Assembly: GCA_041879295.1 (NCBI GenBank)
Contig: CP047152.1
Span: 3,725,501-3,789,500, forward strand
Length of the DNA stretch: 64,000 nt
Direction: 5' to 3'
DNA from: Pseudomonas putida
GTDB lineage: Bacteria > Pseudomonadota > Gammaproteobacteria > Pseudomonadales > Pseudomonadaceae
Positions 1 to 64,000 of this stretch are shown here, in pieces. A model generated the notes under the pieces. It was not told the origin of the DNA. It saw nothing but the letters and a program-made list of their open reading frames with translations, and did no database searches. Every line of letters begins with the position of its first letter. Position 1 is the stretch's first letter. The position numbers were made by a program, and so were the translations under genes.

Positions 1-266
1 ACACCGCGCAGCTCGAAGCTGACCTGGCGGAATACCAACGCCTGCAAAGGGCGGTGACGCGCAGCCGCGAAACCTTGCTGCCGCTGGCCGAACAACGCGT
101 CAGCCTGGCCTTGGCCGACTACCGGGCAGGCAAGTCGGCGCTGGAAGAGGTAGTCACAGCGCGGCGTCAGCGCATCGAGGCACGGTTACAGGATATCGAC
201 CTGCAAGGGCAGCTAGCGGCGACCGCCGCTCGCCTGCACTTCGTATATGGAGAGGTGCGTGCATGA
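1..266 (+). CDS. TolC-family outer membrane efflux protein (CusC-like), C-terminal fragment
   Basis: The reading frame is open from the window edge (first full codon at base 3) and ends at the TGA at 264-266, giving the last 88 codons. It is a helical, Ala/Leu/Arg-rich sequence with the pattern EQRVSLALADYRAGKSALEEV, typical of the second coiled-coil hairpin of outer-membrane factors of RND pumps (OEP repeat). Its stop overlaps the start of cusB as ATGA, so translation is probably coupled. By position it is the outer-membrane channel of the Cu(I)/Ag(I) pump encoded by the next genes. The 5' part is outside the window, so subfamily cannot be settled. Confidence 0.8.
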   Translation, partial: TAQLEADLAEYQRLQRAVTRSRETLLPLAEQRVSLALADYRAGKSALEEVVTARRQRIEARLQDIDLQGQLAATAARLHFVYGEVRA

Positions 267-1729
267 ACAACAGGTCTATCGGTTTGATCACAGCACTCGC
301 CCTGGCCATTGGCACCGGGACAGGCTATTGGCTGGGGCATCCTGGGCAACCTGCACAAGCACCCGCAGCAACAGCGGAACAGAAGCCATTGTATTGGTAC
401 GACCCGATGTACCCGCAGCAACACTTCCCAGCGCCCGGCAAGTCGCCGTTCATGGACATGCAACTGGTAGCGAAGTACGCCGAAGAAGGCACAGGCCCCG
501 CAGAGCCTGCGGTGCAAATCAGCCAAGGCGTACAACAGAACCTTGGGGTACGCCTGGCGACGGTGAGCCGTGGCCGGCTGCAGCGCAGCCTGCAGGTCAG
601 CGGTGTGCTGGCCTTCGATGAGCGAGATTTCAGTGTGCTCCAGGCACGCACCGCAGGCTTCGTTGAGCGCACCTATGGCCGAGCCACGGGGGATGTGGTG
701 GCCAAAGGCGCGCCTCTGGCAGATGTACTGGCTCCGGAATGGGCTGGGCTGCAGGAAGAGTTTCTCGCGCTGCGCCACTTGGGTGATGTGCAGTTGCTAG
801 CTGCAGCACGCCAGCGCCTGCTGCTGGCCGGCATGCCGGGTGAACTGCTCGACCGGGTCGCACGCAGCGGCAAGGTGCAGAACCAGGTAACACTGGTCGC
901 ACCGAGCGCCGGGGTCATCCAGGCACTGGACCTGCGTCCAGGAATGACCGTGGCACCTGGCGCAACCCTGGCACGCATCAATGGCATAGCGAATGTGTGG
1001 CTCGAAGCCGCTGTGCCGGAAGCTCAGGCAAGTGGCCTGCACGAGGGGCAAGCAGTAGAGGCCCACTTGCCGGCTTATCCCGGCGAGACCGTTCTAGGCA
1101 AACTGACAGCTCTGCTCGCGGATGCAGACCTGCAAAGCCGTACCTTGCGCCTGCGTATTGAGCTGCCCAACAAAGATGGTCGGCTACGGCCGGGAATGAC
1201 CGCGCAGGTTGCGCTGCGCCCAGGCGAAAACGCCGATGACAGCCTGCTGCTACCTGCCGAGGCCGTAATCCGCACCGGCAAACGTGATCTGGTGATGGTG
1301 GCCGAAGACCAAGGCCGGTTCCGCCCAGTGGAAGTGCTGCTAGGCCAGGAGAACGGCGGCCAGGTTACCATCTTGAAAGGCCTGCAGGCCGGGCAAAAAG
1401 TCGTGGCATCCGGACAGTTCCTGATCGACTCCGAAGCCAGCCTCAAAGGCATCGAGGCGACCACCGCCTCGGACTCACCGGCCGCCTCGCAACCGCCCGA
1501 GCTGCATGAAGCAGACGGTCGAATCGTGCAAATTGAAGGTAATCAGCTGACCATCGCCCATGGGCCTTTCGTCACCCTGGGAATGCCTGGGATGACCATG
1601 ACTTTTCATGTGGCCGACCCCACGCTGATTACTGGGCTCAAGGTGGGTGAACGTATCCGCTTTGGTGTTCGGGAGCGCGACGACGGCATGGTCATCGAGC
1701 AGATCAATGCGCTGGAGGGCCAGCCATGA
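263..1729 (+). CDS. cusB: CusB-type periplasmic adaptor of a Cu(I)/Ag(I) RND efflux pump, with C-terminal CusF-like domain
   Basis: 488 residues. It has an N-terminal hydrophobic anchor (about residues 8-25), then a heavy-metal-binding segment around YDPMYPQQH and SPFMDMQLV (about 45-70), a HlyD/RND adaptor core with lipoyl and beta-barrel parts (about 95-390), and a C-terminal CusF-like fold (about 412-485) containing [17 protein letters not shown]. In that domain the CusF tryptophan position is a methionine. The adaptor joins the inner-membrane pump to the outer-membrane channel and hands over metal. It overlaps the channel gene upstream and cusA downstream by ATGA, so the set is one operon. 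The added CusF domain resembles SilB/CusB variants of environmental proteobacteria. Confidence 0.9.
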
Positions 1730-4700
1730 TCGAAAAACTGATTCGTTGGTCAGTGAGCAATCGCATACTGGTTCTGCTCACCACTTTGTTCCTGGTGGCC
1801 TGGGGGATATTTTCGCTGCGCAGCCTGCCGATCGATGCCTTGCCCGATCTGTCGGACGCCCAAGTAATCATCCGTACCTCCTACCCAGGGCAAGCACCCC
1901 AGATCGTCGAAAACCAGGTCACCTATCCGCTGACCACCACGATGCTCTCGGTACCGGCCGCCAAGACCGTACGTGGCTTTTCTGCCTTCGGCGACAGCTT
2001 CGTCTACGTGCTGTTTGAAGATGGCACCGACGTGTACTGGGCACGCTCACGCGTGTTGGAGTACCTGAGCCAGGTTCAGTCGCGCCTGCCTGCCTCAGCC
2101 AAACCAGCACTTGGGCCGGACGCCACAGGCGTTGGCTGGATCTACCAGTACGCTTTGGTCGACCGCAGTGGCAGGCATGATCTGGCACAGCTGCGCAGCC
2201 TGCAGGATTGGTTCCTGCGCTTTGAGCTCAAGACTGTACCGGATGTCGCTGAAGTGGCAAGCATTGGCGGCATGGTCAAGCAGTACCAGGTGGTACTCGA
2301 CCCGCTGCGTATGGCCAGTCTCGGCATCACCCAGGGCGAGGTCGCAAACGCCATCGGCAAGGCCAATCAGGAAACGGGCGGTGGCGTGCTGGAACAAGGT
2401 GAGGCGGAATTCATGGTGCGGGCCTCGGGCTACCTGAAGACGCTGGACGACTTTCGCGCCATCCCCCTGCGCTTGGCTGCCAACGGTGCACCGGTGACGC
2501 TGGGCGACGTCGCCCGAGTACAACTCGGGCCGGAAGCCCGGCGGGGCATCGGGGAGCTGGACGGCGAAGGCGAAGCCGTGGGCGGCGTGGTGATCCTGCG
2601 CAGCGGCAAGAATGCCCGGGAAGCCATCACCCGTGTGAAGGAAAAGCTCGAAACACTGAAGAAAAGCCTGCCCGCCGGCGTCGAGCTGGTGACTACCTAT
2701 GACCGCAGCCAATTGATCGACCGCGCCGTAGACAACCTCAGTCACAAGTTGATCGAGGAGTTCATCGTGGTCGCACTGGTGTGTGCGGCCTTCCTGTGGC
2801 ACCTGCGCTCGTCGCTGGTTGCGATCGTGTCATTGCCGGTGGGGGTGCTGATCGCGCTGATCATCATGCGGCACCAGGGCATCAACGCCAACATCATGTC
2901 TCTGGGCGGAATTGCCATCGCCATTGGCGCAATGGTCGATGCCGCTGTGGTGATGATCGAAAACGCGCACAAACGGGTCGAGGCCTGGCATGCCCGTCAT
3001 CCGGGGCAGGTGCTGAGAGGAGCCGAGCACTGGCGGGTCATGACAGATGCCGCCGTGGAGGTCGGGCCGGCGCTGTTCTTCAGCCTGATGATCATCACCC
3101 TGTCGTTCGTGCCGGTGTTCACCTTGCAGGCCCAGGAGGGACGGCTGTTCGCACCCCTGGCGTTCACCAAGACCTACGCCATGGCGGCCGCGGCGGGGCT
3201 AGCCGTGACATTGGTGCCGGTGCTAATGGGCTACTGGATCCGTGGGCCATTGCCTGCCGAGCAGCGTAATCCACTCAACCGTGGGCTGATTCGCGTGTAC
3301 CGGCCGGCGCTTGAGGTCGTACTGCGTAGGCCGTGGTTGACGCTGTTGGGCGCGCTGGCGATCTTGCTCAGCAGCCTGTGGCCATTGAGCCACCTGGGTG
3401 GAGAATTCCTGCCGCCGCTGGACGAAGGTGACCTGCTGTACATGCCCTCGGCCCTGCCAGGCCTGTCGGCGCAAAAGGCCTCGGAGCTGCTGCAGCGCAC
3501 CGATAGACTGATCCGCACGGTGCCAGAAGTCGCCAGTGTGTTCGGCAAGGCCGGTCGCGCGGAGTCAGCCACCGACCCGGCACCGTTGGAGATGTTCGAG
3601 ACCATCGTGCGGCTCAAGCCCAAGGATCAGTGGCGGCCAGGAATGACCAGCGAAAAACTGGTCGAGGAACTCGACCGGACCGTACGCGTACCGGGCCTGA
3701 CCAACATCTGGATTCCGCCAATCCGCAACCGAATCGACATGCTCGCCACCGGTATCAAGAGCCCGATTGGCGTAAAGGTGGCCGGCAGCGACCTGGCGCA
3801 GATCGACCGCACGACCCTGGCCGTCGAACGGGTAGCGAAGACTGTACCTGGCGTGACCTCGGCACTGGCCGAGCGTTTGACCGGCGGACGGTACGTCGAT
3901 CTCGACATCGACCGCCAGGCTGCTGCCCGTTACGGCCTGAACATCGCCGACGTGCAAGCCATTGTCGCCGGCGCCATTGGTGGCGAAACCATCGGGGAGA
4001 CGGTGGAAGGCCTGGCGCGTTACCCGATCAGCGTCCGCTACCCCCGCGAATGGCGCGATTCAGTCGAGGCACTGCGTCAGCTACCAATCTACACCGCTCA
4101 AGGTGCCCAGATAACCCTCGGCACCTTGGCCCGTGTGCGAATTGCCGAAGGCCCGCCGATGCTCAAGAGCGAGAACGCCCGCCCCTCTGGCTGGGTGTAC
4201 ATCGACGTTCGCGGCCGTGATCTGTCGTCTGTGGTCGCTGACCTGCGTCAGGCAGTTGACCGCGAAGTGAAGCTTGATCCAGGCGTCAGTCTGAGCTATT
4301 CAGGCCAGTTCGAGTATCTGGAGCGCGCCAACGCTCGGTTGGCCTGGGTGGTGCCGGCGACATTGGCCATCATCTTCGTCCTGCTGTATCTGACCTTTGG
4401 CCGCCTAGGTGAGGCGCTGCTGATCATGGGCACTCTGCCTTTCGCCCTCACCGGCGGTGTGTGGTTGCTGTACCTGATGGGTTTCAACCTGTCGGTAGCC
4501 ACCGGCGTTGGCTTCATTGCCTTGGCCGGGGTCGCGGCGGAGTTCGGGGTGATCATGCTGATCTACCTGAATAACGCTTGGGCCGAGCGACAGGCCAATG
4601 GTGAGCCCACTCAGCCAGCTCTACTTGAGGCCATTCGCGAGGGCGCGGTACAGCGCATCCGGCCGAAGGCGATGACCGTGGCAGTGATCGTTGCAGGCTT

Positions 4701-4884
4701 GCTGCCCATTCTCTGGAGCAGCGGGACCGGCAGCGAAGTGATGAGCCGCATCGCCGTACCCATGGTAGGCGGAATGCTGACCGCCCCCTTGCTCTCTCTC
4801 TTCGTTATTCCCGCAGCGTATTGGCTGATCCAGCGCCGCGCTCTTGTAGTCACTCACGATTCCACACCAGGAGAAATCCGATGA
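1726..4884 (+). CDS. cusA: CusA-type Cu(I)/Ag(I) RND efflux transporter
   Basis: 1052 residues, the normal length for heavy-metal RND pumps (HME-RND), with twelve predicted membrane spans and two large periplasmic loops. The transmembrane signature [16 protein letters not shown] places the proton-relay Asp at residue 405. Methionines fall at 573 (LLYMPSA), 623 (PLEMFET) and 672 (RIDMLAT), the same numbers as the metal-binding triad of E. coli CusA. This argues for monovalent Cu(I)/Ag(I) rather than Co/Zn/Cd. It starts inside the end of cusB and ends inside the start of cusF (ATGA both times). The pump is proton-driven and expels metal from periplasm and cytoplasm. Confidence 0.95.
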
Positions 4885-5222
4885 AAAAGCTCTACCTCAG
4901 TGTTGCACTGCTCTTCGCCTTTGCATCAGGCGCACAAGCTCAAGACTCCATGGCCGGGATGAACATGGATGGTATGGATATGAAGGAAGCTCAAGCAGCA
5001 CCTGCCGCTCACGCTGAAGGGATGGTAAAGGCCATAGACGCCCAGGGCGGCAAAGTGACCTTAATGCATGGACCGGTGGCGGCGCTGAAATGGCCAGCCA
5101 TGACCATGGGCTTCAAGGCCACTGCGCAGCAGCTGGAAAAGTTGAAGGTGGGAGATAAGGTAGCGTTTGACTTCAGGATGGACGGCAGCAGCGCGACGAT
5201 TATTGATATCCGTAAGGAGTAA
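4881..5222 (+). CDS. cusF: CusF-like periplasmic copper/silver chaperone
   Basis: 113 residues starting at the ATG that overlaps the cusA stop; an ATG-less extension further left lies within cusA and is not needed. There is a clear signal peptide ([20 protein letters not shown]). The mature N-terminus is Met-rich ([11 protein letters not shown]), followed by the CusF fold with [14 protein letters not shown], giving the His, Trp and two Met residues of the CusF Cu(I)/Ag(I) site. It binds periplasmic Cu(I)/Ag(I) and passes it to CusB. It is the last gene of the operon; a hairpin follows at 5281. Confidence 0.93.
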
Positions 5223-5280
5223 ATCGTCTAGCCCATAGCTATCAGCGAGAAACCGCCCACAGCAGTGATCGTCATAGGCA

Positions 5281-5303
5281 ACTCCCGAGCAATGCTCGGG
5301 AGT
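5281..5303 (+). terminator. Hairpin after the cus operon
   Basis: A perfect 10-bp inverted repeat (ACTCCCGAGC / GCTCGGGAGT) with a 3-base loop lies 59 bases after the cusF stop and 75 bases before the convergent arsO stop. No T-run follows on either strand, so it may be a weak bidirectional terminator. Confidence 0.6.
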
Positions 5304-5377
5304 TGGGCAGCAGATGACCACCTATCCCAACAAAACTCCCAGCTGTTCAGGTGATCACTTTGGGGAAATAGGGGAGC

Positions 5378-6454
5378 TCAGGCCTCCACCTTCACCAAAA
5401 AACGCTCGATCGCAGCAGCGGTGCTGCGGGCTGTACGGGTCACTCCGATCAAGGTCGCCGAGGCAGAACCAGTCCACTCGCCATAGCCGACCAGCCATAG
5501 TCTCGGCTCACTCACAGATTGGGTCCCTTCGACTTCTACACGTCCTTGCTCAGTAACAACCCCAAGGCTGGCGAGGTGTCCCAAGGCGGGTTTGAACCCG
5601 GTGCACCAGATCACCGCATCAACTGCGGTCTCCGAGCCGTCTGCCCAGACCACACCGTCAGGGGTGAAACGAGCGAAGGGCCTCACCGCGTGCAGAACGT
5701 CTCGCTCTCGCGCCTCCATTACAGGCGGGACCATTACCACATCGCCCAACCCGCCGACCGGCTGCTCAATAACACGTCCCTCCATCTGCGCTTTCCAGCG
5801 CTCCGTAGCCCGCTCGAACAGCACTCGGCCATCCACATCGTCAGGTAGGAAGAGTGGATCGGTGGGTGTTACCCAGGTCGCATTCGCTACTTTGGAAACC
5901 TCTGCGAGAATCTGCGCGCCGGAGTTGCCACCGCCGACGACCAGCACGCTCTTGCCAGAGAAGGCCTGCGGTTCAACGTAGTCAGCCGAATGCAGCTGTT
6001 GGCCACGGAACAACTCAGCGCCAGGGTAGGCAGGTATGTTCGGATTGCTCCAAGTACCTGTGGCACTGACCACAGCTTTTGCATCCCAATAGCCAGACTC
6101 TGAATGGACACGCAACGCGCCGGTAACGCGCTCGATTGAGGTGACGCGCACTGGCCGTTCGATTGGAAACTGATAGCGCGCCTCATACTGGGTGAGGTAG
6201 TCGATGACATGCTCGCGAGACGGATAGCCATCCTGAACAGCTGGCATCATCCAACCGGGAATGGAGCTCCACGTGGCCGGCGAGAACAGCCGCAGGGAAT
6301 TCCAACCGTGTCGCCAAGCTCCGCCCGCCGCTTCCTCGGCATCGAGCATGATGAACGAAAGCTCCGTGCGGCGAAGGAAGTAGGCAGTTGCCAAAGCCGC
6401 TTGCCCCCCGCCAATGATGACTACATCCCACACCCGCTCTCCATAAGCCGTCAT
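5378..6454 (-). CDS. arsO: ArsO-like NAD(P)H-dependent flavin-containing monooxygenase
   Basis: 358 residues from the ATG at 6454, which has the strong upstream site AAGGGGG; an upstream in-frame ATG at 6490 has no comparable site. The N-terminal FAD motif is [14 protein letters not shown], a second nucleotide-binding motif is [16 protein letters not shown] (about residue 160), and the flavin-monooxygenase end motif is [10 protein letters not shown]. The protein closely follows what I know of ArsO, a flavin monooxygenase found in ars operons of pseudomonads. No arsR, arsB, arsC or arsH is visible here, so the arsenic link is by family only. It converges on the cus operon, so it is separately transcribed. 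Confidence 0.75.
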
Positions 6455-6753
6455 TCCAACCCCCTTCGAAACAGTGATGAAGCACATCATTTCAGAAAGC
6501 GGAGCTGAATTCTAACCAAAGCCATACCCAGCTCAGGCGCACTAAGTGGCACTGATCGCAACCGACTGATCAATCCGAATGCATCTGGGTAGTCGAGTCG
6601 AATGCAAGCAGATGGTCAAATGACTACAACTACCCTCCGGTCCTCCTCCCGCATGTCGGTGGCTAGCTCTCGTCAAATCGGCAGCGCTCAACGCGCCTTG
6701 CCGGCGGGGCAAGATAGTTTGTAGCCTACGGGCTCCCTCAACGGAGAAACCTG
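6455..6753. other. Intergenic stretch, no gene seen
   Basis: No convincing coding frame or RNA gene was found in these 299 bases between arsO and the next small gene. They hold the arsO promoter region and, near 6700, a short GC-rich inverted repeat (CTTGCC / GGCAAG). Confidence 0.5.
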
Positions 6754-7029
6754 ATGTCCTCCAGCAACGAAAGCAACACCCCTGCCGAAGGTTCTACCAA
6801 AAAAGACGACTCGCTCCCGATGCTTGAGTTGACGGTGCTCAACCCCAACTTCTCTTTTGACTCAAAGGAGCGGGATGTCGCGGCTGCCCTCAAACGTCTC
6901 CCCAAACTACGCGCTGACCTGCACGCTGACCTCGTTCGACTGATCGATGAGGGCAAGTCGATCGATGAGGCAGTGCGAATCATCAAGCGCAAGATCGATA
7001 GTGAACCCAAAGGGCCAGGCGAGGATTGA
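6754..7029 (+). CDS. Small hypothetical protein (91 aa)
   Basis: 91 residues; the ATG follows GGAG at a good distance (GGAGAAACCTG). The first 25 residues are Ser/Asn/Glu/Lys-rich and probably disordered. The rest is charged and helical, with a repeated pattern of Leu-Arg-Ala-Asp (RLPKLRADLHADLVRLIDEG) and an end rich in Lys. There is no signal peptide or membrane segment. A GC-rich hairpin follows the stop, so it is a single-gene unit. I do not recognise a family; it may be a small nucleic-acid or protein-binding accessory protein of the island. Confidence 0.6.
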   Translation: MSSSNESNTPAEGSTKKDDSLPMLELTVLNPNFSFDSKERDVAAALKRLPKLRADLHADLVRLIDEGKSIDEAVRIIKRKIDSEPKGPGED

Positions 7030-7036
7030 TGCATGC

Positions 7037-7064
7037 GGCCCCGCGTGAAAATTCCCGCGGGGCC
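7037..7064 (+). terminator. Hairpin after the 91-aa gene
   Basis: A perfect 9-bp inverted repeat (GGCCCCGCG / CGCGGGGCC) with a 10-base AT-rich loop starts 8 bases after the stop codon. No long T-run follows. The next 200 bases up to 7280 contain no gene I can support. Confidence 0.6.
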
Positions 7065-7280
7065 ACCTTAGATTACTGAGCCGTGAAAACGAAAAAACTC
7101 ACCAAAACATTGCGATTAGCGTCGCCGTTCGGAGCCCCGCATGATCATGCAAGGTGTGTTGGGTGGACGCTTACGGCCGCTTTTTTTGCCAATCCAAATC
7201 TACTGGCCAGCCGAGCAGTGAATTCTAAATATCGCCTACCAGCTCACAGGCGCGAGCTGGTGATGACTACTCCAGCGTGT

Positions 7281-8993
7281 TCACTCCCCTAGTTCAAAGT
7301 CCATAGCCTCCAACACAGCGACAAGGGCTTTATCACAACCCTCGGCAAGGTGAAAAAACTGGGCTCGAAAATTGCCATGGGTGGTGCGGGCTTCTCGAAT
7401 GGCGACCACTTTCTTTTCGTGGGTCGCATGACCTCGAATCTCATTGCGAAGCTCATGAAGCTTTCTCATGGGCGCCAGAATTTTCCTGGCTTCTTCCGCA
7501 CTGATTGAACTTGCCACTAAGATTTCGTACAGCAACTTAAGCGAGCGCCAGGTTGACTCCAGTACGCACCCTTTTCCTTCAGCAACTTTGCGCAATGGCT
7601 TGTCGAGAAAACCTTCTACCAGGCATTGATCAAGAGCCATGATTTCATCACCCCATTCCTTAGGTGAGTCTGTGGCGGGAGCTAGCACGCTGTCGATCAA
7701 CTCCTCGCCTCGGGGGTTCCACCATACTGGCTTACGTTTGTCCAGTTCACGCACCTTTCGCTTGAGGGCATCCAGTGGCTGATACTCGGTGTACCAATCA
7801 CCTTCAATATCCGTTCGATTTGCTCGCTCAGAGATTGGCGCCTTTGGCCATTCGTTGAAGGCCTTCCAGTACAGCTGTTCATCGAAGGGAAGTTTCGACA
7901 GATCCCAGATCCATGCATGAACTTGCCCAGCCTCATTGATATCGTAAGACTTGAGGGTCCAAGCTCCTCTGCAAGAAATGCTCCGGTCTTCCAACGTGTA
8001 TTTTTCCGGATCTCCTTTAAAGCGATTAAGCACCTCTGCCCTGAAAAAAGCAGGCGATATCTGCCAGGGAAGATCACTGTCCTCAAAATAACTGACAATG
8101 TGATCGGGGCTGCAAGAGGTCTCGACTTGACGATCGTTCTTGCGGTCATAGATTTTAAAGACCGCATACTCACGATCCGGATCACCATCAAAATCCTTGC
8201 GCCACACCTCTTCTTGCTCTTCAACCGTGGTCTTTGGCCTGACCACCATGGCTCCATGCGCGAAGCTCGCTCGGCTTATCGATCCACCATGAAAAAAAAG
8301 ATCCGACTCGTCTCGGTGATATCGAGTTGCGCCATGCCAGCTGTCGAAACTGCCAGGCACGTATCTGGTGAAATCAAATTTCAAGACCAGCGCCAAGTCC
8401 GCCAGAGCCATGTAGTTGTCCAAGTCTTTACGAAGAATTGTGACAACCTCGCGACCCTCTATCTGATCGGGAATTGCCAAAGTCAGAATCCTGATGACAT
8501 CTTCGATGTCGCCATCGCCATTGAGCCGACAGTACGCCTTCCGCTCTTCTACATAATGGATGTCGAGACAATGTACGAGCTTTTGGTTAATTTCGATCGG
8601 CGTGGGTCCGGTATGAACCCCCTCAAGGCGCCGACGGATGACAAGTGGTTCCCCCCCAGCTAAGGGAGATCCGCTGTCCTCAGGGAAAGCGGGCTCAATA
8701 TAGACACGATGTCCTTCACCTGAGCTCCAGGACCTTTGAATGCACCAGGTTGCATTGGTAAATAGCGTAAGATTTTGTAGCGCACCCCCATCTGGCGGCG
8801 TGACATTTTCAGTTGGGGCGAGCGCCCCCACGATAAGCAGGAACGGTGCGCTCGCGTAAATCACAATCTCGTCTGAATCCGAGTTTGCTGTCATGTAATG
8901 CACAGCCTGCTCGGCATATACATACCAGGGATCGTCTTGATCCTCCGGAGCCGTCGCCAAAGCAATCAGGGGTTTGGTATCGAAACGACGCAT
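7281..8993 (-). CDS. Large hypothetical protein with a C-terminal HEPN-like motif
   Basis: 570 residues from the ATG at 8993, which has GGGAG at the right distance; a GTG six bases earlier lies on the ribosome site. No known catalytic motif was found in the first 450 residues, which are soluble and acidic (several aromatic, Asp-rich stretches such as DLFFHGG). The last 120 residues are helical and contain ELRNEIRGH near residue 522, which fits the Rx4-6H motif of HEPN RNases. It lies 28 bases downstream of the Abi_C-like gene on the same strand, so the two look like an operon. Inferred: an uncharacterised island-borne defence or toxin-related protein. The motif alone is weak proof of RNase activity. 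Confidence 0.6.
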   Translation of the reverse strand: MRRFDTKPLIALATAPEDQDDPWYVYAEQAVHYMTANSDSDEIVIYASAPFLLIVGALAPTENVTPPDGGALQNLTLFTNATWCIQRSWSSGEGHRVYIEPAFPEDSGSPLAGGEPLVIRRRLEGVHTGPTPIEINQKLVHCLDIHYVEERKAYCRLNGDGDIEDVIRILTLAIPDQIEGREVVTILRKDLDNYMALADLALVLKFDFTRYVPGSFDSWHGATRYHRDESDLFFHGGSISRASFAHGAMVVRPKTTVEEQEEVWRKDFDGDPDREYAVFKIYDRKNDRQVETSCSPDHIVSYFEDSDLPWQISPAFFRAEVLNRFKGDPEKYTLEDRSISCRGAWTLKSYDINEAGQVHAWIWDLSKLPFDEQLYWKAFNEWPKAPISERANRTDIEGDWYTEYQPLDALKRKVRELDKRKPVWWNPRGEELIDSVLAPATDSPKEWGDEIMALDQCLVEGFLDKPLRKVAEGKGCVLESTWRSLKLLYEILVASSISAEEARKILAPMRKLHELRNEIRGHATHEKKVVAIREARTTHGNFRAQFFHLAEGCDKALVAVLEAMDFELGE

Positions 8994-9021
8994 GCCCACT
9001 CCCGCAAGCTAGTTGATGATT

Positions 9022-9930
9022 TCAGGTTTTTGATCGGTAAGCCTGATCGTGCAAAAAGATGATCGCAGATGCAGTCATGTTCATCGTGTACTTCGCCACG
9101 TGCTCCGGCACTACTTTTTGCAACTCCCCGGCACCATGCGACGTGCTCAATTTGTTGCGGAGCGTGCCGACGGTCATCAGTGGCTGCTCCCAGAAAGATT
9201 CCAGCGCAGTCTTCTCCATGATGGTACGAATGAGCTTGGAGGTTGTGTCTCCCTGGGAATACCCGAAACCCTTCTGGCCACAGATCACTTTCATAACACT
9301 CTCATAGCTGCTGTTGCACTTGGTAACGCAGTCGCCGAATTTTCCGTGCCGAAAATCCTCAAGAGCTGCCATGAACTCGGAATTGGCATTAAGGAAAGCT
9401 GGCTGACGTAAAAGCTTCAGGGCGGGCTCAATAGCCGTCTCGTGAACAGCCTGGTTTTCCCTTGGAATAACCTTCGCGTGCTCACGGATTCCGGTGAACT
9501 TAGTGAGTTCTCCCCTATACATTTCCTCAGTGGTTTGCCATACCGGTTTCGTAACGAAATAGGGAAGATCGTCAATGTTCAAGAACTCGTTCAAGCGGTC
9601 AATCACAGGCTCATGGTAACCCCCGATGTAATTCCATCCTTCCTGATGGACAAGATACTCAATGGCATCAAGAAAATGAGGGTCACTGCAGGTGCGCAGA
9701 AAGTTGAATGCGTCATCGGCGTAAGAAAGGTTCTTGTTTCCGGAAAGGTTATGGCGCCCAGTGAGATAGGAGAGCTTATCGTGTAGAAACTCAAGAGTTT
9801 CGCCCATTCCGGGGCCCATGTCTCGGATGAGCATGAACGTCCGTTGCCGAAATTGCTCTGTAAGCTGCTTTTTCGGCTGGCTCTGGTTTCCTTTACGTCG
9901 CGAAAAAACGTTGAAAATATTCCCTATCAC
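9022..9930 (-). CDS. Abi_C-type HEPN protein, possibly STM4504/CBY_0614 family
   Basis: 302 residues, GTG start at 9930 with an AGG-rich site upstream. The N-terminal half carries EQFRQRTFMLIRDMGPGMG and a segment resembling the STM4504/CBY_0614 family. The C-terminal third has TLRNKLSTSHGAG followed by AKYTMNMTASAIIFL, the pattern of the abortive-infection C-terminal domain (Abi_C), a HEPN fold whose Rx4-6H motif (Arg-Asn...His about 258-265) is intact. Abi_C proteins occur in phage abortive infection systems such as AbiJ. It is the first gene of a two-gene minus-strand unit with the 570-residue gene. Role in defence is inferred from family and location. Confidence 0.65.
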   Translation of the reverse strand: MIGNIFNVFSRRKGNQSQPKKQLTEQFRQRTFMLIRDMGPGMGETLEFLHDKLSYLTGRHNLSGNKNLSYADDAFNFLRTCSDPHFLDAIEYLVHQEGWNYIGGYHEPVIDRLNEFLNIDDLPYFVTKPVWQTTEEMYRGELTKFTGIREHAKVIPRENQAVHETAIEPALKLLRQPAFLNANSEFMAALEDFRHGKFGDCVTKCNSSYESVMKVICGQKGFGYSQGDTTSKLIRTIMEKTALESFWEQPLMTVGTLRNKLSTSHGAGELQKVVPEHVAKYTMNMTASAIIFLHDQAYRSKT

Positions 9931-10066
9931 CGCTGTACCCTGCCTCCGTTCAAAGGAACATCATAGACAGGAACGATGCCCGATTGCCATCACAGTGCTT
10001 GGACCGCTGCTGTCGCGAGCCAGCACGATACGGGTGGCTTAAAAAATGAAAACCAAGGAGTCATCG

Positions 10067-10972
10067 ATGCTAGATCGGATCGCGGAATGGAAGCGGGTTT
10101 TTGAGGCCGAAGAGAACGCCATCACTAAGGCGTTGAATCAAATGACGTGGGACATCGCGGCGTATTCATGTGTCGTAGAAATGGTACGCCAAGCTCCCAC
10201 GGTCTGCGGCGAAAAACAGCTGAACGTTTTGATCATGGACATGCTAGCTAGCGGATTCTGGGCAGGAACCATGCAGGGTATCCGTAGACTCGTAGAGGTC
10301 GAACCTATTCGCGGCCCGAGGAGCGTGTGCTCATTAGGTAGCTTAATCGCCGACATCCGCGCCTCGCGTGGAAAGCTCACGCGCCTGGTATACGTCAGGG
10401 ATATCGCTGAGCTGAATTACAATTACCGCAGCACACACGCCGCTTATGACAAATTTGCCACTGAGCAACTCCAGCAGGGAAAGCGATCGTACTGGGTGCC
10501 CACGAAATATCACTATGAGCTCGCGGTTAAGCGGCACGAGGAGTTTGACTGGCTAAGCGGGGTGAGCGCAGGTGCATCCAGACCGGATGATCTGATACGG
10601 ATCGAGGTATTCGACATGTTGGAGTCCCGCCTAGGCCGGCTATCTTCCGTCATTGAACATGTGAACGTGGACATCGCACACGCTGCAACTGAGGCTAGTC
10701 GGCAAGGGCGCATATTAGAGCGGTGGGGCCTGGCAGATGCCAAGCAAGCTTTGCGTGAAATTGCAGAAATTGCTCAGGTGGTGGGCTCCTGGTTCTGCTA
10801 CAGCGGCGCTGGCACTGTTTTGCCCTTCGCCGAGTTCGATCAGTTCGCTCATTTGGACAGCCCTCTTTTTCAAGGTGACCGCGCCAAGCTGCAGGAGATA
10901 TGGACGGACTTTGATCGTGAAGCACAATCATGGCATCTGGTCGATCCCACAGAGTGGATGCAGAGCCAATAG
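10067..10972 (+). CDS. AbiU2-like HEPN-domain hypothetical protein
   Basis: 301 residues. The ATG at 10067 has an ideal AAGGAG six bases upstream, which lies inside the alternative reading from the ATG at 10046, so the later start is chosen. The protein is all-helical with no membrane segment. It contains HVNVDIAHA (about residue 210), like the RN/H-N...IAH motif of AbiU2-type HEPN proteins, and a Trp/Arg-rich middle. It starts 136 bases from the oppositely transcribed Abi_C gene, so the two units share a divergent promoter region. Family assignment is tentative; function unknown, with a defence role plausible. Confidence 0.5.
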   Translation: MLDRIAEWKRVFEAEENAITKALNQMTWDIAAYSCVVEMVRQAPTVCGEKQLNVLIMDMLASGFWAGTMQGIRRLVEVEPIRGPRSVCSLGSLIADIRASRGKLTRLVYVRDIAELNYNYRSTHAAYDKFATEQLQQGKRSYWVPTKYHYELAVKRHEEFDWLSGVSAGASRPDDLIRIEVFDMLESRLGRLSSVIEHVNVDIAHAATEASRQGRILERWGLADAKQALREIAEIAQVVGSWFCYSGAGTVLPFAEFDQFAHLDSPLFQGDRAKLQEIWTDFDREAQSWHLVDPTEWMQSQ

Positions 10973-11126
10973 CCAACACAGAAGAATCAGAAAAGCCATT
11001 GGCCAACCTCGCTCAGATATCCAGCCCCTGCAGGTCCTCGCAAAGACTGTCGACCTCGACGCTCGCTAGCTCATTACGCACAGCTTTGCCAAAGCAACGG
11101 ATGATCAATTGGCCCGATCAGGGCCC

Positions 11127-11531
11127 TCATGCGTCCTTTGCGCCATATCCTGCATGGCATTTGGGGCATTCCCACTGACCGACAAATCGAAATTCGCTGG
11201 CCAGGTCGGTCAAGCGCATCTTGCGCTCATCGCTGTCCCAGCAAGCAGTGCAGAAGCGACCGACTTCGCCTTCAAAGGTATAAACCCCCTCAGAGTTGTA
11301 GGTGGGTTTACCTTTGTCTCGCTGCTCAATCACCTGCTTGAGCCTGACTATCTCCTCTTGCGCCAATGCTAATTTTATCTTCAATTCCCCAGACTCAAGC
11401 TTCGCATCAGCCAAGGCGCTGTGAAGATCCGCCAGTATCATTTTGAAGTCCGCATCTTCGAGCTTTTTCGAGAGGTCTCGCAGCTTCCCTGACGCTTCAA
11501 GCGCCTGCTGAATCAGTGCCATCAAATCCAT
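11127..11531 (-). CDS. Coiled-coil protein with C-terminal zinc ribbon
   Basis: 134 residues. Residues about 1-75 are a long charged helix predicted to form a coiled coil (Leu/Ala/Glu/Lys repeats). The end has two CxxC pairs, FCTACWD and ECPKCHAGYG, spaced about 30 residues, giving a four-cysteine zinc ribbon. The start has AAGGCGG upstream. Similar small zinc-ribbon proteins are scattered in Pseudomonas accessory DNA with no assigned role. It converges on the AbiU2-like gene. It could be a DNA-binding or scaffold protein; nothing in the sequence decides this. Confidence 0.65.
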   Translation of the reverse strand: MDLMALIQQALEASGKLRDLSKKLEDADFKMILADLHSALADAKLESGELKIKLALAQEEIVRLKQVIEQRDKGKPTYNSEGVYTFEGEVGRFCTACWDSDERKMRLTDLASEFRFVGQWECPKCHAGYGAKDA

Positions 11532-11722
11532 AGAAATACACCGCCTTGCTTAGTGGTATCGGTTGAGCGCATACAGTTGACAGATTGTAGGTGTGAAAGC
11601 GAAAAGGGTCGGACTTTTAGCCGCTCAGCCAGCCTGTGCTGGAGGCCTCACCTGATGGCGATCTTGACCACCATCACCGTACCGGCGGAAACTCATCGGC
11701 GACTTCAACCTTGGAGCTGATT

Positions 11723-12280
11723 ATGGATGAGCATCGCGACCCGCCTGTACGACTCGACTATTTCCGCTTAGTCAAACGCCTCAACGAACATCTAGCCAGC
11801 CTTGGTCAGGAGCGCATAGATGAGGACATGCAGGAAGCATGGGCCGGGTACTTCCAGGAAATAGCCATCACTCAGGACGAAATCGACATTATCGGTCCTT
11901 GGTACATTAAGCATTACTCCATAGGTCTCTCGATTCCTTCGCTACGTCAGTACGTGGAGCATCTTCGTAGACACTCCACCTTGCCAGACCAGCGTATCAC
12001 TGGCGGAACCGAAAGCGATGCGGTCACCATCCTCGAAGCATGCGCAGCACTGGGACTCGATCGATACCGACTTTCCGACGCGCTTTTCCAGGCTGCCGCA
12101 TTGGTTCATCACGCGGCCTATCGTGTGGATCTTCCAAACATTGATCCAGAAGATATCCGGCAGGAGATAGAGAGCCGCGCACGGCTCGCAGACTACTTCT
12201 CTCGTGACATTCTTAATGAGGCCCAGAACGGTGTCGGGGCCGCAGCCAAGCTGGGAAGAACGCTTTTTCCACGTCATTGA
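11723..12280 (+). CDS. Hypothetical protein (185 aa)
   Basis: 185 residues from the ATG at 11723, preceded by TTGGAG at good spacing; the frame is open further left to 11636, but that part is low-complexity and unlikely to be translated. The protein is acidic and helical with no signal peptide, membrane segment or cysteine motif. I do not recognise the family. It is followed by a small gene on the same strand after 48 bases, so the two may be co-transcribed. Confidence 0.55.
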   Translation: MDEHRDPPVRLDYFRLVKRLNEHLASLGQERIDEDMQEAWAGYFQEIAITQDEIDIIGPWYIKHYSIGLSIPSLRQYVEHLRRHSTLPDQRITGGTESDAVTILEACAALGLDRYRLSDALFQAAALVHHAAYRVDLPNIDPEDIRQEIESRARLADYFSRDILNEAQNGVGAAAKLGRTLFPRH

Positions 12281-12328
12281 GCATCATTTGATGCCCCCAT
12301 GGTGATGCGCCAGGGCAGGAGGAACAAC

Positions 12329-12559
12329 TTGAGTACCACTCGCGATTTAAGCAAGCCCCTACTAGTGATCGATGGTCCCGACCAAGGCGACTGGCGCGCT
12401 TGGCCGAAAGACTCTTTTGTTTCTGTGACGGTGTGGGATAGCAAACGAGTCAGCGAGCAGCCACCGCCGGTCACTTACCGTCTGCGTCACCATGCCTGCC
12501 AAGGTCTGGTGTGGGCCAGTGAAGATGGGCAGGACCTGAGCGATCCGGCTCAATCTTGA
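12329..12559 (+). CDS. Small hypothetical protein (76 aa), TTG start
   Basis: 76 residues if translation starts at the TTG at 12329, which has a perfect AGGAGG six bases upstream. An ATG at 12299 in the same frame has no such site. It contains PLLVIDGPDQGDWRAWPKDSF and a Trp/His-rich end. No domain is recognised. It sits 48 bases after the 185-residue gene and before a receptor remnant on the other strand. Confidence 0.5.
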   Translation: MSTTRDLSKPLLVIDGPDQGDWRAWPKDSFVSVTVWDSKRVSEQPPPVTYRLRHHACQGLVWASEDGQDLSDPAQS

Positions 12560-12588
12560 GTGCTAGCAATAACCGGAGTGATGCGTAG

Positions 12589-12720
12589 TCAGAAACGGTA
12601 ATCGACCCCAAGGCTAGCGCTGCGGGGAGCCCCTGGGTAGTTGGAGTTGTCGCTGCTAGCTTTGGCAGATACGAAGTACTCTCGATTCCACGGTTTGTCG
12701 CCGCTCACATCGTAATCCTG
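12589..12720 (-). pseudogene. C-terminal remnant of a TonB-dependent receptor
   Basis: Reading the minus strand down to the TGA at 12589-12591 gives about 43 codons ending YPGAPRSASLGVDYRF then stop. This Arg-Ser-x-x-Leu-Gly-x-x-Tyr-Arg-Phe ending is the last beta strand of TonB-dependent siderophore receptors. The frame before it (KPWNREYFVSAKASSD) also fits such barrels. No upstream part is present, so this is a leftover from an earlier gene broken by insertion or deletion in the island. Confidence 0.6.
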
Positions 12721-12721
12721 A

Positions 12722-12931
12722 CCGCAGTATCCACCTGCCAAAGCGGCTGTCGTATTCGAACCGGTCGATACCTTCGAAACTCGTCGTAGGGAGGCTCGCC
12801 TTTGGGACCTTCATCTGCCGCCGGAGGCAGTGGGATGCGGCATCCGAGCCAAAACACTCGCGGTTGATCGGAAAAACAAGCGTCGTAAGCTGAGTGCCGC
12901 ATACTGCTATCTGCGCTTTGAAAATCCCTGA
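12722..12931 (+). other. Open frame without start, possible gene remnant
   Basis: The plus strand is open for about 69 codons up to the TGA at 12929 and has protein-like composition (DTFETRRREARLW, LAVDRKNKRRKLSAAYCYLR), but no ATG or GTG with a ribosome site. I do not recognise the family. It may be the 3' end of a gene cut by the same event that left the receptor remnant next to it. No intact gene is seen between 12560 and 12986. Confidence 0.3.
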
Positions 12932-12986
12932 TGGATTCCAGCCCTCTGTGATGCTGCGGTCTGTAGCCCCTTAGCTGGAGGTGCTT

Positions 12987-13649
12987 ATGAGCACTCCCTT
13001 TGCGCGCATCCAATCTAGGTGCAAGCCTGCCGCTGCATCGGACACGACTGACAACAAGGTAGCCTTGATTGCCACCTTGTCGATTGAGGCCAATTCAGAC
13101 CGTACGATCGATGCGTACCTCGGCGGGCTGCAGATGTACAACGACCTTTTCGAGTGGAGGCTAAACGAATATCCCAAAAAAGCGCTCGACTTCATTATCG
13201 ACTGCTTCCTCCCCGCAGAATCGGTACCCCAATCGATTTTGGAGAAAGGCGTTTCTGCAGGCAGAATCCGCTCTAAGCTTTTCCAAACCGGAGACTGGAT
13301 ATCAGCCAAGCAGTGGATTTATCTGGCATCGTCCTCCAACCCTGGCGTCGAGATAGACCCTGATGAGTTGTTGGCCAATGGGAAGATTTTTTCTCTAAGA
13401 CCGGGTAAGGTTGATTTTTTCCCTACATACGGCTTAGACGGTCGCAATGGATACCAACCGATCCACATCCTTTGCGATGTGTTGTCGGTGCTATCTGCCC
13501 GGATGAACGCCTGGTCAATCGCAGTATGGTTCCAGTCCGAAAATAGTTCTCTCGGCGGTGTCGCGCCGAAAGTATTGCTGGCGTTCGCACCAGACAAGGT
13601 CCTGGCGGCGGCAAAGGGCAAACCTAGACGGAATCGTGTGAGCAGATAA
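12987..13649 (+). CDS. Protein with C-terminal MbcA/ParS/Xre antitoxin-like (DUF2384-like) domain
   Basis: 220 residues from the ATG at 12987, placed five bases after GGAGG (a GTG at 12981 overlaps that site). The C-terminal third holds ARMNAWSIAVWFQSENSSLGG then APKVLLAFAPDKVLAAA, the pattern of the toxin-binding domain of Xre/MbcA/ParS antitoxins (Trp-x-x-Ala-x-Trp-Leu/Phe ... Leu-Gly-Gly ... Pro ... Leu-Leu). The middle contains FFPTYGLDGRNGYQP, which is common in Pseudomonas members of this group. No RES-domain toxin lies next to it. Likely an orphan antitoxin-like regulator. Confidence 0.6.
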   Translation: MSTPFARIQSRCKPAAASDTTDNKVALIATLSIEANSDRTIDAYLGGLQMYNDLFEWRLNEYPKKALDFIIDCFLPAESVPQSILEKGVSAGRIRSKLFQTGDWISAKQWIYLASSSNPGVEIDPDELLANGKIFSLRPGKVDFFPTYGLDGRNGYQPIHILCDVLSVLSARMNAWSIAVWFQSENSSLGGVAPKVLLAFAPDKVLAAAKGKPRRNRVSR

Positions 13650-13801
13650 TTGTATTCAGATCCCGTGTAAGGGTTTAAAACGTGTCTCGACCCGGTGTCC
13701 GTGGCCGACGATGTTTTTGAGGGCGCTCTGCCATATGCGTATGCGACGCTCGGCGCCTGAAGCACTATACAACTGCCGAATGGCACTTGAAGGAATATAA
13801 G

Positions 13802-14098
13802 ATGAGCAGCAAACAAGCACCTCCGAGGCACCACATTCAACGACCTCTCTTCCGCGATTGCTATTCGACAGTAATCAGGGCAGTTGACGCCCGCTATGAC
13901 GTACGCGGCTATTTGCTGGCGGAACTTGTGAAGCTATGCTTAAAGAATCGAGCGACAATCCCGCCTGCCAGACGCCGTTACTACGAATGCAATGTTCAGG
14001 AGCAAGCCATAACTTATTTGGAGCAATGTACGAGTCGTCTACTATTTGGCCCTAATGGACGATTCTCGCCCGACGAGTACCGATACAGCCAATATTGA
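13802..14098 (+). CDS. Small hypothetical protein (98 aa)
   Basis: 98 residues, ATG at 13802 behind GAAGGA. It is basic (many Arg) and contains YDVRGYLLAELVKLCLKNR and PPARRRYYECNVQEQAI. No signal peptide or known domain. It lies 152 bases after the antitoxin-like gene on the same strand. Basic charge would fit a nucleic-acid-binding protein, but this is only a guess. Confidence 0.5.
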   Translation: MSSKQAPPRHHIQRPLFRDCYSTVIRAVDARYDVRGYLLAELVKLCLKNRATIPPARRRYYECNVQEQAITYLEQCTSRLLFGPNGRFSPDEYRYSQY

Positions 14099-14208
14099 TG
14101 TTCTTGAGGGTTCAGCTCAAGCGTGATTATTGACCCAATACCAATTTAACCATCAAAAAAATCACTACCGGAACCGCCGCGTCTGGATTGAGAACATGAC
14201 ACATCCAG

Positions 14209-14475
14209 TTACCAGTACACGCCATATTCGATTCGTAGTAAAAAATCCACTACTTGTTCGAAGCCAGAATGACTAACAAGCAACGCACAAGGTGAATTCC
14301 AGCCAAGGCCTAACGCCCGATCAGACATCCAACGCGTCGCAAGGGCTCGCCGTCCGAACACTCGTTGCGCCACAGATAAAATCCAAGCTTTTCGCCATTC
14401 GTAATAGCGCTGATCAGCGGACCAACATCCCAATTGAGCAGCCTCGTTAGGGCCGATGAGGCGAGCCGGTACCAT
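14209..14475 (-). CDS. Small MbcA/ParS/Xre antitoxin-like protein
   Basis: 88 residues from the ATG at 14475 with GAGGAG eight bases upstream; the open frame extends to 14520 but without a better site. The second half matches the DUF2384 toxin-binding domain: RRALATRWMSDRALGLG, then CALLVSHSGFEQVVDFLLRI and a final YGVYW. The usual partner is a RES-domain NAD-degrading toxin, which is absent from the neighbourhood. It is transcribed against its neighbours. Either an orphan antitoxin or the survivor of a lost toxin-antitoxin pair. Confidence 0.6.
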   Translation of the reverse strand: MVPARLIGPNEAAQLGCWSADQRYYEWRKAWILSVAQRVFGRRALATRWMSDRALGLGWNSPCALLVSHSGFEQVVDFLLRIEYGVYW

Positions 14476-14518
14476 TGTCAAAGCTCCTCTAGGCCAGGCC
14501 AAAAACCATAGGAGCAGC

Positions 14519-14647
14519 ATGTTAACTCAGATAAGTCTGGAGCCAGAAGCCTGGAGCGAATGTCACCTTGAGGGTATTTTTCAAGAGATCAAGCAGGCGG
14601 AGGATTACATCAACCGATCGATTTACCCTGACCAGCTTGCATCCTAG
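14519..14647 (+). CDS. Very small hypothetical protein (42 aa)
   Basis: 42 residues from the ATG at 14519, five bases after AGGAG. It is acidic, helical and ends tail-to-tail with the HTH controller gene, overlapping its stop by four bases. No family is recognised. The good ribosome site is the only positive evidence beyond the frame itself. Confidence 0.4.
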   Translation: MLTQISLEPEAWSECHLEGIFQEIKQAEDYINRSIYPDQLAS

Positions 14648-14883
14648 CCGCACAGGTCTGTGGGCAGAAGCGATTGCGGGGTACATCTCAGCTCGGTCGC
14701 TATCCGATAGAGCTTCTCAATAGTCAGATTCACCTCCCCTCTCTCTATACGCCCTATGTAGCTCCGATCCATCTGGCAGGCGAAAGCTAAAGCGTCTTGC
14801 GAAATCCCAACCATCACTCTCTGCTCTCGGACTTTGCGTCCTAGAGCCCTCGCCAACTTTTGCATATCCGCCTCGGTGTACAT
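14644..14883 (-). CDS. XRE-family HTH controller-type regulator
   Basis: 79 residues, almost entirely one helix-turn-helix domain: LGRKVREQRVMVGISQDALA (helices 1-2), MDRSYIGRIERGEVNLTI (recognition helix region), ending in PQSLLPTDL. Size and layout match SinR-like and restriction-modification controller (C) proteins. It is divergent from the 189-residue/helicase unit, with 84 bases between starts that contain a perfect palindrome over a -10 box. Inferred role: repressor or timer of that unit and of itself. Confidence 0.85.
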   Translation of the reverse strand: MYTEADMQKLARALGRKVREQRVMVGISQDALAFACQMDRSYIGRIERGEVNLTIEKLYRIATELRCTPQSLLPTDLCG

Positions 14884-14920
14884 AAGGCGGGACTATCAGC
14901 GTTTGCGGGTTGATCGGCGA

Positions 14921-14934
14921 CGGATTATAATCCG
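14921..14934. promoter_or_regulatory. Palindromic operator overlapping a -10 box
   Basis: A perfect 14-bp palindrome CGGATTATAATCCG lies between the divergent HTH gene and the 189-residue gene. Its centre is TATAAT at 14926-14931, and the same hexamer is read on the other strand. This is a natural site for the HTH dimer to block RNA polymerase. A -35-like TTTGCG lies 18 bases upstream on the plus strand. Confidence 0.55.
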
Positions 14935-14967
14935 CATTTGATGTATTTCTGCTAGCTAGGTGCCTGT

Positions 14968-15537
14968 ATGAAACCGGCTTCATTCGCTCTCGACAGGCAC
15001 GTCTATGAGCTTCTACAAAGCGGCGAGCTAGACAGCTTTACCTGTCGCGGCCTTCGAGACGCCTATGCCCGGTCATATGGCGTAGCGCGCGAGCATACTT
15101 CTGATCTCCGGCGCTATATTTTTAGGCAGATCCTCCGCCTCGAAAGGATCGAATGGGTCGTACGAGACCCAGAAAAGCGCGGCCGCGACCAGCTCTATCA
15201 CCTCCAGGATCTACCACCTTCAGTCAACCTCCGCTTGATTGACGAGGGGTATCAATTCTTCGCCCCTCGCGCCGAGCTACCTGCGGACGACACCGAAAAA
15301 GGTGCCTCGACCAACGAGCACACAGCTCGACGTCTCCAGGCAATGGTCAAAGAAACCCGATTGGACTTCCTCACCTCAATGGGCGAAGCGGAAAGGTACA
15401 AGCAACTGTTGGAAGACCTGCCACACCTCCACTCGAAGCTGGAAAGCGACTACGTGGAAGCGAGAGATCGTAGCTCCCGCCTGCTAGGTCACCTCAAAGC
15501 GGTCGAAAAAACCCTAAAAATACTAGGTATTGAATGA
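14968..15537 (+). CDS. Hypothetical protein co-transcribed with a helicase (189 aa)
   Basis: 189 residues. The first 80 (YELLQSGELDSFTCRGLRDAY, then RRYIFRQILRLERIEWVVRD) look like a winged-helix DNA-binding fold. The last 80 are a charged coiled-coil helix (ERYKQLLEDLPHLHSKLESDY). Its stop overlaps the helicase start as ATGA, so the two proteins are made together and probably work together. It could load or regulate the helicase. I do not recognise a named family. Confidence 0.7.
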   Translation: MKPASFALDRHVYELLQSGELDSFTCRGLRDAYARSYGVAREHTSDLRRYIFRQILRLERIEWVVRDPEKRGRDQLYHLQDLPPSVNLRLIDEGYQFFAPRAELPADDTEKGASTNEHTARRLQAMVKETRLDFLTSMGEAERYKQLLEDLPHLHSKLESDYVEARDRSSRLLGHLKAVEKTLKILGIE

Positions 15538-16922
15538 GCAGTGTTCTAAGAGAGTGGCAGACCTCATGTATCGAGAAAGCACTACGACACTTTCAGGTAA
15601 ATAGGCATTTCTTTTGCCAAGCAACGCCAGGAGCAGGCAAGACGAGAATGGCTGGCGAATTGGCAAAAGAGCTGCTCAAAAAAAATGTTATCGATCTTGT
15701 GTTGTGCTTCGCGCCGTCCTGCCAAGTAGTCGATGGTTTCAGGGCTACGTTCTCAAAAATACTTGGGCGTCGAATGGACGGATATGTGGGAGCAATTGGT
15801 GATGCTTCTACTTACCAAGGCATGGATACGAAAGGTGAGGAATTTTGGGACCTATTTGAACAGTATCGGATATTAGCGATATTTGACGAAATTCATCACT
15901 GCGCGGGTTATGACCTTCAATCCAGCAACACTTGGGGAGCGACAATTATATCCAAAATACAAAATCAAGCGACATTCACTTTGTCTTTGTCGGGCACGCC
16001 TTGGAGAACAGATGATAAAGCCATTGCACTTGGACGCTACTCAGCGCCTGCTGGAGCGTTGGCCCGTGATTATCACTATGGACTTCAACAGGCTATTGAC
16101 GACAAGATTTGTAGATCCCCGAGAATAACCTTAGTTGACAACCACAACCTACAGTTAACCCAAAAAAACCAACAGAGCCGACTAACATCTAATTACGACA
16201 GCTTCGCCCATTTACTTGAAAGCTCACCGCTTTGCTTTGAAGACATTCTATGGAATGAAGACGTAATAGATCATATTCTCGACCTAGGCTGTCGAAAACT
16301 ATCTGAAATCAGGAAAGGAAACCCATCTGCTGCTGGACTTATCGTTGCATCTGACACTAATCACGCTAAGTTAATCGAGAGTAAGCTCAAACGCCGCGGC
16401 GAAAACTGTCGCGTGGCTACGTCGAAAACTGGTAGCGCTCAAGATAAAATCAACGAGTTTAGATCTGGGATTGGTTGCTGGATTGTTGCGGTAGGCATGA
16501 TTAGCGAGGGCACTGACATTCCTCGCTTACAAGTATGCTGTTACCTGAGTCGCATTCGCACAGAACTGCACTATCGTCAGGTCTTGGGCAGAATTCTCAG
16601 ACGAACAGGGGTCAACGATGATCAAGCTTGGTTATTTGTGGTAGCCGAACCTTCACTTATAGAATACTCGCGACGGCTCTCTGATGATCTGCCTCAAGAC
16701 CTGGCTGTTATCAGCATGCAGACTGTACCGCGACCCCAGGAGAAAGAAGCTTTAACAGGCGGAGAAAACAAAGGTATCGACACCTGGCCGATCCTCACAG
16801 CCGATACTGGCCGCCCCTCCAAAGTGGATTACCTTGAATCTGCTCCAAATTCGCACTCATCAACGAGCTACGAATTGAGCGTATCGTCACAGTTTCGAGC
16901 CGAACTGTTAGAAATCTCATAG
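15534..16922 (+). CDS. Superfamily 2 DEAD/DEAH-type helicase
   Basis: 462 residues. Motif I is ATPGAGKT at 30-37, motif II is DEIH at 118-121, motif III is SLSGTPWRTD (about 153-162), and motif VI is QVLGRILRRTG near 360; motif V reads GMISEGTDIPRL. The set is complete, so ATPase activity is expected. There is no attached nuclease or methylase domain; it resembles the stand-alone helicases related to type I/III restriction and RecG-like repair enzymes. It overlaps the upstream gene by ATGA and ends 168 bases before gmtY, with AT-rich DNA between. Confidence 0.85.
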   Translation: MSSVLREWQTSCIEKALRHFQVNRHFFCQATPGAGKTRMAGELAKELLKKNVIDLVLCFAPSCQVVDGFRATFSKILGRRMDGYVGAIGDASTYQGMDTKGEEFWDLFEQYRILAIFDEIHHCAGYDLQSSNTWGATIISKIQNQATFTLSLSGTPWRTDDKAIALGRYSAPAGALARDYHYGLQQAIDDKICRSPRITLVDNHNLQLTQKNQQSRLTSNYDSFAHLLESSPLCFEDILWNEDVIDHILDLGCRKLSEIRKGNPSAAGLIVASDTNHAKLIESKLKRRGENCRVATSKTGSAQDKINEFRSGIGCWIVAVGMISEGTDIPRLQVCCYLSRIRTELHYRQVLGRILRRTGVNDDQAWLFVVAEPSLIEYSRRLSDDLPQDLAVISMQTVPRPQEKEALTGGENKGIDTWPILTADTGRPSKVDYLESAPNSHSSTSYELSVSSQFRAELLEIS

Positions 16923-17090
16923 ACTTAGATTAGAGCGAGCCTTAAAACTAGCCAGACTACACAATTGCGCATACCAAGAACTAGTCTAGACTATGAGTGC
17001 AGCTCTGCGAACATCGGTTTGCAATAAGCTTTTGAAAACCTAGATACAAAACCTGCTTACGATCCTAACGATACTTGCCAGGTAATTGCG

Positions 17091-18446
17091 ATGGCTTACA
17101 TCATAAAGATTAAAGCACGCTACCAAAACGATCAAACCGGCCGTACCATTAAGCTCCCTGCTTTATGGACCGAAAGCGGCGTATTAGTATCACACCTTCG
17201 CTACCTGGCTGACAACAGCAAGAAGAGCTCATCCTGGAAAGAGAAGTCCACACAAGCCGTTAAGCTACTAATAGAGTATATTAATGCCAATGTGGGATTA
17301 TTTAAGAAAACAACAAAACTTCTCGCATCATTTGCAAGAGCTTTAGAAGAGGGCACCGTAGATCCAAGAACATTAAAAGACCCCTCGCAACTCTTTTGGC
17401 TACCAAAATCTAGCGAACACTGCTCAGACCTCCTGTTCCTAATAACAGACTATACCGACTGGCTAAGCCGTCAAAGTGACTTTAAAATAAAGCTCGCCAA
17501 TCCTTTCAGACAAGCCACCTCTACGGAGCAGCGGATGAACTGGTGCGCCTTCCACAATAAACGAAACAGAGTCTTTTTGAATCACCTTGTGGACCCGGAC
17601 AAACACGTCGAAGCGTTAAGCACCATTCGCGAAGTAACAGGACCACAGCGCCCCACCGAAAACATTGCACCCGCGAAAAGATTTCCTGAAGACAAAATTG
17701 ATCTCTTGATGAAAGCGGGATTTATTATTCTGAACACCAAGAAGTCCGACATGCCGCGCCCTGACTACAAGGGCCAGGCATTAACGCTGCTCATGCACTA
17801 CGGAGGCTTGCGCAAATCTGAAGCACTGCACCTTTACTTGTCAGATATCATTCTAGACGAGAAAAAAAACGAGGCCATTGTAAGGGTCTATCATCCGTCT
17901 AACGGAAAGTCACCTGACGAGCAATACCCTACCAGAAAGCAATTTTTAGCAATACATTACGGGCTATTGCCCCGAACTGAATACCTGAAAACAGAACGGC
18001 TGCATTTAGGGTGGAAAAACCCAGTACTTGACAACAAAGATGGTTACTTTTCAGTTCAGTTCTTCCCACCCCATAAAGCCGCAGAGTTCTTGAGTGTATG
18101 GATTAAGTATCTTAAAGAACAGCGCACCGACCCAGATTCATCACACGACCACCCTTATGCATTCACCAATTCAAAGGGAGAGCCTGAAACTCTAAAAAAC
18201 GCCCAACGCCTACATAAGTCGGCTGTGGAGCGAATTGGCCTACTGCACCGAAAATTAGTTGGCACAAGCGAGCACGGGCATCGGCACAGCTATGGATACA
18301 GGCTTCGAGAAAATGGATTCAATCAAATTGAAATCCAAAAGTGCATGCACCATAGAAGCCCCGATTCATGCTTAGTTTATATTCAGCCGACACATGAAGA
18401 GATACGACAAAAAATGTCAATAATCGATAAAAGCAGCCTACACTAA
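17091..18446 (+). CDS. gmtY: Gamma-mobile-trio tyrosine recombinase GmtY
   Basis: 451 residues. The tyrosine-recombinase catalytic set is complete: Arg241 in HYGGLRKSEALHL, His395-x-x-Arg398 in EHGHRHSYGYRL, His420/421 in KCMHHRSPDS and Tyr430 in CLVYIQP. The N-terminal 200 residues form the core-binding part (helical, Lys-rich). It is the first gene of the trio, 33 bases before gmtZ. Name rests on length, order with gmtZ and gmtX, and family memory. It would cut and join DNA at the island ends. Codons are AT-rich compared with the core genes to the right. Confidence 0.8.
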   Translation: MAYIIKIKARYQNDQTGRTIKLPALWTESGVLVSHLRYLADNSKKSSSWKEKSTQAVKLLIEYINANVGLFKKTTKLLASFARALEEGTVDPRTLKDPSQLFWLPKSSEHCSDLLFLITDYTDWLSRQSDFKIKLANPFRQATSTEQRMNWCAFHNKRNRVFLNHLVDPDKHVEALSTIREVTGPQRPTENIAPAKRFPEDKIDLLMKAGFIILNTKKSDMPRPDYKGQALTLLMHYGGLRKSEALHLYLSDIILDEKKNEAIVRVYHPSNGKSPDEQYPTRKQFLAIHYGLLPRTEYLKTERLHLGWKNPVLDNKDGYFSVQFFPPHKAAEFLSVWIKYLKEQRTDPDSSHDHPYAFTNSKGEPETLKNAQRLHKSAVERIGLLHRKLVGTSEHGHRHSYGYRLRENGFNQIEIQKCMHHRSPDSCLVYIQPTHEEIRQKMSIIDKSSLH

Positions 18447-18479
18447 ATCATTATTTCTGCGGACTCAAGGTGAGGCTCC

Positions 18480-21400
18480 ATGCCAGAAAAAATAAAATAC
18501 GCAACCTTACTCGAAGTTAAAGCCGCAGTTAGAAAGCTTGGTATAAAAAATAGCAGAGCCTACAGACTTCGCTGGCAAGAAGATCCTAGGCTACCGGCCA
18601 ACCCTTATATTGATTACGCCAGCGAATGGCTCTCATGGTACGACCTCTGTGGTAGTGAAAGGCCAATTGAGAAATATCTGACGCTTGCAGAGGCACGTGA
18701 GGCCGTAGCTCGCCTAGGTATATGGACAGTGGCCCACTATTCAACTGATCACCATAAAGACCCAAAGCTCCCAGGCGACTTGCGCTTTTACCCGAACTTT
18801 AAAGGGTGGCCAGAGTTTATTGGCAAAAGCATATATAAAGATTTCTATAAAACACTCAGCGAAGCTAGTAGAGCAGCGCTTGCGCTCGGCATCAATAGCT
18901 ACCACCAATACACTACGCTAAAAAGATACAAAGCAGACCCAAAACTGCCTGCAAACCCTAGCACCATCTATCCAGACTGGCAGAATTGGAAGCATTTTTT
19001 CGGAACAAATCATTTAGTCCCAGTTTATGAAAGTTATGAACTGGCCTCTGCAGCCGCTATATCCTTAGGAATCCAACACTCAAGTGAGTATTTCACTCGC
19101 CGAGAGGAAGACCCGAAATTACCTATTCACCCCCAGACCCGCTACAAAGAGCGATGGGAGGGCTGGGTAAATTTCCTCCATCCTGGTAAAACTAGGAAAG
19201 TTTACGAGACCTTTGAACAGGCTAGAGCTGCAGCCCGCAACCTGAATTGCAAGTCACGAACAGATTACTACACAAAATTTAAAGAAGACTGGCGTCTGCG
19301 CAGAGATCCAACAAGTGTTTATACGGATCAATGGACGTCATGGAAGGACTATTTAGACCTAACAGTACAATATGAAACGCTACATGAAGTGCGCATAGCT
19401 GCACAGAGATTAGGCATCAGCACAAAGCGACAGTATGAATTAAATTACCACAACGACCCGCGCCTTCCAAGCAACCCGGAACAATTCAAAAATGAATGGA
19501 AGTCGTGGATTCACTTTTTCTTACCCATTGCTTACGACTGCCTTGACGACATTAGAATAGCAGTAACTCGACTCGATATAAAAGACAGTCAGGATTACCG
19601 CAACCGCTATAAACTCTACCCTCCATTACCCGCCCACCCTGAACGGGTATTCCGAGACGAATGGAAAAGCTGGTATGACTTATGCTCTATCAGAACGTTT
19701 TACACTTTCGATGAAACAGTAAAACTAATTCAGCCTCTTAATCTTAACTCCTTACGAGAATATAGAAAACATGTGAAGTCCTCAGGAGACAATAGATTAC
19801 CGTACACTCCGGACAAAGTATATTACAGAGACTGGACCACCTCGTATGCGTTTCTCGGAAAGACGGAGCCATTTTCAGAAAGCTCGATAGATGCTGACCA
19901 TTCGAAGTGGCTGGAGGATTTAAATAGCTTCATGAAAGAAGCTCGTGGCGGACGGGGAAAACAGCTAGCAATCTGCCGTTTTTTGGCAACTTACGTGCAG
20001 CCAAACGCATACGGAACCACACCAGGAGAATTCCTCTCAAACAAGTCTATAGAATTACAACATTTCAAAAACTATGTAACCTCCACAACCCCAGAATATC
20101 TTAGACGAAGCTTCGTCATGGCCATAAACGAATTCATGCGATTCATTATCCGCGAGCAATTCACGCTTGAGGATGACGAGACTGGTGAATTGATAATCGC
20201 AGACGGAATAAGCAACCCATTACGCGGCAGCGAAACAGAATACTCAGGCACGACAAGCAGTAGCGGCCCTGGCGAAACATCTAAACCAGCTTTGGCCTAT
20301 CAATATGTTGCAGCCCTGCAAAAATGGATAGTTCCAGATACTGCAACCAGCTTCTCTGACTTAACCCACCTCCATAATTTCGACGCTGACTGGGTAGAGA
20401 TCGATCTAAATAATTTCAAATTGGATAACAGCGATCCTGATCTCATTACACGCTGGATTGGAGGAAAGTTTAAAGCATGGTTTCCAATGTATTGGATGCA
20501 GGTACTCACCCTAGTTTCGGTCCCCTCCAGAGGTAGACAAATTGCATACTGCGACTCAGGGGAAGGCGATGAGTACATCCCAATTCATAATGACTGCAAG
20601 GTTTTCTGGGCTAAAAATGAAGGTCCGCTTTCAGGCATAACAAAAAATCAAGGCTTCATAAAACGATATCCTGGCGATCAATGCGGAATGTTTGTTACTA
20701 GCAACAAGACCAGTATTGGGTATAGCGGCTACAGTGTGCCATGGATACCCCCTCATTTGCTCCCATGGATAATTAAGCTCCGTCAGTGGCAGGCAAAATA
20801 TAACCCAATAATTCGCCCTATGCCATGGATTGAATGTATTCGCACCAACCTGAATGAAAGCCAGCGTCATGCCAAAGGTGCTAATTGCTTCTTGTTTCGT
20901 CTCTTCGGGGCTGAAGAACCTGGATCCCCAACAAATATACTAACCCCTCGACTCGCAGCCGCACTTTATTACTCACAACCTCGGGACTTACCATTAGCCA
21001 CGCTGACAGGCCCCAGAGAGAAACTAAGTTGCTATTCGTCTATTTATACTCCACACAGCATGAGGGTAAGCCTTATCACGGCATACGTCCATGAGTTTGG
21101 GCTACCCATTGAAATCACCATGAAGATTGCTGGGCACAGTTCAATCGTGATGAATTTGTACTATGTAAAAATCGGAGGAATTGAATTACAACGTCGATTT
21201 TCAGAAGGTGAGAAGCGCGCGCTTCAGAATCAAGTATTTGTTGCACAGAGCATGATCGAACAGGGCAGAATCGATCAAATCCAAGGGCAATTAGTCGCAA
21301 ACAACCAAGATGCCCTCGAGCTGATATATAGGCAAAAATCTCCGGGCAGCTATTTATTTCGAGACTACGGCTTTTGCCCATATGCAGGTGCTAGGTGTGA

Positions 21401-22232
21401 TGACGGAGGATCGCTCGGTAAAGGTGATATTTGGTTGCCGGTGCCAGGCGGGTATCTAGGCAGTCAGAACTGCATAAGATGTCGCCACTTCGTAACCGGC
21501 CCTGCATTCATAGGTGGCCTGCTAGCTCTAGGTAATGAAATATCGCTAGAAGTAAATCTTCAATTCACAAAATACGACGAACTCCAAGCCAAAGCTGAAG
21601 AGTTAAGATCCGAAATTGACAGTCGGGATGAGCGAGAGTATGAATTAAGCAAGTACGGAAAAGACATTGAAGCCCGAGACCTAAGTCTAGAGGCTAAGCA
21701 TCGAAAACTGCTAGCCGAAGCTGAGAGTGCAGCTAAAAAACTTGATGTATTGATTTGTGATGTGCAGGCTAGCGCAAGCCTAATAAAGCAAATCGAGCAG
21801 GCTACCCTTACAAAATCCAAGTCCGAGCCTCAAGACTCACTCATGCTTATTGTGCAAGAGGGTCATGAGCTTAGGCTCGCGCTAGAAGAAACCACTCACT
21901 TTCATCAGTTAAGCGAGGTATGTGAAAATGCCGAGATATATGAATGCGCTTCTGCCCACTCTGCCTTGGCCGCAAGATCCCAGCTGTTGGACAAAATGCT
22001 TGAAGACAATAATTCCCCGCAGCGAATGTTCAGGCTAAATAAGGAGCAGCAGCTTTTAGTTGGCAATCAGATCGCAAGACTCTTGATATCACGACTCAGA
22101 AGCTGGGAACGTATCGACTCACTAATTGAAGGGAAATTCAGGCTGGCCGAACTGGTTGGACTTGAGAGCATCTCTCTTAAAGAAATCAGCGATGCCTTTA
22201 TAAATAACGCAAGAAACTTGCCTCAGGTTTAA
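18480..22232 (+). CDS. gmtZ: Gamma-mobile-trio integrase GmtZ (integrase-repeat and tyrosine-recombinase domains)
   Basis: 1250 residues. Residues about 1-465 are some eight repeats of roughly 55-60 residues, each with an Ala-x-x-Leu-Gly-Ile core, Asp-Pro-x-Leu-Pro, and Trp-x-x-Trp-x-x-Phe/Leu (phage-integrase repeats). A recombinase domain follows: VPSRGRQIAYCD (Arg684/686), HSMR (His859, Arg862), AGHSS (His886) and Tyr894/895 in NLYYVK. Cysteines CPYAGARCDDGG and NCIRCRHF (about 966-1000) form a probable zinc site. The last 240 residues are coiled coil. A ribosome site AAGGTGAGG precedes the ATG. Acts with GmtY in integration and excision. Confidence 0.8.
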   Translation: MPEKIKYATLLEVKAAVRKLGIKNSRAYRLRWQEDPRLPANPYIDYASEWLSWYDLCGSERPIEKYLTLAEAREAVARLGIWTVAHYSTDHHKDPKLPGDLRFYPNFKGWPEFIGKSIYKDFYKTLSEASRAALALGINSYHQYTTLKRYKADPKLPANPSTIYPDWQNWKHFFGTNHLVPVYESYELASAAAISLGIQHSSEYFTRREEDPKLPIHPQTRYKERWEGWVNFLHPGKTRKVYETFEQARAAARNLNCKSRTDYYTKFKEDWRLRRDPTSVYTDQWTSWKDYLDLTVQYETLHEVRIAAQRLGISTKRQYELNYHNDPRLPSNPEQFKNEWKSWIHFFLPIAYDCLDDIRIAVTRLDIKDSQDYRNRYKLYPPLPAHPERVFRDEWKSWYDLCSIRTFYTFDETVKLIQPLNLNSLREYRKHVKSSGDNRLPYTPDKVYYRDWTTSYAFLGKTEPFSESSIDADHSKWLEDLNSFMKEARGGRGKQLAICRFLATYVQPNAYGTTPGEFLSNKSIELQHFKNYVTSTTPEYLRRSFVMAINEFMRFIIREQFTLEDDETGELIIADGISNPLRGSETEYSGTTSSSGPGETSKPALAYQYVAALQKWIVPDTATSFSDLTHLHNFDADWVEIDLNNFKLDNSDPDLITRWIGGKFKAWFPMYWMQVLTLVSVPSRGRQIAYCDSGEGDEYIPIHNDCKVFWAKNEGPLSGITKNQGFIKRYPGDQCGMFVTSNKTSIGYSGYSVPWIPPHLLPWIIKLRQWQAKYNPIIRPMPWIECIRTNLNESQRHAKGANCFLFRLFGAEEPGSPTNILTPRLAAALYYSQPRDLPLATLTGPREKLSCYSSIYTPHSMRVSLITAYVHEFGLPIEITMKIAGHSSIVMNLYYVKIGGIELQRRFSEGEKRALQNQVFVAQSMIEQGRIDQIQGQLVANNQDALELIYRQKSPGSYLFRDYGFCPYAGARCDDGGSLGKGDIWLPVPGGYLGSQNCIRCRHFVTGPAFIGGLLALGNEISLEVNLQFTKYDELQAKAEELRSEIDSRDEREYELSKYGKDIEARDLSLEAKHRKLLAEAESAAKKLDVLICDVQASASLIKQIEQATLTKSKSEPQDSLMLIVQEGHELRLALEETTHFHQLSEVCENAEIYECASAHSALAARSQLLDKMLEDNNSPQRMFRLNKEQQLLVGNQIARLLISRLRSWERIDSLIEGKFRLAELVGLESISLKEISDAFINNARNLPQV

Positions 22233-22236
22233 AATC

Positions 22237-22827
22237 ATGACGCCATCTGAAACCCTGAGTAAACTAAAGAAAAATTGCAGCTTAAAAAAACAGCATACTC
22301 TGGACGCAGTGTACGAGGTATGCAATGAGATGCTATCGAACGGCGAAAAGAACTTTTCATTTTCAGCCATTGCACGCCTAGGCATTGATTGTGGAGTACC
22401 AAACGCTCAAAGCATGCGAAATAGTTCGGGCCAAGCATATCGCGTGCTAATACAGGCATTCAAAGAGGCGGCAGGTCCGGCCCACCATGACCGAGCACCG
22501 TCAGATTGGATAGACGCGATAAAAGATGGTAAGGCTAAATTTTTGGCGCGAGCCCAAGAGGCTGAGAATCATCGCCTCCGAAGACTGCTGAGAGAAATTA
22601 CGCCGCCCAATCTCGAAATCCGGGTTGATGATCGCACTCCGTTTTCATCCGAGAATAAATTATCAGAAATAGAACGCAGAGCTCTTTTGTATTTAATGTC
22701 AGAAGAGTTCAGGCTACAATGGGGCTGCACACTGGGCAAGCACGGCGACTTGATTGACAAGAAGGGAGCAAAGGTGTTTCGCCCAGGAACCCTTGATGCA
22801 ATACAGAAGGCTCTCAGGGCATTGTGA
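22237..22827 (+). CDS. gmtX: Gamma-mobile-trio protein GmtX
   Basis: 196 residues, 4 bases after the gmtZ stop, so certainly in the same operon. It begins with helices (SETLSKLKKNCSLKKQHTLDAV) and a segment NFSFSAIARLGIDCGVPNAQSMR that looks like a helix-turn-helix, then an Arg/Glu-rich linker, and ends EFRLQWGCTLGKHGDLIDKKG. Position and size fit the third member of the trio, whose job is not established. DNA binding near the recombination ends is a reasonable guess. Confidence 0.75.
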   Translation: MTPSETLSKLKKNCSLKKQHTLDAVYEVCNEMLSNGEKNFSFSAIARLGIDCGVPNAQSMRNSSGQAYRVLIQAFKEAAGPAHHDRAPSDWIDAIKDGKAKFLARAQEAENHRLRRLLREITPPNLEIRVDDRTPFSSENKLSEIERRALLYLMSEEFRLQWGCTLGKHGDLIDKKGAKVFRPGTLDAIQKALRAL

Positions 22828-22856
22828 CCGCTCTTTGAATTAAAAACAGGCATAAA

Positions 22857-23360
22857 ATGGCTACCAATCTCATTACTGAAGCTGGCTATCAGTCCTTGAA
22901 AGATGAACTAGATTGGCTCTGGCGCGAAGAGCGACCGGAGATTACCAGAAAAGTCACTTGGGCTGCGTCTTTGGGCGACAGAAGTGAAAATGCTGACTAC
23001 CAGTACAATAAAAAGAGGCTAAGGGAAATAGATCGGCGCGTAAGATACCTCCGTAAGCGTATCGAAGACCTTCGGGTAGTCCCTTATTCCCCTACTCAGG
23101 AAGGCAAGGTATTTTTTGGAGCTTGGGTAACTATTGCCAACGAGGATGATACAAGCAAGAAATTCCGCATTGTAGGTGCTGATGAAATTTACGATAGGAA
23201 AGACTTCATCTCAATTGATTCCCCGATGGCACGCGCATGCATTGGCAAGTGTGCAGGTGATGAGATTGTTGTTCGGACTCCAACTGGCGATGCCTACTGG
23301 GAAGTCACCGAAATTGAGTACAGGGAGGCGGAAGACGCACCCCGGTTCATTAAACCCTGA
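22857..23360 (+). CDS. greB: Island-borne transcription elongation factor GreB
   Basis: 167 residues, full length for GreB. The N-terminal coiled-coil hairpin carries the conserved acidic tip SLGDRSENADYQYNKKR (about 39-55), and the C-terminal FKBP-like domain has GAWVTIANEDD and IGKCAGDEIVVRTPTGDAYWEV. GreB stimulates transcript cleavage in backtracked RNA polymerase. Its codons are AT-richer than the core and the protein differs clearly from the 47 resident greB codons 150 bases away, so it came with the island. It lies 29 bases after gmtX. It probably replaces the resident gene that the insertion broke. Confidence 0.9.
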   Translation: MATNLITEAGYQSLKDELDWLWREERPEITRKVTWAASLGDRSENADYQYNKKRLREIDRRVRYLRKRIEDLRVVPYSPTQEGKVFFGAWVTIANEDDTSKKFRIVGADEIYDRKDFISIDSPMARACIGKCAGDEIVVRTPTGDAYWEVTEIEYREAEDAPRFIKP

Positions 23361-23417
23361 GGTGCCTCCAAATCGGCCACCACTATGTCAAAACCAGCTA
23401 CAGTGATGGCCGACAAT

Positions 23418-23489
23418 GAATAGTACGACGCAAAAGTACAGTACTATTCCGAAAAACCAGCAAAATCAATGTGTAAGACCAAATAGTAC
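23418..23489. repeat. Short repeats at the island right end (putative recombinase sites)
   Basis: AATAGTAC occurs at 23419-23426 and 23482-23489, and its reverse complement GTACTATT at 23441-23448. The first two form a 9-bp inverted repeat (GAATAGTAC / GTACTATTC) with a 14-base spacer. They lie in the non-coding strip between the island greB and the junction at about 23513. Inverted arms near an end are what a tyrosine recombinase would bind. Confidence 0.5.
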
Positions 23490-23654
23490 ACGAGCTTGGG
23501 GTTCTTCCTTCCAGTCCGCGTTCTCGCTGCGGTCACCCAACGACGCCGCCCAGGCAACCTTTTGGGTGATTTCCGGGCGATACACCCGCCACAGGTGGTC
23601 CAGCTCTTTCTTCAGCGCCTCATGGCCTTCTGTGGTGATGATATTGGTGCTCAA
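23466..23654 (-). pseudogene. 5' fragment of resident greB, truncated by the island
   Basis: From the TTG at 23654 (GAGGA eight bases upstream) the frame gives 47 normal GreB codons ending GDRSENAD, then runs into unrelated DNA (WKEEPQARVLFGLTH, stop at 23466). The switch falls after AACGCGGACT, at about 23513, exactly where an intact greB continues with a Tyr-Gln-Tyr-Asn segment. The remaining 110 or so codons should sit at the far end of the island, left of the window. The short product would lack most of the coiled coil and all of the C-terminal domain, so it cannot work. Confidence 0.85.
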
Positions 23655-23665
23655 TAGCGCATTCC

Positions 23666-23974
23666 TCAGCGGCGGGTTATCAGGCCTTGACGCGCGATGC
23701 GGGTGAGATGCCCTATGACTTCGGCGGCCTCGTCCGACGCCGGCGCCTGGATCACAGCCAGGTCGAAACGGTCATTGCCAAACTGCGCGAGGTGGCAGCC
23801 GCTATCGGCGAACTGGATCAGAAAGGCACGCGCCTGCCCTTTACGCCGTGACAGGCCTTCAAGATGACGCAAAAGGGTGGGTTGATGCCGGCCGCCGAGC
23901 AGGATGCGCGGTGTGCGGGACGCCTGGCTGGCAGGCAAAGGGCTCAAACAGACACTGGTACGTGGGCAACTCAT
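23666..23974 (-). CDS. Conserved hypothetical protein upstream of greB (102 aa)
   Basis: 102 residues ending 11 bases before the resident greB start, so it forms an operon with it. It contains ILLGGRHQPTLLRHLEGLSRR, a conserved-looking core, and RFDLAVIQAPASDEAAEVIG. The first residues are Ser/Cys/Pro-rich and a later start is possible. No function known; its conserved place next to greB suggests core-genome origin, which fixes the island boundary to its left. Confidence 0.6.
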   Translation of the reverse strand: MSCPRTSVCLSPLPASQASRTPRILLGGRHQPTLLRHLEGLSRRKGQARAFLIQFADSGCHLAQFGNDRFDLAVIQAPASDEAAEVIGHLTRIARQGLITRR

Positions 23975-24136
23975 GGAGCTTCTCTCCGCCTCGCGAATCC
24001 CGCTGGGCAGCGGTGGGAGGCGTCACCGAACCAGCGCTTTAGCGGTATTTCGGACGGCCCGGAATTGGGGCGTTCCTGCGCCCCGCAAGTAGCTGTTTAA
24101 ATCGGCGCAGGCGGTATGCTAGAGCGATGAGCACCA

Positions 24137-24218
24137 AGTTGCAAGCTACAAGCCGCAAGCAAGAACAAGCCGAGTATTGGCCCGCGCTTGCCTGCGGCTC
24201 GTAGCTCGCAGCTTGCAG
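24137..24218. repeat. Imperfect inverted repeat of the Pseudomonas GCTTGCAGCTTG type
   Basis: Left arm AAGTTGCAAGCTACAAGCCG and right arm CGGCTCGTAGCTCGCAGCTT pair with few mismatches around a 25-30 base centre. It starts 4 bases before the DoxX stop codon. Such elements are frequent between Pseudomonas genes and may end transcription. The rest of 23975-24222 holds no supported gene. Confidence 0.6.
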
Positions 24219-24222
24219 GTGA

Positions 24223-24660
24223 TTAGCGGGCGATCAGCCGGTCGAGCGAGAAGCGGCCGGCGCCTTCGATCATGACTGCAACAGTGCCGGCCAACAGCGC
24301 CAGGGCGAACTCATAGCCATTGTTGGACATGAACAGGCCGTTGCCGATGTGCACCGAAACGATCGCCACTATCAAGGTCACCGTCAGCGCCAGGGCCGCC
24401 GGGCGAGCCAGCAGGCCGACCACCAGTGCCAGGCCACCGAAGAATTCGGCACCGCCGGACAGCAAGGCCATCAGATAACCCGGCGCCAGGCCGATGCTTT
24501 CCATCCATTGGCCGGTGCCTTCCAGGCCGTAGCCACCGAACAGGCCGAAGAGTTTTTGCGCACCATGGGCCATGAAGATGATGCCGACCAGGATGCGGAT
24601 AACGCTTAGGCCTGCGCCAGCACGGGTAGAGAACAGTGCGTTGAAGGTAGTGTTGTTCAT
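24223..24660 (-). CDS. DoxX family membrane protein
   Basis: 145 residues from the ATG at 24660 with AAGGACG upstream; the frame extends further but the first residues there are not membrane-like. Four membrane spans follow: SVIRILVGIIFMAHGAQKLF, then YLMALLSGGAEFFGGLALVVG, then AALALTVTLIVAIVSVH, and FALALLAGTVAVMI. The Ala-His-Gly-x-Gln-Lys-Leu-Phe motif is typical of DoxX/YphA. DoxX proteins are small inner-membrane proteins linked to redox and thiosulfate chemistry in other organisms; the job here is not known. Single-gene unit. Confidence 0.85.
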   Translation of the reverse strand: MNNTTFNALFSTRAGAGLSVIRILVGIIFMAHGAQKLFGLFGGYGLEGTGQWMESIGLAPGYLMALLSGGAEFFGGLALVVGLLARPAALALTVTLIVAIVSVHIGNGLFMSNNGYEFALALLAGTVAVMIEGAGRFSLDRLIAR

Positions 24661-24772
24661 GTGGAAGCGTCCTTGAAGCGAAGCAGTTGTGTTGGGATGG
24701 GCGCCATCATAATCAATTCGATAGATATGAAAATCGCAAAAAACCCAACATAACAATCGATATAATCGATTG

Positions 24773-26215
24773 TTAACGCTTCGCTACGCGCTCCAGTGCT
24801 GTGCGTTCGCGGTTGAACGCCAGGTAGTACTTGTTGATGCTATTGACGAAATTGACCGGTCCCATCCCCACCTGCTCCATGGCGATACGCTCTGTCTGGA
24901 AGAACCACTGGTTACCGTTGAGCCCTCGCCGTCGGGCCTCTGCGCGCATGGCCTGAACCCGCTCGGGGCCAAGGTTGTAGGCTGCCAGCACAAAGGCCAT
25001 GCGCTCACGCTCATTGATCTTGGCACTGGCAAAAAACTTGCGCCGGATAAGCGCCAGGTAACGGGCACTGGCCAGGACATTGCCATCTACCGTCGCGGTA
25101 TTGCTCACCCCCACCCGTTGGGCCGCCGAAGGGGTAATCTGCATCAGACCATGGGCACCGCCAGTGCCGCGTGCAGTCGGGTTGAGCGTCGACTCCTTGA
25201 AGGCCAGTGCAGCCAGGTTGAGCCAGTCGATCTGTTGCGCCTGACCATGCTTCTGCAACACTGCCCGCACCGAGGCCAGACGCTGGCGGCCTTTGCTGGC
25301 CAAGGGGTTGTGTACCCGGTACTGGCGGCGGTAGATACGCTCGAACGCTGCATCCTGGTTATCGGGCGCGCGGTAACCTTGCAGAAAGCGATCGACTGCG
25401 GCCAACAATTGCGGCGCATCACGCCCTACATACCAGCGCATGGCTTGCGGCGCACCCAGGCGCACCCGGCTGTCCAGGCGCAGCCGCGGCATAACCCGGG
25501 CCCAACGCCGGGCAATGGGCTGCTCGACTACGGTCAGGTGGTAGATGCCAGCCTGTACCATCTCCAGCACATCCTCCACTGCCAGCGTCGAATCGACCCA
25601 CTCCACTTTGATCGGCGGCCGCTTGCGCAGTGCCAGTTGCTGGTTGACCTGCTGGATCAGCGGCCCGGCGGCACTGGCGCTGGTCAAGGCGACGGTACGC
25701 CCTGACAGCTGTTCGACCTTGCTGAAACTTCGCTCGCCTTTGCGCCCGACCAGCGTCAGCGGCACCTGGTCGAGTATCGGCGCACTGCTGCTGACAGCGC
25801 CCACCGTCGTGGGGTCAAGCAGCTCGCCCGGGGCAGCCAGATCACCCTCGCCGCGGGCCAGAGCGCCCAGCAACTGCTCCTTGGCTCGCGGGATGAGCGT
25901 TAGCTGGATCTGCTGGTCGTCGGCGGTACGAGCATTGAGGAAATGCTCCAGGGCACGCAGGCGATAATACTCTATGCCGACTGGCTCGCCCTTGACCTCA
26001 CCGGAGCTGTTGCGGCTCTGGTTGACCAGCACTCGCAGTACTTTGCTGGTACGAATCTGCGGCAGGTCACGTACCTTGGCCGGCGGTATGTGCTGCTGCG
26101 GGCCCGGCGAACGCGCCTGGGCGGTGCCGGTAAAGGCCACCCAAAGCATCAGCAGGAGAATGAGCCAGCATCGCAGCATGCGAAAACGTGTCCGTGGTCG
26201 GTGAGCGGCATCCAT
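24773..26215 (-). CDS. MltF-like membrane-bound lytic murein transglycosylase
   Basis: 480 residues from the ATG at 26215; starts at 26266 and 26179 are also possible. An N-terminal hydrophobic stretch (MLRCWLILLLMLWVAFTGTA) is a signal or anchor. Residues about 60-290 are a solute-binding-protein-like domain. The end is a family 1 SLT domain with the catalytic Glu in LAALAFKESTLNPTARG, then GAHGLMQITPSAAQRVG and LAAYNLGPERVQAM. MltF cleaves peptidoglycan glycan strands with 1,6-anhydro product. The two-domain layout is the MltF type; the genome may carry the standard mltF elsewhere, so no symbol is given. Confidence 0.85.
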   Translation of the reverse strand: MDAAHRPRTRFRMLRCWLILLLMLWVAFTGTAQARSPGPQQHIPPAKVRDLPQIRTSKVLRVLVNQSRNSSGEVKGEPVGIEYYRLRALEHFLNARTADDQQIQLTLIPRAKEQLLGALARGEGDLAAPGELLDPTTVGAVSSSAPILDQVPLTLVGRKGERSFSKVEQLSGRTVALTSASAAGPLIQQVNQQLALRKRPPIKVEWVDSTLAVEDVLEMVQAGIYHLTVVEQPIARRWARVMPRLRLDSRVRLGAPQAMRWYVGRDAPQLLAAVDRFLQGYRAPDNQDAAFERIYRRQYRVHNPLASKGRQRLASVRAVLQKHGQAQQIDWLNLAALAFKESTLNPTARGTGGAHGLMQITPSAAQRVGVSNTATVDGNVLASARYLALIRRKFFASAKINERERMAFVLAAYNLGPERVQAMRAEARRRGLNGNQWFFQTERIAMEQVGMGPVNFVNSINKYYLAFNRERTALERVAKR

Positions 26216-26237
26216 GGGTTGCACCGCCAAGTGATAA

Positions 26238-27134
<897 letters not shown>

Positions 27135-27260
27135 TTCTTGCGGGTTTCTGCGGGGTGGGTGAACGCCGTTGATATGCATCAACAAATCCCGTGGAGGACG
27201 CGGGCACAATGATGGCACCTTGCCAATATTGTTTCCGCTCAACTCAGAGAAGACCTGCCC

Positions 27261-28739
27261 ATGGGTGCCTGGCTTAGCAATGTTTCCCTGAAGTACAAGT
27301 TCTGGGCCGTCAACGCAGTGGCCTTTGTCACCACCTTGCTGCTGGTGCTGTATGCCGTGCACCTGGAGCAACGCGCACGTGCCGAGGCGGCTCAGGCCCA
27401 AGCGGCCGCGCAAGCCCAGTTGCTGGCCGCCTGGCCAGCCGGGCAAGCACTGCCACGCCCGGCCAATGTCATCAGTTGGCAAACGGGGCAAACACCAACC
27501 TTCGCCGGAGAAGCGCTCGATGCCCTGCGCAATGCCAAAGGCTGGGTAGAACTGCCAAGCGCCTGGATCCTCGGTGAAAACCCGCTGCGTGGCGCTCAGG
27601 TGCTGCGCAACGGCGACCAGCAGTTGGCTGTGCTGGCTCAGTCCCCCAGTCTGCGCCAGGTATTCTTCGATCGCTTCAGCAACTACGCGGTGTGTGTACT
27701 GATCCTGATGCTGGCCATGCTCGGTGCCTCCCAACTGCTGATCCGCTTCCTGCTCAGCCAGCTCAACACCCTCAAGGACGTGATGCTGCACGTGGAAAAA
27801 ACCGGTGACTTGTCGGCCCGCGTACCGCTGGCCAGTGGCGACGAGGTCGGCCAGATGGCCGGGGCCTTCAACGCCATGCAGTCCACCTACCACCGCGTGG
27901 TCAGCACCGTCGCCCAAAGCGCAGCACAGCTGGACTCGGGCGCTGCACGCCTGGCCGCCAGCATGAGTGACGTGCGCCATGGCATGCTCGGCCAGCAGAG
28001 TGAAACCGACCAGGCCGCCACTGCCATCAACGAAATGTCGGCGACCGTGCACCACATTGCCCAACACGCCGGTGCCACCCGCGATTTGTCACAAACCGCC
28101 GACACCCTGGCCGGCAGCGGTCAAGCGGTGGTCAGCCGAGTGCAGGATTCGATTTCGGGGCTTTCCAGCGGCGTGCAGCAAACTGCCGAAATGATTCGCC
28201 AGTTGGCCGAGGACAGCCAGAAGATCAACGGTGTCGTCAGTGTGATCCACAGTATTGCCGAACAGACCAACTTGCTGGCACTCAACGCTGCCATCGAAGC
28301 CGCGCGCGCCGGCGACCTGGGCCGCGGCTTTGCCGTGGTGGCCGATGAAGTGCGCAACCTGGCCAAACGCGTGCAAACCTCCACGGATGAGATCACCACC
28401 ATGGTTTCGGCCCTGCAGTCGGGCACCCGCGATGCGGTGGAGTTCATGCAGGAAAGCTCGTACAAGGCCGACGACTGCGTGCGTCAGGCTCAGGAGGCCG
28501 GCGAGGCGCTGGCTGAAATTACCGGTGCCGTGGCACAGATGCGCGAGAGCAATACCCAGATCGCTGTAGCGGCCGAGCAGCAAAGCCAGGTAGCCGAGGA
28601 AATGAACCGCGCGGTGGTCAGCATCCGCGATGTCACCGAGCGGACCGTGCAGCAGACGGTCGGCTCGGCGACCACCAGCAGCGAACTGGCGACCCTGGCC
28701 GGCGAACTGAACAAGGCCATTGGCCAGCTCAAGCTATAG
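27261..28739 (+). CDS. Methyl-accepting chemotaxis protein
   Basis: 492 residues. TM1 is about 14-32 ([20 protein letters not shown]), a short periplasmic region of about 110 residues follows (to 140), TM2 lies about 147-168, then HAMP ([18 protein letters not shown]), and a cytoplasmic hairpin with the conserved tip [20 protein letters not shown]. The small sensor region has no clear Cache or four-helix motif that I can name, so the ligand is unknown. The signalling tip is intact. Transcribed alone, downstream of tatD. Confidence 0.92.
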
Positions 28740-28814
28740 TCACCATAGCCAGGTTCGATTGGCCCCCGCCTGGGGGCCGCACTAAGCTTTGGGCATGACC
28801 GAGAGGAAATCCCC

Positions 28815-29183
28815 ATGAGCAAACGCCTGCCCAATCTTCCCGCCTGGCAATGGCGCGGCTACCACCATAATCACCGCCACCCGGCCAACCTGGTGCTGCA
28901 CCTGATTGCCGTTCCTTTGTTCATTTTGGGGGCACTACTGGTGCTGTCCGGACTCTTCGGTTTCGACCTCGGCCAGATCGCGGTGGGCGTGATTGCCCTG
29001 ATCGCCGCACTGGGCCTGCAGCGCCAAGGCCACCGCCTTGAAGCCGAGCAGCCCGAACCGTTCGCCAACCGCCAGGATGCCGTGCAGCGATTACTGACCG
29101 AGCAGTTCATCACCTTTCCGCGCTTTGTGGTGAGCGGGGCCTGGTGGAAGGCCTGGCGGGAGCGGCACAAGCACCGACACTGA
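28815..29183 (+). CDS. Mpo1-like small membrane protein
   Basis: 122 residues. It begins with WRGYHHNHRHPANLVLHLIA, the His-rich opening (His-x3-His ... Asn ... His) of Mpo1/DUF962 proteins, followed by two membrane spans (VPLFILGALLVLSGLFGF and IAVGVIALIAALGL), and ends in a basic His/Lys tail. Yeast Mpo1 is an iron-dependent dioxygenase in 2-hydroxy fatty acid breakdown; bacterial members are uncharacterised. The His residues needed for metal are present. GAGAGG upstream of the ATG supports the start. Confidence 0.7.
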   Translation: MSKRLPNLPAWQWRGYHHNHRHPANLVLHLIAVPLFILGALLVLSGLFGFDLGQIAVGVIALIAALGLQRQGHRLEAEQPEPFANRQDAVQRLLTEQFITFPRFVVSGAWWKAWRERHKHRH

Positions 29184-29224
29184 GTCAGTTGCCGGGGCGC
29201 TCCTTGTAAGCAACCTGGTAAGGA

Positions 29225-30008
29225 TCAGGCGAAAACGGTGACGGTCTGCCGGCTCAAGGCCAACAACTCGCCCTGCGCTGTCCACAATGCCGCAGCAGCG
29301 TGCCCATAGCCATCCCGTGCATGCTCGGTCTCCACGCAGTATCGGCACCAATCCAGGGTCGACAGTTTCGCCGTAGGCTGGATGAACTCAATGGTCCAGG
29401 TCAGCGGGCTGCTTGAGAAACGGCATAAGGCTGGGTGGCCAGGCATCGACCAACGCCAGCAAGTGCGCCTCGTTCACCGGCTCTTCCCGCACATCCCGCA
29501 AACGCACCCAGCCGCCCATCTTGCGCGACTTACTGCCACTGAACGGAAGCCCACCTACCGCCCAGCGCAGGGCAACATGCCGCATGAACTCAGGGGTAAC
29601 GCCTTTGATATAGGGCAACTCCGGGGCCGCCGCGTCGAGCGCAGGCATTTCAACGGCCGGTAACGCCGGCACTTCCACCACCGAAGGCCGGCCCGCACCG
29701 AAATTGCCCTGCACCAAGGTCACCACTTGGCCATCCTGAACGGCGCGGCCCAGCAACGTGCTAACCGCCTTGCCTTCGCGCAAGACCTCCACCTCGAAGC
29801 GGATGGGCACATCCGCAGCCGCTGGCGCCACGAAGCTGATGGCCAATGAGCGTACCGGGCGGCTGTCGCAGAGCCTGAGGCGCATGGCTTCGTACACCAT
29901 GGCCGCCATCAGGCCGCCAAAGGCTGCGCGCCCCTGAGCCCAGCTGGGCGGAATGCTGACGGAATCCGGGTTGGCCCGCACAGCGTCGAGCAGTTGGTTG
30001 AAATTCAT
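29225..30008 (-). pseudogene. Acyl-CoA thioesterase (double hot-dog), frameshifted
   Basis: From the ATG at 30008 (GGCAGGAG upstream) the frame gives 206 codons of a TesB-like thioesterase (SWAQGRAAFGGLMAAMVYEA, hot-dog core) and stops after LMPFLKQPADLDH at 29388. The rest of the family's C-terminal half, SSPLTWTIEFIQPTAKLSTL to RQTVTVF, continues in another frame down to 29225. The change falls near 29410, beside two CAGC-CCG runs, and equals one extra base or two missing. The product lacks the second hot-dog strand set. It may be a true mutation or a base-call error. Confidence 0.75.
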
Positions 30009-30085
30009 TGGCCGGCTCCTGCCTGCAAAGGAAAAGGTCCACTCATCCTAGCCAGCAAACCCCGGACAATCAGCCCGCAAATCGG

Positions 30086-30865
30086 TCATTTTCCGTGATA
30101 ACGCCGCGCCAGCGCCTCTTGCAGGGTATCCAGCGTCACATCTGACTGGCGCTCCGCCTCATGCAGTTCCTGCTCCCAATCGGCCTTGCAGGGCAGCAGG
30201 TCGGCATGGTCGCGCGCTTGCAGCAGCCATTGCAGGCGGTCGTGCCAATCACCCAGGTCGCCCTGGGCCTTTTTCAGCACACGTTGCAGTTTCTTTCCTG
30301 CGTGATCGAGTTGCGGATAGGCCTCATCGCCATAGCGCGCACGCTTTATCAGCAAACGCAGCCGGTGGCGATCGTGAGCCGGGTCCCGCAACGCTTCGTG
30401 CAACGTGCGCCATTGTTTGACCAGGCGCTTGTCGATGCGTTTGTCCAGCGATTTGACCAGCCCCTCCCGGCCCGCCGCACGCAGGAACAATGGAAAGGCG
30501 TCAACAATCGCCAGCACCCTGGCCAGCTGCGGGCTGGCAGCGACACTTGCAAAGGTTCTGTCACGCCCCTGCAGACGCCGCTGCCCGGCTGCCGCATGAC
30601 CGCGCCCGATCAGCTCGGCCGCCAGTACCTCACGATCACGCAAGGGCGTGGTAAGGGTACCCAGCGAACTTGCAGCATCCTCAAGCTGCTCCACGCCGGG
30701 CAGCCCACGCAACGGCCTCAACAGACTGCGCAGGCGCCGCAAGGTGATACGCAAGTCGTGCAAGGCCTCGCTGTCGGTATTGGCAGCCAGGCGTTCACGA
30801 CAGGCCAGCAAGCGCACCTGCAAGGTCAGTATCTGGGCAACTACATGGTCGAGCATGGCAGACAT
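30086..30865 (-). CDS. CHAD domain protein
   Basis: 259 residues; start ATG at 30865 has AGGGAG six bases upstream. All-helical, with the conserved basic residues of CHAD: SEALHDLRITLRRLRSLLRP near the start, and later LRLLIKRARYGDEAY and KLQRVLKKAQGDLGDWHD. CHAD domains bind polyphosphate through these Arg, Lys and His residues. There is no attached CYTH domain. It is 14 bases downstream of the small lipoprotein gene, so they are one operon. Confidence 0.9.
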   Translation of the reverse strand: MSAMLDHVVAQILTLQVRLLACRERLAANTDSEALHDLRITLRRLRSLLRPLRGLPGVEQLEDAASSLGTLTTPLRDREVLAAELIGRGHAAAGQRRLQGRDRTFASVAASPQLARVLAIVDAFPLFLRAAGREGLVKSLDKRIDKRLVKQWRTLHEALRDPAHDRHRLRLLIKRARYGDEAYPQLDHAGKKLQRVLKKAQGDLGDWHDRLQWLLQARDHADLLPCKADWEQELHEAERQSDVTLDTLQEALARRYHGK

Positions 30866-30879
30866 ACGATGCTCCCTGG

Positions 30880-31158
30880 TCAGCGCCCAGCGCGAGATTC
30901 ACGAATGTAGAAGCGGGCCTTTTCGGCTTTGCGGGTACAGCTTTCATAGCCTTCGAACTGCTGCTGGGTCTTGGCCCCGGTCAGCAACGACAAGGCCTTG
31001 GAGTAACTGACGGCACCGGCGAAGCCTTCGGCCTTGGCCAGGTCCAGCTCCTTCCAGGCGGCATCCAGCTGGGTCGCGCAGCTGTCACGGTAGGCCGTCT
31101 TGCCCGCGCAGCCAGCAAGGGCCAAGGCAATCAGTGGAAGGCAGATCCAGGCTTTCAT
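30880..31158 (-). CDS. Small lipoprotein (92 aa)
   Basis: 92 residues. A lipoprotein signal MKAWICLPLIALALAGC puts the lipid-bearing Cys at residue 17, then GKTAYRDS. The mature part is short, charged and helical with two more cysteines (SCATQL and ESCTRKAEK), which may form a disulfide. First gene of the operon with the CHAD protein. Function unknown; similar small lipoproteins occur next to CHAD genes in Pseudomonas. Confidence 0.75.
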   Translation of the reverse strand: MKAWICLPLIALALAGCAGKTAYRDSCATQLDAAWKELDLAKAEGFAGAVSYSKALSLLTGAKTQQQFEGYESCTRKAEKARFYIRESRAGR

Positions 31159-31335
31159 CAGTAATACCTCTATGGATAAACGGTGGCTATTCGACGCTCC
31201 GACAGCTGGAAAGTGCCATGCCCAGCCGGCGTTGCCTGGCCAGTTTTATTACAGTAGCTCAGCACGATCTACATTGAAGCACAGGCAGCGATGGGTGCAT
31301 TGTAGGACCATGATGGCACTGGCCGGGGAATGTTC

Positions 31336-32376
31336 ATGAGTAAACGTGTGGCACTGGTACTGGGGTCGGGCGGAGCCCGAGGGTATGCACACATCGGCGT
31401 GATCGAAGAAATCGAGCGCCGCGGCTACGAAATAGCCTGCGTCGCGGGGTGTTCCATGGGCGCGGTGATTGGCGGTATCTATGCCGCCGGCAAGCTGGAC
31501 GACTATCGCAACTGGATCGAGAGCCTCGACTACCTGGATGTGCTGCGCCTGGTCGACGTCAGCTTTCGCCTCGGTGCAATTCGCGGCGACAAGGTGTTCG
31601 GGCAGATCCGCAAGATCGTCGGCGAGATAAACATCGAGCAACTGCGCATACCCTACACCGCAGTGGCGACCGACCTTACCAACCAACAGGAAATCTGGTT
31701 CCAGGAGGGTTGCCTGCACCAGGCCATGCGCGCCTCGGCGGCCATTCCCAGCCTGTTCACGCCGGTGATGCAAGGCAACCGCATGCTTGTCGACGGCGGC
31801 ATCCTCAACCCGCTGCCAATCGTGCCTGTGGTGTCCAGCCATTGCGACCTGATCATCGCGGTGAACCTCAACGCCACCAACCAGAAGCAGTACCAGTTGC
31901 CAGTGATTGAGCGCCCGGCAGCGTTCAAGATGCGTTTTGACGCCTTGCTGAGTTCGCTGGGCTCACGCCTGCCGTTCCGGCGCAAACCGGCGGAAGAGCT
32001 GATCCGCATCGAAAAGGAAATCGTCGCCGAAGGGTTGGCGCCACCAAGCCCGTGGCTGGCCGACAGCGCCGACCCGGAAAGCCAGCAATCAGCGGCGGCC
32101 CCGGAGCGCGAGGGCGCGCCGAAGTCGGCCACCGGTTCTTTCATCATCGACAACGTGGGGCCGGCCTCGCTGCTGGACTTGATCAACCAGAGCTTCGAGG
32201 TCATGCAGACTTCGTTGGCACAGTACAAGATTGCCGGCTATCCGCCGGATGTGCTGATCAACGTGCCCAAGCGGGTGTGCCGGTTCTTTGAGTTCTACAA
32301 GGCGCCGGAGCTCATCGCCCTGGGGCGAGAGATTGCACGCGATACGCTGGACAGTTATGAAGGGGTGAAGCGGTAG
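31336..32376 (+). CDS. Patatin-like phospholipase (RssA-type)
   Basis: 346 residues from the ATG at 31336, six bases behind GGGGA (an ATG at 31330 is too close to it). Oxyanion loop GSGGARGYAHIGV, nucleophile motif GCSMGA (Ser about 44), and catalytic Asp in VDGGILNPLP. These are complete, so it should be an active Ser-Asp dyad lipid hydrolase. An insert of about 60 residues (PWLADSADPESQQS to APKSATG) separates the core from a helical tail. Related to E. coli RssA; substrate not known. Cytoplasmic or membrane-associated. Confidence 0.9.
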   Translation: MSKRVALVLGSGGARGYAHIGVIEEIERRGYEIACVAGCSMGAVIGGIYAAGKLDDYRNWIESLDYLDVLRLVDVSFRLGAIRGDKVFGQIRKIVGEINIEQLRIPYTAVATDLTNQQEIWFQEGCLHQAMRASAAIPSLFTPVMQGNRMLVDGGILNPLPIVPVVSSHCDLIIAVNLNATNQKQYQLPVIERPAAFKMRFDALLSSLGSRLPFRRKPAEELIRIEKEIVAEGLAPPSPWLADSADPESQQSAAAPEREGAPKSATGSFIIDNVGPASLLDLINQSFEVMQTSLAQYKIAGYPPDVLINVPKRVCRFFEFYKAPELIALGREIARDTLDSYEGVKR

Positions 32377-32446
32377 AATCTGGTCCGCGCCGCCCCTGAG
32401 GCAGTGTGGTCTTCGACAATGACCGTCCTCGCGGCTGGCGAAAACG

Positions 32447-32473
32447 AAACAGGCCGCGCGAGGCGGCCTGTTT
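32447..32473. terminator. Bidirectional terminator between patatin and ppiD
   Basis: A perfect 11-bp inverted repeat (AAACAGGCCGC / GCGGCCTGTTT) with a 5-base loop, with T-rich ends on both strands. It lies between the two convergent genes. Confidence 0.8.
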
Positions 32474-32491
32474 CTTCATGCAACGAACACC

Positions 32492-34363
32492 TTAGTAACG
32501 GGTGATGTCTGCATTGGCTTCCAGCTGCTTGCGGTAAGCGGCAAAGTCCTGCTGGCCAGCACGTGACGCGAGGTAGCGGCGAATCTGCTGCTTCTCTTCG
32601 TCGGTGGCGGTAGCGCCTTCGTTCACACCCTTGAGCTGCAATACCACCAGGCTACCGTCACGCAGCACTACACTGCCGTAAACAGGCTTGTCCTTGGCTT
32701 GCGGCTTGCCCAGACGGAACAGTGCCTGCAGTTCGGCCGGATCAATACCGTCCTCACCACGGGTGACTGCTTCATAGGCTTTCCAGCCCAGGCCTTCGTG
32801 CACACTGCCTGCTGCGATGGAACCGTCGCGCAAGCCGGCAATCAGCTTGTCTGCCTTGGCCTTGAGCTCGGCAGTCGCCTTCTCTTTGGCCAGGTGCTCC
32901 CTGATGTTCTTGGCCACAGCTTCCAGCGGCAGTTGCTCTGGCTTGCGGTGCTCCTTGACGCGCAGCACCACGGTGGTCTCAGGGTCAAGCTCGATGGCGG
33001 TGCTATTGGCCCCCTCATCCAGCACTTCTTCAGAGAACGCAGCCTGCACCACCGCACGGTTGGCAGTAATACCTTCACCGCCCTCGCGGCCGAAGGCAGC
33101 GGAGGTGTGTACCTTGAGGTTCAGGTCCTGGGCCGGCTGGGCCAGATCGGAAGCCTCGTAGGCAGCATCCTGCAGTTGCTTGCTGGCGTCGACATAACGC
33201 TGCTCGACCAGTGGCATCTTCAGATCGCGGGTCAGTTTGTCCTTCAGGCTGGCGAAGCTCGGTACTTCTGGCGCCTGCACGCCCAGCAGCTTGATCAAAT
33301 GGTAGCCAAACTCGGTGCGCACCGGTGCAGATACCTGGCCATCCTGCAGCTTGTACAGCGCCTCTTCGAAGGCTGGGTCGTATACACCCGGGCCGGCGAA
33401 GCCGAGATCACCACCGCTGTTGGCGGAGCCTGGGTCCTGAGAGAACTCCTTGGCCAGAGCGGCAAAGTCCTCACCCTTGGCCAGACGCTGCTCGATCTCT
33501 TCGGCGCGGGCCTTGGCCTGGGCGTCGGTGACCTTGTCGTTGACCTCGATGAGGATGTGCGCGGCATGGCGCTGCTCGGCGAGGTTGGCGATTTCCTTCT
33601 CGTACTGGGCCTTGAGCTCTTCGTCGGTCACTTTGACCTGGTCGAAGAAGGCCGACTTTTTCAGTTCGATGTAGTCGATCACGACCTGGTCAGGCGACAT
33701 GAACTCCTTGGCGTGCTGGTCGTAGTGCGCCTTGACCTCTTCATCGCTGACCTTGACTGCGGCCGGGTCGGCCTTGAAGGTCAGGGAGGCGAAGTCGCGG
33801 GTCTGCTTTTCCAGGCGAGCAAAGGCTTCGACCTGCTGATCGGTGACGAAGCTGCTACCGGCCAGGCCAGTGCGCAGTTGGCCGATCAGCATTTCCTCGC
33901 CGAGCATCTCGCGGAACTGCATGCGGCCGTAGCCCATCTGGCGAATCACCTGGTCGAAACGGTCAGCGCTGAACTTGCCGTCCACCTGGAACTCAGGGGT
34001 CTGCAAGATCACCTGGTCCAGCGCAGCGTCGGAGAATGCGAACTTGGCATCCTCAGCACCTTGCAGCAGCAGCTTGCGGCTGATCAGCCCCTTGAGTGCC
34101 TCCTCACGCAGCAACTTGTCATCCAGCAGCGCCGGGTCGAAATCCTTGCCCAACTGTTGCATCAGTTGACGGCGCTGCATGTCGGCCGCCTGGCTCAGTT
34201 CGTTCTGGCTGATGGTCTGGCCGTTCACCTTGGCGGCGTCCTGGCTATGAGTGGCGGCCTGGAAAATGGCTTCGAAACCGGTCAATGCCATCAACACGAC
34301 GATAAGGCCGATGATGGTCTTGGCAATCCAACCTTGTGAATTGTCCCTGATATTTTGCAGCAT
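32492..34363 (-). CDS. ppiD: PpiD periplasmic folding chaperone / peptidyl-prolyl isomerase
   Basis: 623 residues from the ATG at 34363 with GGGGGA upstream; an extension to 34441 has no ribosome site. One N-terminal membrane span (IIGLIVVLMALTGFEAIF) after a short cytoplasmic end, then a SurA_N-like chaperone region, a parvulin domain with RHAAHILIEVND and AKEFSQDPGSANSGGDLG (about 265-365), and a C-terminal region. PpiD works at the SecYEG exit on newly exported proteins. Last gene of the lon-hupB-ppiD block, with a hairpin between hupB and it. Confidence 0.95.
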   Translation of the reverse strand: MLQNIRDNSQGWIAKTIIGLIVVLMALTGFEAIFQAATHSQDAAKVNGQTISQNELSQAADMQRRQLMQQLGKDFDPALLDDKLLREEALKGLISRKLLLQGAEDAKFAFSDAALDQVILQTPEFQVDGKFSADRFDQVIRQMGYGRMQFREMLGEEMLIGQLRTGLAGSSFVTDQQVEAFARLEKQTRDFASLTFKADPAAVKVSDEEVKAHYDQHAKEFMSPDQVVIDYIELKKSAFFDQVKVTDEELKAQYEKEIANLAEQRHAAHILIEVNDKVTDAQAKARAEEIEQRLAKGEDFAALAKEFSQDPGSANSGGDLGFAGPGVYDPAFEEALYKLQDGQVSAPVRTEFGYHLIKLLGVQAPEVPSFASLKDKLTRDLKMPLVEQRYVDASKQLQDAAYEASDLAQPAQDLNLKVHTSAAFGREGGEGITANRAVVQAAFSEEVLDEGANSTAIELDPETTVVLRVKEHRKPEQLPLEAVAKNIREHLAKEKATAELKAKADKLIAGLRDGSIAAGSVHEGLGWKAYEAVTRGEDGIDPAELQALFRLGKPQAKDKPVYGSVVLRDGSLVVLQLKGVNEGATATDEEKQQIRRYLASRAGQQDFAAYRKQLEANADITRY

Positions 34364-34431
34364 GCGTCCCCCAGAAACGGCTGTACCACTGCGTCGACAA
34401 CCGCGGAGCGTGGGTAGAATCCTGATAAAAG

Positions 34432-34460
34432 AAAGGCGCATCCGAGGATGCGCCTTTTCT
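34432..34460 (-). terminator. Terminator after hupB
   Basis: Inverted repeat AAGGCGCATC...GATGCGCCTT with a 4-base CGAG loop. Read on the minus strand it is followed by TTTCTTTTAT, a good intrinsic terminator for hupB. ppiD then has its own promoter or gets readthrough. Confidence 0.75.
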
Positions 34461-34544
34461 TAGCAAACGTGTCAGGCGGGAACGTTTGCGCCCCGCCATC
34501 ACCGTGCTCGGACCAGGCCAGGCCGGGCCCGGCTGAAAGACGAC

Positions 34545-34817
34545 TTAGTTGACGGCGTCTTTCAGGCCTTTGCCTGCCTTGAAACCTGGAACCTTGGCGG
34601 CTTCGATCTTGATTGCCTTGCCGGTTTGCGGGTTGCGGCCGGTACGCTCGGCGCGCTCCTTGACCGAGAAGGTACCGAAGCCAACCAGTACCACATCGTC
34701 ACCTTGCTTCAGGGCGCCGGTGACGGATTCGATGACTGCGTCCAGCGCACGGCCGGCTACAGCTTTCGGGATGTCAGCAGATGCGGCGATAGCGTCAATC
34801 AGTTCCGACTTGTTCAC
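34545..34817 (-). CDS. hupB: DNA-binding protein HU-beta
   Basis: 90 residues, the exact HU length. [20 protein letters not shown] opens the helical part. The DNA-binding arm has the signature [20 protein letters not shown] with the Arg-Asn-Pro tip, and the end is [18 protein letters not shown] bends and wraps DNA as a dimer. Next to lon, the normal order in gamma-proteobacteria. Short divergence from E. coli HupB. AAGGGG precedes the ATG. Confidence 0.97.
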
Positions 34818-34969
34818 TCTAAGTCCCCTTATTTCTCTATTGAGTTTGTTTCTAAGTATGTAATGAAAAGCTTATGAAACGTGTGCTGGGCGGCCTGACG
34901 ACAATAGCGTGCCGCTTTATAGCAAGGCCTCGAAAAAACTGTCAAGGAAAGCCCCCCAGCTGAAAACTA

Positions 34970-37366
34970 CTAATGCGTGCTAATTCTTTCCTTGGCATCG
35001 CCGTCGCGCTTTTCATCTTTCGCGACAATCTCCGGAGCCACATCTGGCAAGGGCTCCGGGGCGTATTGCAGCGCAATTTGCAGGACTTCGTCAATCCATT
35101 TGACCGGTTTGATCTGAAGATCCTGTTTGATATTTTCAGGAATCTCCTTGAGATCGCGAACATTCTCCTCGGGAATGATCACCGTCTTGATCCCGCCACG
35201 GTGTGCCGCCAGCAGTTTTTCCTTCAGCCCGCCAATGGCCAATACCTGGCCACGCAAGGTGATTTCACCGGTCATGGCCACGTCAGCACGTACCGGAATC
35301 TGCGTCAGTGCCGACACCAGTGCGGTGCACATGCCGATACCGGCACTTGGGCCATCCTTCGGCGTGGCGCCCTCAGGCATGTGAATGTGCACGTCGTGCT
35401 TCTCGTGGAAGTCGGCGGCAATCCCCAGGCTGCGGGCGCGGCTGCGTACCACGGTCTGCGCGGCGGTAATCGATTCGACCATGACATCGCCCAGCGAGCC
35501 GGTCTTGATCAACTGGCCCTTGCCGGGGATGACCACAGCCTCGATGGTCAGCAACTCACCGCCCACCTGGGTCCAGGCCAGGCCGGTAACCTGACCGATC
35601 TGGTCCTGCTGCTCGGCCAGACCATAGCGGAACTTGCGCACGCCCAGCAGGTGCTCCAGCTGCTCGCTGGCCACCTTGACCTTGACCTGCTTCTGCCCGG
35701 TATGTTCCTTGACCACCTTACGGCAGACCTTGGCAATTTGCCGCTCCAGGCCCCGTACACCGGCTTCGCGGGTGTAGTAGCGGATGATGTCGCGAATCGC
35801 CGAGACATCGACCTCCAGCTCTTCCTTCTTCAAGCCGTTGGCCTTGACCTGCTTGGGCACCAGGTACTTGATGGCGATGTTGATCTTCTCGTCCTCGGTG
35901 TAGCCAGGCAGACGGATGATTTCCATCCGGTCCAGCAGCGCCGGCGGGATGTTCATCGAGTTCGAGGTGCAAAGGAACATCACGTCCGAGAGGTCATAGT
36001 CGACCTCCAGGTAGTGGTCGTTGAAGTTGTGGTTCTGCTCAGGGTCGAGCACTTCCAGCAGTGCCGAGGCTGGGTCGCCGCGCATGTCGCTGCCCATCTT
36101 GTCGATTTCGTCGAGCAGGAACAACGGGTTGCGCACACCCACCTTGGTCATCTTCTGGATCAGGCGACCCGGCATGGAGCCAATGTAGGTACGGCGGTGG
36201 CCACGGATCTCGGCCTCGTCACGCACGCCACCCAGGGCCATGCGCACGAACTTGCGGTTGGTGGCGGCAGCGATCGACTCGGCCAGCGAGGTCTTGCCGA
36301 CGCCGGGTGGCCCGACCAGGCACAGCACCGGACCGCGGATTTTCTTGACGCGCTTCTGCACAGCAAGGTACTCGAGGATGCGTTCCTTGACCTCTTCCAG
36401 GCCATAGTGGTCGGCATCGAGGATTTCCTCGGCCTTGGTCAGGTCCAGACGCACCTTGCTCTGTGCCTTCCACGGCACCTGCACCAGCCAGTCCAGGTAC
36501 GAGCGCACCACGGTAGCTTCGGCCGACATCGGAGACATTTGCTTGAGCTTGTTCAGCTCCGCCTGGGCCTTGGCCAGGGCATCTTTAGGCAGACCTGCGG
36601 CTTCGATGCGTTTTTTCAGCTCTTCGACTTCATTGTGGCCTTCGTCACCATCGCCAAGCTCTTTCTGAATGGCCTTCATCTGCTCATTCAGGTAGTACTC
36701 GCGCTGGCTACGCTCCATCTGCTTCTTGACCCGGCCGCGAATGCGCTTTTCGACCTGCAGCAGGTCGATTTCGGCATCCAGCAGTGCCAGCACGTGCTCG
36801 ACACGGGTAGTCAAGTCGACGATTTCAAGAATTTCCTGCTTCTGCTCGATCTTCAGGGCCATGTGCGCGGCCATGGTGTCGACCAGGCGTCCTGGCTCTT
36901 CGATGCTGTTCAGCGAAGACAGCACTTCGGCAGGCACTTTCTTGCCCAGTTGAACGTACTGTTCGAACTGCGACAGCAGGGTGCGCACGAAGACTTCCGA
37001 CTCGCGCTCGGCAGTGTCGGTTTCGTCGATCAGGGAGACTTCGGCACGGATGTGCCCTTCAACTTCGGAGAAGCGCTCGACCGCACCACGCTGCTCGCCT
37101 TCGACCAGCACCTTGACGGTGCCATCAGGCAGCTTCAGCAGTTGCAGCACGGTGGCAACGGTACCGACGCGGTACAGGGCGTCCTCACCCGGGTCGTCGT
37201 CGGCTGGATTCTTCTGGGCCAGCAGAAGGATCTGCTTTTCGCCCGTCATCGCCGCCTCGAGGGCTTCGATGGACTTTTCACGCCCCACGAACAGCGGGAT
37301 AACCATGTGCGGGTAAACAACGACATCGCGCAATGGCAAAAGAGGCAAGTCGAGGGTGGTCTTCAT
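34970..37366 (-). CDS. lon: ATP-dependent protease Lon
   Basis: 798 residues. The N-terminal substrate domain ([20 protein letters not shown]) is followed by coiled coil, an AAA module with Walker [14 protein letters not shown] and Walker [14 protein letters not shown], and a C-terminal serine protease domain with Ser in [11 protein letters not shown] and Lys in [13 protein letters not shown] (Ser-Lys dyad). All active residues are in place. Lon degrades misfolded and regulatory proteins. It lies between clpX and hupB; a heat-shock-type promoter is seen upstream at 37426-37454. Confidence 0.97.
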
Positions 37367-37425
37367 GATTTCGCCTCTACAGCGGCCTTATGGCCGGAAA
37401 CCGGTGGAAATGATGCTTGGACCTA

Positions 37426-37454
37426 ATGTGGGGGCACGCTTGGGAAATTACAAG
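37426..37454 (-). promoter_or_regulatory. Sigma-32-like heat-shock promoter of lon
   Basis: On the minus strand CTTGTAA (37454-37448) and CCCCACAT (37433-37426) are separated by 14 bases, close to the sigma-32 consensus CTTGAAA-N13/17-CCCCATNT. The start codon of lon is 60 bases further. Matches the known heat-shock control of lon in enterobacteria. Confidence 0.55.
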
Positions 37455-37475
37455 CGCTTGCACAGGAAAAGCAGA

Positions 37476-37497
37476 AAGGGGCCCGTAGGCCCCCTTC
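37476..37497 (-). terminator. Hairpin after clpX
   Basis: GGGGCC / GGCCCC with a 4-base loop lies 34-50 bases after the clpX stop on the minus strand, followed by TTTCTGCTTTTCC. Probably ends the clpP-clpX unit before the lon promoter. Confidence 0.55.
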
Positions 37498-37530
37498 TTG
37501 CTTGCAACCGAAAACCGGCCATTGCCTGAA

Positions 37531-38814
37531 TCAGGCGTCTGGTGCGGCCTTGGCTTGCGGTTCGCTGTTTTCGTAAATCATCAGCGGCTGCGAGGTGCCC
37601 TCAATGACGCTCTCGTCGATAACCACCTTGCTGACATCCTTTTTCGAAGGGATCTCGTACATGGTATCGAGCAGAACGCCTTCGAGGATCGAACGCAGGC
37701 CACGGGCACCAGTCTTGCGCTCCAGGGCCTTGCGCGCAACGGCCTTGAGCGCATCGCTGCGGAACTCGAGGTCGACGCTTTCCATCTCGAACAGCTTGGC
37801 ATACTGCTTGGTCAGGGCATTCTTCGGCTCGGTGAGGATTTGCATCAACGCAGCCTCATCCAGCTCGTCAAGGGTAGCCAGTACCGGCAGACGGCCGACG
37901 AATTCCGGAATCAGGCCAAACTTGACCAGATCGTCCGGCTCGACCTCACGCAGGGACTCACCAACCTTCTTGCCCTCTTCCTTGCTGCGCACTTCGGCAC
38001 CAAAACCGATGCCACCTTTGGTGGAGCGGTTCTGGATGACCTTTTCCAGGCCCGAGAACGCACCACCGCAGATGAACAGGATGTTGCGGGTATCAACCTG
38101 CAGGAATTCCTGTTGCGGGTGCTTGCGGCCGCCTTGCGGCGGGACCGAGGCCACGGTGCCTTCGATCAGTTTCAGCAGTGCCTGCTGCACGCCCTCACCC
38201 GAGACATCACGGGTGATGGACGGGTTGTCCGACTTGCGCGAGATCTTGTCGATTTCGTCGATGTAGACAATGCCCATCTGGGCCTTTTCCACGTCGTAGT
38301 CGCACTTCTGCAACAGCTTCTGGATGATGTTCTCGACGTCCTCACCCACATAACCGGCTTCGGTCAGGGTGGTGGCGTCAGCAATGGTGAACGGTACGTT
38401 CAACAGGCGTGCCAAGGTTTCGGCGAGCAGGGTCTTGCCCGAGCCAGTCGGCCCGATGAGCAGGATGTTGCTCTTGCCCAGTTCGACTTCGTCACCCTTC
38501 TTGTCACGCTGGTTCAGGCGCTTGTAGTGGTTGTACACCGCTACGGCCAGCACCTTCTTTGCGCGCTCCTGACCAATGACGTACTGGTCCAGGATGCCGC
38601 TGATTTCTTTCGGCGAAGGCAATTTGTGCGCGCTGCTCTCGGCCTGGGCTTCCTGCACCTCCTCACGGATGATGTCGTTGCACAGGTCGACGCACTCGTC
38701 GCAGATAAATACCGAGGGCCCGGCAATCAGTTTGCGCACTTCGTGCTGGCTTTTGCCGCAGAAGGAGCAATAAAGCAATTTGCCGCTGTCCTCGCCGTTA
38801 CGGGTGTCAGTCAT
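37531..38814 (-). CDS. clpX: ClpX ATP-binding subunit of ClpXP
   Basis: 427 residues from the ATG at 38814 ([20 protein letters not shown]), the normal length; an extension to 38859 is not conserved. The N-terminal zinc domain has CSFC and CDEC pairs. The AAA module has [13 protein letters not shown] (Walker A) and [10 protein letters not shown] (Walker B), with pore loop GYVGEDVEN, and the IGF loop that docks on ClpP reads [10 protein letters not shown]. It unfolds substrates and feeds them to ClpP. Lies 108 bases after clpP, same strand, so at least partly co-transcribed. Confidence 0.97.
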
Positions 38815-38922
38815 TCGATCGATCCAATCCGGTAGGCTTGCAACACAAGATGAAGGCAATTGCGGGCTTTTTCAAGTCCGCAGGTAGGCGCTTTCGACGC
38901 CCACCTGCTCTGACCTCCCGGT

Positions 38923-39564
38923 TCAGGAGGCCAGTTGCCGCTTGTCGTAGACCGAGTCGATCAGGCCGTACTCGGCTGCGCGCGAGGCGCTCATGAAGTT
39001 GTCACGTTCGGTGTCACGCTTGATGGTCTCGAGGTCCTGGCCGGTGTGATAGGCCAGCAGCTCGTTCAGACGGGCCTTGATATTGAGGATTTCCTGGGCG
39101 TGGATCTCGATATCGGTGGCCTGACCCTGGAAGCCGCCAAGCGGCTGGTGGATCATCACGCGCGAGTTCGGCAGGCAATGACGCTTGCCCTTGGCACCTG
39201 CCGCCAGCAGGAAGGCGCCCATGCTGCAGGCCTGGCCGATGCAAATGGTCGAAACGTCCGGCTTGATGAACTGCATGGTGTCGTAGATCGACATACCGGC
39301 GGTGACGGAACCACCCGGCGAGTTGATGTACAGATGGATATCCTTGTCCGGGTTTTCTGCCTCAAGGAACAGCAGTTGCGCAACGACGAGGTTGGCCATG
39401 TAGTCCTCTACCGGGCCAACCAGGAAGATCACACGCTCCTTCAACAGGCGCGAGTAGATGTCGTAAGCACGTTCGCCACGGGCGGACTGCTCGATAACCA
39501 TCGGGACCAGGCCGCCTGCGGCCTGGATGTCAGAGCTCTGCTGAATATAAGAATTGCGGGACAT
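38923..39564 (-). CDS. clpP: ClpP protease subunit
   Basis: 213 residues. The serine nucleophile is in [14 protein letters not shown], the His in [13 protein letters not shown], and the Asp in the following helix region, so the triad is complete. The start [18 protein letters not shown] is a typical propeptide that is cleaved in the assembled tetradecamer. Forms ClpXP and ClpAP. Located between tig and clpX, the standard order. Confidence 0.97.
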
Positions 39565-39655
39565 GTCCTGCGCTCACTCCCAAATAGTCATGGCTTGAAT
39601 ACGCACAAGCCAGCTCGAAGGCTGGCTTGTGGAGGTTTCCTACGAGAGAAGCCTG

Positions 39656-40969
39656 TTACTCAGCAGCGGCAGGAGCCTCGGCTGGTTTAACGGCTTCTTC
39701 GTACGAGACCGACTTGTCGGTCACAGTCGCTTTCTGCAGAACAGTATCTACAACTTGTTCTTCCAGCACAACCGAACGCACTTCGTTCAGTTGCTGGTCG
39801 TTCTTGTAGTACCAGGCGATGACCTGCTCAGGCTCCTGGTAAGCCGAAGCCATTTCTTCGATCATCTCGCGAACCTTGGCGTCGTCCGGCTTCAGCTCGA
39901 ACTGCTTGACCACTTCGGCCACGATCAGACCCAGCACGACACGGCGCTTGGCTTGCTCTTCGAACAGCTCGACTGGCAGTTGCTCAGGCTTGATGTTGCC
40001 ACCGAACTGCTGAACAGCCTGCACGCGCAGACGGTTGACTTCGTTTTCCAGCAGGGCTTTTGGCACTTCGATCGGGTTGGCGGCCAGCAGACCGTCCATG
40101 ACCTGGTTCTTGACCTTGGTCTTGATCGCCTGACGCAGCTCACGCTCCATGTTCTTGCGAACTTCGGCGCGGAAGCCTTCCAGGGTCGATTCTTTGATGC
40201 CGAACTGGGCGAAGAACTCTTCGTTCAGCTCTGGCAGCACAGGTGCCGAAACACTGTTGACGGTGATGGTGAACTCGGCGGCTTTGCCAGCCAGGTCCAG
40301 GTTCTGGTAGTCCTCTGGGAAGGTCACGTTGACAACGCGCTCTTCGCCTGCCTTGGCGCCTACCAGACCCTCTTCGAAGCCCGGGATCATGCGGCCGGAG
40401 CCCAGTACCAGCAGGTTGCCCTTGGCCGAACCACCGGCAAACACTTCGCCGTCGACCTTGCCGACGAAATCGATGTTGACCTGGTCGTCGTTCTGCGCAG
40501 CGCGCTCGACGGCCTCGAAGCGGGTGTTCTGCTTGCGCAGCACTTCCAGCATGTTGTCCAGGTCGCTGTCAGCCACTTCGGCGCTCAGGCGCTCGACCTT
40601 GATCGACTCGAGGCCTGCAACCGTGAACTCCGGGAACACTTCGAAGATGGCGACGAACTCCAGATCCTTGCCCTTTTCGAAGGACTTCGGCTCTACAGCC
40701 GGAGAGCCAGCCGGGTTCAGCTTCTGCTCGACGATGGCTTCGTAGAAGGAAGCCTGGACCAGGTCACCGAAAGCCTCTTGACGGGCGTCCGCCTCGAAAC
40801 GCTGACGGATCACGGTCATCGGCACTTTACCAGGACGGAAGCCCGCAATCTTGGCGCGCTTGGCAGTCTGCTGCAGACGCTTGTTGACTTCGTTCTCGAC
40901 GCGCTCGGCCGGAACGGCGATGGTCATGCGGCGCTCGAGAGCGGAAGTGTTTTCAACAGAAACTTGCAT
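39656..40969 (-). CDS. tig: Trigger factor
   Basis: 437 residues from the ATG at 40969, five bases after GAGGAA. The N-terminal ribosome-binding signature is [17 protein letters not shown]; the middle is an FKBP-type isomerase domain ([33 protein letters not shown]); the C-terminal arms are helical. Binds the ribosome exit tunnel and shelters nascent chains. First gene of the tig-clpP-clpX-lon series. Confidence 0.97.
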
Positions 40970-41217
40970 GGATATTCCTCGTTGCACAGACGTTAGCCGG
41001 CGTTAGCCCGACTCCAGAATCAAGGGCAAACATTCTAGTGAGTCACGCAGCAGAAGTCACCCCACACGGGACGACTGAAAACAACGCCGGTCGATTAACT
41101 TTCAAGGCCCGCACGGCACAGCGCCGGGCCTGCTTCCAACAGAGGCTGCACGGCGCCCGGGGCGGCCTGCAGCCGAAATACCTTGTCAAACAACTACCAG
41201 CAAAGAATTCGCCTCCT

Positions 41218-41517
41218 TTATTCAGGATCGATTTCGTTGAACTGGCAGTACTCCTCCCATTCCAGCCCCAGCGCCTCGGCCACTTCACGGTGCGTTTCCA
41301 GGCGCATGGCCTGCAGCTGCTCCGGGGACTCGGCAATCAATTGCAGCGCCAACTCCCAGGGCTCAATGCCCTGCTCCGCGGCTGCATCCTCGAACGCCCA
41401 CTCGATCTGCTGGGCCTGCTCGCGCGCATCCAGCTCGCGGATCTCCTCGAGCAACTGCGGATTGGCTTCGGCAAAGCGCTGCAGCGCCAGGGCCTGACGG
41501 GCTTCTTTTGCAATCAT
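41218..41517 (-). CDS. Small acidic hypothetical protein (DUF6388-like)
   Basis: 99 residues from the ATG at 41517 with AAAGGA upstream. Acidic and helical: many Glu, Ala and Leu, with QRFAEANPQLLEEIRELDAR and ALGLEWEEYCQFNEIDPE. Resembles the small proteins called DUF6388 in Pseudomonas; the assignment is from memory and tentative. It sits between tig and the repeat array, on the same strand as tig, but 248 bases upstream of it, so its own promoter is likely. No catalytic motif. Confidence 0.6.
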   Translation of the reverse strand: MIAKEARQALALQRFAEANPQLLEEIRELDAREQAQQIEWAFEDAAAEQGIEPWELALQLIAESPEQLQAMRLETHREVAEALGLEWEEYCQFNEIDPE

Positions 41518-41661
41518 CGTGGTGTCCTTTGCCGGCCAAACGGGCCGGTGTTTCAACCGGCTGAAATCTAACAGCTTTTATTGGGGTGCCACCAGAGGAT
41601 TACAAGGGGCGGGAGGTGATTTGGCCGAGCGGTGGTTGACCGCGACATTTTCAGCGCCTTC

Positions 41662-42094
41662 GAGATCGAGCGCCGCCCGCGCGGCGCATCGCGAGCAAGC
41701 TCGCTCCTACATTTGTTTCGGGCCAGTATCGCCTGTGCCTGCGCACGCGACCGCCCTGTTTGTACCCCACGATATCGAGGTGAGCGCCAAGGGGACGCGC
41801 GCGTCTGCCCCAGGAATAATTGGCCCGAAACAAATGTAGGAGCGAGCTTGCCTTGAGGGTTGTAGTGCCTGTGAGATCGAGCGCCGCCCGCGCGGCGCAT
41901 CGCGAGCAAGCTCGCTCCTACATTTGTTTCGGGCCAGTGTCGCCTGTGCCTGCGCGCGCGACCGCCCTGTTTGTCCCCCACGATATCGAGGTGAGCGCCA
42001 AGGGGACGCGCGCGTCTGCCCCAGGAATAATTGGCCCGAAACAAATGTAGGAGCGAGCTTGCTCGCGATGCGCCGCGCGGGCGGCGCTCGATCT
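41662..42094. repeat. Tandem 211-bp unit built of inverted REP arms (BIME-like array)
   Basis: The segment starting GAGATCGAGCGCCGCCCG at 41662 recurs at 41873, a period of 211 bases, with few differences. Inside each copy an arm of about 55 bases (GCGCATCGCGAGCAAGCTCG...ATTTGTTTCGGGCCA) is matched by its reverse complement about 100 bases later; in copy 1 the last arm is cut short near 41852. The core CGCGAGCAAGCTCGCTCCTACA is the common Pseudomonas REP type. No gene is seen in 41518-42310. Confidence 0.85.
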
Positions 42095-42311
42095 ACGCAT
42101 CACCGCAAAAACCAAGGCAGGCACCTTGCCGCCCTGAAACAATCGGCCGTAGAACACCCCATAAAAGCTTGACCGCCAACAGAGTAAGCGCGACCACCTT
42201 GTTTACCCGGCACGATATCGAGGAGGAACATCAGGAGCCACGCGGGCGACGCTCAACCTCAATCAAAGACACCAGAACACTGACGGCATGCACATCACAA
42301 CCCCAAAACAA

Positions 42312-42344
42312 AAAGGCGCCCGATCTCACGATCAAGGCGCCTTT
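42312..42344 (-). terminator. Terminator of the tRNA cluster
   Basis: Inverted repeat AAAGGCGCC / GGCGCCTTT with an inner GATC pair. On the minus strand it is followed by TTTTTGTTTTGGGG, a strong intrinsic terminator just downstream of tRNA-His. Confidence 0.8.
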
Positions 42345-42352
42345 CAGGAATA

Positions 42353-42429
42353 TGGGGTGGACGATGGGAATCGAACCCACGACAACTGGAATCACAATCC
42401 AGCGCTCTACCAACTGAGCTACGCCCACC
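42353..42429 (-). tRNA. tRNA-His (GUG)
   Basis: 77 bases with encoded CCA. Reading the minus strand, the 5' end is GGTGGGCGTAGCTCAG with the extra G-1, the anticodon loop is TTGTGAT (GTG), the T arm is GTGGGTTCGAATCCCAT, and the discriminator is C. Identical to the copy at 42602-42678. Confidence 0.95.
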
Positions 42430-42464
42430 ATATTGCGGTCTTGCAGTACAACCTTACAGAAGCA

Positions 42465-42549
42465 TGGTGCGGACGAAGAGACTCGAACTCTTACAGCTTG
42501 CGCCGCTGGAACCTAAATCCAGTGTGTCTACCAATTTCACCACGTCCGC
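42465..42549 (-). tRNA. tRNA-Leu (UAG)
   Basis: 85 bases with CCA encoded; class II with a long variable arm. Minus strand begins GCGGACGTGGTGAAATTGG, anticodon loop TTTAGGT (TAG), T arm GAGTTCGAGTCTC. Confidence 0.95.
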
Positions 42550-42601
42550 GTAACGCTTAAAACAAAGGCGCCAGATGCTATCGAGGCGCCCTTGAAGAAT
42601 A

Positions 42602-42678
42602 TGGGGTGGACGATGGGAATCGAACCCACGACAACTGGAATCACAATCCAGCGCTCTACCAACTGAGCTACGCCCACC
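42602..42678 (-). tRNA. tRNA-His (GUG), second copy
   Basis: 77 bases, same sequence as 42353-42429, including the short TATGGGG flank. Anticodon GTG. Confidence 0.95.
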
Positions 42679-42718
42679 ATATTGCATTACAGCCTACTTG
42701 CTTGCCAAAGCTGCCTAA

Positions 42719-42795
42719 TGGCGCACCCGGCAGGACTCGAACCTGCGACCATCCGCTTAGAAGGCGGATGCTCTATCCAGCTGAGCTACGGGCGC
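42719..42795 (-). tRNA. tRNA-Arg (UCU)
   Basis: 77 bases with CCA encoded. Minus strand begins GCGCCCGTAGCTCAGCTGG, anticodon loop CTTCTAA (TCT), T arm CAGGTTCGAGTCCTG. First gene of the four-tRNA cluster, whose promoter should lie in 42796-43000; that strip holds no other gene. Confidence 0.95.
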
Positions 42796-43064
42796 TTAAG
42801 CTTGAAGCCTAACCGAACGAGACGCTAACAAGGAACTGTTAAACCACTCATTCTGCCCGACTTAGCCAACCAGTGATAGGCTGTGCCCGACAAGTGCGGC
42901 GAATCTTATAGTCGACCCCGAAAGTCGTCAACACCTTTTTCGAAAAAATTTAAATTATTTAAGGGGTTAGGGGATTTGCCCGACCACCCGCCTTTGCCCT
43001 TGGCCCATGTCGTGCGAGAATGCGCGTTCTTTATTGTTCCTTCTCGATGGTTAATCACGCGTCT

Positions 43065-43919
43065 ATGACTGCACACCTAATCGATGGCAAGGCTATCGCC
43101 GCCAGCCTGCGCCAGCAGATCGCTCAACGTGTCGTGGAGCGTCGCCAGCAAGGCCTGCGCACGCCGGGCCTGGCGGTGATCCTGGTCGGCACCGACCCCG
43201 CCTCCCAAGTCTATGTCTCGCACAAGCGCAAGGACTGCGAAGAGGTCGGCTTCATTTCGCAGGCTTTCGACCTGCCCAGCGAGACCACGCAACAGGCCCT
43301 GACCGAGCTGATCGACCGTCTCAATGACGATCCGGCCGTCGACGGCATCCTGCTGCAACTGCCGCTGCCGGCGCACCTGGACGCCTCGCTGCTGCTCGAG
43401 CGCATTCGCCCGGACAAGGATGTGGACGGTTTCCATCCTTACAACATCGGCCGCCTGGCCCAGCGTATTCCGCTGCTGCGCCCATGCACGCCAAAAGGCA
43501 TCATGACCCTGCTGGAAAGCACCGGCCAGGACCTGTACGGCATGAACGCGGTGATCGTCGGCGCGTCCAACATCGTTGGCCGCCCGATGGCCATGGAACT
43601 GCTGCTGGCCGGCTGTACCGTGACCGTCTGCCACCGCTTCACCAAGGATCTGGCCGGCCATGTCGGGCGTGCCGACCTGGTGGTCGTGGCTGCCGGCAAG
43701 CCGGGCCTGGTCAAGGGTGAGTGGGTCAAGGAAGGCGCCATCGTCATCGACGTGGGCATCAACCGCCAGGAAGACGGCAAGCTGGTTGGCGACGTGGTCT
43801 ACGAGACTGCCCTGGCACGCGCCGGCTGGATCACACCAGTGCCGGGCGGCGTCGGGCCGATGACCCGGGCGTGCCTGCTTGAGAACACGCTGTATGCGGC
43901 AGAAGAGCTGCACAAGTAA
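43065..43919 (+). CDS. folD: Bifunctional methylene-THF dehydrogenase / methenyl-THF cyclohydrolase FolD
   Basis: 284 residues from the ATG at 43065 ([18 protein letters not shown]), normal length. Catalytic Lys region [25 protein letters not shown], the Rossmann NADP site ([18 protein letters not shown]), and the end motif [14 protein letters not shown] are all present. It interconverts 5,10-methylene-, 5,10-methenyl- and 10-formyl-THF in one-carbon metabolism. Single gene, divergent from the tRNA cluster, with a terminator right behind. Confidence 0.97.
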
Positions 43920-43935
43920 TACCGCGTGATGCGAA

Positions 43936-43968
43936 AACGGCACCTCTTGCAGGTGCCGTTTTTTTTTG
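43936..43968 (+). terminator. Intrinsic terminator of folD
   Basis: AACGGCACCT / AGGTGCCGTT with a 5-base loop, followed by a run of ten T. Textbook Rho-independent terminator 16 bases after the stop. Confidence 0.92.
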
Positions 43969-44014
43969 CCCGTGATTGATGGTGCGGGTCAGGACCACGG
44001 CCCGCTGATGGCCT

Positions 44015-45703
44015 TCAAGGGTCACGCCACTGCGCCGGCTGCCGGTAGGCCTGTGCCCAGGCTTGCACTTCACTGGCCGGCATCGGCCGGGCAATGCAGT
44101 AACCCTGCGCCAGCTCGCAGCCCAGGTCCATCAGTACCCGGCCATGCTCGACACTCTCCAGCCCCTCGGCAATCACCTCGCGGCCAAACGCCCGGGCCAG
44201 GCCGATCACCGCCTCCGTCAGCGCCAGGTCGTCCTGGTCATGAAGGATGTCCCGTACGAACGACTGGTCGATCTTGATCGTCTGGGTCGGCAAGCGTTTC
44301 AGGTAACTCAACGACGAATAACCGGTGCCGAAATCGTCCAGCGAGAAACGCACACCCAGCGCACGGCAGGCGTCCAGGCAGCGGCTGACGTGCTGCAGGT
44401 TGTCGATGGCCACTGACTCGACGATTTCCAGGTCCAGCAGCGCCGGGTCCACCGCCGGGTACGCTGCCAGCAGTTGCTGCAGGCGCTCGGCAAAGTCACT
44501 GCGCTGCAAGTGCCGCGCGGCGATATTCACGCTCAGTGACCAGGGCTGCCCTTGCAACTGCCAGACCTGCAACTGGCTCAATGCCTGCCCTATCACCCAC
44601 TCGCCGATTTCGACGATCAGGTCGGTCTGTTCTACCCACGGCAGGAAATCGCCTGGCGGCACCACGCCACGGCCCGGCCGCTGCCAGCGCAACAACCCCT
44701 CGAAGCCCAGTACCTTGCCACTGCGCAGGTTGACCTTGGGTTGGTAGTAAAGACACAACTCGCCGTTGCGTAGCGCCCGGCGCACGCGCGCCACGGTCTG
44801 GTGGGTGGCCTTGAGCTCCTGCTCCTGCGTCACATCGAACAGGTGGTAACGGTTGCGCCCGCGCTGCTTGGCCACATACATGGCCTGGTCGGCGTGGCGC
44901 ACCAGGGTGTCGGCATCTTCGTCATCCTGCGGATACAGGGTCACGCCTATACTGGCGCTGAGCGACAGCGTATGCCCACGCACCACACAAGGCGCCGCCA
45001 ATGCCCGCAATACCCGCTGCAGGGCTGCATGCAGCTGGCACTCATCGTCGACGTCGCGCAGGATCAGCACGAACTCGTCGCCCGACAGCCGGGCAACGGC
45101 ATCACCACCGCGCAGGATACTCTTCAAACGCTGCGCCACTTCCACCAGCAGCAGGTCACCCACGGCATGCCCGTAGCCGTCGTTGACCGCCTTGAAACCA
45201 TCCAGGTCGAGCATGCACACCGCCAGCGAGATGCCTTCACGGCGCGAACAGGCCAGGGCCTGGTTCAGCAGGTCGGACAAATAGGCGCGGTTGGGCAGGC
45301 CGGTGAGCACATCGTGGCCCACCCGCCACTGCAAGGTATGCAGTAGCTGACGCTTCTCTGTAACGTCAAAGCGGATGGATACATACTTGCGCACCTGGCC
45401 TGTTAGCGGGTCGACCAGCGGCACCATGGTGCTGTCGACCCAATACAACGAACCGTCCTTGGACCGGTTGCAGATTTCGCCCTTCCACACCCGCCCGGCA
45501 GCCAAAGCCCGCCACATGCCGACAAAGAACGTCGGCTCATGCAGGCCGGAATTGAGGATACGGTGGTTGGCCCCCAGCAGCTCCTCACGGCTGTAGCCCG
45601 AGATGCTGCAGAACTGCTGATTGACGTAGGTGATGTTCCCACGCAGGTCGGTTTCCGAAAAGATCGCGGCCGCGTCCACGGCCGCGCGATAGTTATCATC
45701 CAT
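44015..45703 (-). CDS. PAS-GGDEF-EAL cyclic-di-GMP turnover protein (PP2258-like)
   Basis: 562 residues from the ATG at 45703, just 13 bases after the aer-like stop; a longer frame to 45832 would overlap that gene. PAS domain about 1-115 (TDLRGNITYVNQQFCSISGYS), GGDEF about 130-290 with RLSGDEFVLIL (a Ser for the first Gly), EAL about 305-550 with EGLLRW in place of EAL and FGTGYSSLSYLKRLPTQTI intact. Both halves keep metal and substrate residues, so both activities are possible. Homologous by layout and neighbour to the P. putida motility protein PP2258, described as bifunctional and co-transcribed with aer2. Confidence 0.88.
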   Translation of the reverse strand: MDDNYRAAVDAAAIFSETDLRGNITYVNQQFCSISGYSREELLGANHRILNSGLHEPTFFVGMWRALAAGRVWKGEICNRSKDGSLYWVDSTMVPLVDPLTGQVRKYVSIRFDVTEKRQLLHTLQWRVGHDVLTGLPNRAYLSDLLNQALACSRREGISLAVCMLDLDGFKAVNDGYGHAVGDLLLVEVAQRLKSILRGGDAVARLSGDEFVLILRDVDDECQLHAALQRVLRALAAPCVVRGHTLSLSASIGVTLYPQDDEDADTLVRHADQAMYVAKQRGRNRYHLFDVTQEQELKATHQTVARVRRALRNGELCLYYQPKVNLRSGKVLGFEGLLRWQRPGRGVVPPGDFLPWVEQTDLIVEIGEWVIGQALSQLQVWQLQGQPWSLSVNIAARHLQRSDFAERLQQLLAAYPAVDPALLDLEIVESVAIDNLQHVSRCLDACRALGVRFSLDDFGTGYSSLSYLKRLPTQTIKIDQSFVRDILHDQDDLALTEAVIGLARAFGREVIAEGLESVEHGRVLMDLGCELAQGYCIARPMPASEVQAWAQAYRQPAQWRDP

Positions 45704-45716
45704 AAAGCATCCTGCC

Positions 45717-47282
45717 TTAGCGGTTGAAGCGCTCCACCAGGGCGCGCAATCCGGCGCATACATGTTCCAGTTCGGTGCCGCGCGAGGCGGCGGCGTTGGC
45801 GCTGTGGGCGCTGTGCTGGGCAATACCGGCAACGCCGTTGATTTGCCGCGAAACGTCTTCTGCCACCGCCGACTGCTGCTGCGAGGCGGCGGCCATCTGC
45901 TGGCTCATATCGCTGATGCGCTGTACCGCGTCACGAATACCATGCAGCGCTTGCCGGGCCTCCTGCACCTGGACAACACCTTGCTCGGCACCGTCGATGC
46001 CGTGGCTGGCGATCGCCACGGCTTCCTCGGCGCCACTGCGCAAGGCATCGATTATGGCCTGGATGTGCAGGGTGGACTGGCGAGTCTTGTCGGCCAGTGC
46101 CCGCACCTCGTCGGCGACCACGGCAAAGCCGCGGCCCTGCTCGCCCGCACGGGCTGCCTCGATGGCGGCGTTGAGGGCCAGCAGGTTGGTCTGCTCGGCA
46201 ATGCCACGGATCATCCCGGCTGCCTCGGCGATGGCGCCAGTCTGACCAGCCAGGTGACTGACCGCCTGGTTGATCTGCGTCACAGTGCTGGCCAAGTTAC
46301 GAATGGCCGCACCGCTTGCATCGGCTACCTGGCTACCTTGTTCGGCCAGCAGGTGGGCCGTGTGTGCCTCGGCGGCGGTCAACTGCACGTGGTTGGCCAC
46401 TTCGCCAATGGAGGCGGCCATCTGGTTCATTGCGGTGGCGCTCAGGTCGGTTTCGGCGCGCTGCTCCAGCAATGCCGCCTCGGTGCTGCGCGACAACTGC
46501 CCGGCATCGCGAGCAGCCACGGCCATTTGTCCGGCCAGGTCGCTTAGCCGCGTCAAGGCGGTTTTCAGACGTGCCTCTTCGCTGATCAGCATCAGTTGCA
46601 ACTGCCCGGCAGCACCCGTCAGGTCGCTGTAGGTCAAGGCTGCAAGCGGGTCGGCGAAGGCACCTTCGGCGCCCTGCACAATCTGCTGTAGCTGCCGCCC
46701 GAGGGCGTTGCGCGCCCACAGGCCGCAGGCCACGAACAGCCCCAGGGTCAGCCCCTGCCCCACCAGGCCGGGCCACAACTGGTTTGCGCCTACCGCCAGC
46801 AGCCCGCCGGCCAGTGGCAAGGCCAAGGCCTGCATCAGCAAGCTCAGCCGGCGCGGCGCCGACAATGCCGTTTGACCGTTGCGCAGCCGCGCATACAGCA
46901 CTTCGGCACGGGCGACTTGCTCCCGCGTGGGGCATACGCGCACCGACTCGTAACCCACAACCCGACCTCCTTCGAGGATGGGCGTGACGTAAGCATTGAC
47001 CCAGTAGTAGTCGCCGTTACGGCAGCGGTTCTTGACGATACCCATCCAGCTCTTCCCGGCTTTCAGGTAGCGCCACATCAACTCGTACACCGCTGGCGGC
47101 ATGTCCGGGTGGCGCACCAGGTTGTGCGGGCTGCCGATCAGTTCGGCCTCGCTGTAGCCACTGATGGCGGCAAACTCAGGGTTGCAGTAGGTGATCAGGC
47201 TGGCGGTATCGGTAGCAGAAATCAGCCGCTGATGAGGGGGGAAACGTTGCTCGACCGGGGTTACCGGCAAGTTGAGGCGCAC
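45717..47282 (-). CDS. aer2: Aer-type aerotaxis receptor (PAS plus MCP signalling domain)
   Basis: 521 residues. N-terminal PAS ([20 protein letters not shown], then [13 protein letters not shown] and [16 protein letters not shown]) is the FAD-binding Aer type. Two hydrophobic segments about 160-205 anchor it without a periplasmic domain. The C-terminal hairpin has [20 protein letters not shown]. Aer reports cell energy or redox state to CheA/CheW. It is followed after 13 bases by the PAS-GGDEF-EAL gene, so aerotaxis and c-di-GMP are in one operon. The choice among aer paralogs (aer1-3) is from gene pairing. Confidence 0.82.
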
Positions 47283-47428
47283 GATGAGACTCCATTCAAT
47301 GACAAGCCGGTATCCAGTTCATCGACGGCCACCGGAACCGATTCATGGCGATCAGTTCCAATAGGCAAAAGCGCTTCCTGCCGTTGAGGCACGAGGCCGA
47401 ACGGCACAAGGAAGAGGACGATGACTAA

Positions 47429-47440
47429 CCGGTCAGACCA
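47429..47440. promoter_or_regulatory. GGTCAGACC palindrome upstream of aer2
   Basis: CCGGTCAGACCA holds the palindrome GGTC-A-GACC, the same core as at 47934-47942 in front of the dicarboxylate transporter. The form resembles FadR-type GntR operators. It lies 147 bases before the aer2 start. Speculative. Confidence 0.35.
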
Positions 47441-47548
47441 TGAATTCTACGAAATTCATCACATAAATAAAACAAAGGTGATCGATCATGGCGTTGCGCC
47501 ACATGGATAGATATCGTTAAGTTCTTGATTCTAAATGGGAATTAAGCG

Positions 47549-47863
47549 ATGACGAGATCAGCTTTGGGTATCGCCCTGCGCCGCTACCGCAAGCTGGCGG
47601 GCCTGACCCAGGCACAACTGGCCGAACGGACCGGCTTCGACCCCAAGACCATCAGCCGTTTCGAAACCAGCACCTACACCCCCAGCATCGATGCAATCTT
47701 GGCGTTTGCCCAGGTGCTGGGCGTCAAGCCCAAGGACTTCTTCGCAGAACCGGACGACGAAGAGGAGCAGCGCGCCTACCTGTTCGGCGTCATCCACAAC
47801 GCCCCGCCTAAAGATCTTGGCAAGCTGATTGCAGCAGTTGACCAGGCACTGGCCAAGCCCTGA
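47549..47863 (+). CDS. XRE-family HTH regulator (104 aa)
   Basis: 104 residues. HTH domain in the first 65: IALRRYRKLAGLTQAQLAER, DPKTISRFETSTYTPSIDAI and LAFAQVLGVKPKDFF. The remaining 40 residues are acidic then helical (EPDDEEEQRAYLF, KLIAAVDQALAK). Divergent from aer2 with 266 bases between. It may control its own gene or aer2. It is transcribed towards the dctA-like gene but separated by 227 bases with operator-like repeats. Confidence 0.8.
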   Translation: MTRSALGIALRRYRKLAGLTQAQLAERTGFDPKTISRFETSTYTPSIDAILAFAQVLGVKPKDFFAEPDDEEEQRAYLFGVIHNAPPKDLGKLIAAVDQALAKP

Positions 47864-47932
47864 GCTATTTCACGCGCCCACTTTCACGGCACGCACCGAT
47901 CTAGAGCATGGCAGGCCGGATTGCCCCACAAC

Positions 47933-48017
47933 TGGTCAGACCGGTAAGGCCAAAAAACCTTGCAATCGAGGATTTTTCGCGCTTTTATGGCCTCGCGCTG
48001 AACAAACCGGTAAGACC
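47933..48017 (+). promoter_or_regulatory. Paired GntR-type operator candidates before the dicarboxylate transporter
   Basis: TGGTCAGACCGG (47933-47944) contains the palindrome GGTC-A-GACC. ACCGGTAAGGCC at 47940-47951 recurs as ACCGGTAAGACC at 48006-48017, 66 bases later. Two GntR genes lie downstream of the transporter, so these repeats are good candidates for their binding. Confidence 0.45.
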
Positions 48018-48090
48018 ACAATAATTAAGTCCTGCGCTCTTTCGCCCCGTGCGGCTACCGAAGCAAGGACACCGATCAGAGACTCCTCCC

Positions 48091-49401
48091 ATGCTCAAAT
48101 GGTGCTCGCGTTCGATTTTCCTGCAAGTCGTACTTGGCCTTGCCCTCGGCATCGCCTGCGGTCTGAGCTTCCCCGACCTCTCCCTGCAACTCAAACCCCT
48201 CGGCGACGGCTTCATCAAGCTGATCAAGATGCTCATCGGCCTGATCGTGTTCTGCGTGGTGGTCAGCGGCATTTCGGGTGCGGGCGACCTGAAAAAGGTC
48301 GGGCGCATCGGCCTGAAGTCGGTGATCTACTTCGAAGTGCTGACTACCCTCGCGCTGGTGATTGGCCTGGTGTTCGCCTTCAGCAGTGGCATTGGCAGCG
48401 GTGCCAATATTCACCTGGATCAACTGTCCGCCGCCGATGCCAACGGCCTGGCCGAGCGCGGCCAGCACATCCATGGCGCCACGGCGTTCTTCATGGACCT
48501 GATCCCCACCTCGGTGATCGGTGCATTCGCCGACAACAACATTCTTCAGGTGCTGCTGTTCTCGGTGCTGTTCGGCAGCGCGCTGAACCTGGTGGGTGAC
48601 TCGGCCGCCGGCATCTCGCGACTGATCAATGAACTGAGCCATGTGATCTTCCGCATCATGGGCATGATCGTGCGCCTGGCGCCGATCGGCGTGTTCGGCG
48701 CCATCGCCTTCACCACCAGCAAGTATGGCCTGGAGTCGCTGCAGCACCTGGGCGGGCTGGTGGCGCTGTTCTACCTGACCTGTGCCGGCTTCGTACTGAT
48801 CGTGCTGGGCACCGTCATGCGCTTGTCGGGCCTTAAACTGCTGCCGTTGATCAAGTACCTGCGTGAAGAGCTGACCATCGTCCTGGGCACCGCCTCTTCC
48901 GACGCCGTGCTGCCACAGATCATGCGCAAGCTTGAGCACCTGGGTATTGGCAGTTCAACGGTTGGCCTGGTGATCCCTACCGGCTACTCGTTCAACCTCG
49001 ATGGTTTCTCCATTTACCTGACCCTGGCCATCGTGTTCATCGCCAACGCCACCGGCACGCCACTGGAAATGACCGACCTGCTGACCATCCTGCTGGTGTC
49101 GCTGGTGACTTCCAAGGGGGCTCACGGCATCCCAGGCTCGGCACTGGTGATTCTTGCCGCCACCCTGACTGCGGTACCGGCGATCCCTGTGGTAGGCCTG
49201 GTACTGGTGCTGGCGGTGGACTGGTTCATGGGTATCGGCCGGGCGTTGACCAACCTGATCGGCAACTGCGTAGCCACCGTGGCCATTGCCCGCTGGGAGA
49301 AGGACATTGACCTGGAGCGCGCGCAGAACGTGCTCGACGGCAAGCCTGGCTTTGCCCCCGCGCCACGCAAGCAACCCAACGCCCATCAACAGGAATTCTG
49401 A
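48091..49401 (+). CDS. dctA: DctA-like C4-dicarboxylate/proton symporter
   Basis: 436 residues from the ATG at 48091. Dicarboxylate/amino acid:cation symporter (DAACS) fold with about eight membrane spans and two re-entrant loops: ATAFFMDLIPTSVIGAFADNN, GTASSDAVLPQIMRKLEHLG (Ser-Ser loop) and IPTGYSFNLDGFSIYLTLA. DctA normally reads NLDGTSIY; here Thr is Phe, so the substrate may differ. It takes up succinate, fumarate or malate with protons. Operator-like repeats lie in front, and two GntR genes follow on the same strand. Confidence 0.85.
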   Translation: MLKWCSRSIFLQVVLGLALGIACGLSFPDLSLQLKPLGDGFIKLIKMLIGLIVFCVVVSGISGAGDLKKVGRIGLKSVIYFEVLTTLALVIGLVFAFSSGIGSGANIHLDQLSAADANGLAERGQHIHGATAFFMDLIPTSVIGAFADNNILQVLLFSVLFGSALNLVGDSAAGISRLINELSHVIFRIMGMIVRLAPIGVFGAIAFTTSKYGLESLQHLGGLVALFYLTCAGFVLIVLGTVMRLSGLKLLPLIKYLREELTIVLGTASSDAVLPQIMRKLEHLGIGSSTVGLVIPTGYSFNLDGFSIYLTLAIVFIANATGTPLEMTDLLTILLVSLVTSKGAHGIPGSALVILAATLTAVPAIPVVGLVLVLAVDWFMGIGRALTNLIGNCVATVAIARWEKDIDLERAQNVLDGKPGFAPAPRKQPNAHQQEF

Positions 49402-49445
49402 GCGAACGTGGCCGGCATTGACGCCGGCCCTTCCAGGAGCGAAAC

Positions 49446-50144
49446 GTGATCAGCTCATCAACCGTCGTCAACTCAGTGGTGGAAAAACTCCGCCAGGCCC
49501 TGGCCCGCGGCCAATGGCGCACCGGCGACATGCTGCCCGGCCAGCGCGAACTGGCCGAACAACTGGGCATCAGCCGCCCCAGCCTGCGCGAAGCGGTAAC
49601 CGTGCTGGAAACACTGGGCCTGGTGCGCTCGTTGCCCGGCAAGGGTGTGTTGGTGCTGGACGCCGATGCCCAGGCGTCGGGTGGGGAAGTCAGTGCCGCG
49701 GCCAGCCTGGCCGACGTACTGGAACTGCGCTACACACTCGAACCGTTCATCGTCGGCCTGGTGGCGCAATCGGCCAACAGCCAGGACATCGGCCAGCTGC
49801 GCCTGACCCTGATGGACATGCGCGAAGCGCTGGAGGCCGATGACAGCGAAGCCGGGGTCAAAGCCTACATTGCCTTCCATGAAGCGCTGTTCGCCCTGAC
49901 CACCAACCCGATTTTCCAGAGCGTGGTGCAGCAAACCGGCAATGCCCTGAAGCAAAGCGCCGACATGCTGCGCAACTCGCCAGAGCACCTGGCCGCGCGG
50001 CTGAAGGAGAACGAAGCGGTGGTACGTGCCATTCGCGAACGCAGCAGCGCCCAGGCCAGTGCCCAGATGCGTCAGCATATCGTGGCCGAAGGGCTGCGCA
50101 TGGGCATCGCGCTGAATATCCCGGACGAACATCCACATCCATGA
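49446..50144 (+). CDS. FadR-type GntR transcriptional regulator
   Basis: 232 residues. GntR winged helix at the start (LRQALARGQWRTGDMLPGQR, LGISRPSLREAVTVLETLG), and an FCD ligand domain with DVLELRYTLEPFIVGLVA and FHEALFALTTNPIF with His residues for a metal site. FCD members sense small acids. It lies 44 bases after the transporter gene and 16 before a second GntR gene, so all three are likely one operon and the regulator probably controls it. Confidence 0.88.
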   Translation: MISSSTVVNSVVEKLRQALARGQWRTGDMLPGQRELAEQLGISRPSLREAVTVLETLGLVRSLPGKGVLVLDADAQASGGEVSAAASLADVLELRYTLEPFIVGLVAQSANSQDIGQLRLTLMDMREALEADDSEAGVKAYIAFHEALFALTTNPIFQSVVQQTGNALKQSADMLRNSPEHLAARLKENEAVVRAIRERSSAQASAQMRQHIVAEGLRMGIALNIPDEHPHP

Positions 50145-50160
50145 CCTCAGGAGAGTGACC

Positions 50161-50829
50161 ATGAACGCCGCCCCCCACTTGCCTGCCCTGCTCGCGGCCG
50201 GCGAAACCCGTCTGTCGGCCGAGCAGATTTACCCGCGGCTGTTCGACGCCATTCTCGAACAGCGCCTGCCCCCGGGCAGCCTGTTGCCCGAGCAGGCGCT
50301 GGGCCATGCATTTGGTGTCAGCCGCACGGTGATCCGCCGCGTGCTCGGGCGCCTGTCCGACCAGCAGGTGGTGGTGCAGCGCCCCAGCCACACCGCCCAT
50401 CTGGCCGCGCCTGACCCAGACCAGGCACGCCAGGTGCTCAGTGCCCGGCGCCTGGCCGAAACCACGCTGATCACACTGGCCGCGCAACGCGCCCGGCCGG
50501 CGCAGGTACGCCAGCTACGGCAACTGGTGGAGCGCGAGCGCCAGCACCATGAGAGTGGTGAACGCTGCGCGGCGATCCGCCTGGGCGGCGAGTTCCACCT
50601 GAAACTGGCGCAGGTAGCGGCCAATGCGCCGCTGGCGCGATTTCTCAATGGGCTGGTACCGATGACCTCGCTGATCATCGCTCGCTACGAATCGCCGTGC
50701 TGCGATCATTGCGCGTGGGAAGAGCATGCGGCGATCATCGATGCCGTGGAGCAAGGTGATGCCGAAGCGGCCTTGGGGTTGATGCACAGGCACCTTGACC
50801 GCCTGGAAGAAAAGCTGGACCTGGACTAA
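50161..50829 (+). CDS. GntR-family transcriptional regulator (FCD type)
   Basis: 222 residues from the ATG at 50161 behind AGGAGA. GntR domain (QIYPRLFDAILEQRLPPGSL, GVSRTVIRRVLGRLSDQQVV), then an FCD domain with GGEFHLKLAQVAANAPLA, and a final EEHAAIIDAVEQGDAEAALG with the metal-site His. RutR/PdxR-like size. Two GntR genes in a row behind one transporter is unusual; the second could govern catabolic genes elsewhere or bind with the first. Confidence 0.87.
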   Translation: MNAAPHLPALLAAGETRLSAEQIYPRLFDAILEQRLPPGSLLPEQALGHAFGVSRTVIRRVLGRLSDQQVVVQRPSHTAHLAAPDPDQARQVLSARRLAETTLITLAAQRARPAQVRQLRQLVERERQHHESGERCAAIRLGGEFHLKLAQVAANAPLARFLNGLVPMTSLIIARYESPCCDHCAWEEHAAIIDAVEQGDAEAALGLMHRHLDRLEEKLDLD

Positions 50830-50978
50830 TCCGACCAGACTACGCGATCGCTCCTGCTCAGGCCGCGTTCACGCACCATTTGCAGCTGCGCTGAGCGGGC
50901 GATGGGCTGCACAGCAGCCCCGATAACCCCACCCTATACTGCGAGAACCAGCCCAGCCTCTACCAGGGAGGCGGTCGC

Positions 50979-52028
50979 GTGAGTTCTCGAATCTTCCTGT
51001 TGCTATGCCTTCTGCTGGCCCTCGGCGGTTGTGCCAGCAAGCGTCCCCCTGCCCCGCCCCCGCCCACAATACTCAGCCCTGCGGCGTGGCAACGCATCGA
51101 TCAGGAACTGATCGACGCCTCGGCCGGCGCCGCCGGTTCGGCCAATGACTATGCCCGTCGCTCGATGCGGGTGTGGAAGGAGCAGGTGCAACAACGCACC
51201 GAGCGCGACTTCATCCCCTGGTTCACGGGTTACTGGACCCAGCAATGGCTCACCCTCAAGGTGGCCTGGTACAAGCTCGACAGCGGCGAGGGTCGGGAAC
51301 CGGCAGAAAAACGCCTGGCCCTGTACCTGCAGGAGCAGTATCACGCGCGGGTGATCGAGCCGGTAGCCGAGCAGATCAACCCCGAGGGCATCCGCGACCG
51401 CGCCTGTGAACTGTATCTGCAACTGCTCGGCCAGCAACTGCCGGCCATCATCAGCCGTTACAACGCGCCGCCCGAGCAGTTCAGCCAGCGCCTCAACCGT
51501 ATCCCCGCCATCGCCCTGGGGCCACCGGATGCGCGCAATGCCAGCCTCTATCAGCTGCTGCGGGCCAAGTCACTGGACCAGCAACCGGCCTGGCAAGCCA
51601 TGCGCCAGCACTTGCATCAGCAGGCCAGCAAAGGCCCTGGCAGAACCGATGTCGGACTTAACTCGGTGGCCACCCAGGCCAGCGAAAAGCTCGGCGCCAC
51701 CCTGGCGCCACGCGGTATCGCCAGTGCCGTGGCATCGGCAGTGGGCAAGGTGGCGGGGGCGATGATTTCGATTGCTACGGCCGGTTACGGGATGATGACA
51801 CATGACCGTGAACACCCGCAGATGGTCGAACAGCTGCGGGTGATTCTCAACGTGGCGTTGAACCAGGAATGGCAGGAGTTGATGGAGAACCGCCAGAGCG
51901 GCGCCATGGCGGGGGTCTATTACCTGTCGGGGCAGGTTGAGGACAGCTTGCTGGCCAGTGCGCCGCGGCCGATGGAACAGCAGGTTGAGCAGCAGCAGGC
52001 GCCTTTGATCATTCGCCTGCCACCTTAG
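50979..52028 (+). CDS. Predicted lipoprotein, helical (349 aa)
   Basis: 349 residues with a GTG start behind AGGGAGG. Lipoprotein signal MSSRIFLLLCLLLALGGCAS gives lipid-bearing Cys18. A Pro-rich linker (KRPPAPPPPT) precedes a helical domain with many Trp/Gln (DFIPWFTGYWTQQWLTLK) and a Gly/Ala hydrophobic stretch (VASAVGKVAGAMISIATAGYG) that may insert in a membrane. No family is recognised. Single gene between the GntR genes and the PACE gene. Confidence 0.75.
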   Translation: MSSRIFLLLCLLLALGGCASKRPPAPPPPTILSPAAWQRIDQELIDASAGAAGSANDYARRSMRVWKEQVQQRTERDFIPWFTGYWTQQWLTLKVAWYKLDSGEGREPAEKRLALYLQEQYHARVIEPVAEQINPEGIRDRACELYLQLLGQQLPAIISRYNAPPEQFSQRLNRIPAIALGPPDARNASLYQLLRAKSLDQQPAWQAMRQHLHQQASKGPGRTDVGLNSVATQASEKLGATLAPRGIASAVASAVGKVAGAMISIATAGYGMMTHDREHPQMVEQLRVILNVALNQEWQELMENRQSGAMAGVYYLSGQVEDSLLASAPRPMEQQVEQQQAPLIIRLPP

Positions 52029-52067
52029 TGGCGGCCTGTGCTGGCTTGTTCGCCGCGCAAGGCTATA

Positions 52068-52496
52068 TCAAGCTGCAGCCAGGGCAGAGCGTGGCAAACC
52101 AAACACCCGATCAAACGCCCAGTTGTAGGCAAAGGTGTAGCACGGCACCAGGATGATGAACGCCATATCCACCAGCAGCGCCTCCAGCAATGTCATGTCC
52201 AGCCACCAGGCAATCAGCGGAATCAAGTACACCACCAGGGTCAACTGGAAGCCGATGGCATGCACCACCCGCCGCGCCACGCTGCGCCCCCGCTTGGCCT
52301 GGCGGCTCTCCCAGTACTCGAACAGGGTGTTATAGACCAGGTTCCAGAGCATGGCGATGGTGGTGATCATCACCGCCAGCGGCCCGGTATGGGAGGCCTG
52401 CGTATCTGACAGGTAGGCCAGCCCAAGGGTCGACATGCACAGCCCGATCAGTTCATAGAAAGTCACGTAGACCAGCTTGCGTTTCAATCCCTGCAC
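52068..52496 (-). CDS. PACE-family multidrug/metabolite efflux protein
   Basis: 142 residues with four membrane spans and two tandem bacterial-transmembrane-pair domains (DUF2061): KRKLVYVTFYELIGL ... WNLVYNTLFEYWESRQ and RVVHAIGFQLTLVVYLIPLI ... YTFAYNWAFDRVFG. The Trp-Asn-x-x-Tyr-Asn and the Tyr-x-Phe-Ala-Tyr-Asn-Trp motifs are the PACE signature (AceI type, known to export chlorhexidine and short diamines). Divergent from a LysR gene 104 bases away, the classic regulator arrangement. Confidence 0.92.
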   Translation of the reverse strand: MQGLKRKLVYVTFYELIGLCMSTLGLAYLSDTQASHTGPLAVMITTIAMLWNLVYNTLFEYWESRQAKRGRSVARRVVHAIGFQLTLVVYLIPLIAWWLDMTLLEALLVDMAFIILVPCYTFAYNWAFDRVFGLPRSALAAA

Positions 52497-52600
52497 CGAG
52501 GGTTACCTCCAAAGACAAAAAGCGACGGGGGGGCGATCATGCTTCAATACACTTGACAGCAAAAGTCAGCAGCTATCAGATTAACTGACAGGAGGCTGCC

Positions 52601-53479
52601 ATGAACTTTTCCAGCGACAACATCCAGCTGTTTCTGGCCGTGCTCGACCACGGCTCGTTTTCTTCCGCGGCGCGCGCCCTCAAGCGGGTGCCTTCAGCGG
52701 TGAGCATGGCCATTGGCAACCTTGAGGCAGACCTTGGCTACAGCCTGTTTGAACGCGGCCCGCGTGAAGTTCGCCCAACCGCACAGGCCTTGGCCCTGAA
52801 GCCACACGCCAGGCTGATTGCCGAACAACTGGGGCTGCTGCAGGTTCATGCCCTGGAGCTGTCCCAAGGGCTGGAGAGCAGCCTGACCCTGGCCGTGGTA
52901 CCCGACATCGATCACCGCCCGCTGCTGGCGGCCATCGCCAACCTCGGTGAGCGCTACCCGTTGCTGGACATTGCCCTGCTCAGCGCTCCGCAGGAAGAGG
53001 CCCTGCACTTGCTGGACAGCGGCCGTGCCGACCTCTGTGTAGCCTTTGCCGGTTTGCAGGTCGATGCCCGACGCGGCTTCCAGCACATTGGCATGGAGTC
53101 GCTGGTAGCCACCCTGTCGCCGGCCCACCCGGCATTGCGTGAGGGGCGTATCCACTACCTTGAAGACCTGACGCAGGTGCGTCAGATTCTGGTGCGCAGC
53201 CGCGACCTGCCGCTGGCTGACCCTCGCCCGCTGATCGGTGCCACGCACTGGTCCAGCGACAGCTTCGACCTGGCTTTGCAGATGGTGGAAGCGGGCCTGG
53301 GCTGGGGCGATCTGCCGTTGTCGCGGGTCGCGCCGCTGCTGGCCAGCGGGCGTCTGATACGCCTGGAGTTCCGCAATACACGCAACGAGTTGCAACTGCC
53401 CGTGCATATCCTGTGGCGCAAACAACAGCCGCTGCAGCAGGCCGCCCGCCTGCTGATCGAGCAGTTGGCTGACCAGTGA
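52601..53479 (+). CDS. LysR-family regulator of the PACE gene
   Basis: 292 residues. N-terminal winged helix (QLFLAVLDHGSFSSAARALK, AVSMAIGNLEADLGYSLFER), then the LysR substrate-binding domain (SSLTLAVVPDIDHRPLLAAI, DLCVAFAGLQVD, VEAGLGWGDLPLSRV). AGGAGG lies just upstream of the ATG. Its divergence from the PACE gene points to control of it in response to the exported compound. Confidence 0.9.
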   Translation: MNFSSDNIQLFLAVLDHGSFSSAARALKRVPSAVSMAIGNLEADLGYSLFERGPREVRPTAQALALKPHARLIAEQLGLLQVHALELSQGLESSLTLAVVPDIDHRPLLAAIANLGERYPLLDIALLSAPQEEALHLLDSGRADLCVAFAGLQVDARRGFQHIGMESLVATLSPAHPALREGRIHYLEDLTQVRQILVRSRDLPLADPRPLIGATHWSSDSFDLALQMVEAGLGWGDLPLSRVAPLLASGRLIRLEFRNTRNELQLPVHILWRKQQPLQQAARLLIEQLADQ

Positions 53480-53521
53480 CTGCCGTCCGTCGCAACGTCT
53501 GTAAGAATTTTCTCTAAGCAC

Positions 53522-53549
53522 TTCAATCTTTTACCCCTTGAGCCGATAT
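53522..53549 (+). promoter_or_regulatory. Sigma-28 (FliA) promoter of the mcpA-like gene
   Basis: TTCAAT at 53522-53527 and GCCGATAT at 53542-53549 with a 14-base gap, matching the flagellar consensus TCAAG-N14/15-GCCGATAA. The start codon is 73 bases further. Fits a chemoreceptor expressed with the flagellar regulon. Confidence 0.65.
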
Positions 53550-53621
53550 CTCGGGCGACAGGCCTCGCATCGCGTCATGAGCGCGCTGCGACCTCCCCTC
53601 ATTGGCTCAAGGTCTCGAAAC

Positions 53622-55508
53622 ATGAACCTGAAATTTCGCCACAAGATCCTGCTCAGCGCCTGCGGCGTCGTGGTTTTGGCATTTGCCCTGTTCACGCTCT
53701 ACAACGACTACCTGCAACGCAACACCATCCGCCAGAACATTGAAGCCTCGGTGCAGCAGGCCGGGGCACTGACCGCCAGCAGCGTCCAGAACTGGATGAG
53801 CGGGCGCATCCTGGTGCTGGAAAACCTGGCCCAGGACATCGGCCAGCAAGGTGCCGGCGATACTCTGGCAGGGCTGATCGAGCAGCCGTCCTACACGCGT
53901 AATTTCCTGTTCACCTACTTGGGCCAGGCCAACGGCGTATTCACCCAGCGCCCGGATACCCAGATGCCCGCCGGTTACGACCCGCGCCAGCGCCCTTGGT
54001 ACGGCGCCGCCGCCAGCGCCGGGCAGACCGTGCTGACCGCCCCGTACCAAGGTGCAGTCGGTGGCCTGATGGTGACCATCGCCACCCCGGTGAAGAGCAA
54101 GCGCAATGGCGAACTGATCGGTGTTGTCGGCGGTGACGTGACCCTCGATACCCTCGTCGAGATCATCAACTCGGTCGACTTCGGCGGCATCGGTCACGCC
54201 TTCCTGGCCGACGCCAATGGCCAGGTGATCGTCAGCCCCAACAAAGACCAGGTGATGAAGAACCTCAAGGACATCTACCCAGGCAGCAACCTGCGGGTCG
54301 CCGCCGGCATGCAGGATGTCACGCTCGACGGCCAGGACCGCATCATCTCGTTCGCCCCGGTGGCCGGCCTGCCTTCGGCGCAGTGGTACATCGGGCTGTC
54401 GATCGACAGGGACAAGGCCTATGCCGCGCTCAGCCAGTTCCGCACCTCGGCGATCATCGCCATGCTGATCGCCGTGGCCGCGATTGCCGGCCTGCTCGGC
54501 CTGTTGATTCCTGTGCTGATGAGCCCGCTGACCACCATGGGCCGCGCCATGCGCGACATCGCCGAGGGTGAAGGTGACCTTACCCGCCGCCTGGCCGTGC
54601 AGAACAAGGACGAGTTCGGCGAACTGGCTACCTCGTTCAACCGCTTTGTCGAGCGCATCCATGCCTCGATCAGCGAAGTGTCCTCGGCCACCCGCCTGGT
54701 ACATGACCTATCGGAGAAAGTGGTCAGCGCGTCCAATGCGTCGATCAGCGGCTCTGAAGAACAGAGCATGCGCACCAACAGCGTCGCTGCGGCCATCAAC
54801 GAACTGGGCGCCGCCACCCAGGAAATCGCCCGCAACGCCGCAGATGCTTCGCAACATGCCAGCGGTGCCAGCGAGCAGGCGCACGGTGGCCGTGAAGTGG
54901 TTGAAGAAGCCATCAGCGCCATGACTGCCCTGTCACAACGGATCAGCGAGTCGTGCGCGCAGATCGAAACCCTCAACGCCAGCACCGACGAAATCGGCAA
55001 GATCCTCGACGTGATCAAGGGCATTTCTCAGCAGACCAACCTGCTGGCACTGAACGCGGCCATTGAAGCAGCTCGTGCGGGTGAAGCCGGCCGTGGCTTT
55101 GCCGTGGTGGCCGACGAAGTGCGTAACCTGGCGCACCGTACCCAGGAGTCGGCGGAAGAAATCCACCGCATGATCACCAGCCTGCAGGTCGGCTCGCGCG
55201 AAGCGGTGCATACCATGAACACCAGCCAGGTCTCCAGCGAGCAGACCGTGCAGGTGGCCAACCAGGCCGGCGAACGCCTGGCCAGCGTAACCCAGCGCAT
55301 TGGCGAGATCGATGGCATGAACCAGTCGGTGGCGACAGCGACCGAAGAACAGACCGCCGTGGTCGAGAGCCTCAACCTGGACATCACCCAGATCAACGCC
55401 CTGAACCAGCAGGGGGTGGAGAACCTCAACGAGACCCTGCGCCATTGCGACCAACTGGCCCAGCAGGCCGGGCGTTTGAAGCAGTTGGTGGGCAGCTTCA
55501 GGATTTAA
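53622..55508 (+). CDS. mcpA: McpA-like chemoreceptor with dCache amino-acid-sensing domain
   Basis: 628 residues from the ATG at 53622 ([20 protein letters not shown]). TM1 about 9-27, periplasmic dCache about 35-270, TM2 about 276-300, HAMP, and a signalling hairpin with [20 protein letters not shown]. The sensor shows the dCache_1AA amine-binding pattern: [14 protein letters not shown], and Asp in VGGDVTL. P. putida McpA senses several L-amino acids; a related PctA/B/C function is likely. The sigma-28 promoter upstream agrees with a chemotaxis role. Confidence 0.88.
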
Positions 55509-55561
55509 ACGCCGGGTTCAGGCGGCAACGGCCTATGCCTGTTGTCGCCTGAACCGGCCCC

Positions 55562-56626
55562 TTATGCAGCCACTGCCTTCGCAGCCTTGCCCCGCCGTAC
55601 CCAGGCCAGCAGCACCGCCGCCATCAGCACAAAGCCCAGGTAGCCAAACAACGGGTACACTTCGCCCACCAGGCTGATGAACCCCACCAGGCTACAGCCG
55701 AACGCCACCACCCCGGTCACCACCGAGCCCCAGCGGAACGTCGTCGTGCCCGCCGGTAACAGCCGCGAGAGGAAGGAAAACAGCGTGCCCACCGCGGTGT
55801 TGACGATCATGCCGAAGATGATCAGGCACATCACCAGCCCCAGCAGTGGTGACACCTCGTTGGCAATCGACAGCATCGGCATCGGCTGGTCGGCCACACT
55901 GTCCAGGCGCGACAACAGCCCGGCACTCATCACCAGCATCAGGCCGCCAAGTGCCGCACCGCCGAGCAGGCCTCCCCACACCGCCGCTTTCTCGCCCTTG
56001 GCCGAACCGCCCAGGATGGCCAGGATCGGCGCGCCCGCCACGATGTTATACGACACATACAGGAACGCACCCAGCAACCAATGACGGGTGCCGGCCTGTT
56101 GCTGGCTAGCCACCTGATCGAGCGCGGCAAAGCTCTGCTCGCGGGTGATCACGGCATACAGCGCTATCGCTGAAGCCACCAGGATCAGCAAGGGGGTGAT
56201 CGCGCCGATTGCAAGAATCATCCTGCGCACGTCCAGGCACACGATACCGACCACCACCAGCGTCACCAGCACGCTGCCGGTCAGGGCCGGGATGCCGAAC
56301 TGCTGCTCCAGCAATGCACCACCGCCGGCCAGCATGACCACGGTGACGGCGAACATGAAAAAGGTGATCAACCAGTCGACGAACATGCCCAGGTGACGGC
56401 CGCAGATGGCCAGGATCACATCCTTGTGCGAGGTGGCCTGCTGGCGATTGCCCAGCCCCGCCAACGCCATGCCGAGGAAGGTGAACAAGGCGGCACTGAC
56501 CAACGCGCCAGCCAACCCCCACACGCCGAAATCGACAAAGAACAACAACAGTTCCCGCCCTGAAGCGAACCCCGCCCCCACGATCACGCCGACAAATGCG
56601 CCGGCAATCTTCAGCTGCTCTTGCAT
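55562..56626 (-). CDS. YkvI-type membrane transporter
   Basis: 354 residues with about ten membrane spans. Opens QLKIAGAFVGVIVGAGFASG, the broken helix 1 of the LeuT/APC fold (Gly-x-Gly-Phe-Ala-Ser-Gly). Known YkvI proteins are uncharacterised secondary transporters. It is the third gene of a minus-strand operon after RidA and an FAD amine oxidoreductase, so it probably imports the amine or amino acid that they degrade. Confidence 0.8.
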   Translation of the reverse strand: MQEQLKIAGAFVGVIVGAGFASGRELLLFFVDFGVWGLAGALVSAALFTFLGMALAGLGNRQQATSHKDVILAICGRHLGMFVDWLITFFMFAVTVVMLAGGGALLEQQFGIPALTGSVLVTLVVVGIVCLDVRRMILAIGAITPLLILVASAIALYAVITREQSFAALDQVASQQQAGTRHWLLGAFLYVSYNIVAGAPILAILGGSAKGEKAAVWGGLLGGAALGGLMLVMSAGLLSRLDSVADQPMPMLSIANEVSPLLGLVMCLIIFGMIVNTAVGTLFSFLSRLLPAGTTTFRWGSVVTGVVAFGCSLVGFISLVGEVYPLFGYLGFVLMAAVLLAWVRRGKAAKAVAA

Positions 56627-56738
56627 GTGAACCTCTGGATTTATTGTTGTTTTTTCATTGCCGTCGCATACCTGTCGCAGGGGCGGCCTTGCAGCCCATC
56701 ACGACACACGGTCGCCTCTACACGGGCGCTTTGCCCGG

Positions 56739-57116
56739 TCAGGCGTCGCCGACGAACGCCTGCACTTCGATCTCCACATCCACGCCCAGGGCCAACGCCG
56801 AAGCCACGGTGGAGCGCACCGGTAGCGCCGCGCCGAAGAACGTCTTGTACACCTCGTTGAAGCCGGCGAAATGGCGCATGTCCGACAGCCAGACCGTGAC
56901 CTTTACCACCTGGTCGAAACGCGCACCACAGGCCGCCAGGCTTTCGGCGATGCGCTCGCAGGCAGCACGGGTCTGAGTCTGGATATCACCGCGCACCACT
57001 TCGCCGTCGGTGTTCATCGGCACCTGCCCGGAGAGGAACAGAAAGCCACCGGCCTTTACCGCGCGGGAAAACGGGAACGGCAGGCTACTGGGGAAACGCT
57101 GAATGTCATTGCTCAT
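56739..57116 (-). CDS. RidA-family enamine/imine deaminase
   Basis: 125 residues. Contains FLFLSGQVPMNTDGEVV, VVKVTVWLSDMRHFAGFNEV, and RSTVASALALGVDVEIEVQAF with the Arg and Glu of the active site. RidA proteins hydrolyse reactive imines formed by amino-acid oxidases. It starts 12 bases after the FAD oxidoreductase, so it probably clears the imine which that enzyme makes. Analogous to dguB next to dguA in P. aeruginosa. Confidence 0.92.
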   Translation of the reverse strand: MSNDIQRFPSSLPFPFSRAVKAGGFLFLSGQVPMNTDGEVVRGDIQTQTRAACERIAESLAACGARFDQVVKVTVWLSDMRHFAGFNEVYKTFFGAALPVRSTVASALALGVDVEIEVQAFVGDA

Positions 57117-57128
57117 GGGATGCTCCTT

Positions 57129-58265
57129 TCAGGGTTGCTGGAAACGGGCCGGGGACAGGCGATCGGGCGCCACGCCCTGGCTGACAAGGTCGGGACACAA
57201 GGGCTGGCCCAGCAGCAGATCGGCGGCCAGGCGCGAGGCGCCCGCTGCCGACTGGATGCCATAGCCTCCCTGGGCCGCCAGCCAGAAAAACGCGGGTGCA
57301 TGCGCATCGAAACCGATCACCAGGTCGCCATCGGCAACGAACGAACGCAGCCCGGCCCAGGTGTGGCTGGGGCGGCGGATCGCCAGGGTGGTCATGGCTT
57401 CAATGTTGTAAATACCCAAGGCCACGTCGAACTCCTCGGGCGCGGCATCCTGTGGCTCAACCGGGTCGGCATTGGCTGGCGACCCCAACAGTTGGCCGGC
57501 ATCAGGCTTGAAGTAGAAGCTTTCATCGACGCCAATCACCGCCGGCCAGCGGGCAAAGTTTTGCTCTGCCGGGCCGGGGAAGGTGAAGGCGCTACGGCGG
57601 CACGGTTGCAAGCCGATACGCGCCACCCCGCACTGCTCGGCCACACGGTCCGCCCAGGCCCCTGCAGCATTGACCAGGCGGCGGGCCTGCAGCCGGCTGC
57701 CATCCGCCAACTCCACCTGCCACATGCCGTCCAGGTACCAGGCCTTGATCAGCTCGGCGTTACAGCGCAGTTCACCGCCAGCAGTGCGATAACCACGCAA
57801 GAAGCCTTGGTGCAAGGCATGTACATCAAGGTCCATCGCACCCGGCTCAAGCACCGCGCCGGCCAAGGCTTCGCCACGCAAGCTGGGTACCAGTGCCAAG
57901 GCCGCGTCCCGGTCAAGCAGGCTGACTTCTGTGCCATTGGCCAGGTTCTGCGCGTAGGTTTGCTCAAGCAGTTCACGCTGCTCCAGGCCGGCCACATACA
58001 GACAACCTCGCGGCTCCAGCAGCGGGTGCTCGCAGAAGCCCGGCGGTGGCGCTTCGTAGAAGGCCCGGCTGGCGCGGGTCAGCGCCTGGATCTGTGGGGT
58101 GCCGTAAGCCTCCATGAACATGGCCGCCGAACGCCCGGTGGAATGGTAGCCAGGCTGCGATTCACGCTCGAGCAACAGCACACGCTGCTCGCCGGCCAGG
58201 CGATAGCCCAGTGAGGCGCCGGCAATGCCAGCACCGATGATCAGGGTGTCGTAGGTCGGGGTCAT
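57129..58265 (-). CDS. DadA-like FAD-dependent amino acid oxidoreductase
   Basis: 378 residues from the ATG at 58265 with AGGAG upstream. FAD-binding DAO fold: IIGAGIAGASLGYRLA at the start, RLVNAAGAWADRVAEQ in the middle, and QGGYGIQSAAGASRLAADLL near the end. Members oxidise D-amino acids or secondary amines to imines. First gene of the operon with RidA and YkvI. The substrate is not shown by the sequence; D-glutamate (dguA-like) is one option. Divergent from an XRE-cupin regulator gene, a usual layout for this pathway. Confidence 0.88.
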   Translation of the reverse strand: MTPTYDTLIIGAGIAGASLGYRLAGEQRVLLLERESQPGYHSTGRSAAMFMEAYGTPQIQALTRASRAFYEAPPPGFCEHPLLEPRGCLYVAGLEQRELLEQTYAQNLANGTEVSLLDRDAALALVPSLRGEALAGAVLEPGAMDLDVHALHQGFLRGYRTAGGELRCNAELIKAWYLDGMWQVELADGSRLQARRLVNAAGAWADRVAEQCGVARIGLQPCRRSAFTFPGPAEQNFARWPAVIGVDESFYFKPDAGQLLGSPANADPVEPQDAAPEEFDVALGIYNIEAMTTLAIRRPSHTWAGLRSFVADGDLVIGFDAHAPAFFWLAAQGGYGIQSAAGASRLAADLLLGQPLCPDLVSQGVAPDRLSPARFQQP

Positions 58266-58379
58266 GCACGCTCCTGCCAGCCAATTATCATTTATGAGAA
58301 TTCTAATATATGAGAATTTAGAAATGCGCAAGTGTCCAAGGTAAGATGCCCGACCACCGCCGCATGCCGAGATCCCTGA

Positions 58380-58973
58380 ATGCCCGCAGCTCTACCCCAG
58401 CTTGACCGTGCCGTCGTCGGCCAGCGTCTGCGCCAGGTGCGCAAGGCTCGCCAGATGACCCTCAAGCAATTGTCCGAAGCCAGTGGCGTGCCGCTGTCCA
58501 CGTTGTCGAAGATGGAACTGGCGCAGGTGTCGGTCAGCTATGAAAAACTCGCCGCTGCTGCGCGGGCGCTGAATGTCGATATTGCCCAGCTGTTTCGCGC
58601 CAGTGGTACGGTCAGCGCGCCGGTGCCGGTGACCGTGGTGGTCGATTCACTGCCCGCTGCGGCGGGCTATTCGACCGGCACCTACGACTATTATCCGATT
58701 GCCGGGGACTTCCCCGGACGGTGCATGACACCGGCCTATGCCCGCATCATGGCCCGCGAGCGCGGCCAGTTCGACGACTTTATCCGCCACCCCGGGCAAG
58801 AGTTCGCTCTGGTGCTGAGTGGGCGCGTGCGCATCGAGTTCGAGACCGGAGAAGCGGTGAGTATCGGGCCGCAGGAGACGGCGTATTTCGACAGCCAGGT
58901 GGGCCACATCTACCTGTCGGAAAGCGATGACGGTGGTGATGCCCATGTCATGGTAGTGATGACTGATCGTTGA
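58380..58973 (+). CDS. XRE-cupin regulator of the oxidoreductase/RidA operon
   Basis: 197 residues. HTH at about 15-70 (LRQVRKARQMTLKQLSEASG, VPLSTLSKMELAQVSVSYEKL), cupin domain about 105-190 with HPGQEFALVLSGRVRIEFE and IGPQETAYFDSQVGHIYL. PuuR/SutR type: the cupin senses the metabolite. It is divergent from the FAD oxidoreductase, 114 bases between starts, and probably represses that operon until substrate binds. Confidence 0.9.
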   Translation: MPAALPQLDRAVVGQRLRQVRKARQMTLKQLSEASGVPLSTLSKMELAQVSVSYEKLAAAARALNVDIAQLFRASGTVSAPVPVTVVVDSLPAAAGYSTGTYDYYPIAGDFPGRCMTPAYARIMARERGQFDDFIRHPGQEFALVLSGRVRIEFETGEAVSIGPQETAYFDSQVGHIYLSESDDGGDAHVMVVMTDR

Positions 58974-59097
58974 TCGGGCGCACCTGCCAAGGCAAGCGCG
59001 GTTATAACCTAATAACGAACAAGTCTATTTGGCTATAAAAAAATCTATATGCTGACTGGCATCCGATAACGGGCAAAGTTGGGCAGTCGAGTAGCGT

Positions 59098-59883
59098 ATG
59101 GATGTAGGTTCTTTCGGTTTTACCATTGCTGGCCTGGTCGTGGGCTTCATCGTCGGTATGACCGGCGTCGGTGGCGGCTCGCTGATGACCCCGATCCTGT
59201 TGTGGTTTGGCATCCACCCGGCGACCGCTGTCGGCACCGACCTGTTGTATGCAGCGATCACCAAGGCCAGTGGTGTCTGGGTGCACGCGCGCAACAAGAA
59301 CATCGATTGGAAGATCACCGGCCTGCTCAGCATGGGCAGCGTGCCCGCAGCGGCGCTGACCCTGTGGTTCCTCAGCACCCTGCACACCGATACCTCGGCG
59401 CTCAACGCCATCATCAAGCAAGGCCTGGCGGTGGTGCTGATCCTGACCGCGCTGGCCATCCTGTTCAAATCGCGCCTGCAGGCCTTCGCCAGCCGTCATG
59501 CCGGTGATCACTACCACCTCAGCAACCGCAGCCTGAACACCCTCACAGTGCTGACCGGCGTGGTGCTTGGGGTAATGGTCACCCTCACCTCCATCGGTGC
59601 TGGCGCCCTGGGTACGGTGGCGCTGTTCCTGCTGTACCCGTTCCTGGTCACCCGTCGCCTGGTCGGTACCGAAATTGCCCACGCCGTGCCACTGACCTTG
59701 GTAGCAGGCCTGGGCCACGCGGGCATGGGCAACATGGATTGGTCGCTGCTGGGCTACCTGCTGCTGGGCTCACTGCCAGGCATCTATCTGGGTAGCCACC
59801 TCACCGGGCGAATTTCCGACCGCGTGCTGCGCCCTTGCCTGGCAGCGATGCTGCTGCTGATCGGTTACAAGCTGGCGTTCTGA
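59098..59883 (+). CDS. TauE/SafE-family sulfite or anion exporter
   Basis: 261 residues with about eight membrane spans in two related halves. First half: VGFIVGMTGVGGGSLMTPIL, second: LGVMVTLTSIGAGALGTVALF. The Gly-x-Gly-Gly-Gly-Ser motif belongs to TSUP/TauE. These export sulfite, sulfoacetate or similar anions. No sulfur gene is adjacent, so the substrate is open. Single gene. Confidence 0.88.
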   Translation: MDVGSFGFTIAGLVVGFIVGMTGVGGGSLMTPILLWFGIHPATAVGTDLLYAAITKASGVWVHARNKNIDWKITGLLSMGSVPAAALTLWFLSTLHTDTSALNAIIKQGLAVVLILTALAILFKSRLQAFASRHAGDHYHLSNRSLNTLTVLTGVVLGVMVTLTSIGAGALGTVALFLLYPFLVTRRLVGTEIAHAVPLTLVAGLGHAGMGNMDWSLLGYLLLGSLPGIYLGSHLTGRISDRVLRPCLAAMLLLIGYKLAF

Positions 59884-59886
59884 GCC

Positions 59887-60426
59887 TTAGCCCAGGCGCA
59901 ACCGCCACTGCCCGGTAAAGCTCAGTTCCAGGCGTGACAACGGCAGCACGTCGATACGCTGCCCGGCACTCATCGGACACCCTAGCACCTGAACCAGCAT
60001 GGCGCGGATGACCATCGGGTGGGTCACCGCCAGCCAGTCACCCGGCCTGTCGAAGGCCGCCAGCCAGGCGGCCAGGCGCTGGCATAGCGCAGCGAACGAC
60101 TCGCCACCATGCACGGCACTGGCCGGATCCTGCAGCCATTCTGCCAACGCCTGCGGTTGCTCGGCTTGCAGTTGCTTCAGCGACAAACCCTGCCAACGCC
60201 CGAGGTCACAATCGGCCAACCCCGGCTCGATCTGTACCGCCCCCGTTAACCACGCCGCCGTCTCGCAGGCCCGCCGCTCTGGCGCACTCAGCAACTGCGC
60301 GCCTGAACGGTCGGCGCCTGACTCTTGCTCTAGCGGCAGGATGCCATCGTCAGAATGGTGCAGGCGCCCGGTCTTCTGGGCCTGGGTCAGGGCATGGCAG
60401 ATCAGGGTCAGGCGGACGGCTTTCAC
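59887..60426 (-). CDS. Histidine-phosphatase-like protein with altered RHG motif
   Basis: 179 residues if started at the GTG at 60426 (VKAVRLTLICHALTQAQ, GAGAAA upstream); the frame is open to 60528, but that stretch is not protein-like. The normal Arg-His-Gly of the family reads Cys-His-Ala here, so the catalytic His remains and the Arg is lost. The second His is in DWLAVTHPMVIRAMLVQ and LSAPERRACETAAW fits the family. Lies 116 bases after the siderophore receptor on the same strand. It may have weak or changed activity. Pseudomonas CobC-like genes often look like this. Confidence 0.7.
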   Translation of the reverse strand: MKAVRLTLICHALTQAQKTGRLHHSDDGILPLEQESGADRSGAQLLSAPERRACETAAWLTGAVQIEPGLADCDLGRWQGLSLKQLQAEQPQALAEWLQDPASAVHGGESFAALCQRLAAWLAAFDRPGDWLAVTHPMVIRAMLVQVLGCPMSAGQRIDVLPLSRLELSFTGQWRLRLG

Positions 60427-60542
60427 CAGGCATTTCTCGCAGCGGGCTGGGGCGCATGGTTTAGCATGCTGCGAGACTTTTGGCTGCAACAATGTCGTCG
60501 ACCCGACTTGCCCGCGTATGGGCCGCACAGCAGCCCCTCGGA

Positions 60543-62777
60543 TCAGAAGCTGATATTCAGCGCAGCAAACAACGCCCTGCCCGGCTGGTTATACGTGTTT
60601 GCCCCCGAGCTGCTGGCATTGCCGCCACGCAGGATCTGCTTGTCGAACACGTTGTTCACACCTACACGCACATCGTAGTTGGCGTTGAACCTGTACCCGG
60701 CGCTCACGTCCACCAGGCCATAGGCCTCGACGTCCTGCTGGGCGGTCTTGTCGTAGTCCTGCTGGGTGCGGTAGTTGTAGGTCGGTGATTTCTGCTTGCC
60801 GAAGTAAGTACCTGCCAGCTGGAATGACAATTGTTCGGTGGCGCGCCAGTCGAGGCTGGTGTTGACGGTGTATTCCGGGATCACCGACAGCGGCTCGCCC
60901 GTTTCGCGATTATCGTTGTCGAGCATCCAGGTCAGGTTGGTGTTCCAGTCCAGGGTCGGAGTCACCTCGATGAAGAAGTTGCCTTCGACACCTTCCACCC
61001 GCGCCTTGCCAGCGTTGTCCCACTGCGTCACGCGGCTGCCGGTACCTATGGTGTAAAGCACATCGGTATCACCGATGATCTTGTTCTTGTAGTCGTTGCG
61101 GAAGTAGGTGGCACTGGTGCGCCAGGTACCACGGTCGTACAGCAGGCCGATTTCCTTGTTGACGCTGATCTCGGGCTTGAGGTCGGCGTTGCCCTGCAGG
61201 TAACAGCCACCATTGTTGGTCTGTTGCACGCTGCAGCCATTACCGCGGCTGTACAGCAGGTAGTTGGGGTTGGACTGGTACAGGTTCGGAACCTTGTAGG
61301 CACGGGCGATGCCGCCTTTTACCGACAGCGCTTCGGTGAGCTTGTGCGACAGGTTCAGGCTGGGGCTGAAGTTGTCACCGAAGGTTTCGTGGTGGTCGAA
61401 ACGCAGGCCCGGCGTAAGGGTGGTGTCGCCAACGATGATGTTGTCTTCGACAAACAGCGCATAGCTGCGTGCGGTCATCTTCGAGCTGCTGCGATCGAAG
61501 CCGACAAGGCCGTCATTGTTGGCGGGGTCGGAGCTTTGCGGGCGCAACGAACCTTGGTCGTTGAGGGCTTCGTACAGGTACTCGCCGCCCACGGTAAGCA
61601 CATGTTCTGCGCTGCCCATGGCGAACGGCAGGTTCACTTCACTGCTCAAACGTGTGTTGCGCAAACGTGACATGGCCCCACCTTCGTCGTTGGGGGCACC
61701 TTCGGTGCGGCCTGCCAGGCCCTCGTTCAGGCGCCAGTTGCGCACGTACTCGTAGGCCAGCGTGGTCTTGCTGGTACCCCAGGTGAAATCACCGAGGTGG
61801 GTCAGGTCGTAAGTACTGCGCTGCATCACGTTGGTTTCGTGGCCGTAGAGGCTGGAGACGAAGTCGACGTCGCCGCCGCCGTTGCTGTTCATGGTGTCAC
61901 CGGCAAAAATGTTGCCCTGACGGCTGTAGCCGGCACTGGCTTCCAGGCGGTGCTCGTCGTTCAGTTTCCAGCTCAGCAGGCCGTTGATGTCCTTGTTGCG
62001 CACCCCCTCCCGCCCCGCTACCAGGGCGCTGGTGGCATGCCCGGCGTTGATGTCCAGATCGTCGGCGTCAGTCTTGGCCAGGCCGCCGTACAGGCGGAAA
62101 CCAAGGTTATCGGTCAGGCCGCCACCTAGGTTGAAGTTGGCTCGGCGGCTGGCGCCTTCCGCGCTGTCTTCGGGCAGCTGCGTGTACAGGCTGACGCTGC
62201 CTTTCAGCTCGTCGGAAGGGCGCTTGGTGATGATGTTGACCACCCCGCCCATGGCGCCGGAGCCGTAGCGTGCGGCGGCCGGGCCACGCAAGATCTCGAT
62301 GCGCTCGACCGCTTCGGCCGGCACCCAGTTGGTTTCACCCCGAGTATCACGGTCACCGTTCCAACCATAGCGCACGGCGTTACGCGCACTGGATGGCTTG
62401 CCGTCGATGAGGATCAGCGTGTTTTCCGGGCCCATGCCGCGCAGGTCGATCTGGCGGTTGTTTCCGCGTGCGCCACTGGCACTGTTGCCGGTCAGGTTAA
62501 CCCCAGGCTCGCGACGGATGATGTCGGACAGGTCATTGGCTGGCGGGTGGCGCTTGATGTCTTCGGCGGTGATGATCGACGTGCCCAGGGCCTGTCGCGC
62601 CTCGCGCTCGGCGGTGATCAGGGTGTCCTGGATCACCAGTGCGTTGTCGGCGACGGGCACTTCCAGTACCTCACCCGCACGTCGCTCCTCGGACTCTGCC
62701 GCGGTCGCCATCATGGCCGGCGACGCCAGCGCGACGAACGCCAGGGCCAGGCTGTTGGGTGAAGTTCTGCACTGCAT
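60543..62777 (-). CDS. FepA/PfeA/PirA-type ferric catecholate siderophore receptor
   Basis: 744 residues with signal peptide (LALAFVALASPAMMATAAES). Plug domain: LVIQDTLITAEREARQALGT, NDLSDIIRREPGVNLTGN, GMGPENTLILIDGKP, and AARYGSGAMGGVVNIITKRP; then a 22-strand barrel ending ALFAALNISF. The plug text is close to the enterobactin receptor group (FepA, PfeA, PirA). It takes in ferric enterobactin-like compounds with TonB. A cysteine pair in barrel loop 7-8 (GNGCSVQQTNNGGCYL) fits FepA. No two-component regulator is next to it, unlike pfeRS-pfeA. Confidence 0.9.
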   Translation of the reverse strand: MQCRTSPNSLALAFVALASPAMMATAAESEERRAGEVLEVPVADNALVIQDTLITAEREARQALGTSIITAEDIKRHPPANDLSDIIRREPGVNLTGNSASGARGNNRQIDLRGMGPENTLILIDGKPSSARNAVRYGWNGDRDTRGETNWVPAEAVERIEILRGPAAARYGSGAMGGVVNIITKRPSDELKGSVSLYTQLPEDSAEGASRRANFNLGGGLTDNLGFRLYGGLAKTDADDLDINAGHATSALVAGREGVRNKDINGLLSWKLNDEHRLEASAGYSRQGNIFAGDTMNSNGGGDVDFVSSLYGHETNVMQRSTYDLTHLGDFTWGTSKTTLAYEYVRNWRLNEGLAGRTEGAPNDEGGAMSRLRNTRLSSEVNLPFAMGSAEHVLTVGGEYLYEALNDQGSLRPQSSDPANNDGLVGFDRSSSKMTARSYALFVEDNIIVGDTTLTPGLRFDHHETFGDNFSPSLNLSHKLTEALSVKGGIARAYKVPNLYQSNPNYLLYSRGNGCSVQQTNNGGCYLQGNADLKPEISVNKEIGLLYDRGTWRTSATYFRNDYKNKIIGDTDVLYTIGTGSRVTQWDNAGKARVEGVEGNFFIEVTPTLDWNTNLTWMLDNDNRETGEPLSVIPEYTVNTSLDWRATEQLSFQLAGTYFGKQKSPTYNYRTQQDYDKTAQQDVEAYGLVDVSAGYRFNANYDVRVGVNNVFDKQILRGGNASSSGANTYNQPGRALFAALNISF

Positions 62778-63222
62778 GGGTACATCTCCTGCGATTCATG
62801 AGCGAAAAGGCACATCCCTGTCGGAAACCGGGAGCCCTCGCCCACCGGCCCCGCACACTCAGTCTGGCGGCCAACAGGGTTGGTAAATATAGAGAATCGC
62901 AAATGCGAGTAAATCTTACTTACGAAGTTTACATGTTTGTAACTGAACTTTGCTGAACCCTGATCTTTGGCATCGCGAGGCTTACCCGCCCCGCTGTGAG
63001 AGCAACTGTCTTGCTCAACATTTGAAAGGCGTGCGCGGTCGCCTGCAAGGAGCGGGTTTACCCGCGTGGCGGCGGCAACAGTGAACGGCTGGTGGAAATT
63101 GCCGGCAGGCCTGGCCCTTTCGCGGGTGAACCCGCTCCTACAACGGCCTGTGCCGAATCACCGAAGTGTCAGCCGTACCACTCTATGGCGAAGACGTCGC
63201 TCCTCTCGTTAAGCGAGGGATC
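62778..63222. other. Receptor promoter region and REP elements, no gene
   Basis: 445 bases with no supported gene. On the minus strand the AT-rich stretch near 62885-62925, GAGAATCGCAAATGCGAGTA, has the look of a degenerate Fur box and lies 110-150 bases before the receptor start. Two REP-type arms follow at 63049-63138. Confidence 0.4.
63049..63138. repeat. Pair of inverted REP elements
   Basis: GGAGCGGGTTTACCCGCG at 63049-63066 and CGCGGGTGAACCCGCTCC at 63121-63138 are inverted copies differing by one or two bases, the common Pseudomonas REP of type GCGGGTNNACCCGC. Confidence 0.8.
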
Positions 63223-63921
63223 TCACGCAGCCTTCCGCTGGAGCAGTGCAGCTACCTGCTCGGCAGTTGCTTTGGCAGATTGTGGGTTCTGGCCTGTCAC
63301 CAAGCGGCCATCGACGACCACATTGGAAGTGAATGGCAAGAGTGCTTTCTCGTAGCGCGCCCCACGGCGTTTCATTTCTTGCTCGGCATTGTATGGGACC
63401 TTGCTCGCCACGCCCGCCAGCACTTCTTCGATCCAGGCATAGCCCGTCAGACGACGCCCCTCTACCAGGAGACGACCATCAGACAGCCGAGTATTGAGCA
63501 ACCCGCAATAGCCATGGCAAACCGAAGAGACAACGCCACCACGCTCGTAGATCTCGCGGGTCAGTCGCTGCAAACCCTCGTCCTCAGGGAAGTCCCACAT
63601 CACCGCATGGCCACCGGTAAAATAGATGGCGTCGAAGTCTGATGACACTAACGCTTGCGGACTTGAGGTGTTGGCAAGACGTGCCATTGCCGCCGGGTCG
63701 TTCAACCAGGCTTTGGCCGTGCCATCAAGCAATGGCCACTTGAGCGAACGCGGCTCGAGTGGGGATTTTCCACCCTGCGGGCTCACCAAGTGCTGTTCGT
63801 AACCTCTGCCAGCGAACACATGCCAGGCATGCGTCAGCTCACTCAACCACAACCCCGTGGGATGACTTGGGTCGCTGTAATGGGCAACGTTGGTAACGAC
63901 GTGCACGATGCGTTTGGTCAT
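63223..63921 (-). CDS. DJ-1/PfpI (Hsp31-like) family protein
   Basis: 232 residues from the ATG at 63921 (MTKRIVHVVTNVAHYSD); the frame extends to 63954 without a better start. Class I glutamine-amidotransferase-like fold: YFTGGHAVMWDFPEDEGL holds the Glu/Asp environment, and the nucleophile elbow is SVCHGYCGLL with the reactive Cys about 144. Hsp31/HchA and PfpI relatives act as glyoxalases or deglycases against methylglyoxal damage. Complete triad cannot be confirmed by eye. Last gene before the window edge on this strand, following a partial gene upstream. Confidence 0.85.
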   Translation of the reverse strand: MTKRIVHVVTNVAHYSDPSHPTGLWLSELTHAWHVFAGRGYEQHLVSPQGGKSPLEPRSLKWPLLDGTAKAWLNDPAAMARLANTSSPQALVSSDFDAIYFTGGHAVMWDFPEDEGLQRLTREIYERGGVVSSVCHGYCGLLNTRLSDGRLLVEGRRLTGYAWIEEVLAGVASKVPYNAEQEMKRRGARYEKALLPFTSNVVVDGRLVTGQNPQSAKATAEQVAALLQRKAA

Positions 63922-63937
63922 GCCTGAGTACCTGATC

Positions 63938-64000
63938 CTAGGTGGTTGGGCCAAGCATCGCCTTCATACGGGCGAGCAGTTCTCTGTAGAGTCGCAGGTC
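63938..64000 (-). CDS. C-terminal end of an unknown gene (partial)
   Basis: The minus strand is open from the window edge to the TAG at 63938, giving 20 codons, DLRLYRELLARMKAMLGPTT. This looks like the last helix of a protein, for example a regulator, and it ends 17 bases before the start of the DJ-1-like gene, so they may be an operon. Too short to name. Confidence 0.4.
   Translation of the reverse strand, partial: DLRLYRELLARMKAMLGPTT

Follow-up and report, generated by a model that had tools for sequence, protein, structure and literature searches.

How does a mobile element come to lie inside a conserved core gene of Pseudomonas putida, and why does it carry a complete copy of that same gene? 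The gene is greB, and the element is of the Gamma-Mobile-Trio (GMT) type (Mahata et al. 2024, as cited in PMC12715929). By the window we mean the whole stretch of DNA that was analysed, 64,000 nucleotides in length (GCA_041879295.1, contig CP047152.1; G000:C1:3725501-3789500 in our numbering). The features that bear on the question are the following, with coordinates given in the window unless stated otherwise.

C1:3712502-3749007 (window -12998 to 23507; in-window part 1..23507), no strand assigned: GMT element of 36,506 bp, both ends located
263..4884, + strand: cargo, CusB/CusA-type metal efflux genes (PF16576, PF11604, PF00873)
5378..6490, - strand: cargo, ArsO-type flavin monooxygenase (NF040505, 578.9 bits, cut-off 425)
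15534..16922, + strand: helicase-like gene upstream of gmtY (PF04851 and PF00271)
17091..18446, + strand: gmtY, tyrosine recombinase (NF040693, 508.7 bits, cut-off 340)
18480..22232, + strand: gmtZ, GmtZ integrase (NF047926, 643 bits, cut-off 600)
22237..22827, + strand: gmtX (NF040692, 173.7 bits, cut-off 40)
22857..23360, + strand: carried complete greB, 167 aa, 29 bases past gmtX (TIGR01461, 245.6 bits, cut-off 171.05)
23482..23507, - strand: right terminal motif GAAGAACCCC-n9-TACTATT; the left end, TTAGGGCCCC-n11-TACTATT, is similar
23508..23513, - strand: 6-bp scar TGGAAG (CTTCCA on the + strand), equal to the native 6-bp target of a megaplasmid gene
23514..23654, - strand: resident greB codons 1-47, TTG start, ending in GDRSENAD
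from G000:C1:3712501 downward, - strand: resident greB codons 48-162 (115 codons, locus L009), outside the window to its left

The initial annotation, made from the sequence of the window, held that the resident greB is cut after codon 47 and runs into island DNA. This is indeed the case: beyond GDRSENAD the frame reads WKEEPQARVLFGLTH, 15 codons in all, to a stop. The missing 3' half was expected to the left of window base 1, beginning with Tyr-Gln-Tyr-Asn, and this is where it was located. In the greB search of the G000 genome it matches at C1:3712172-3712507 and opens with YQYNKK. The two halves are separated by 36.5 kb, and the cut falls exactly between codons 47 and 48. It lies within the N-terminal domain of GreB (residues 5-74), three codons past Glu44, which together with Asp41 we take to be the catalytic pair. 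As the break is inside this domain, neither half amounts to a whole GreB, and the insertion should abolish the function of the resident gene. GreB is probably not essential. An intact resident greB elsewhere, with the split gene as old debris, had been considered as the case against this reading; no second intact resident greB was found in the G000 genome, and the remaining Gre-like matches are two, each of 35% identity.

A complete greB behind gmtX, on the strand opposite to the fragment, had likewise been noted and is confirmed by a TIGR01461 match above the family cut-off. The carried GreB is full-length: the two domains are present, as is the acidic GDRSEN loop (TIGR01461, PF03449, PF01272). 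Its alignment with E. coli GreB (2p4v) spans residues 1-156, and it retains GDRSENADYQYNKKR. A promoter scan of positions 22200-23800 returned no site on the + strand, which is weak evidence, as such scans are; the carried greB may thus rely on the gmt operon for its transcription.

The element has a GC content of 55.1%, versus 61.7% in the part of the window to its right. That part includes a cluster of four tRNA genes, two of which are tRNA-His genes (42353-42428 and 42602-42677). The left end, TTAGGGCCCC, adjoins TACCAG of greB. The right ends of other greB-inserted copies are similar to that of the window but variable. Both Pseudomonas plasmid copies described below have an annotated helicase gene at the equivalent position, upstream of gmtY. 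Of two neighbouring cargo genes on the - strand (7281-9930), the second has a DUF7014/Abi_C domain and matches AbiJ weakly; together they form a possible defence pair. Another GmtY that passes the family cut-off is encoded in the G000 genome (C1:2322296-2323564, L071); it is accompanied by gmtZ and gmtX matches and falls on a different GmtY branch, and no greB match was found in the 11.8-kb stretch around it.

To what extent does the arrangement recur? GmtY scored above its cut-off in 29 of 398 Pseudomonas genomes, a sample of the larger genus with one genome per species, versus 0 of 14 control genomes. Searched for greB at E<=1e-29, the same 398 genomes gave two matches in 11 cases, one in 385 and none in two, the latter being 77-78% complete. 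Ten of the 11 genomes with a second match carry a greB split by a GMT element, and the remaining one (G359) has a single frameshifted greB. In this G359 gene (C1:6749878-6750344) the frame seems to shift around codon 85; GmtY has no match there, and the gene may represent an error or a pseudogene.

With both junctions read, greB is broken at the matching base by a GMT element in all 12 greB-split copies, each from a different genome. Eleven are in Pseudomonas and one (G511) is in another gammaproteobacterial family; G511 was met in a sample drawn across the class, where 4 of 369 genomes matched the window GmtY at E<=1e-25, namely the window genome, G511, G716 and G766. The break always separates the codon matching Asp47 (GAC, GAT or GAA) from the next, a Tyr codon. 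The 6 bp of the target read TACCAG in eight copies, TATCAG in two (G272, G511) and TACACC in two (G239, G274). The copies share one orientation except for that of G146, which is reversed. All 12 islands contain a full-length greB (ten genomes together with G398 and G511). In nine copies a single contig holds both resident halves with the carried greB between them; the halves of G398, G342 and G146 fall on separate contigs, and there the carried greB is found near gmt or near the 5' half. G716 has a full greB beside a partial gmtY in a broken assembly and is excluded from the 12. A tiny contig of this genome (G716:C399, L139) holds a greB fragment that lacks some N-terminal codons and is joined to bases resembling a GMT left end, due to either a deletion or a misassembly. 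G766 has one full greB-like copy, on a contig apart from its GmtY match.

These data lead us to consider it likely that one fixed greB site serves a clade of GMT elements for chromosomal insertion, and that the carried GreB replaces the broken one. The crossover would occur at the 6 bp of greB codons 48-49, immediately past the GDRSEN loop. Insertion cuts greB in its N-terminal domain, and the scars conform to a rule by which the 6 bp of the target stay at the left and 6 bp from the donor arrive at the right. The carried GreB would stand in for the broken protein, so that the cell retains GreB, and the element would thereby be able to occupy a highly conserved site in a core gene.

A comparison with other GMT islands, looking for a greB next to gmtX, had also been proposed. 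All 12 greB-inserted islands do carry the gene, though not always in that position, and its distance from gmtX bears on a different explanation, in which the carried GreB serves the element by acting on transcription of the element's own genes or by shifting host transcription, and breakage of the resident gene removes a competitor. The greB gene follows gmtX by 29 bases in the window and by 7 in Halomonas, as though it were part of a mobility operon, and Rapa et al., writing on Vibrio, propose that disruption of the resident gene avoids a harmful mixing of two RecA proteins (PMC4405046). In other members, however, greB lies about 250-510 bp or tens of kb past gmtX, and the origins of the carried genes set out below fit replacement better than one specialised variant. 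We therefore regard a role in the service of the element as unlikely.

A tree of GmtY (37 rows, which are not independent; midpoint root; G766, G146 and G031 on long branches) places the greB-associated elements together. In one group of 17 rows (100/100), 15 have a carried greB: 12 are inserted in greB and carry greB as cargo, and three, from a P. aeruginosa plasmid, a Halomonas plasmid and G716, have cargo greB only. The remaining two rows (G353 and G235) are without greB; neither a second nor a broken greB was found in these genomes, and a search for the element ends did not find them. No greB was found near the 20 rows that fall outside this group, three of these loci being short at contig ends (L050, L052, L057), and the 17 Pseudomonas genomes among the outside rows have a single greB match each. 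When labels were shuffled on this tree, 43 of 500 shuffles were as low as the observed value, a comparison that covers the two labelled groups only and not the rows without greB. The proposal that the element targets a conserved part of greB and brings a replacement is thus supported by the 12 copies and by phylogeny, with the replacing function predicted from conservation and recurrence.

Outside the group, chromosomal GMTs were examined for greB alone. In seven out-of-group plasmid GMTs (among 147 records with a GmtY match), no obvious housekeeping gene was found behind gmtX; this survey used annotation from incomplete PLSDB tables, and one locus had no listed gmtX. A search of the phage collection with GmtY gave no match.

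The same distribution speaks to the notion that the carried greB is a functionless passenger whose match to the target is coincidental, or the remnant of a previous capture of greB. Plasmid copies that carry greB while inserted elsewhere would agree with it. A passenger would, however, hardly be expected in every one of the greB-inserted islands and near none of the 20 out-of-group GmtY rows, and no second greB is seen in the group members that occupy other sites (G353, G235). Low dN/dS values argue in the same direction, with 0.02-0.06 in five pairs of carried greBs of the same type. The value for the pair of G000 and the plasmid is 0.19, from near-identical sequences with very few changes, and the G342/G259 pair is saturated. 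We consider a mere passenger very improbable and favour replacement.

Where do the carried genes come from? In a tree of 62 GreB rows labelled as carried or resident, the best topology requires four changes between the two states, and well-supported branches force at least two. A single origin of the carried greB was considered and is not supported, as at least two changes are needed. The carried rows cluster more than they do under label shuffling, where 1 of 500 runs was as low. The window type forms a separate clade of 24 rows (100/99). A looser group (94/88) unites the carried greBs of G342, G065, G259 and G031 and also takes in two host-named proteins. For the carried greB of G239 the partner is the resident greB of G031 (99/85) and for that of G274 it is P0065, a protein named P. 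fluorescens (96/89), whereas that of G146 falls among residents with weak support. Placement of Halomonas, G511 and G716, all on long branches, is unsure. Since there are several groups of carried greBs, some of them among host greBs, greB has been gained or exchanged on more than one occasion. The constant presence of the carried gene, its conservation and its repeated acquisition all point to compensation for the broken copy, and its conservation and recurrence suggest that it is expressed and able to replace the resident gene.

The halves of the split resident genes remain open frames, which suggests that the greB insertions are not very old. Self-immunity through a recoded target in the carried greB was also considered and is not supported: across 11 genome pairs the mismatch is 0.25 near the site versus 0.35 further off, and at third codon positions 0.53 near the target versus 0.65 further off. 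In this comparison the carried greB of G000 was substituted for that of G398, and six unknown bases in G146 were scored as mismatches.

The junctions also hold a record of movement. At each insertion the left end adjoins the target's own 6 bp, and the right end is followed by six variable bases, the scar. The scar reads TGGAAG in G000, G398, G272 and G190, TACGCG in G259, CTCGCT in G065 and G342, TGGCGC in G031, TGGGAG in G239, TACAAG in G274, TGCAAA in the reversed copy of G146 and TATCAG in G511. A source could be identified for five of the 12 scars, namely a plasmid site in four and greB in one (G511).

The plasmid site was recognised from two Pseudomonas megaplasmids that hold the gmtX-greB segment at 98.8% identity, with a GmtY protein 99.1% identical to that of the window. 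Their copies sit in a hypothetical gene instead of greB; sequence was read across the right junction in both megaplasmids and across the left in NZ_CP132351 only. The initial proposal of greB as the target therefore stands as far as the common site in 12 copies is concerned, but the element is not confined to it. Read from an island-free plasmid, the empty site is GACGGAG-TGGAAG-TTGGCAAC. A 401-bp query spanning it matched 125 plasmid records, 116 of them over at least 80% of its length, and among eight more distant homologs of the plasmid gene TGGAAG is found at the site in seven and TGGAAA in one. The scar of the plasmid copies is TATCAG, the greB sequence as at G272 and G511. The scars are thus reciprocal: that of the window equals the native plasmid site, and that of the plasmids equals greB. 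A given 6-mer would match by chance at about 1/4,096, and here both directions match. This reciprocity suggests that the window lineage hops between greB and one Pseudomonas megaplasmid gene, and megaplasmids may serve as the vehicle of the element. The latter idea is weakened by plasmid typing. MOB-suite assigned 23 of the 107 records with the plasmid flank as conjugative and 84 as non-mobilizable, and both insert-bearing megaplasmids are of the non-mobilizable type. In NZ_CP084414.1, near 89452 (L144), an out-of-group GMT lies beside a truncated plasmid gene of the same family, cut about 40 codons earlier.

Could the 12 copies descend from one ancient insertion, inherited or spread via homologous recombination of the whole greB locus? 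Some close pairs do have the same scar, such as CTCGCT in G065 and G342. Yet scars differ among the copies, one copy is reversed, one occurs in another family, and the resident halves are of various host greB types, among them a divergent one with Y-T-Y in place of Y-Q-Y. We give this scenario the least credence of all and prefer repeated insertion at the fixed site, with replacement by the carried gene.

How does the element compare with known systems? It resembles GMT islands in GmtY, GmtZ and GmtX, all above their NCBIfam cut-offs, and in its mixed cargo; it differs from GMT islands generally in the greB target and the carried greB, which in the sampled genomes are limited to one GmtY group. 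The RME of Vibrio cholerae and V. parahaemolyticus likewise has a single insertion point within a core gene, of which it brings a full but diverged copy (PMC4405046, PMC4334540). There, target and carried gene are recA rather than greB, and the recombinases are annotated as phage integrase and XerS. For the V. cholerae RME, both orientations and a circular form have been shown (PMC4405046, PMC4334540). SE elements (PMC10214605) and Tn554 follow the same 6-bp rule, with target bases at the left, donor bases at the right and a circle with a 6-bp spacer. The SE core, described as intA-tfp-intB-srap, would set these elements apart (PMC10214605). Tn552-II of Staphylococcus, related to Tn554, also carries a gene resembling its target, for which a rescue role was suggested only, and brought att bases along when it moved from the chromosome to a plasmid; its target is YolD-like, its att is 7 bp and its genes are tnpABC (PMC12486829).

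The literature searched, the founding GMT paper (doi 10.1038/s41564-024-01840-5) aside, contained no report of greB as an insertion target or of a GMT with a replacement greB; greB has no occurrence in the main text of Idola et al. on SE (PMC10214605) and none in that of PMC5088629. The view that the scheme is undescribed for GMT elements holds within these bounds, but the recA islands, and Tn552-II as a suggestion, are precedents outside GMT, so the break-and-replace scheme is not categorically new. As far as our searches show, what appears to be new is that greB is the target, that the scheme is linked to a GMT clade, that greB was acquired repeatedly and that the scars between greB and the megaplasmid are reciprocal.

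The GMT/greB junctions conform to the 6-bp brought-in rule of SE elements, for which copy-out movement has been argued (PMC10214605). For the recA element, an empty site was regenerated, seen as a faint PCR product (PMC4405046). If movement is by copy-out, the resident greB would not be restored in the donor and the carried copy would be the only remedy there. The carried GreB would then be the only GreB of the cell, and loss of the island would cost the host its GreB. It is conceivable, as was initially suggested, that the island sits in greB without cost and that its loss would be harmful. More tentatively, and as less likely than not, we envisage the core-gene site as a safe harbour that binds the host to the element, with island greBs taking the place of the vertically inherited gene and 6-bp scars logging the hops between greB and megaplasmid. 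A mobile element can evidently land, across species, in a part of a core gene that is highly conserved, and the data suggest that the replacement for the broken target has been renewed repeatedly within one recombinase clade. In practical terms, 6-bp scars can reveal the replicon that delivered an island, and island copies can mislead greB phylogenies and annotations.

A free form of the element was encountered among plasmid records. In Halomonas sp. THAF12, pTHAF12_b (NZ_CP045401.1, L142/L146) is a circle of 47,894 bp that is identical throughout to the island in pTHAF12_a, and its joint carries 6 bp, GGTGTA. The PLSDB table, which is incomplete, lists no replication gene on it. It is probably the circular form of the element, the alternative being an assembly artefact. 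A 23.9-kb circular Pseudoalteromonas ‘plasmid’ with gmtY and gmtX (NZ_CP118497.1, L156) may be another such form.
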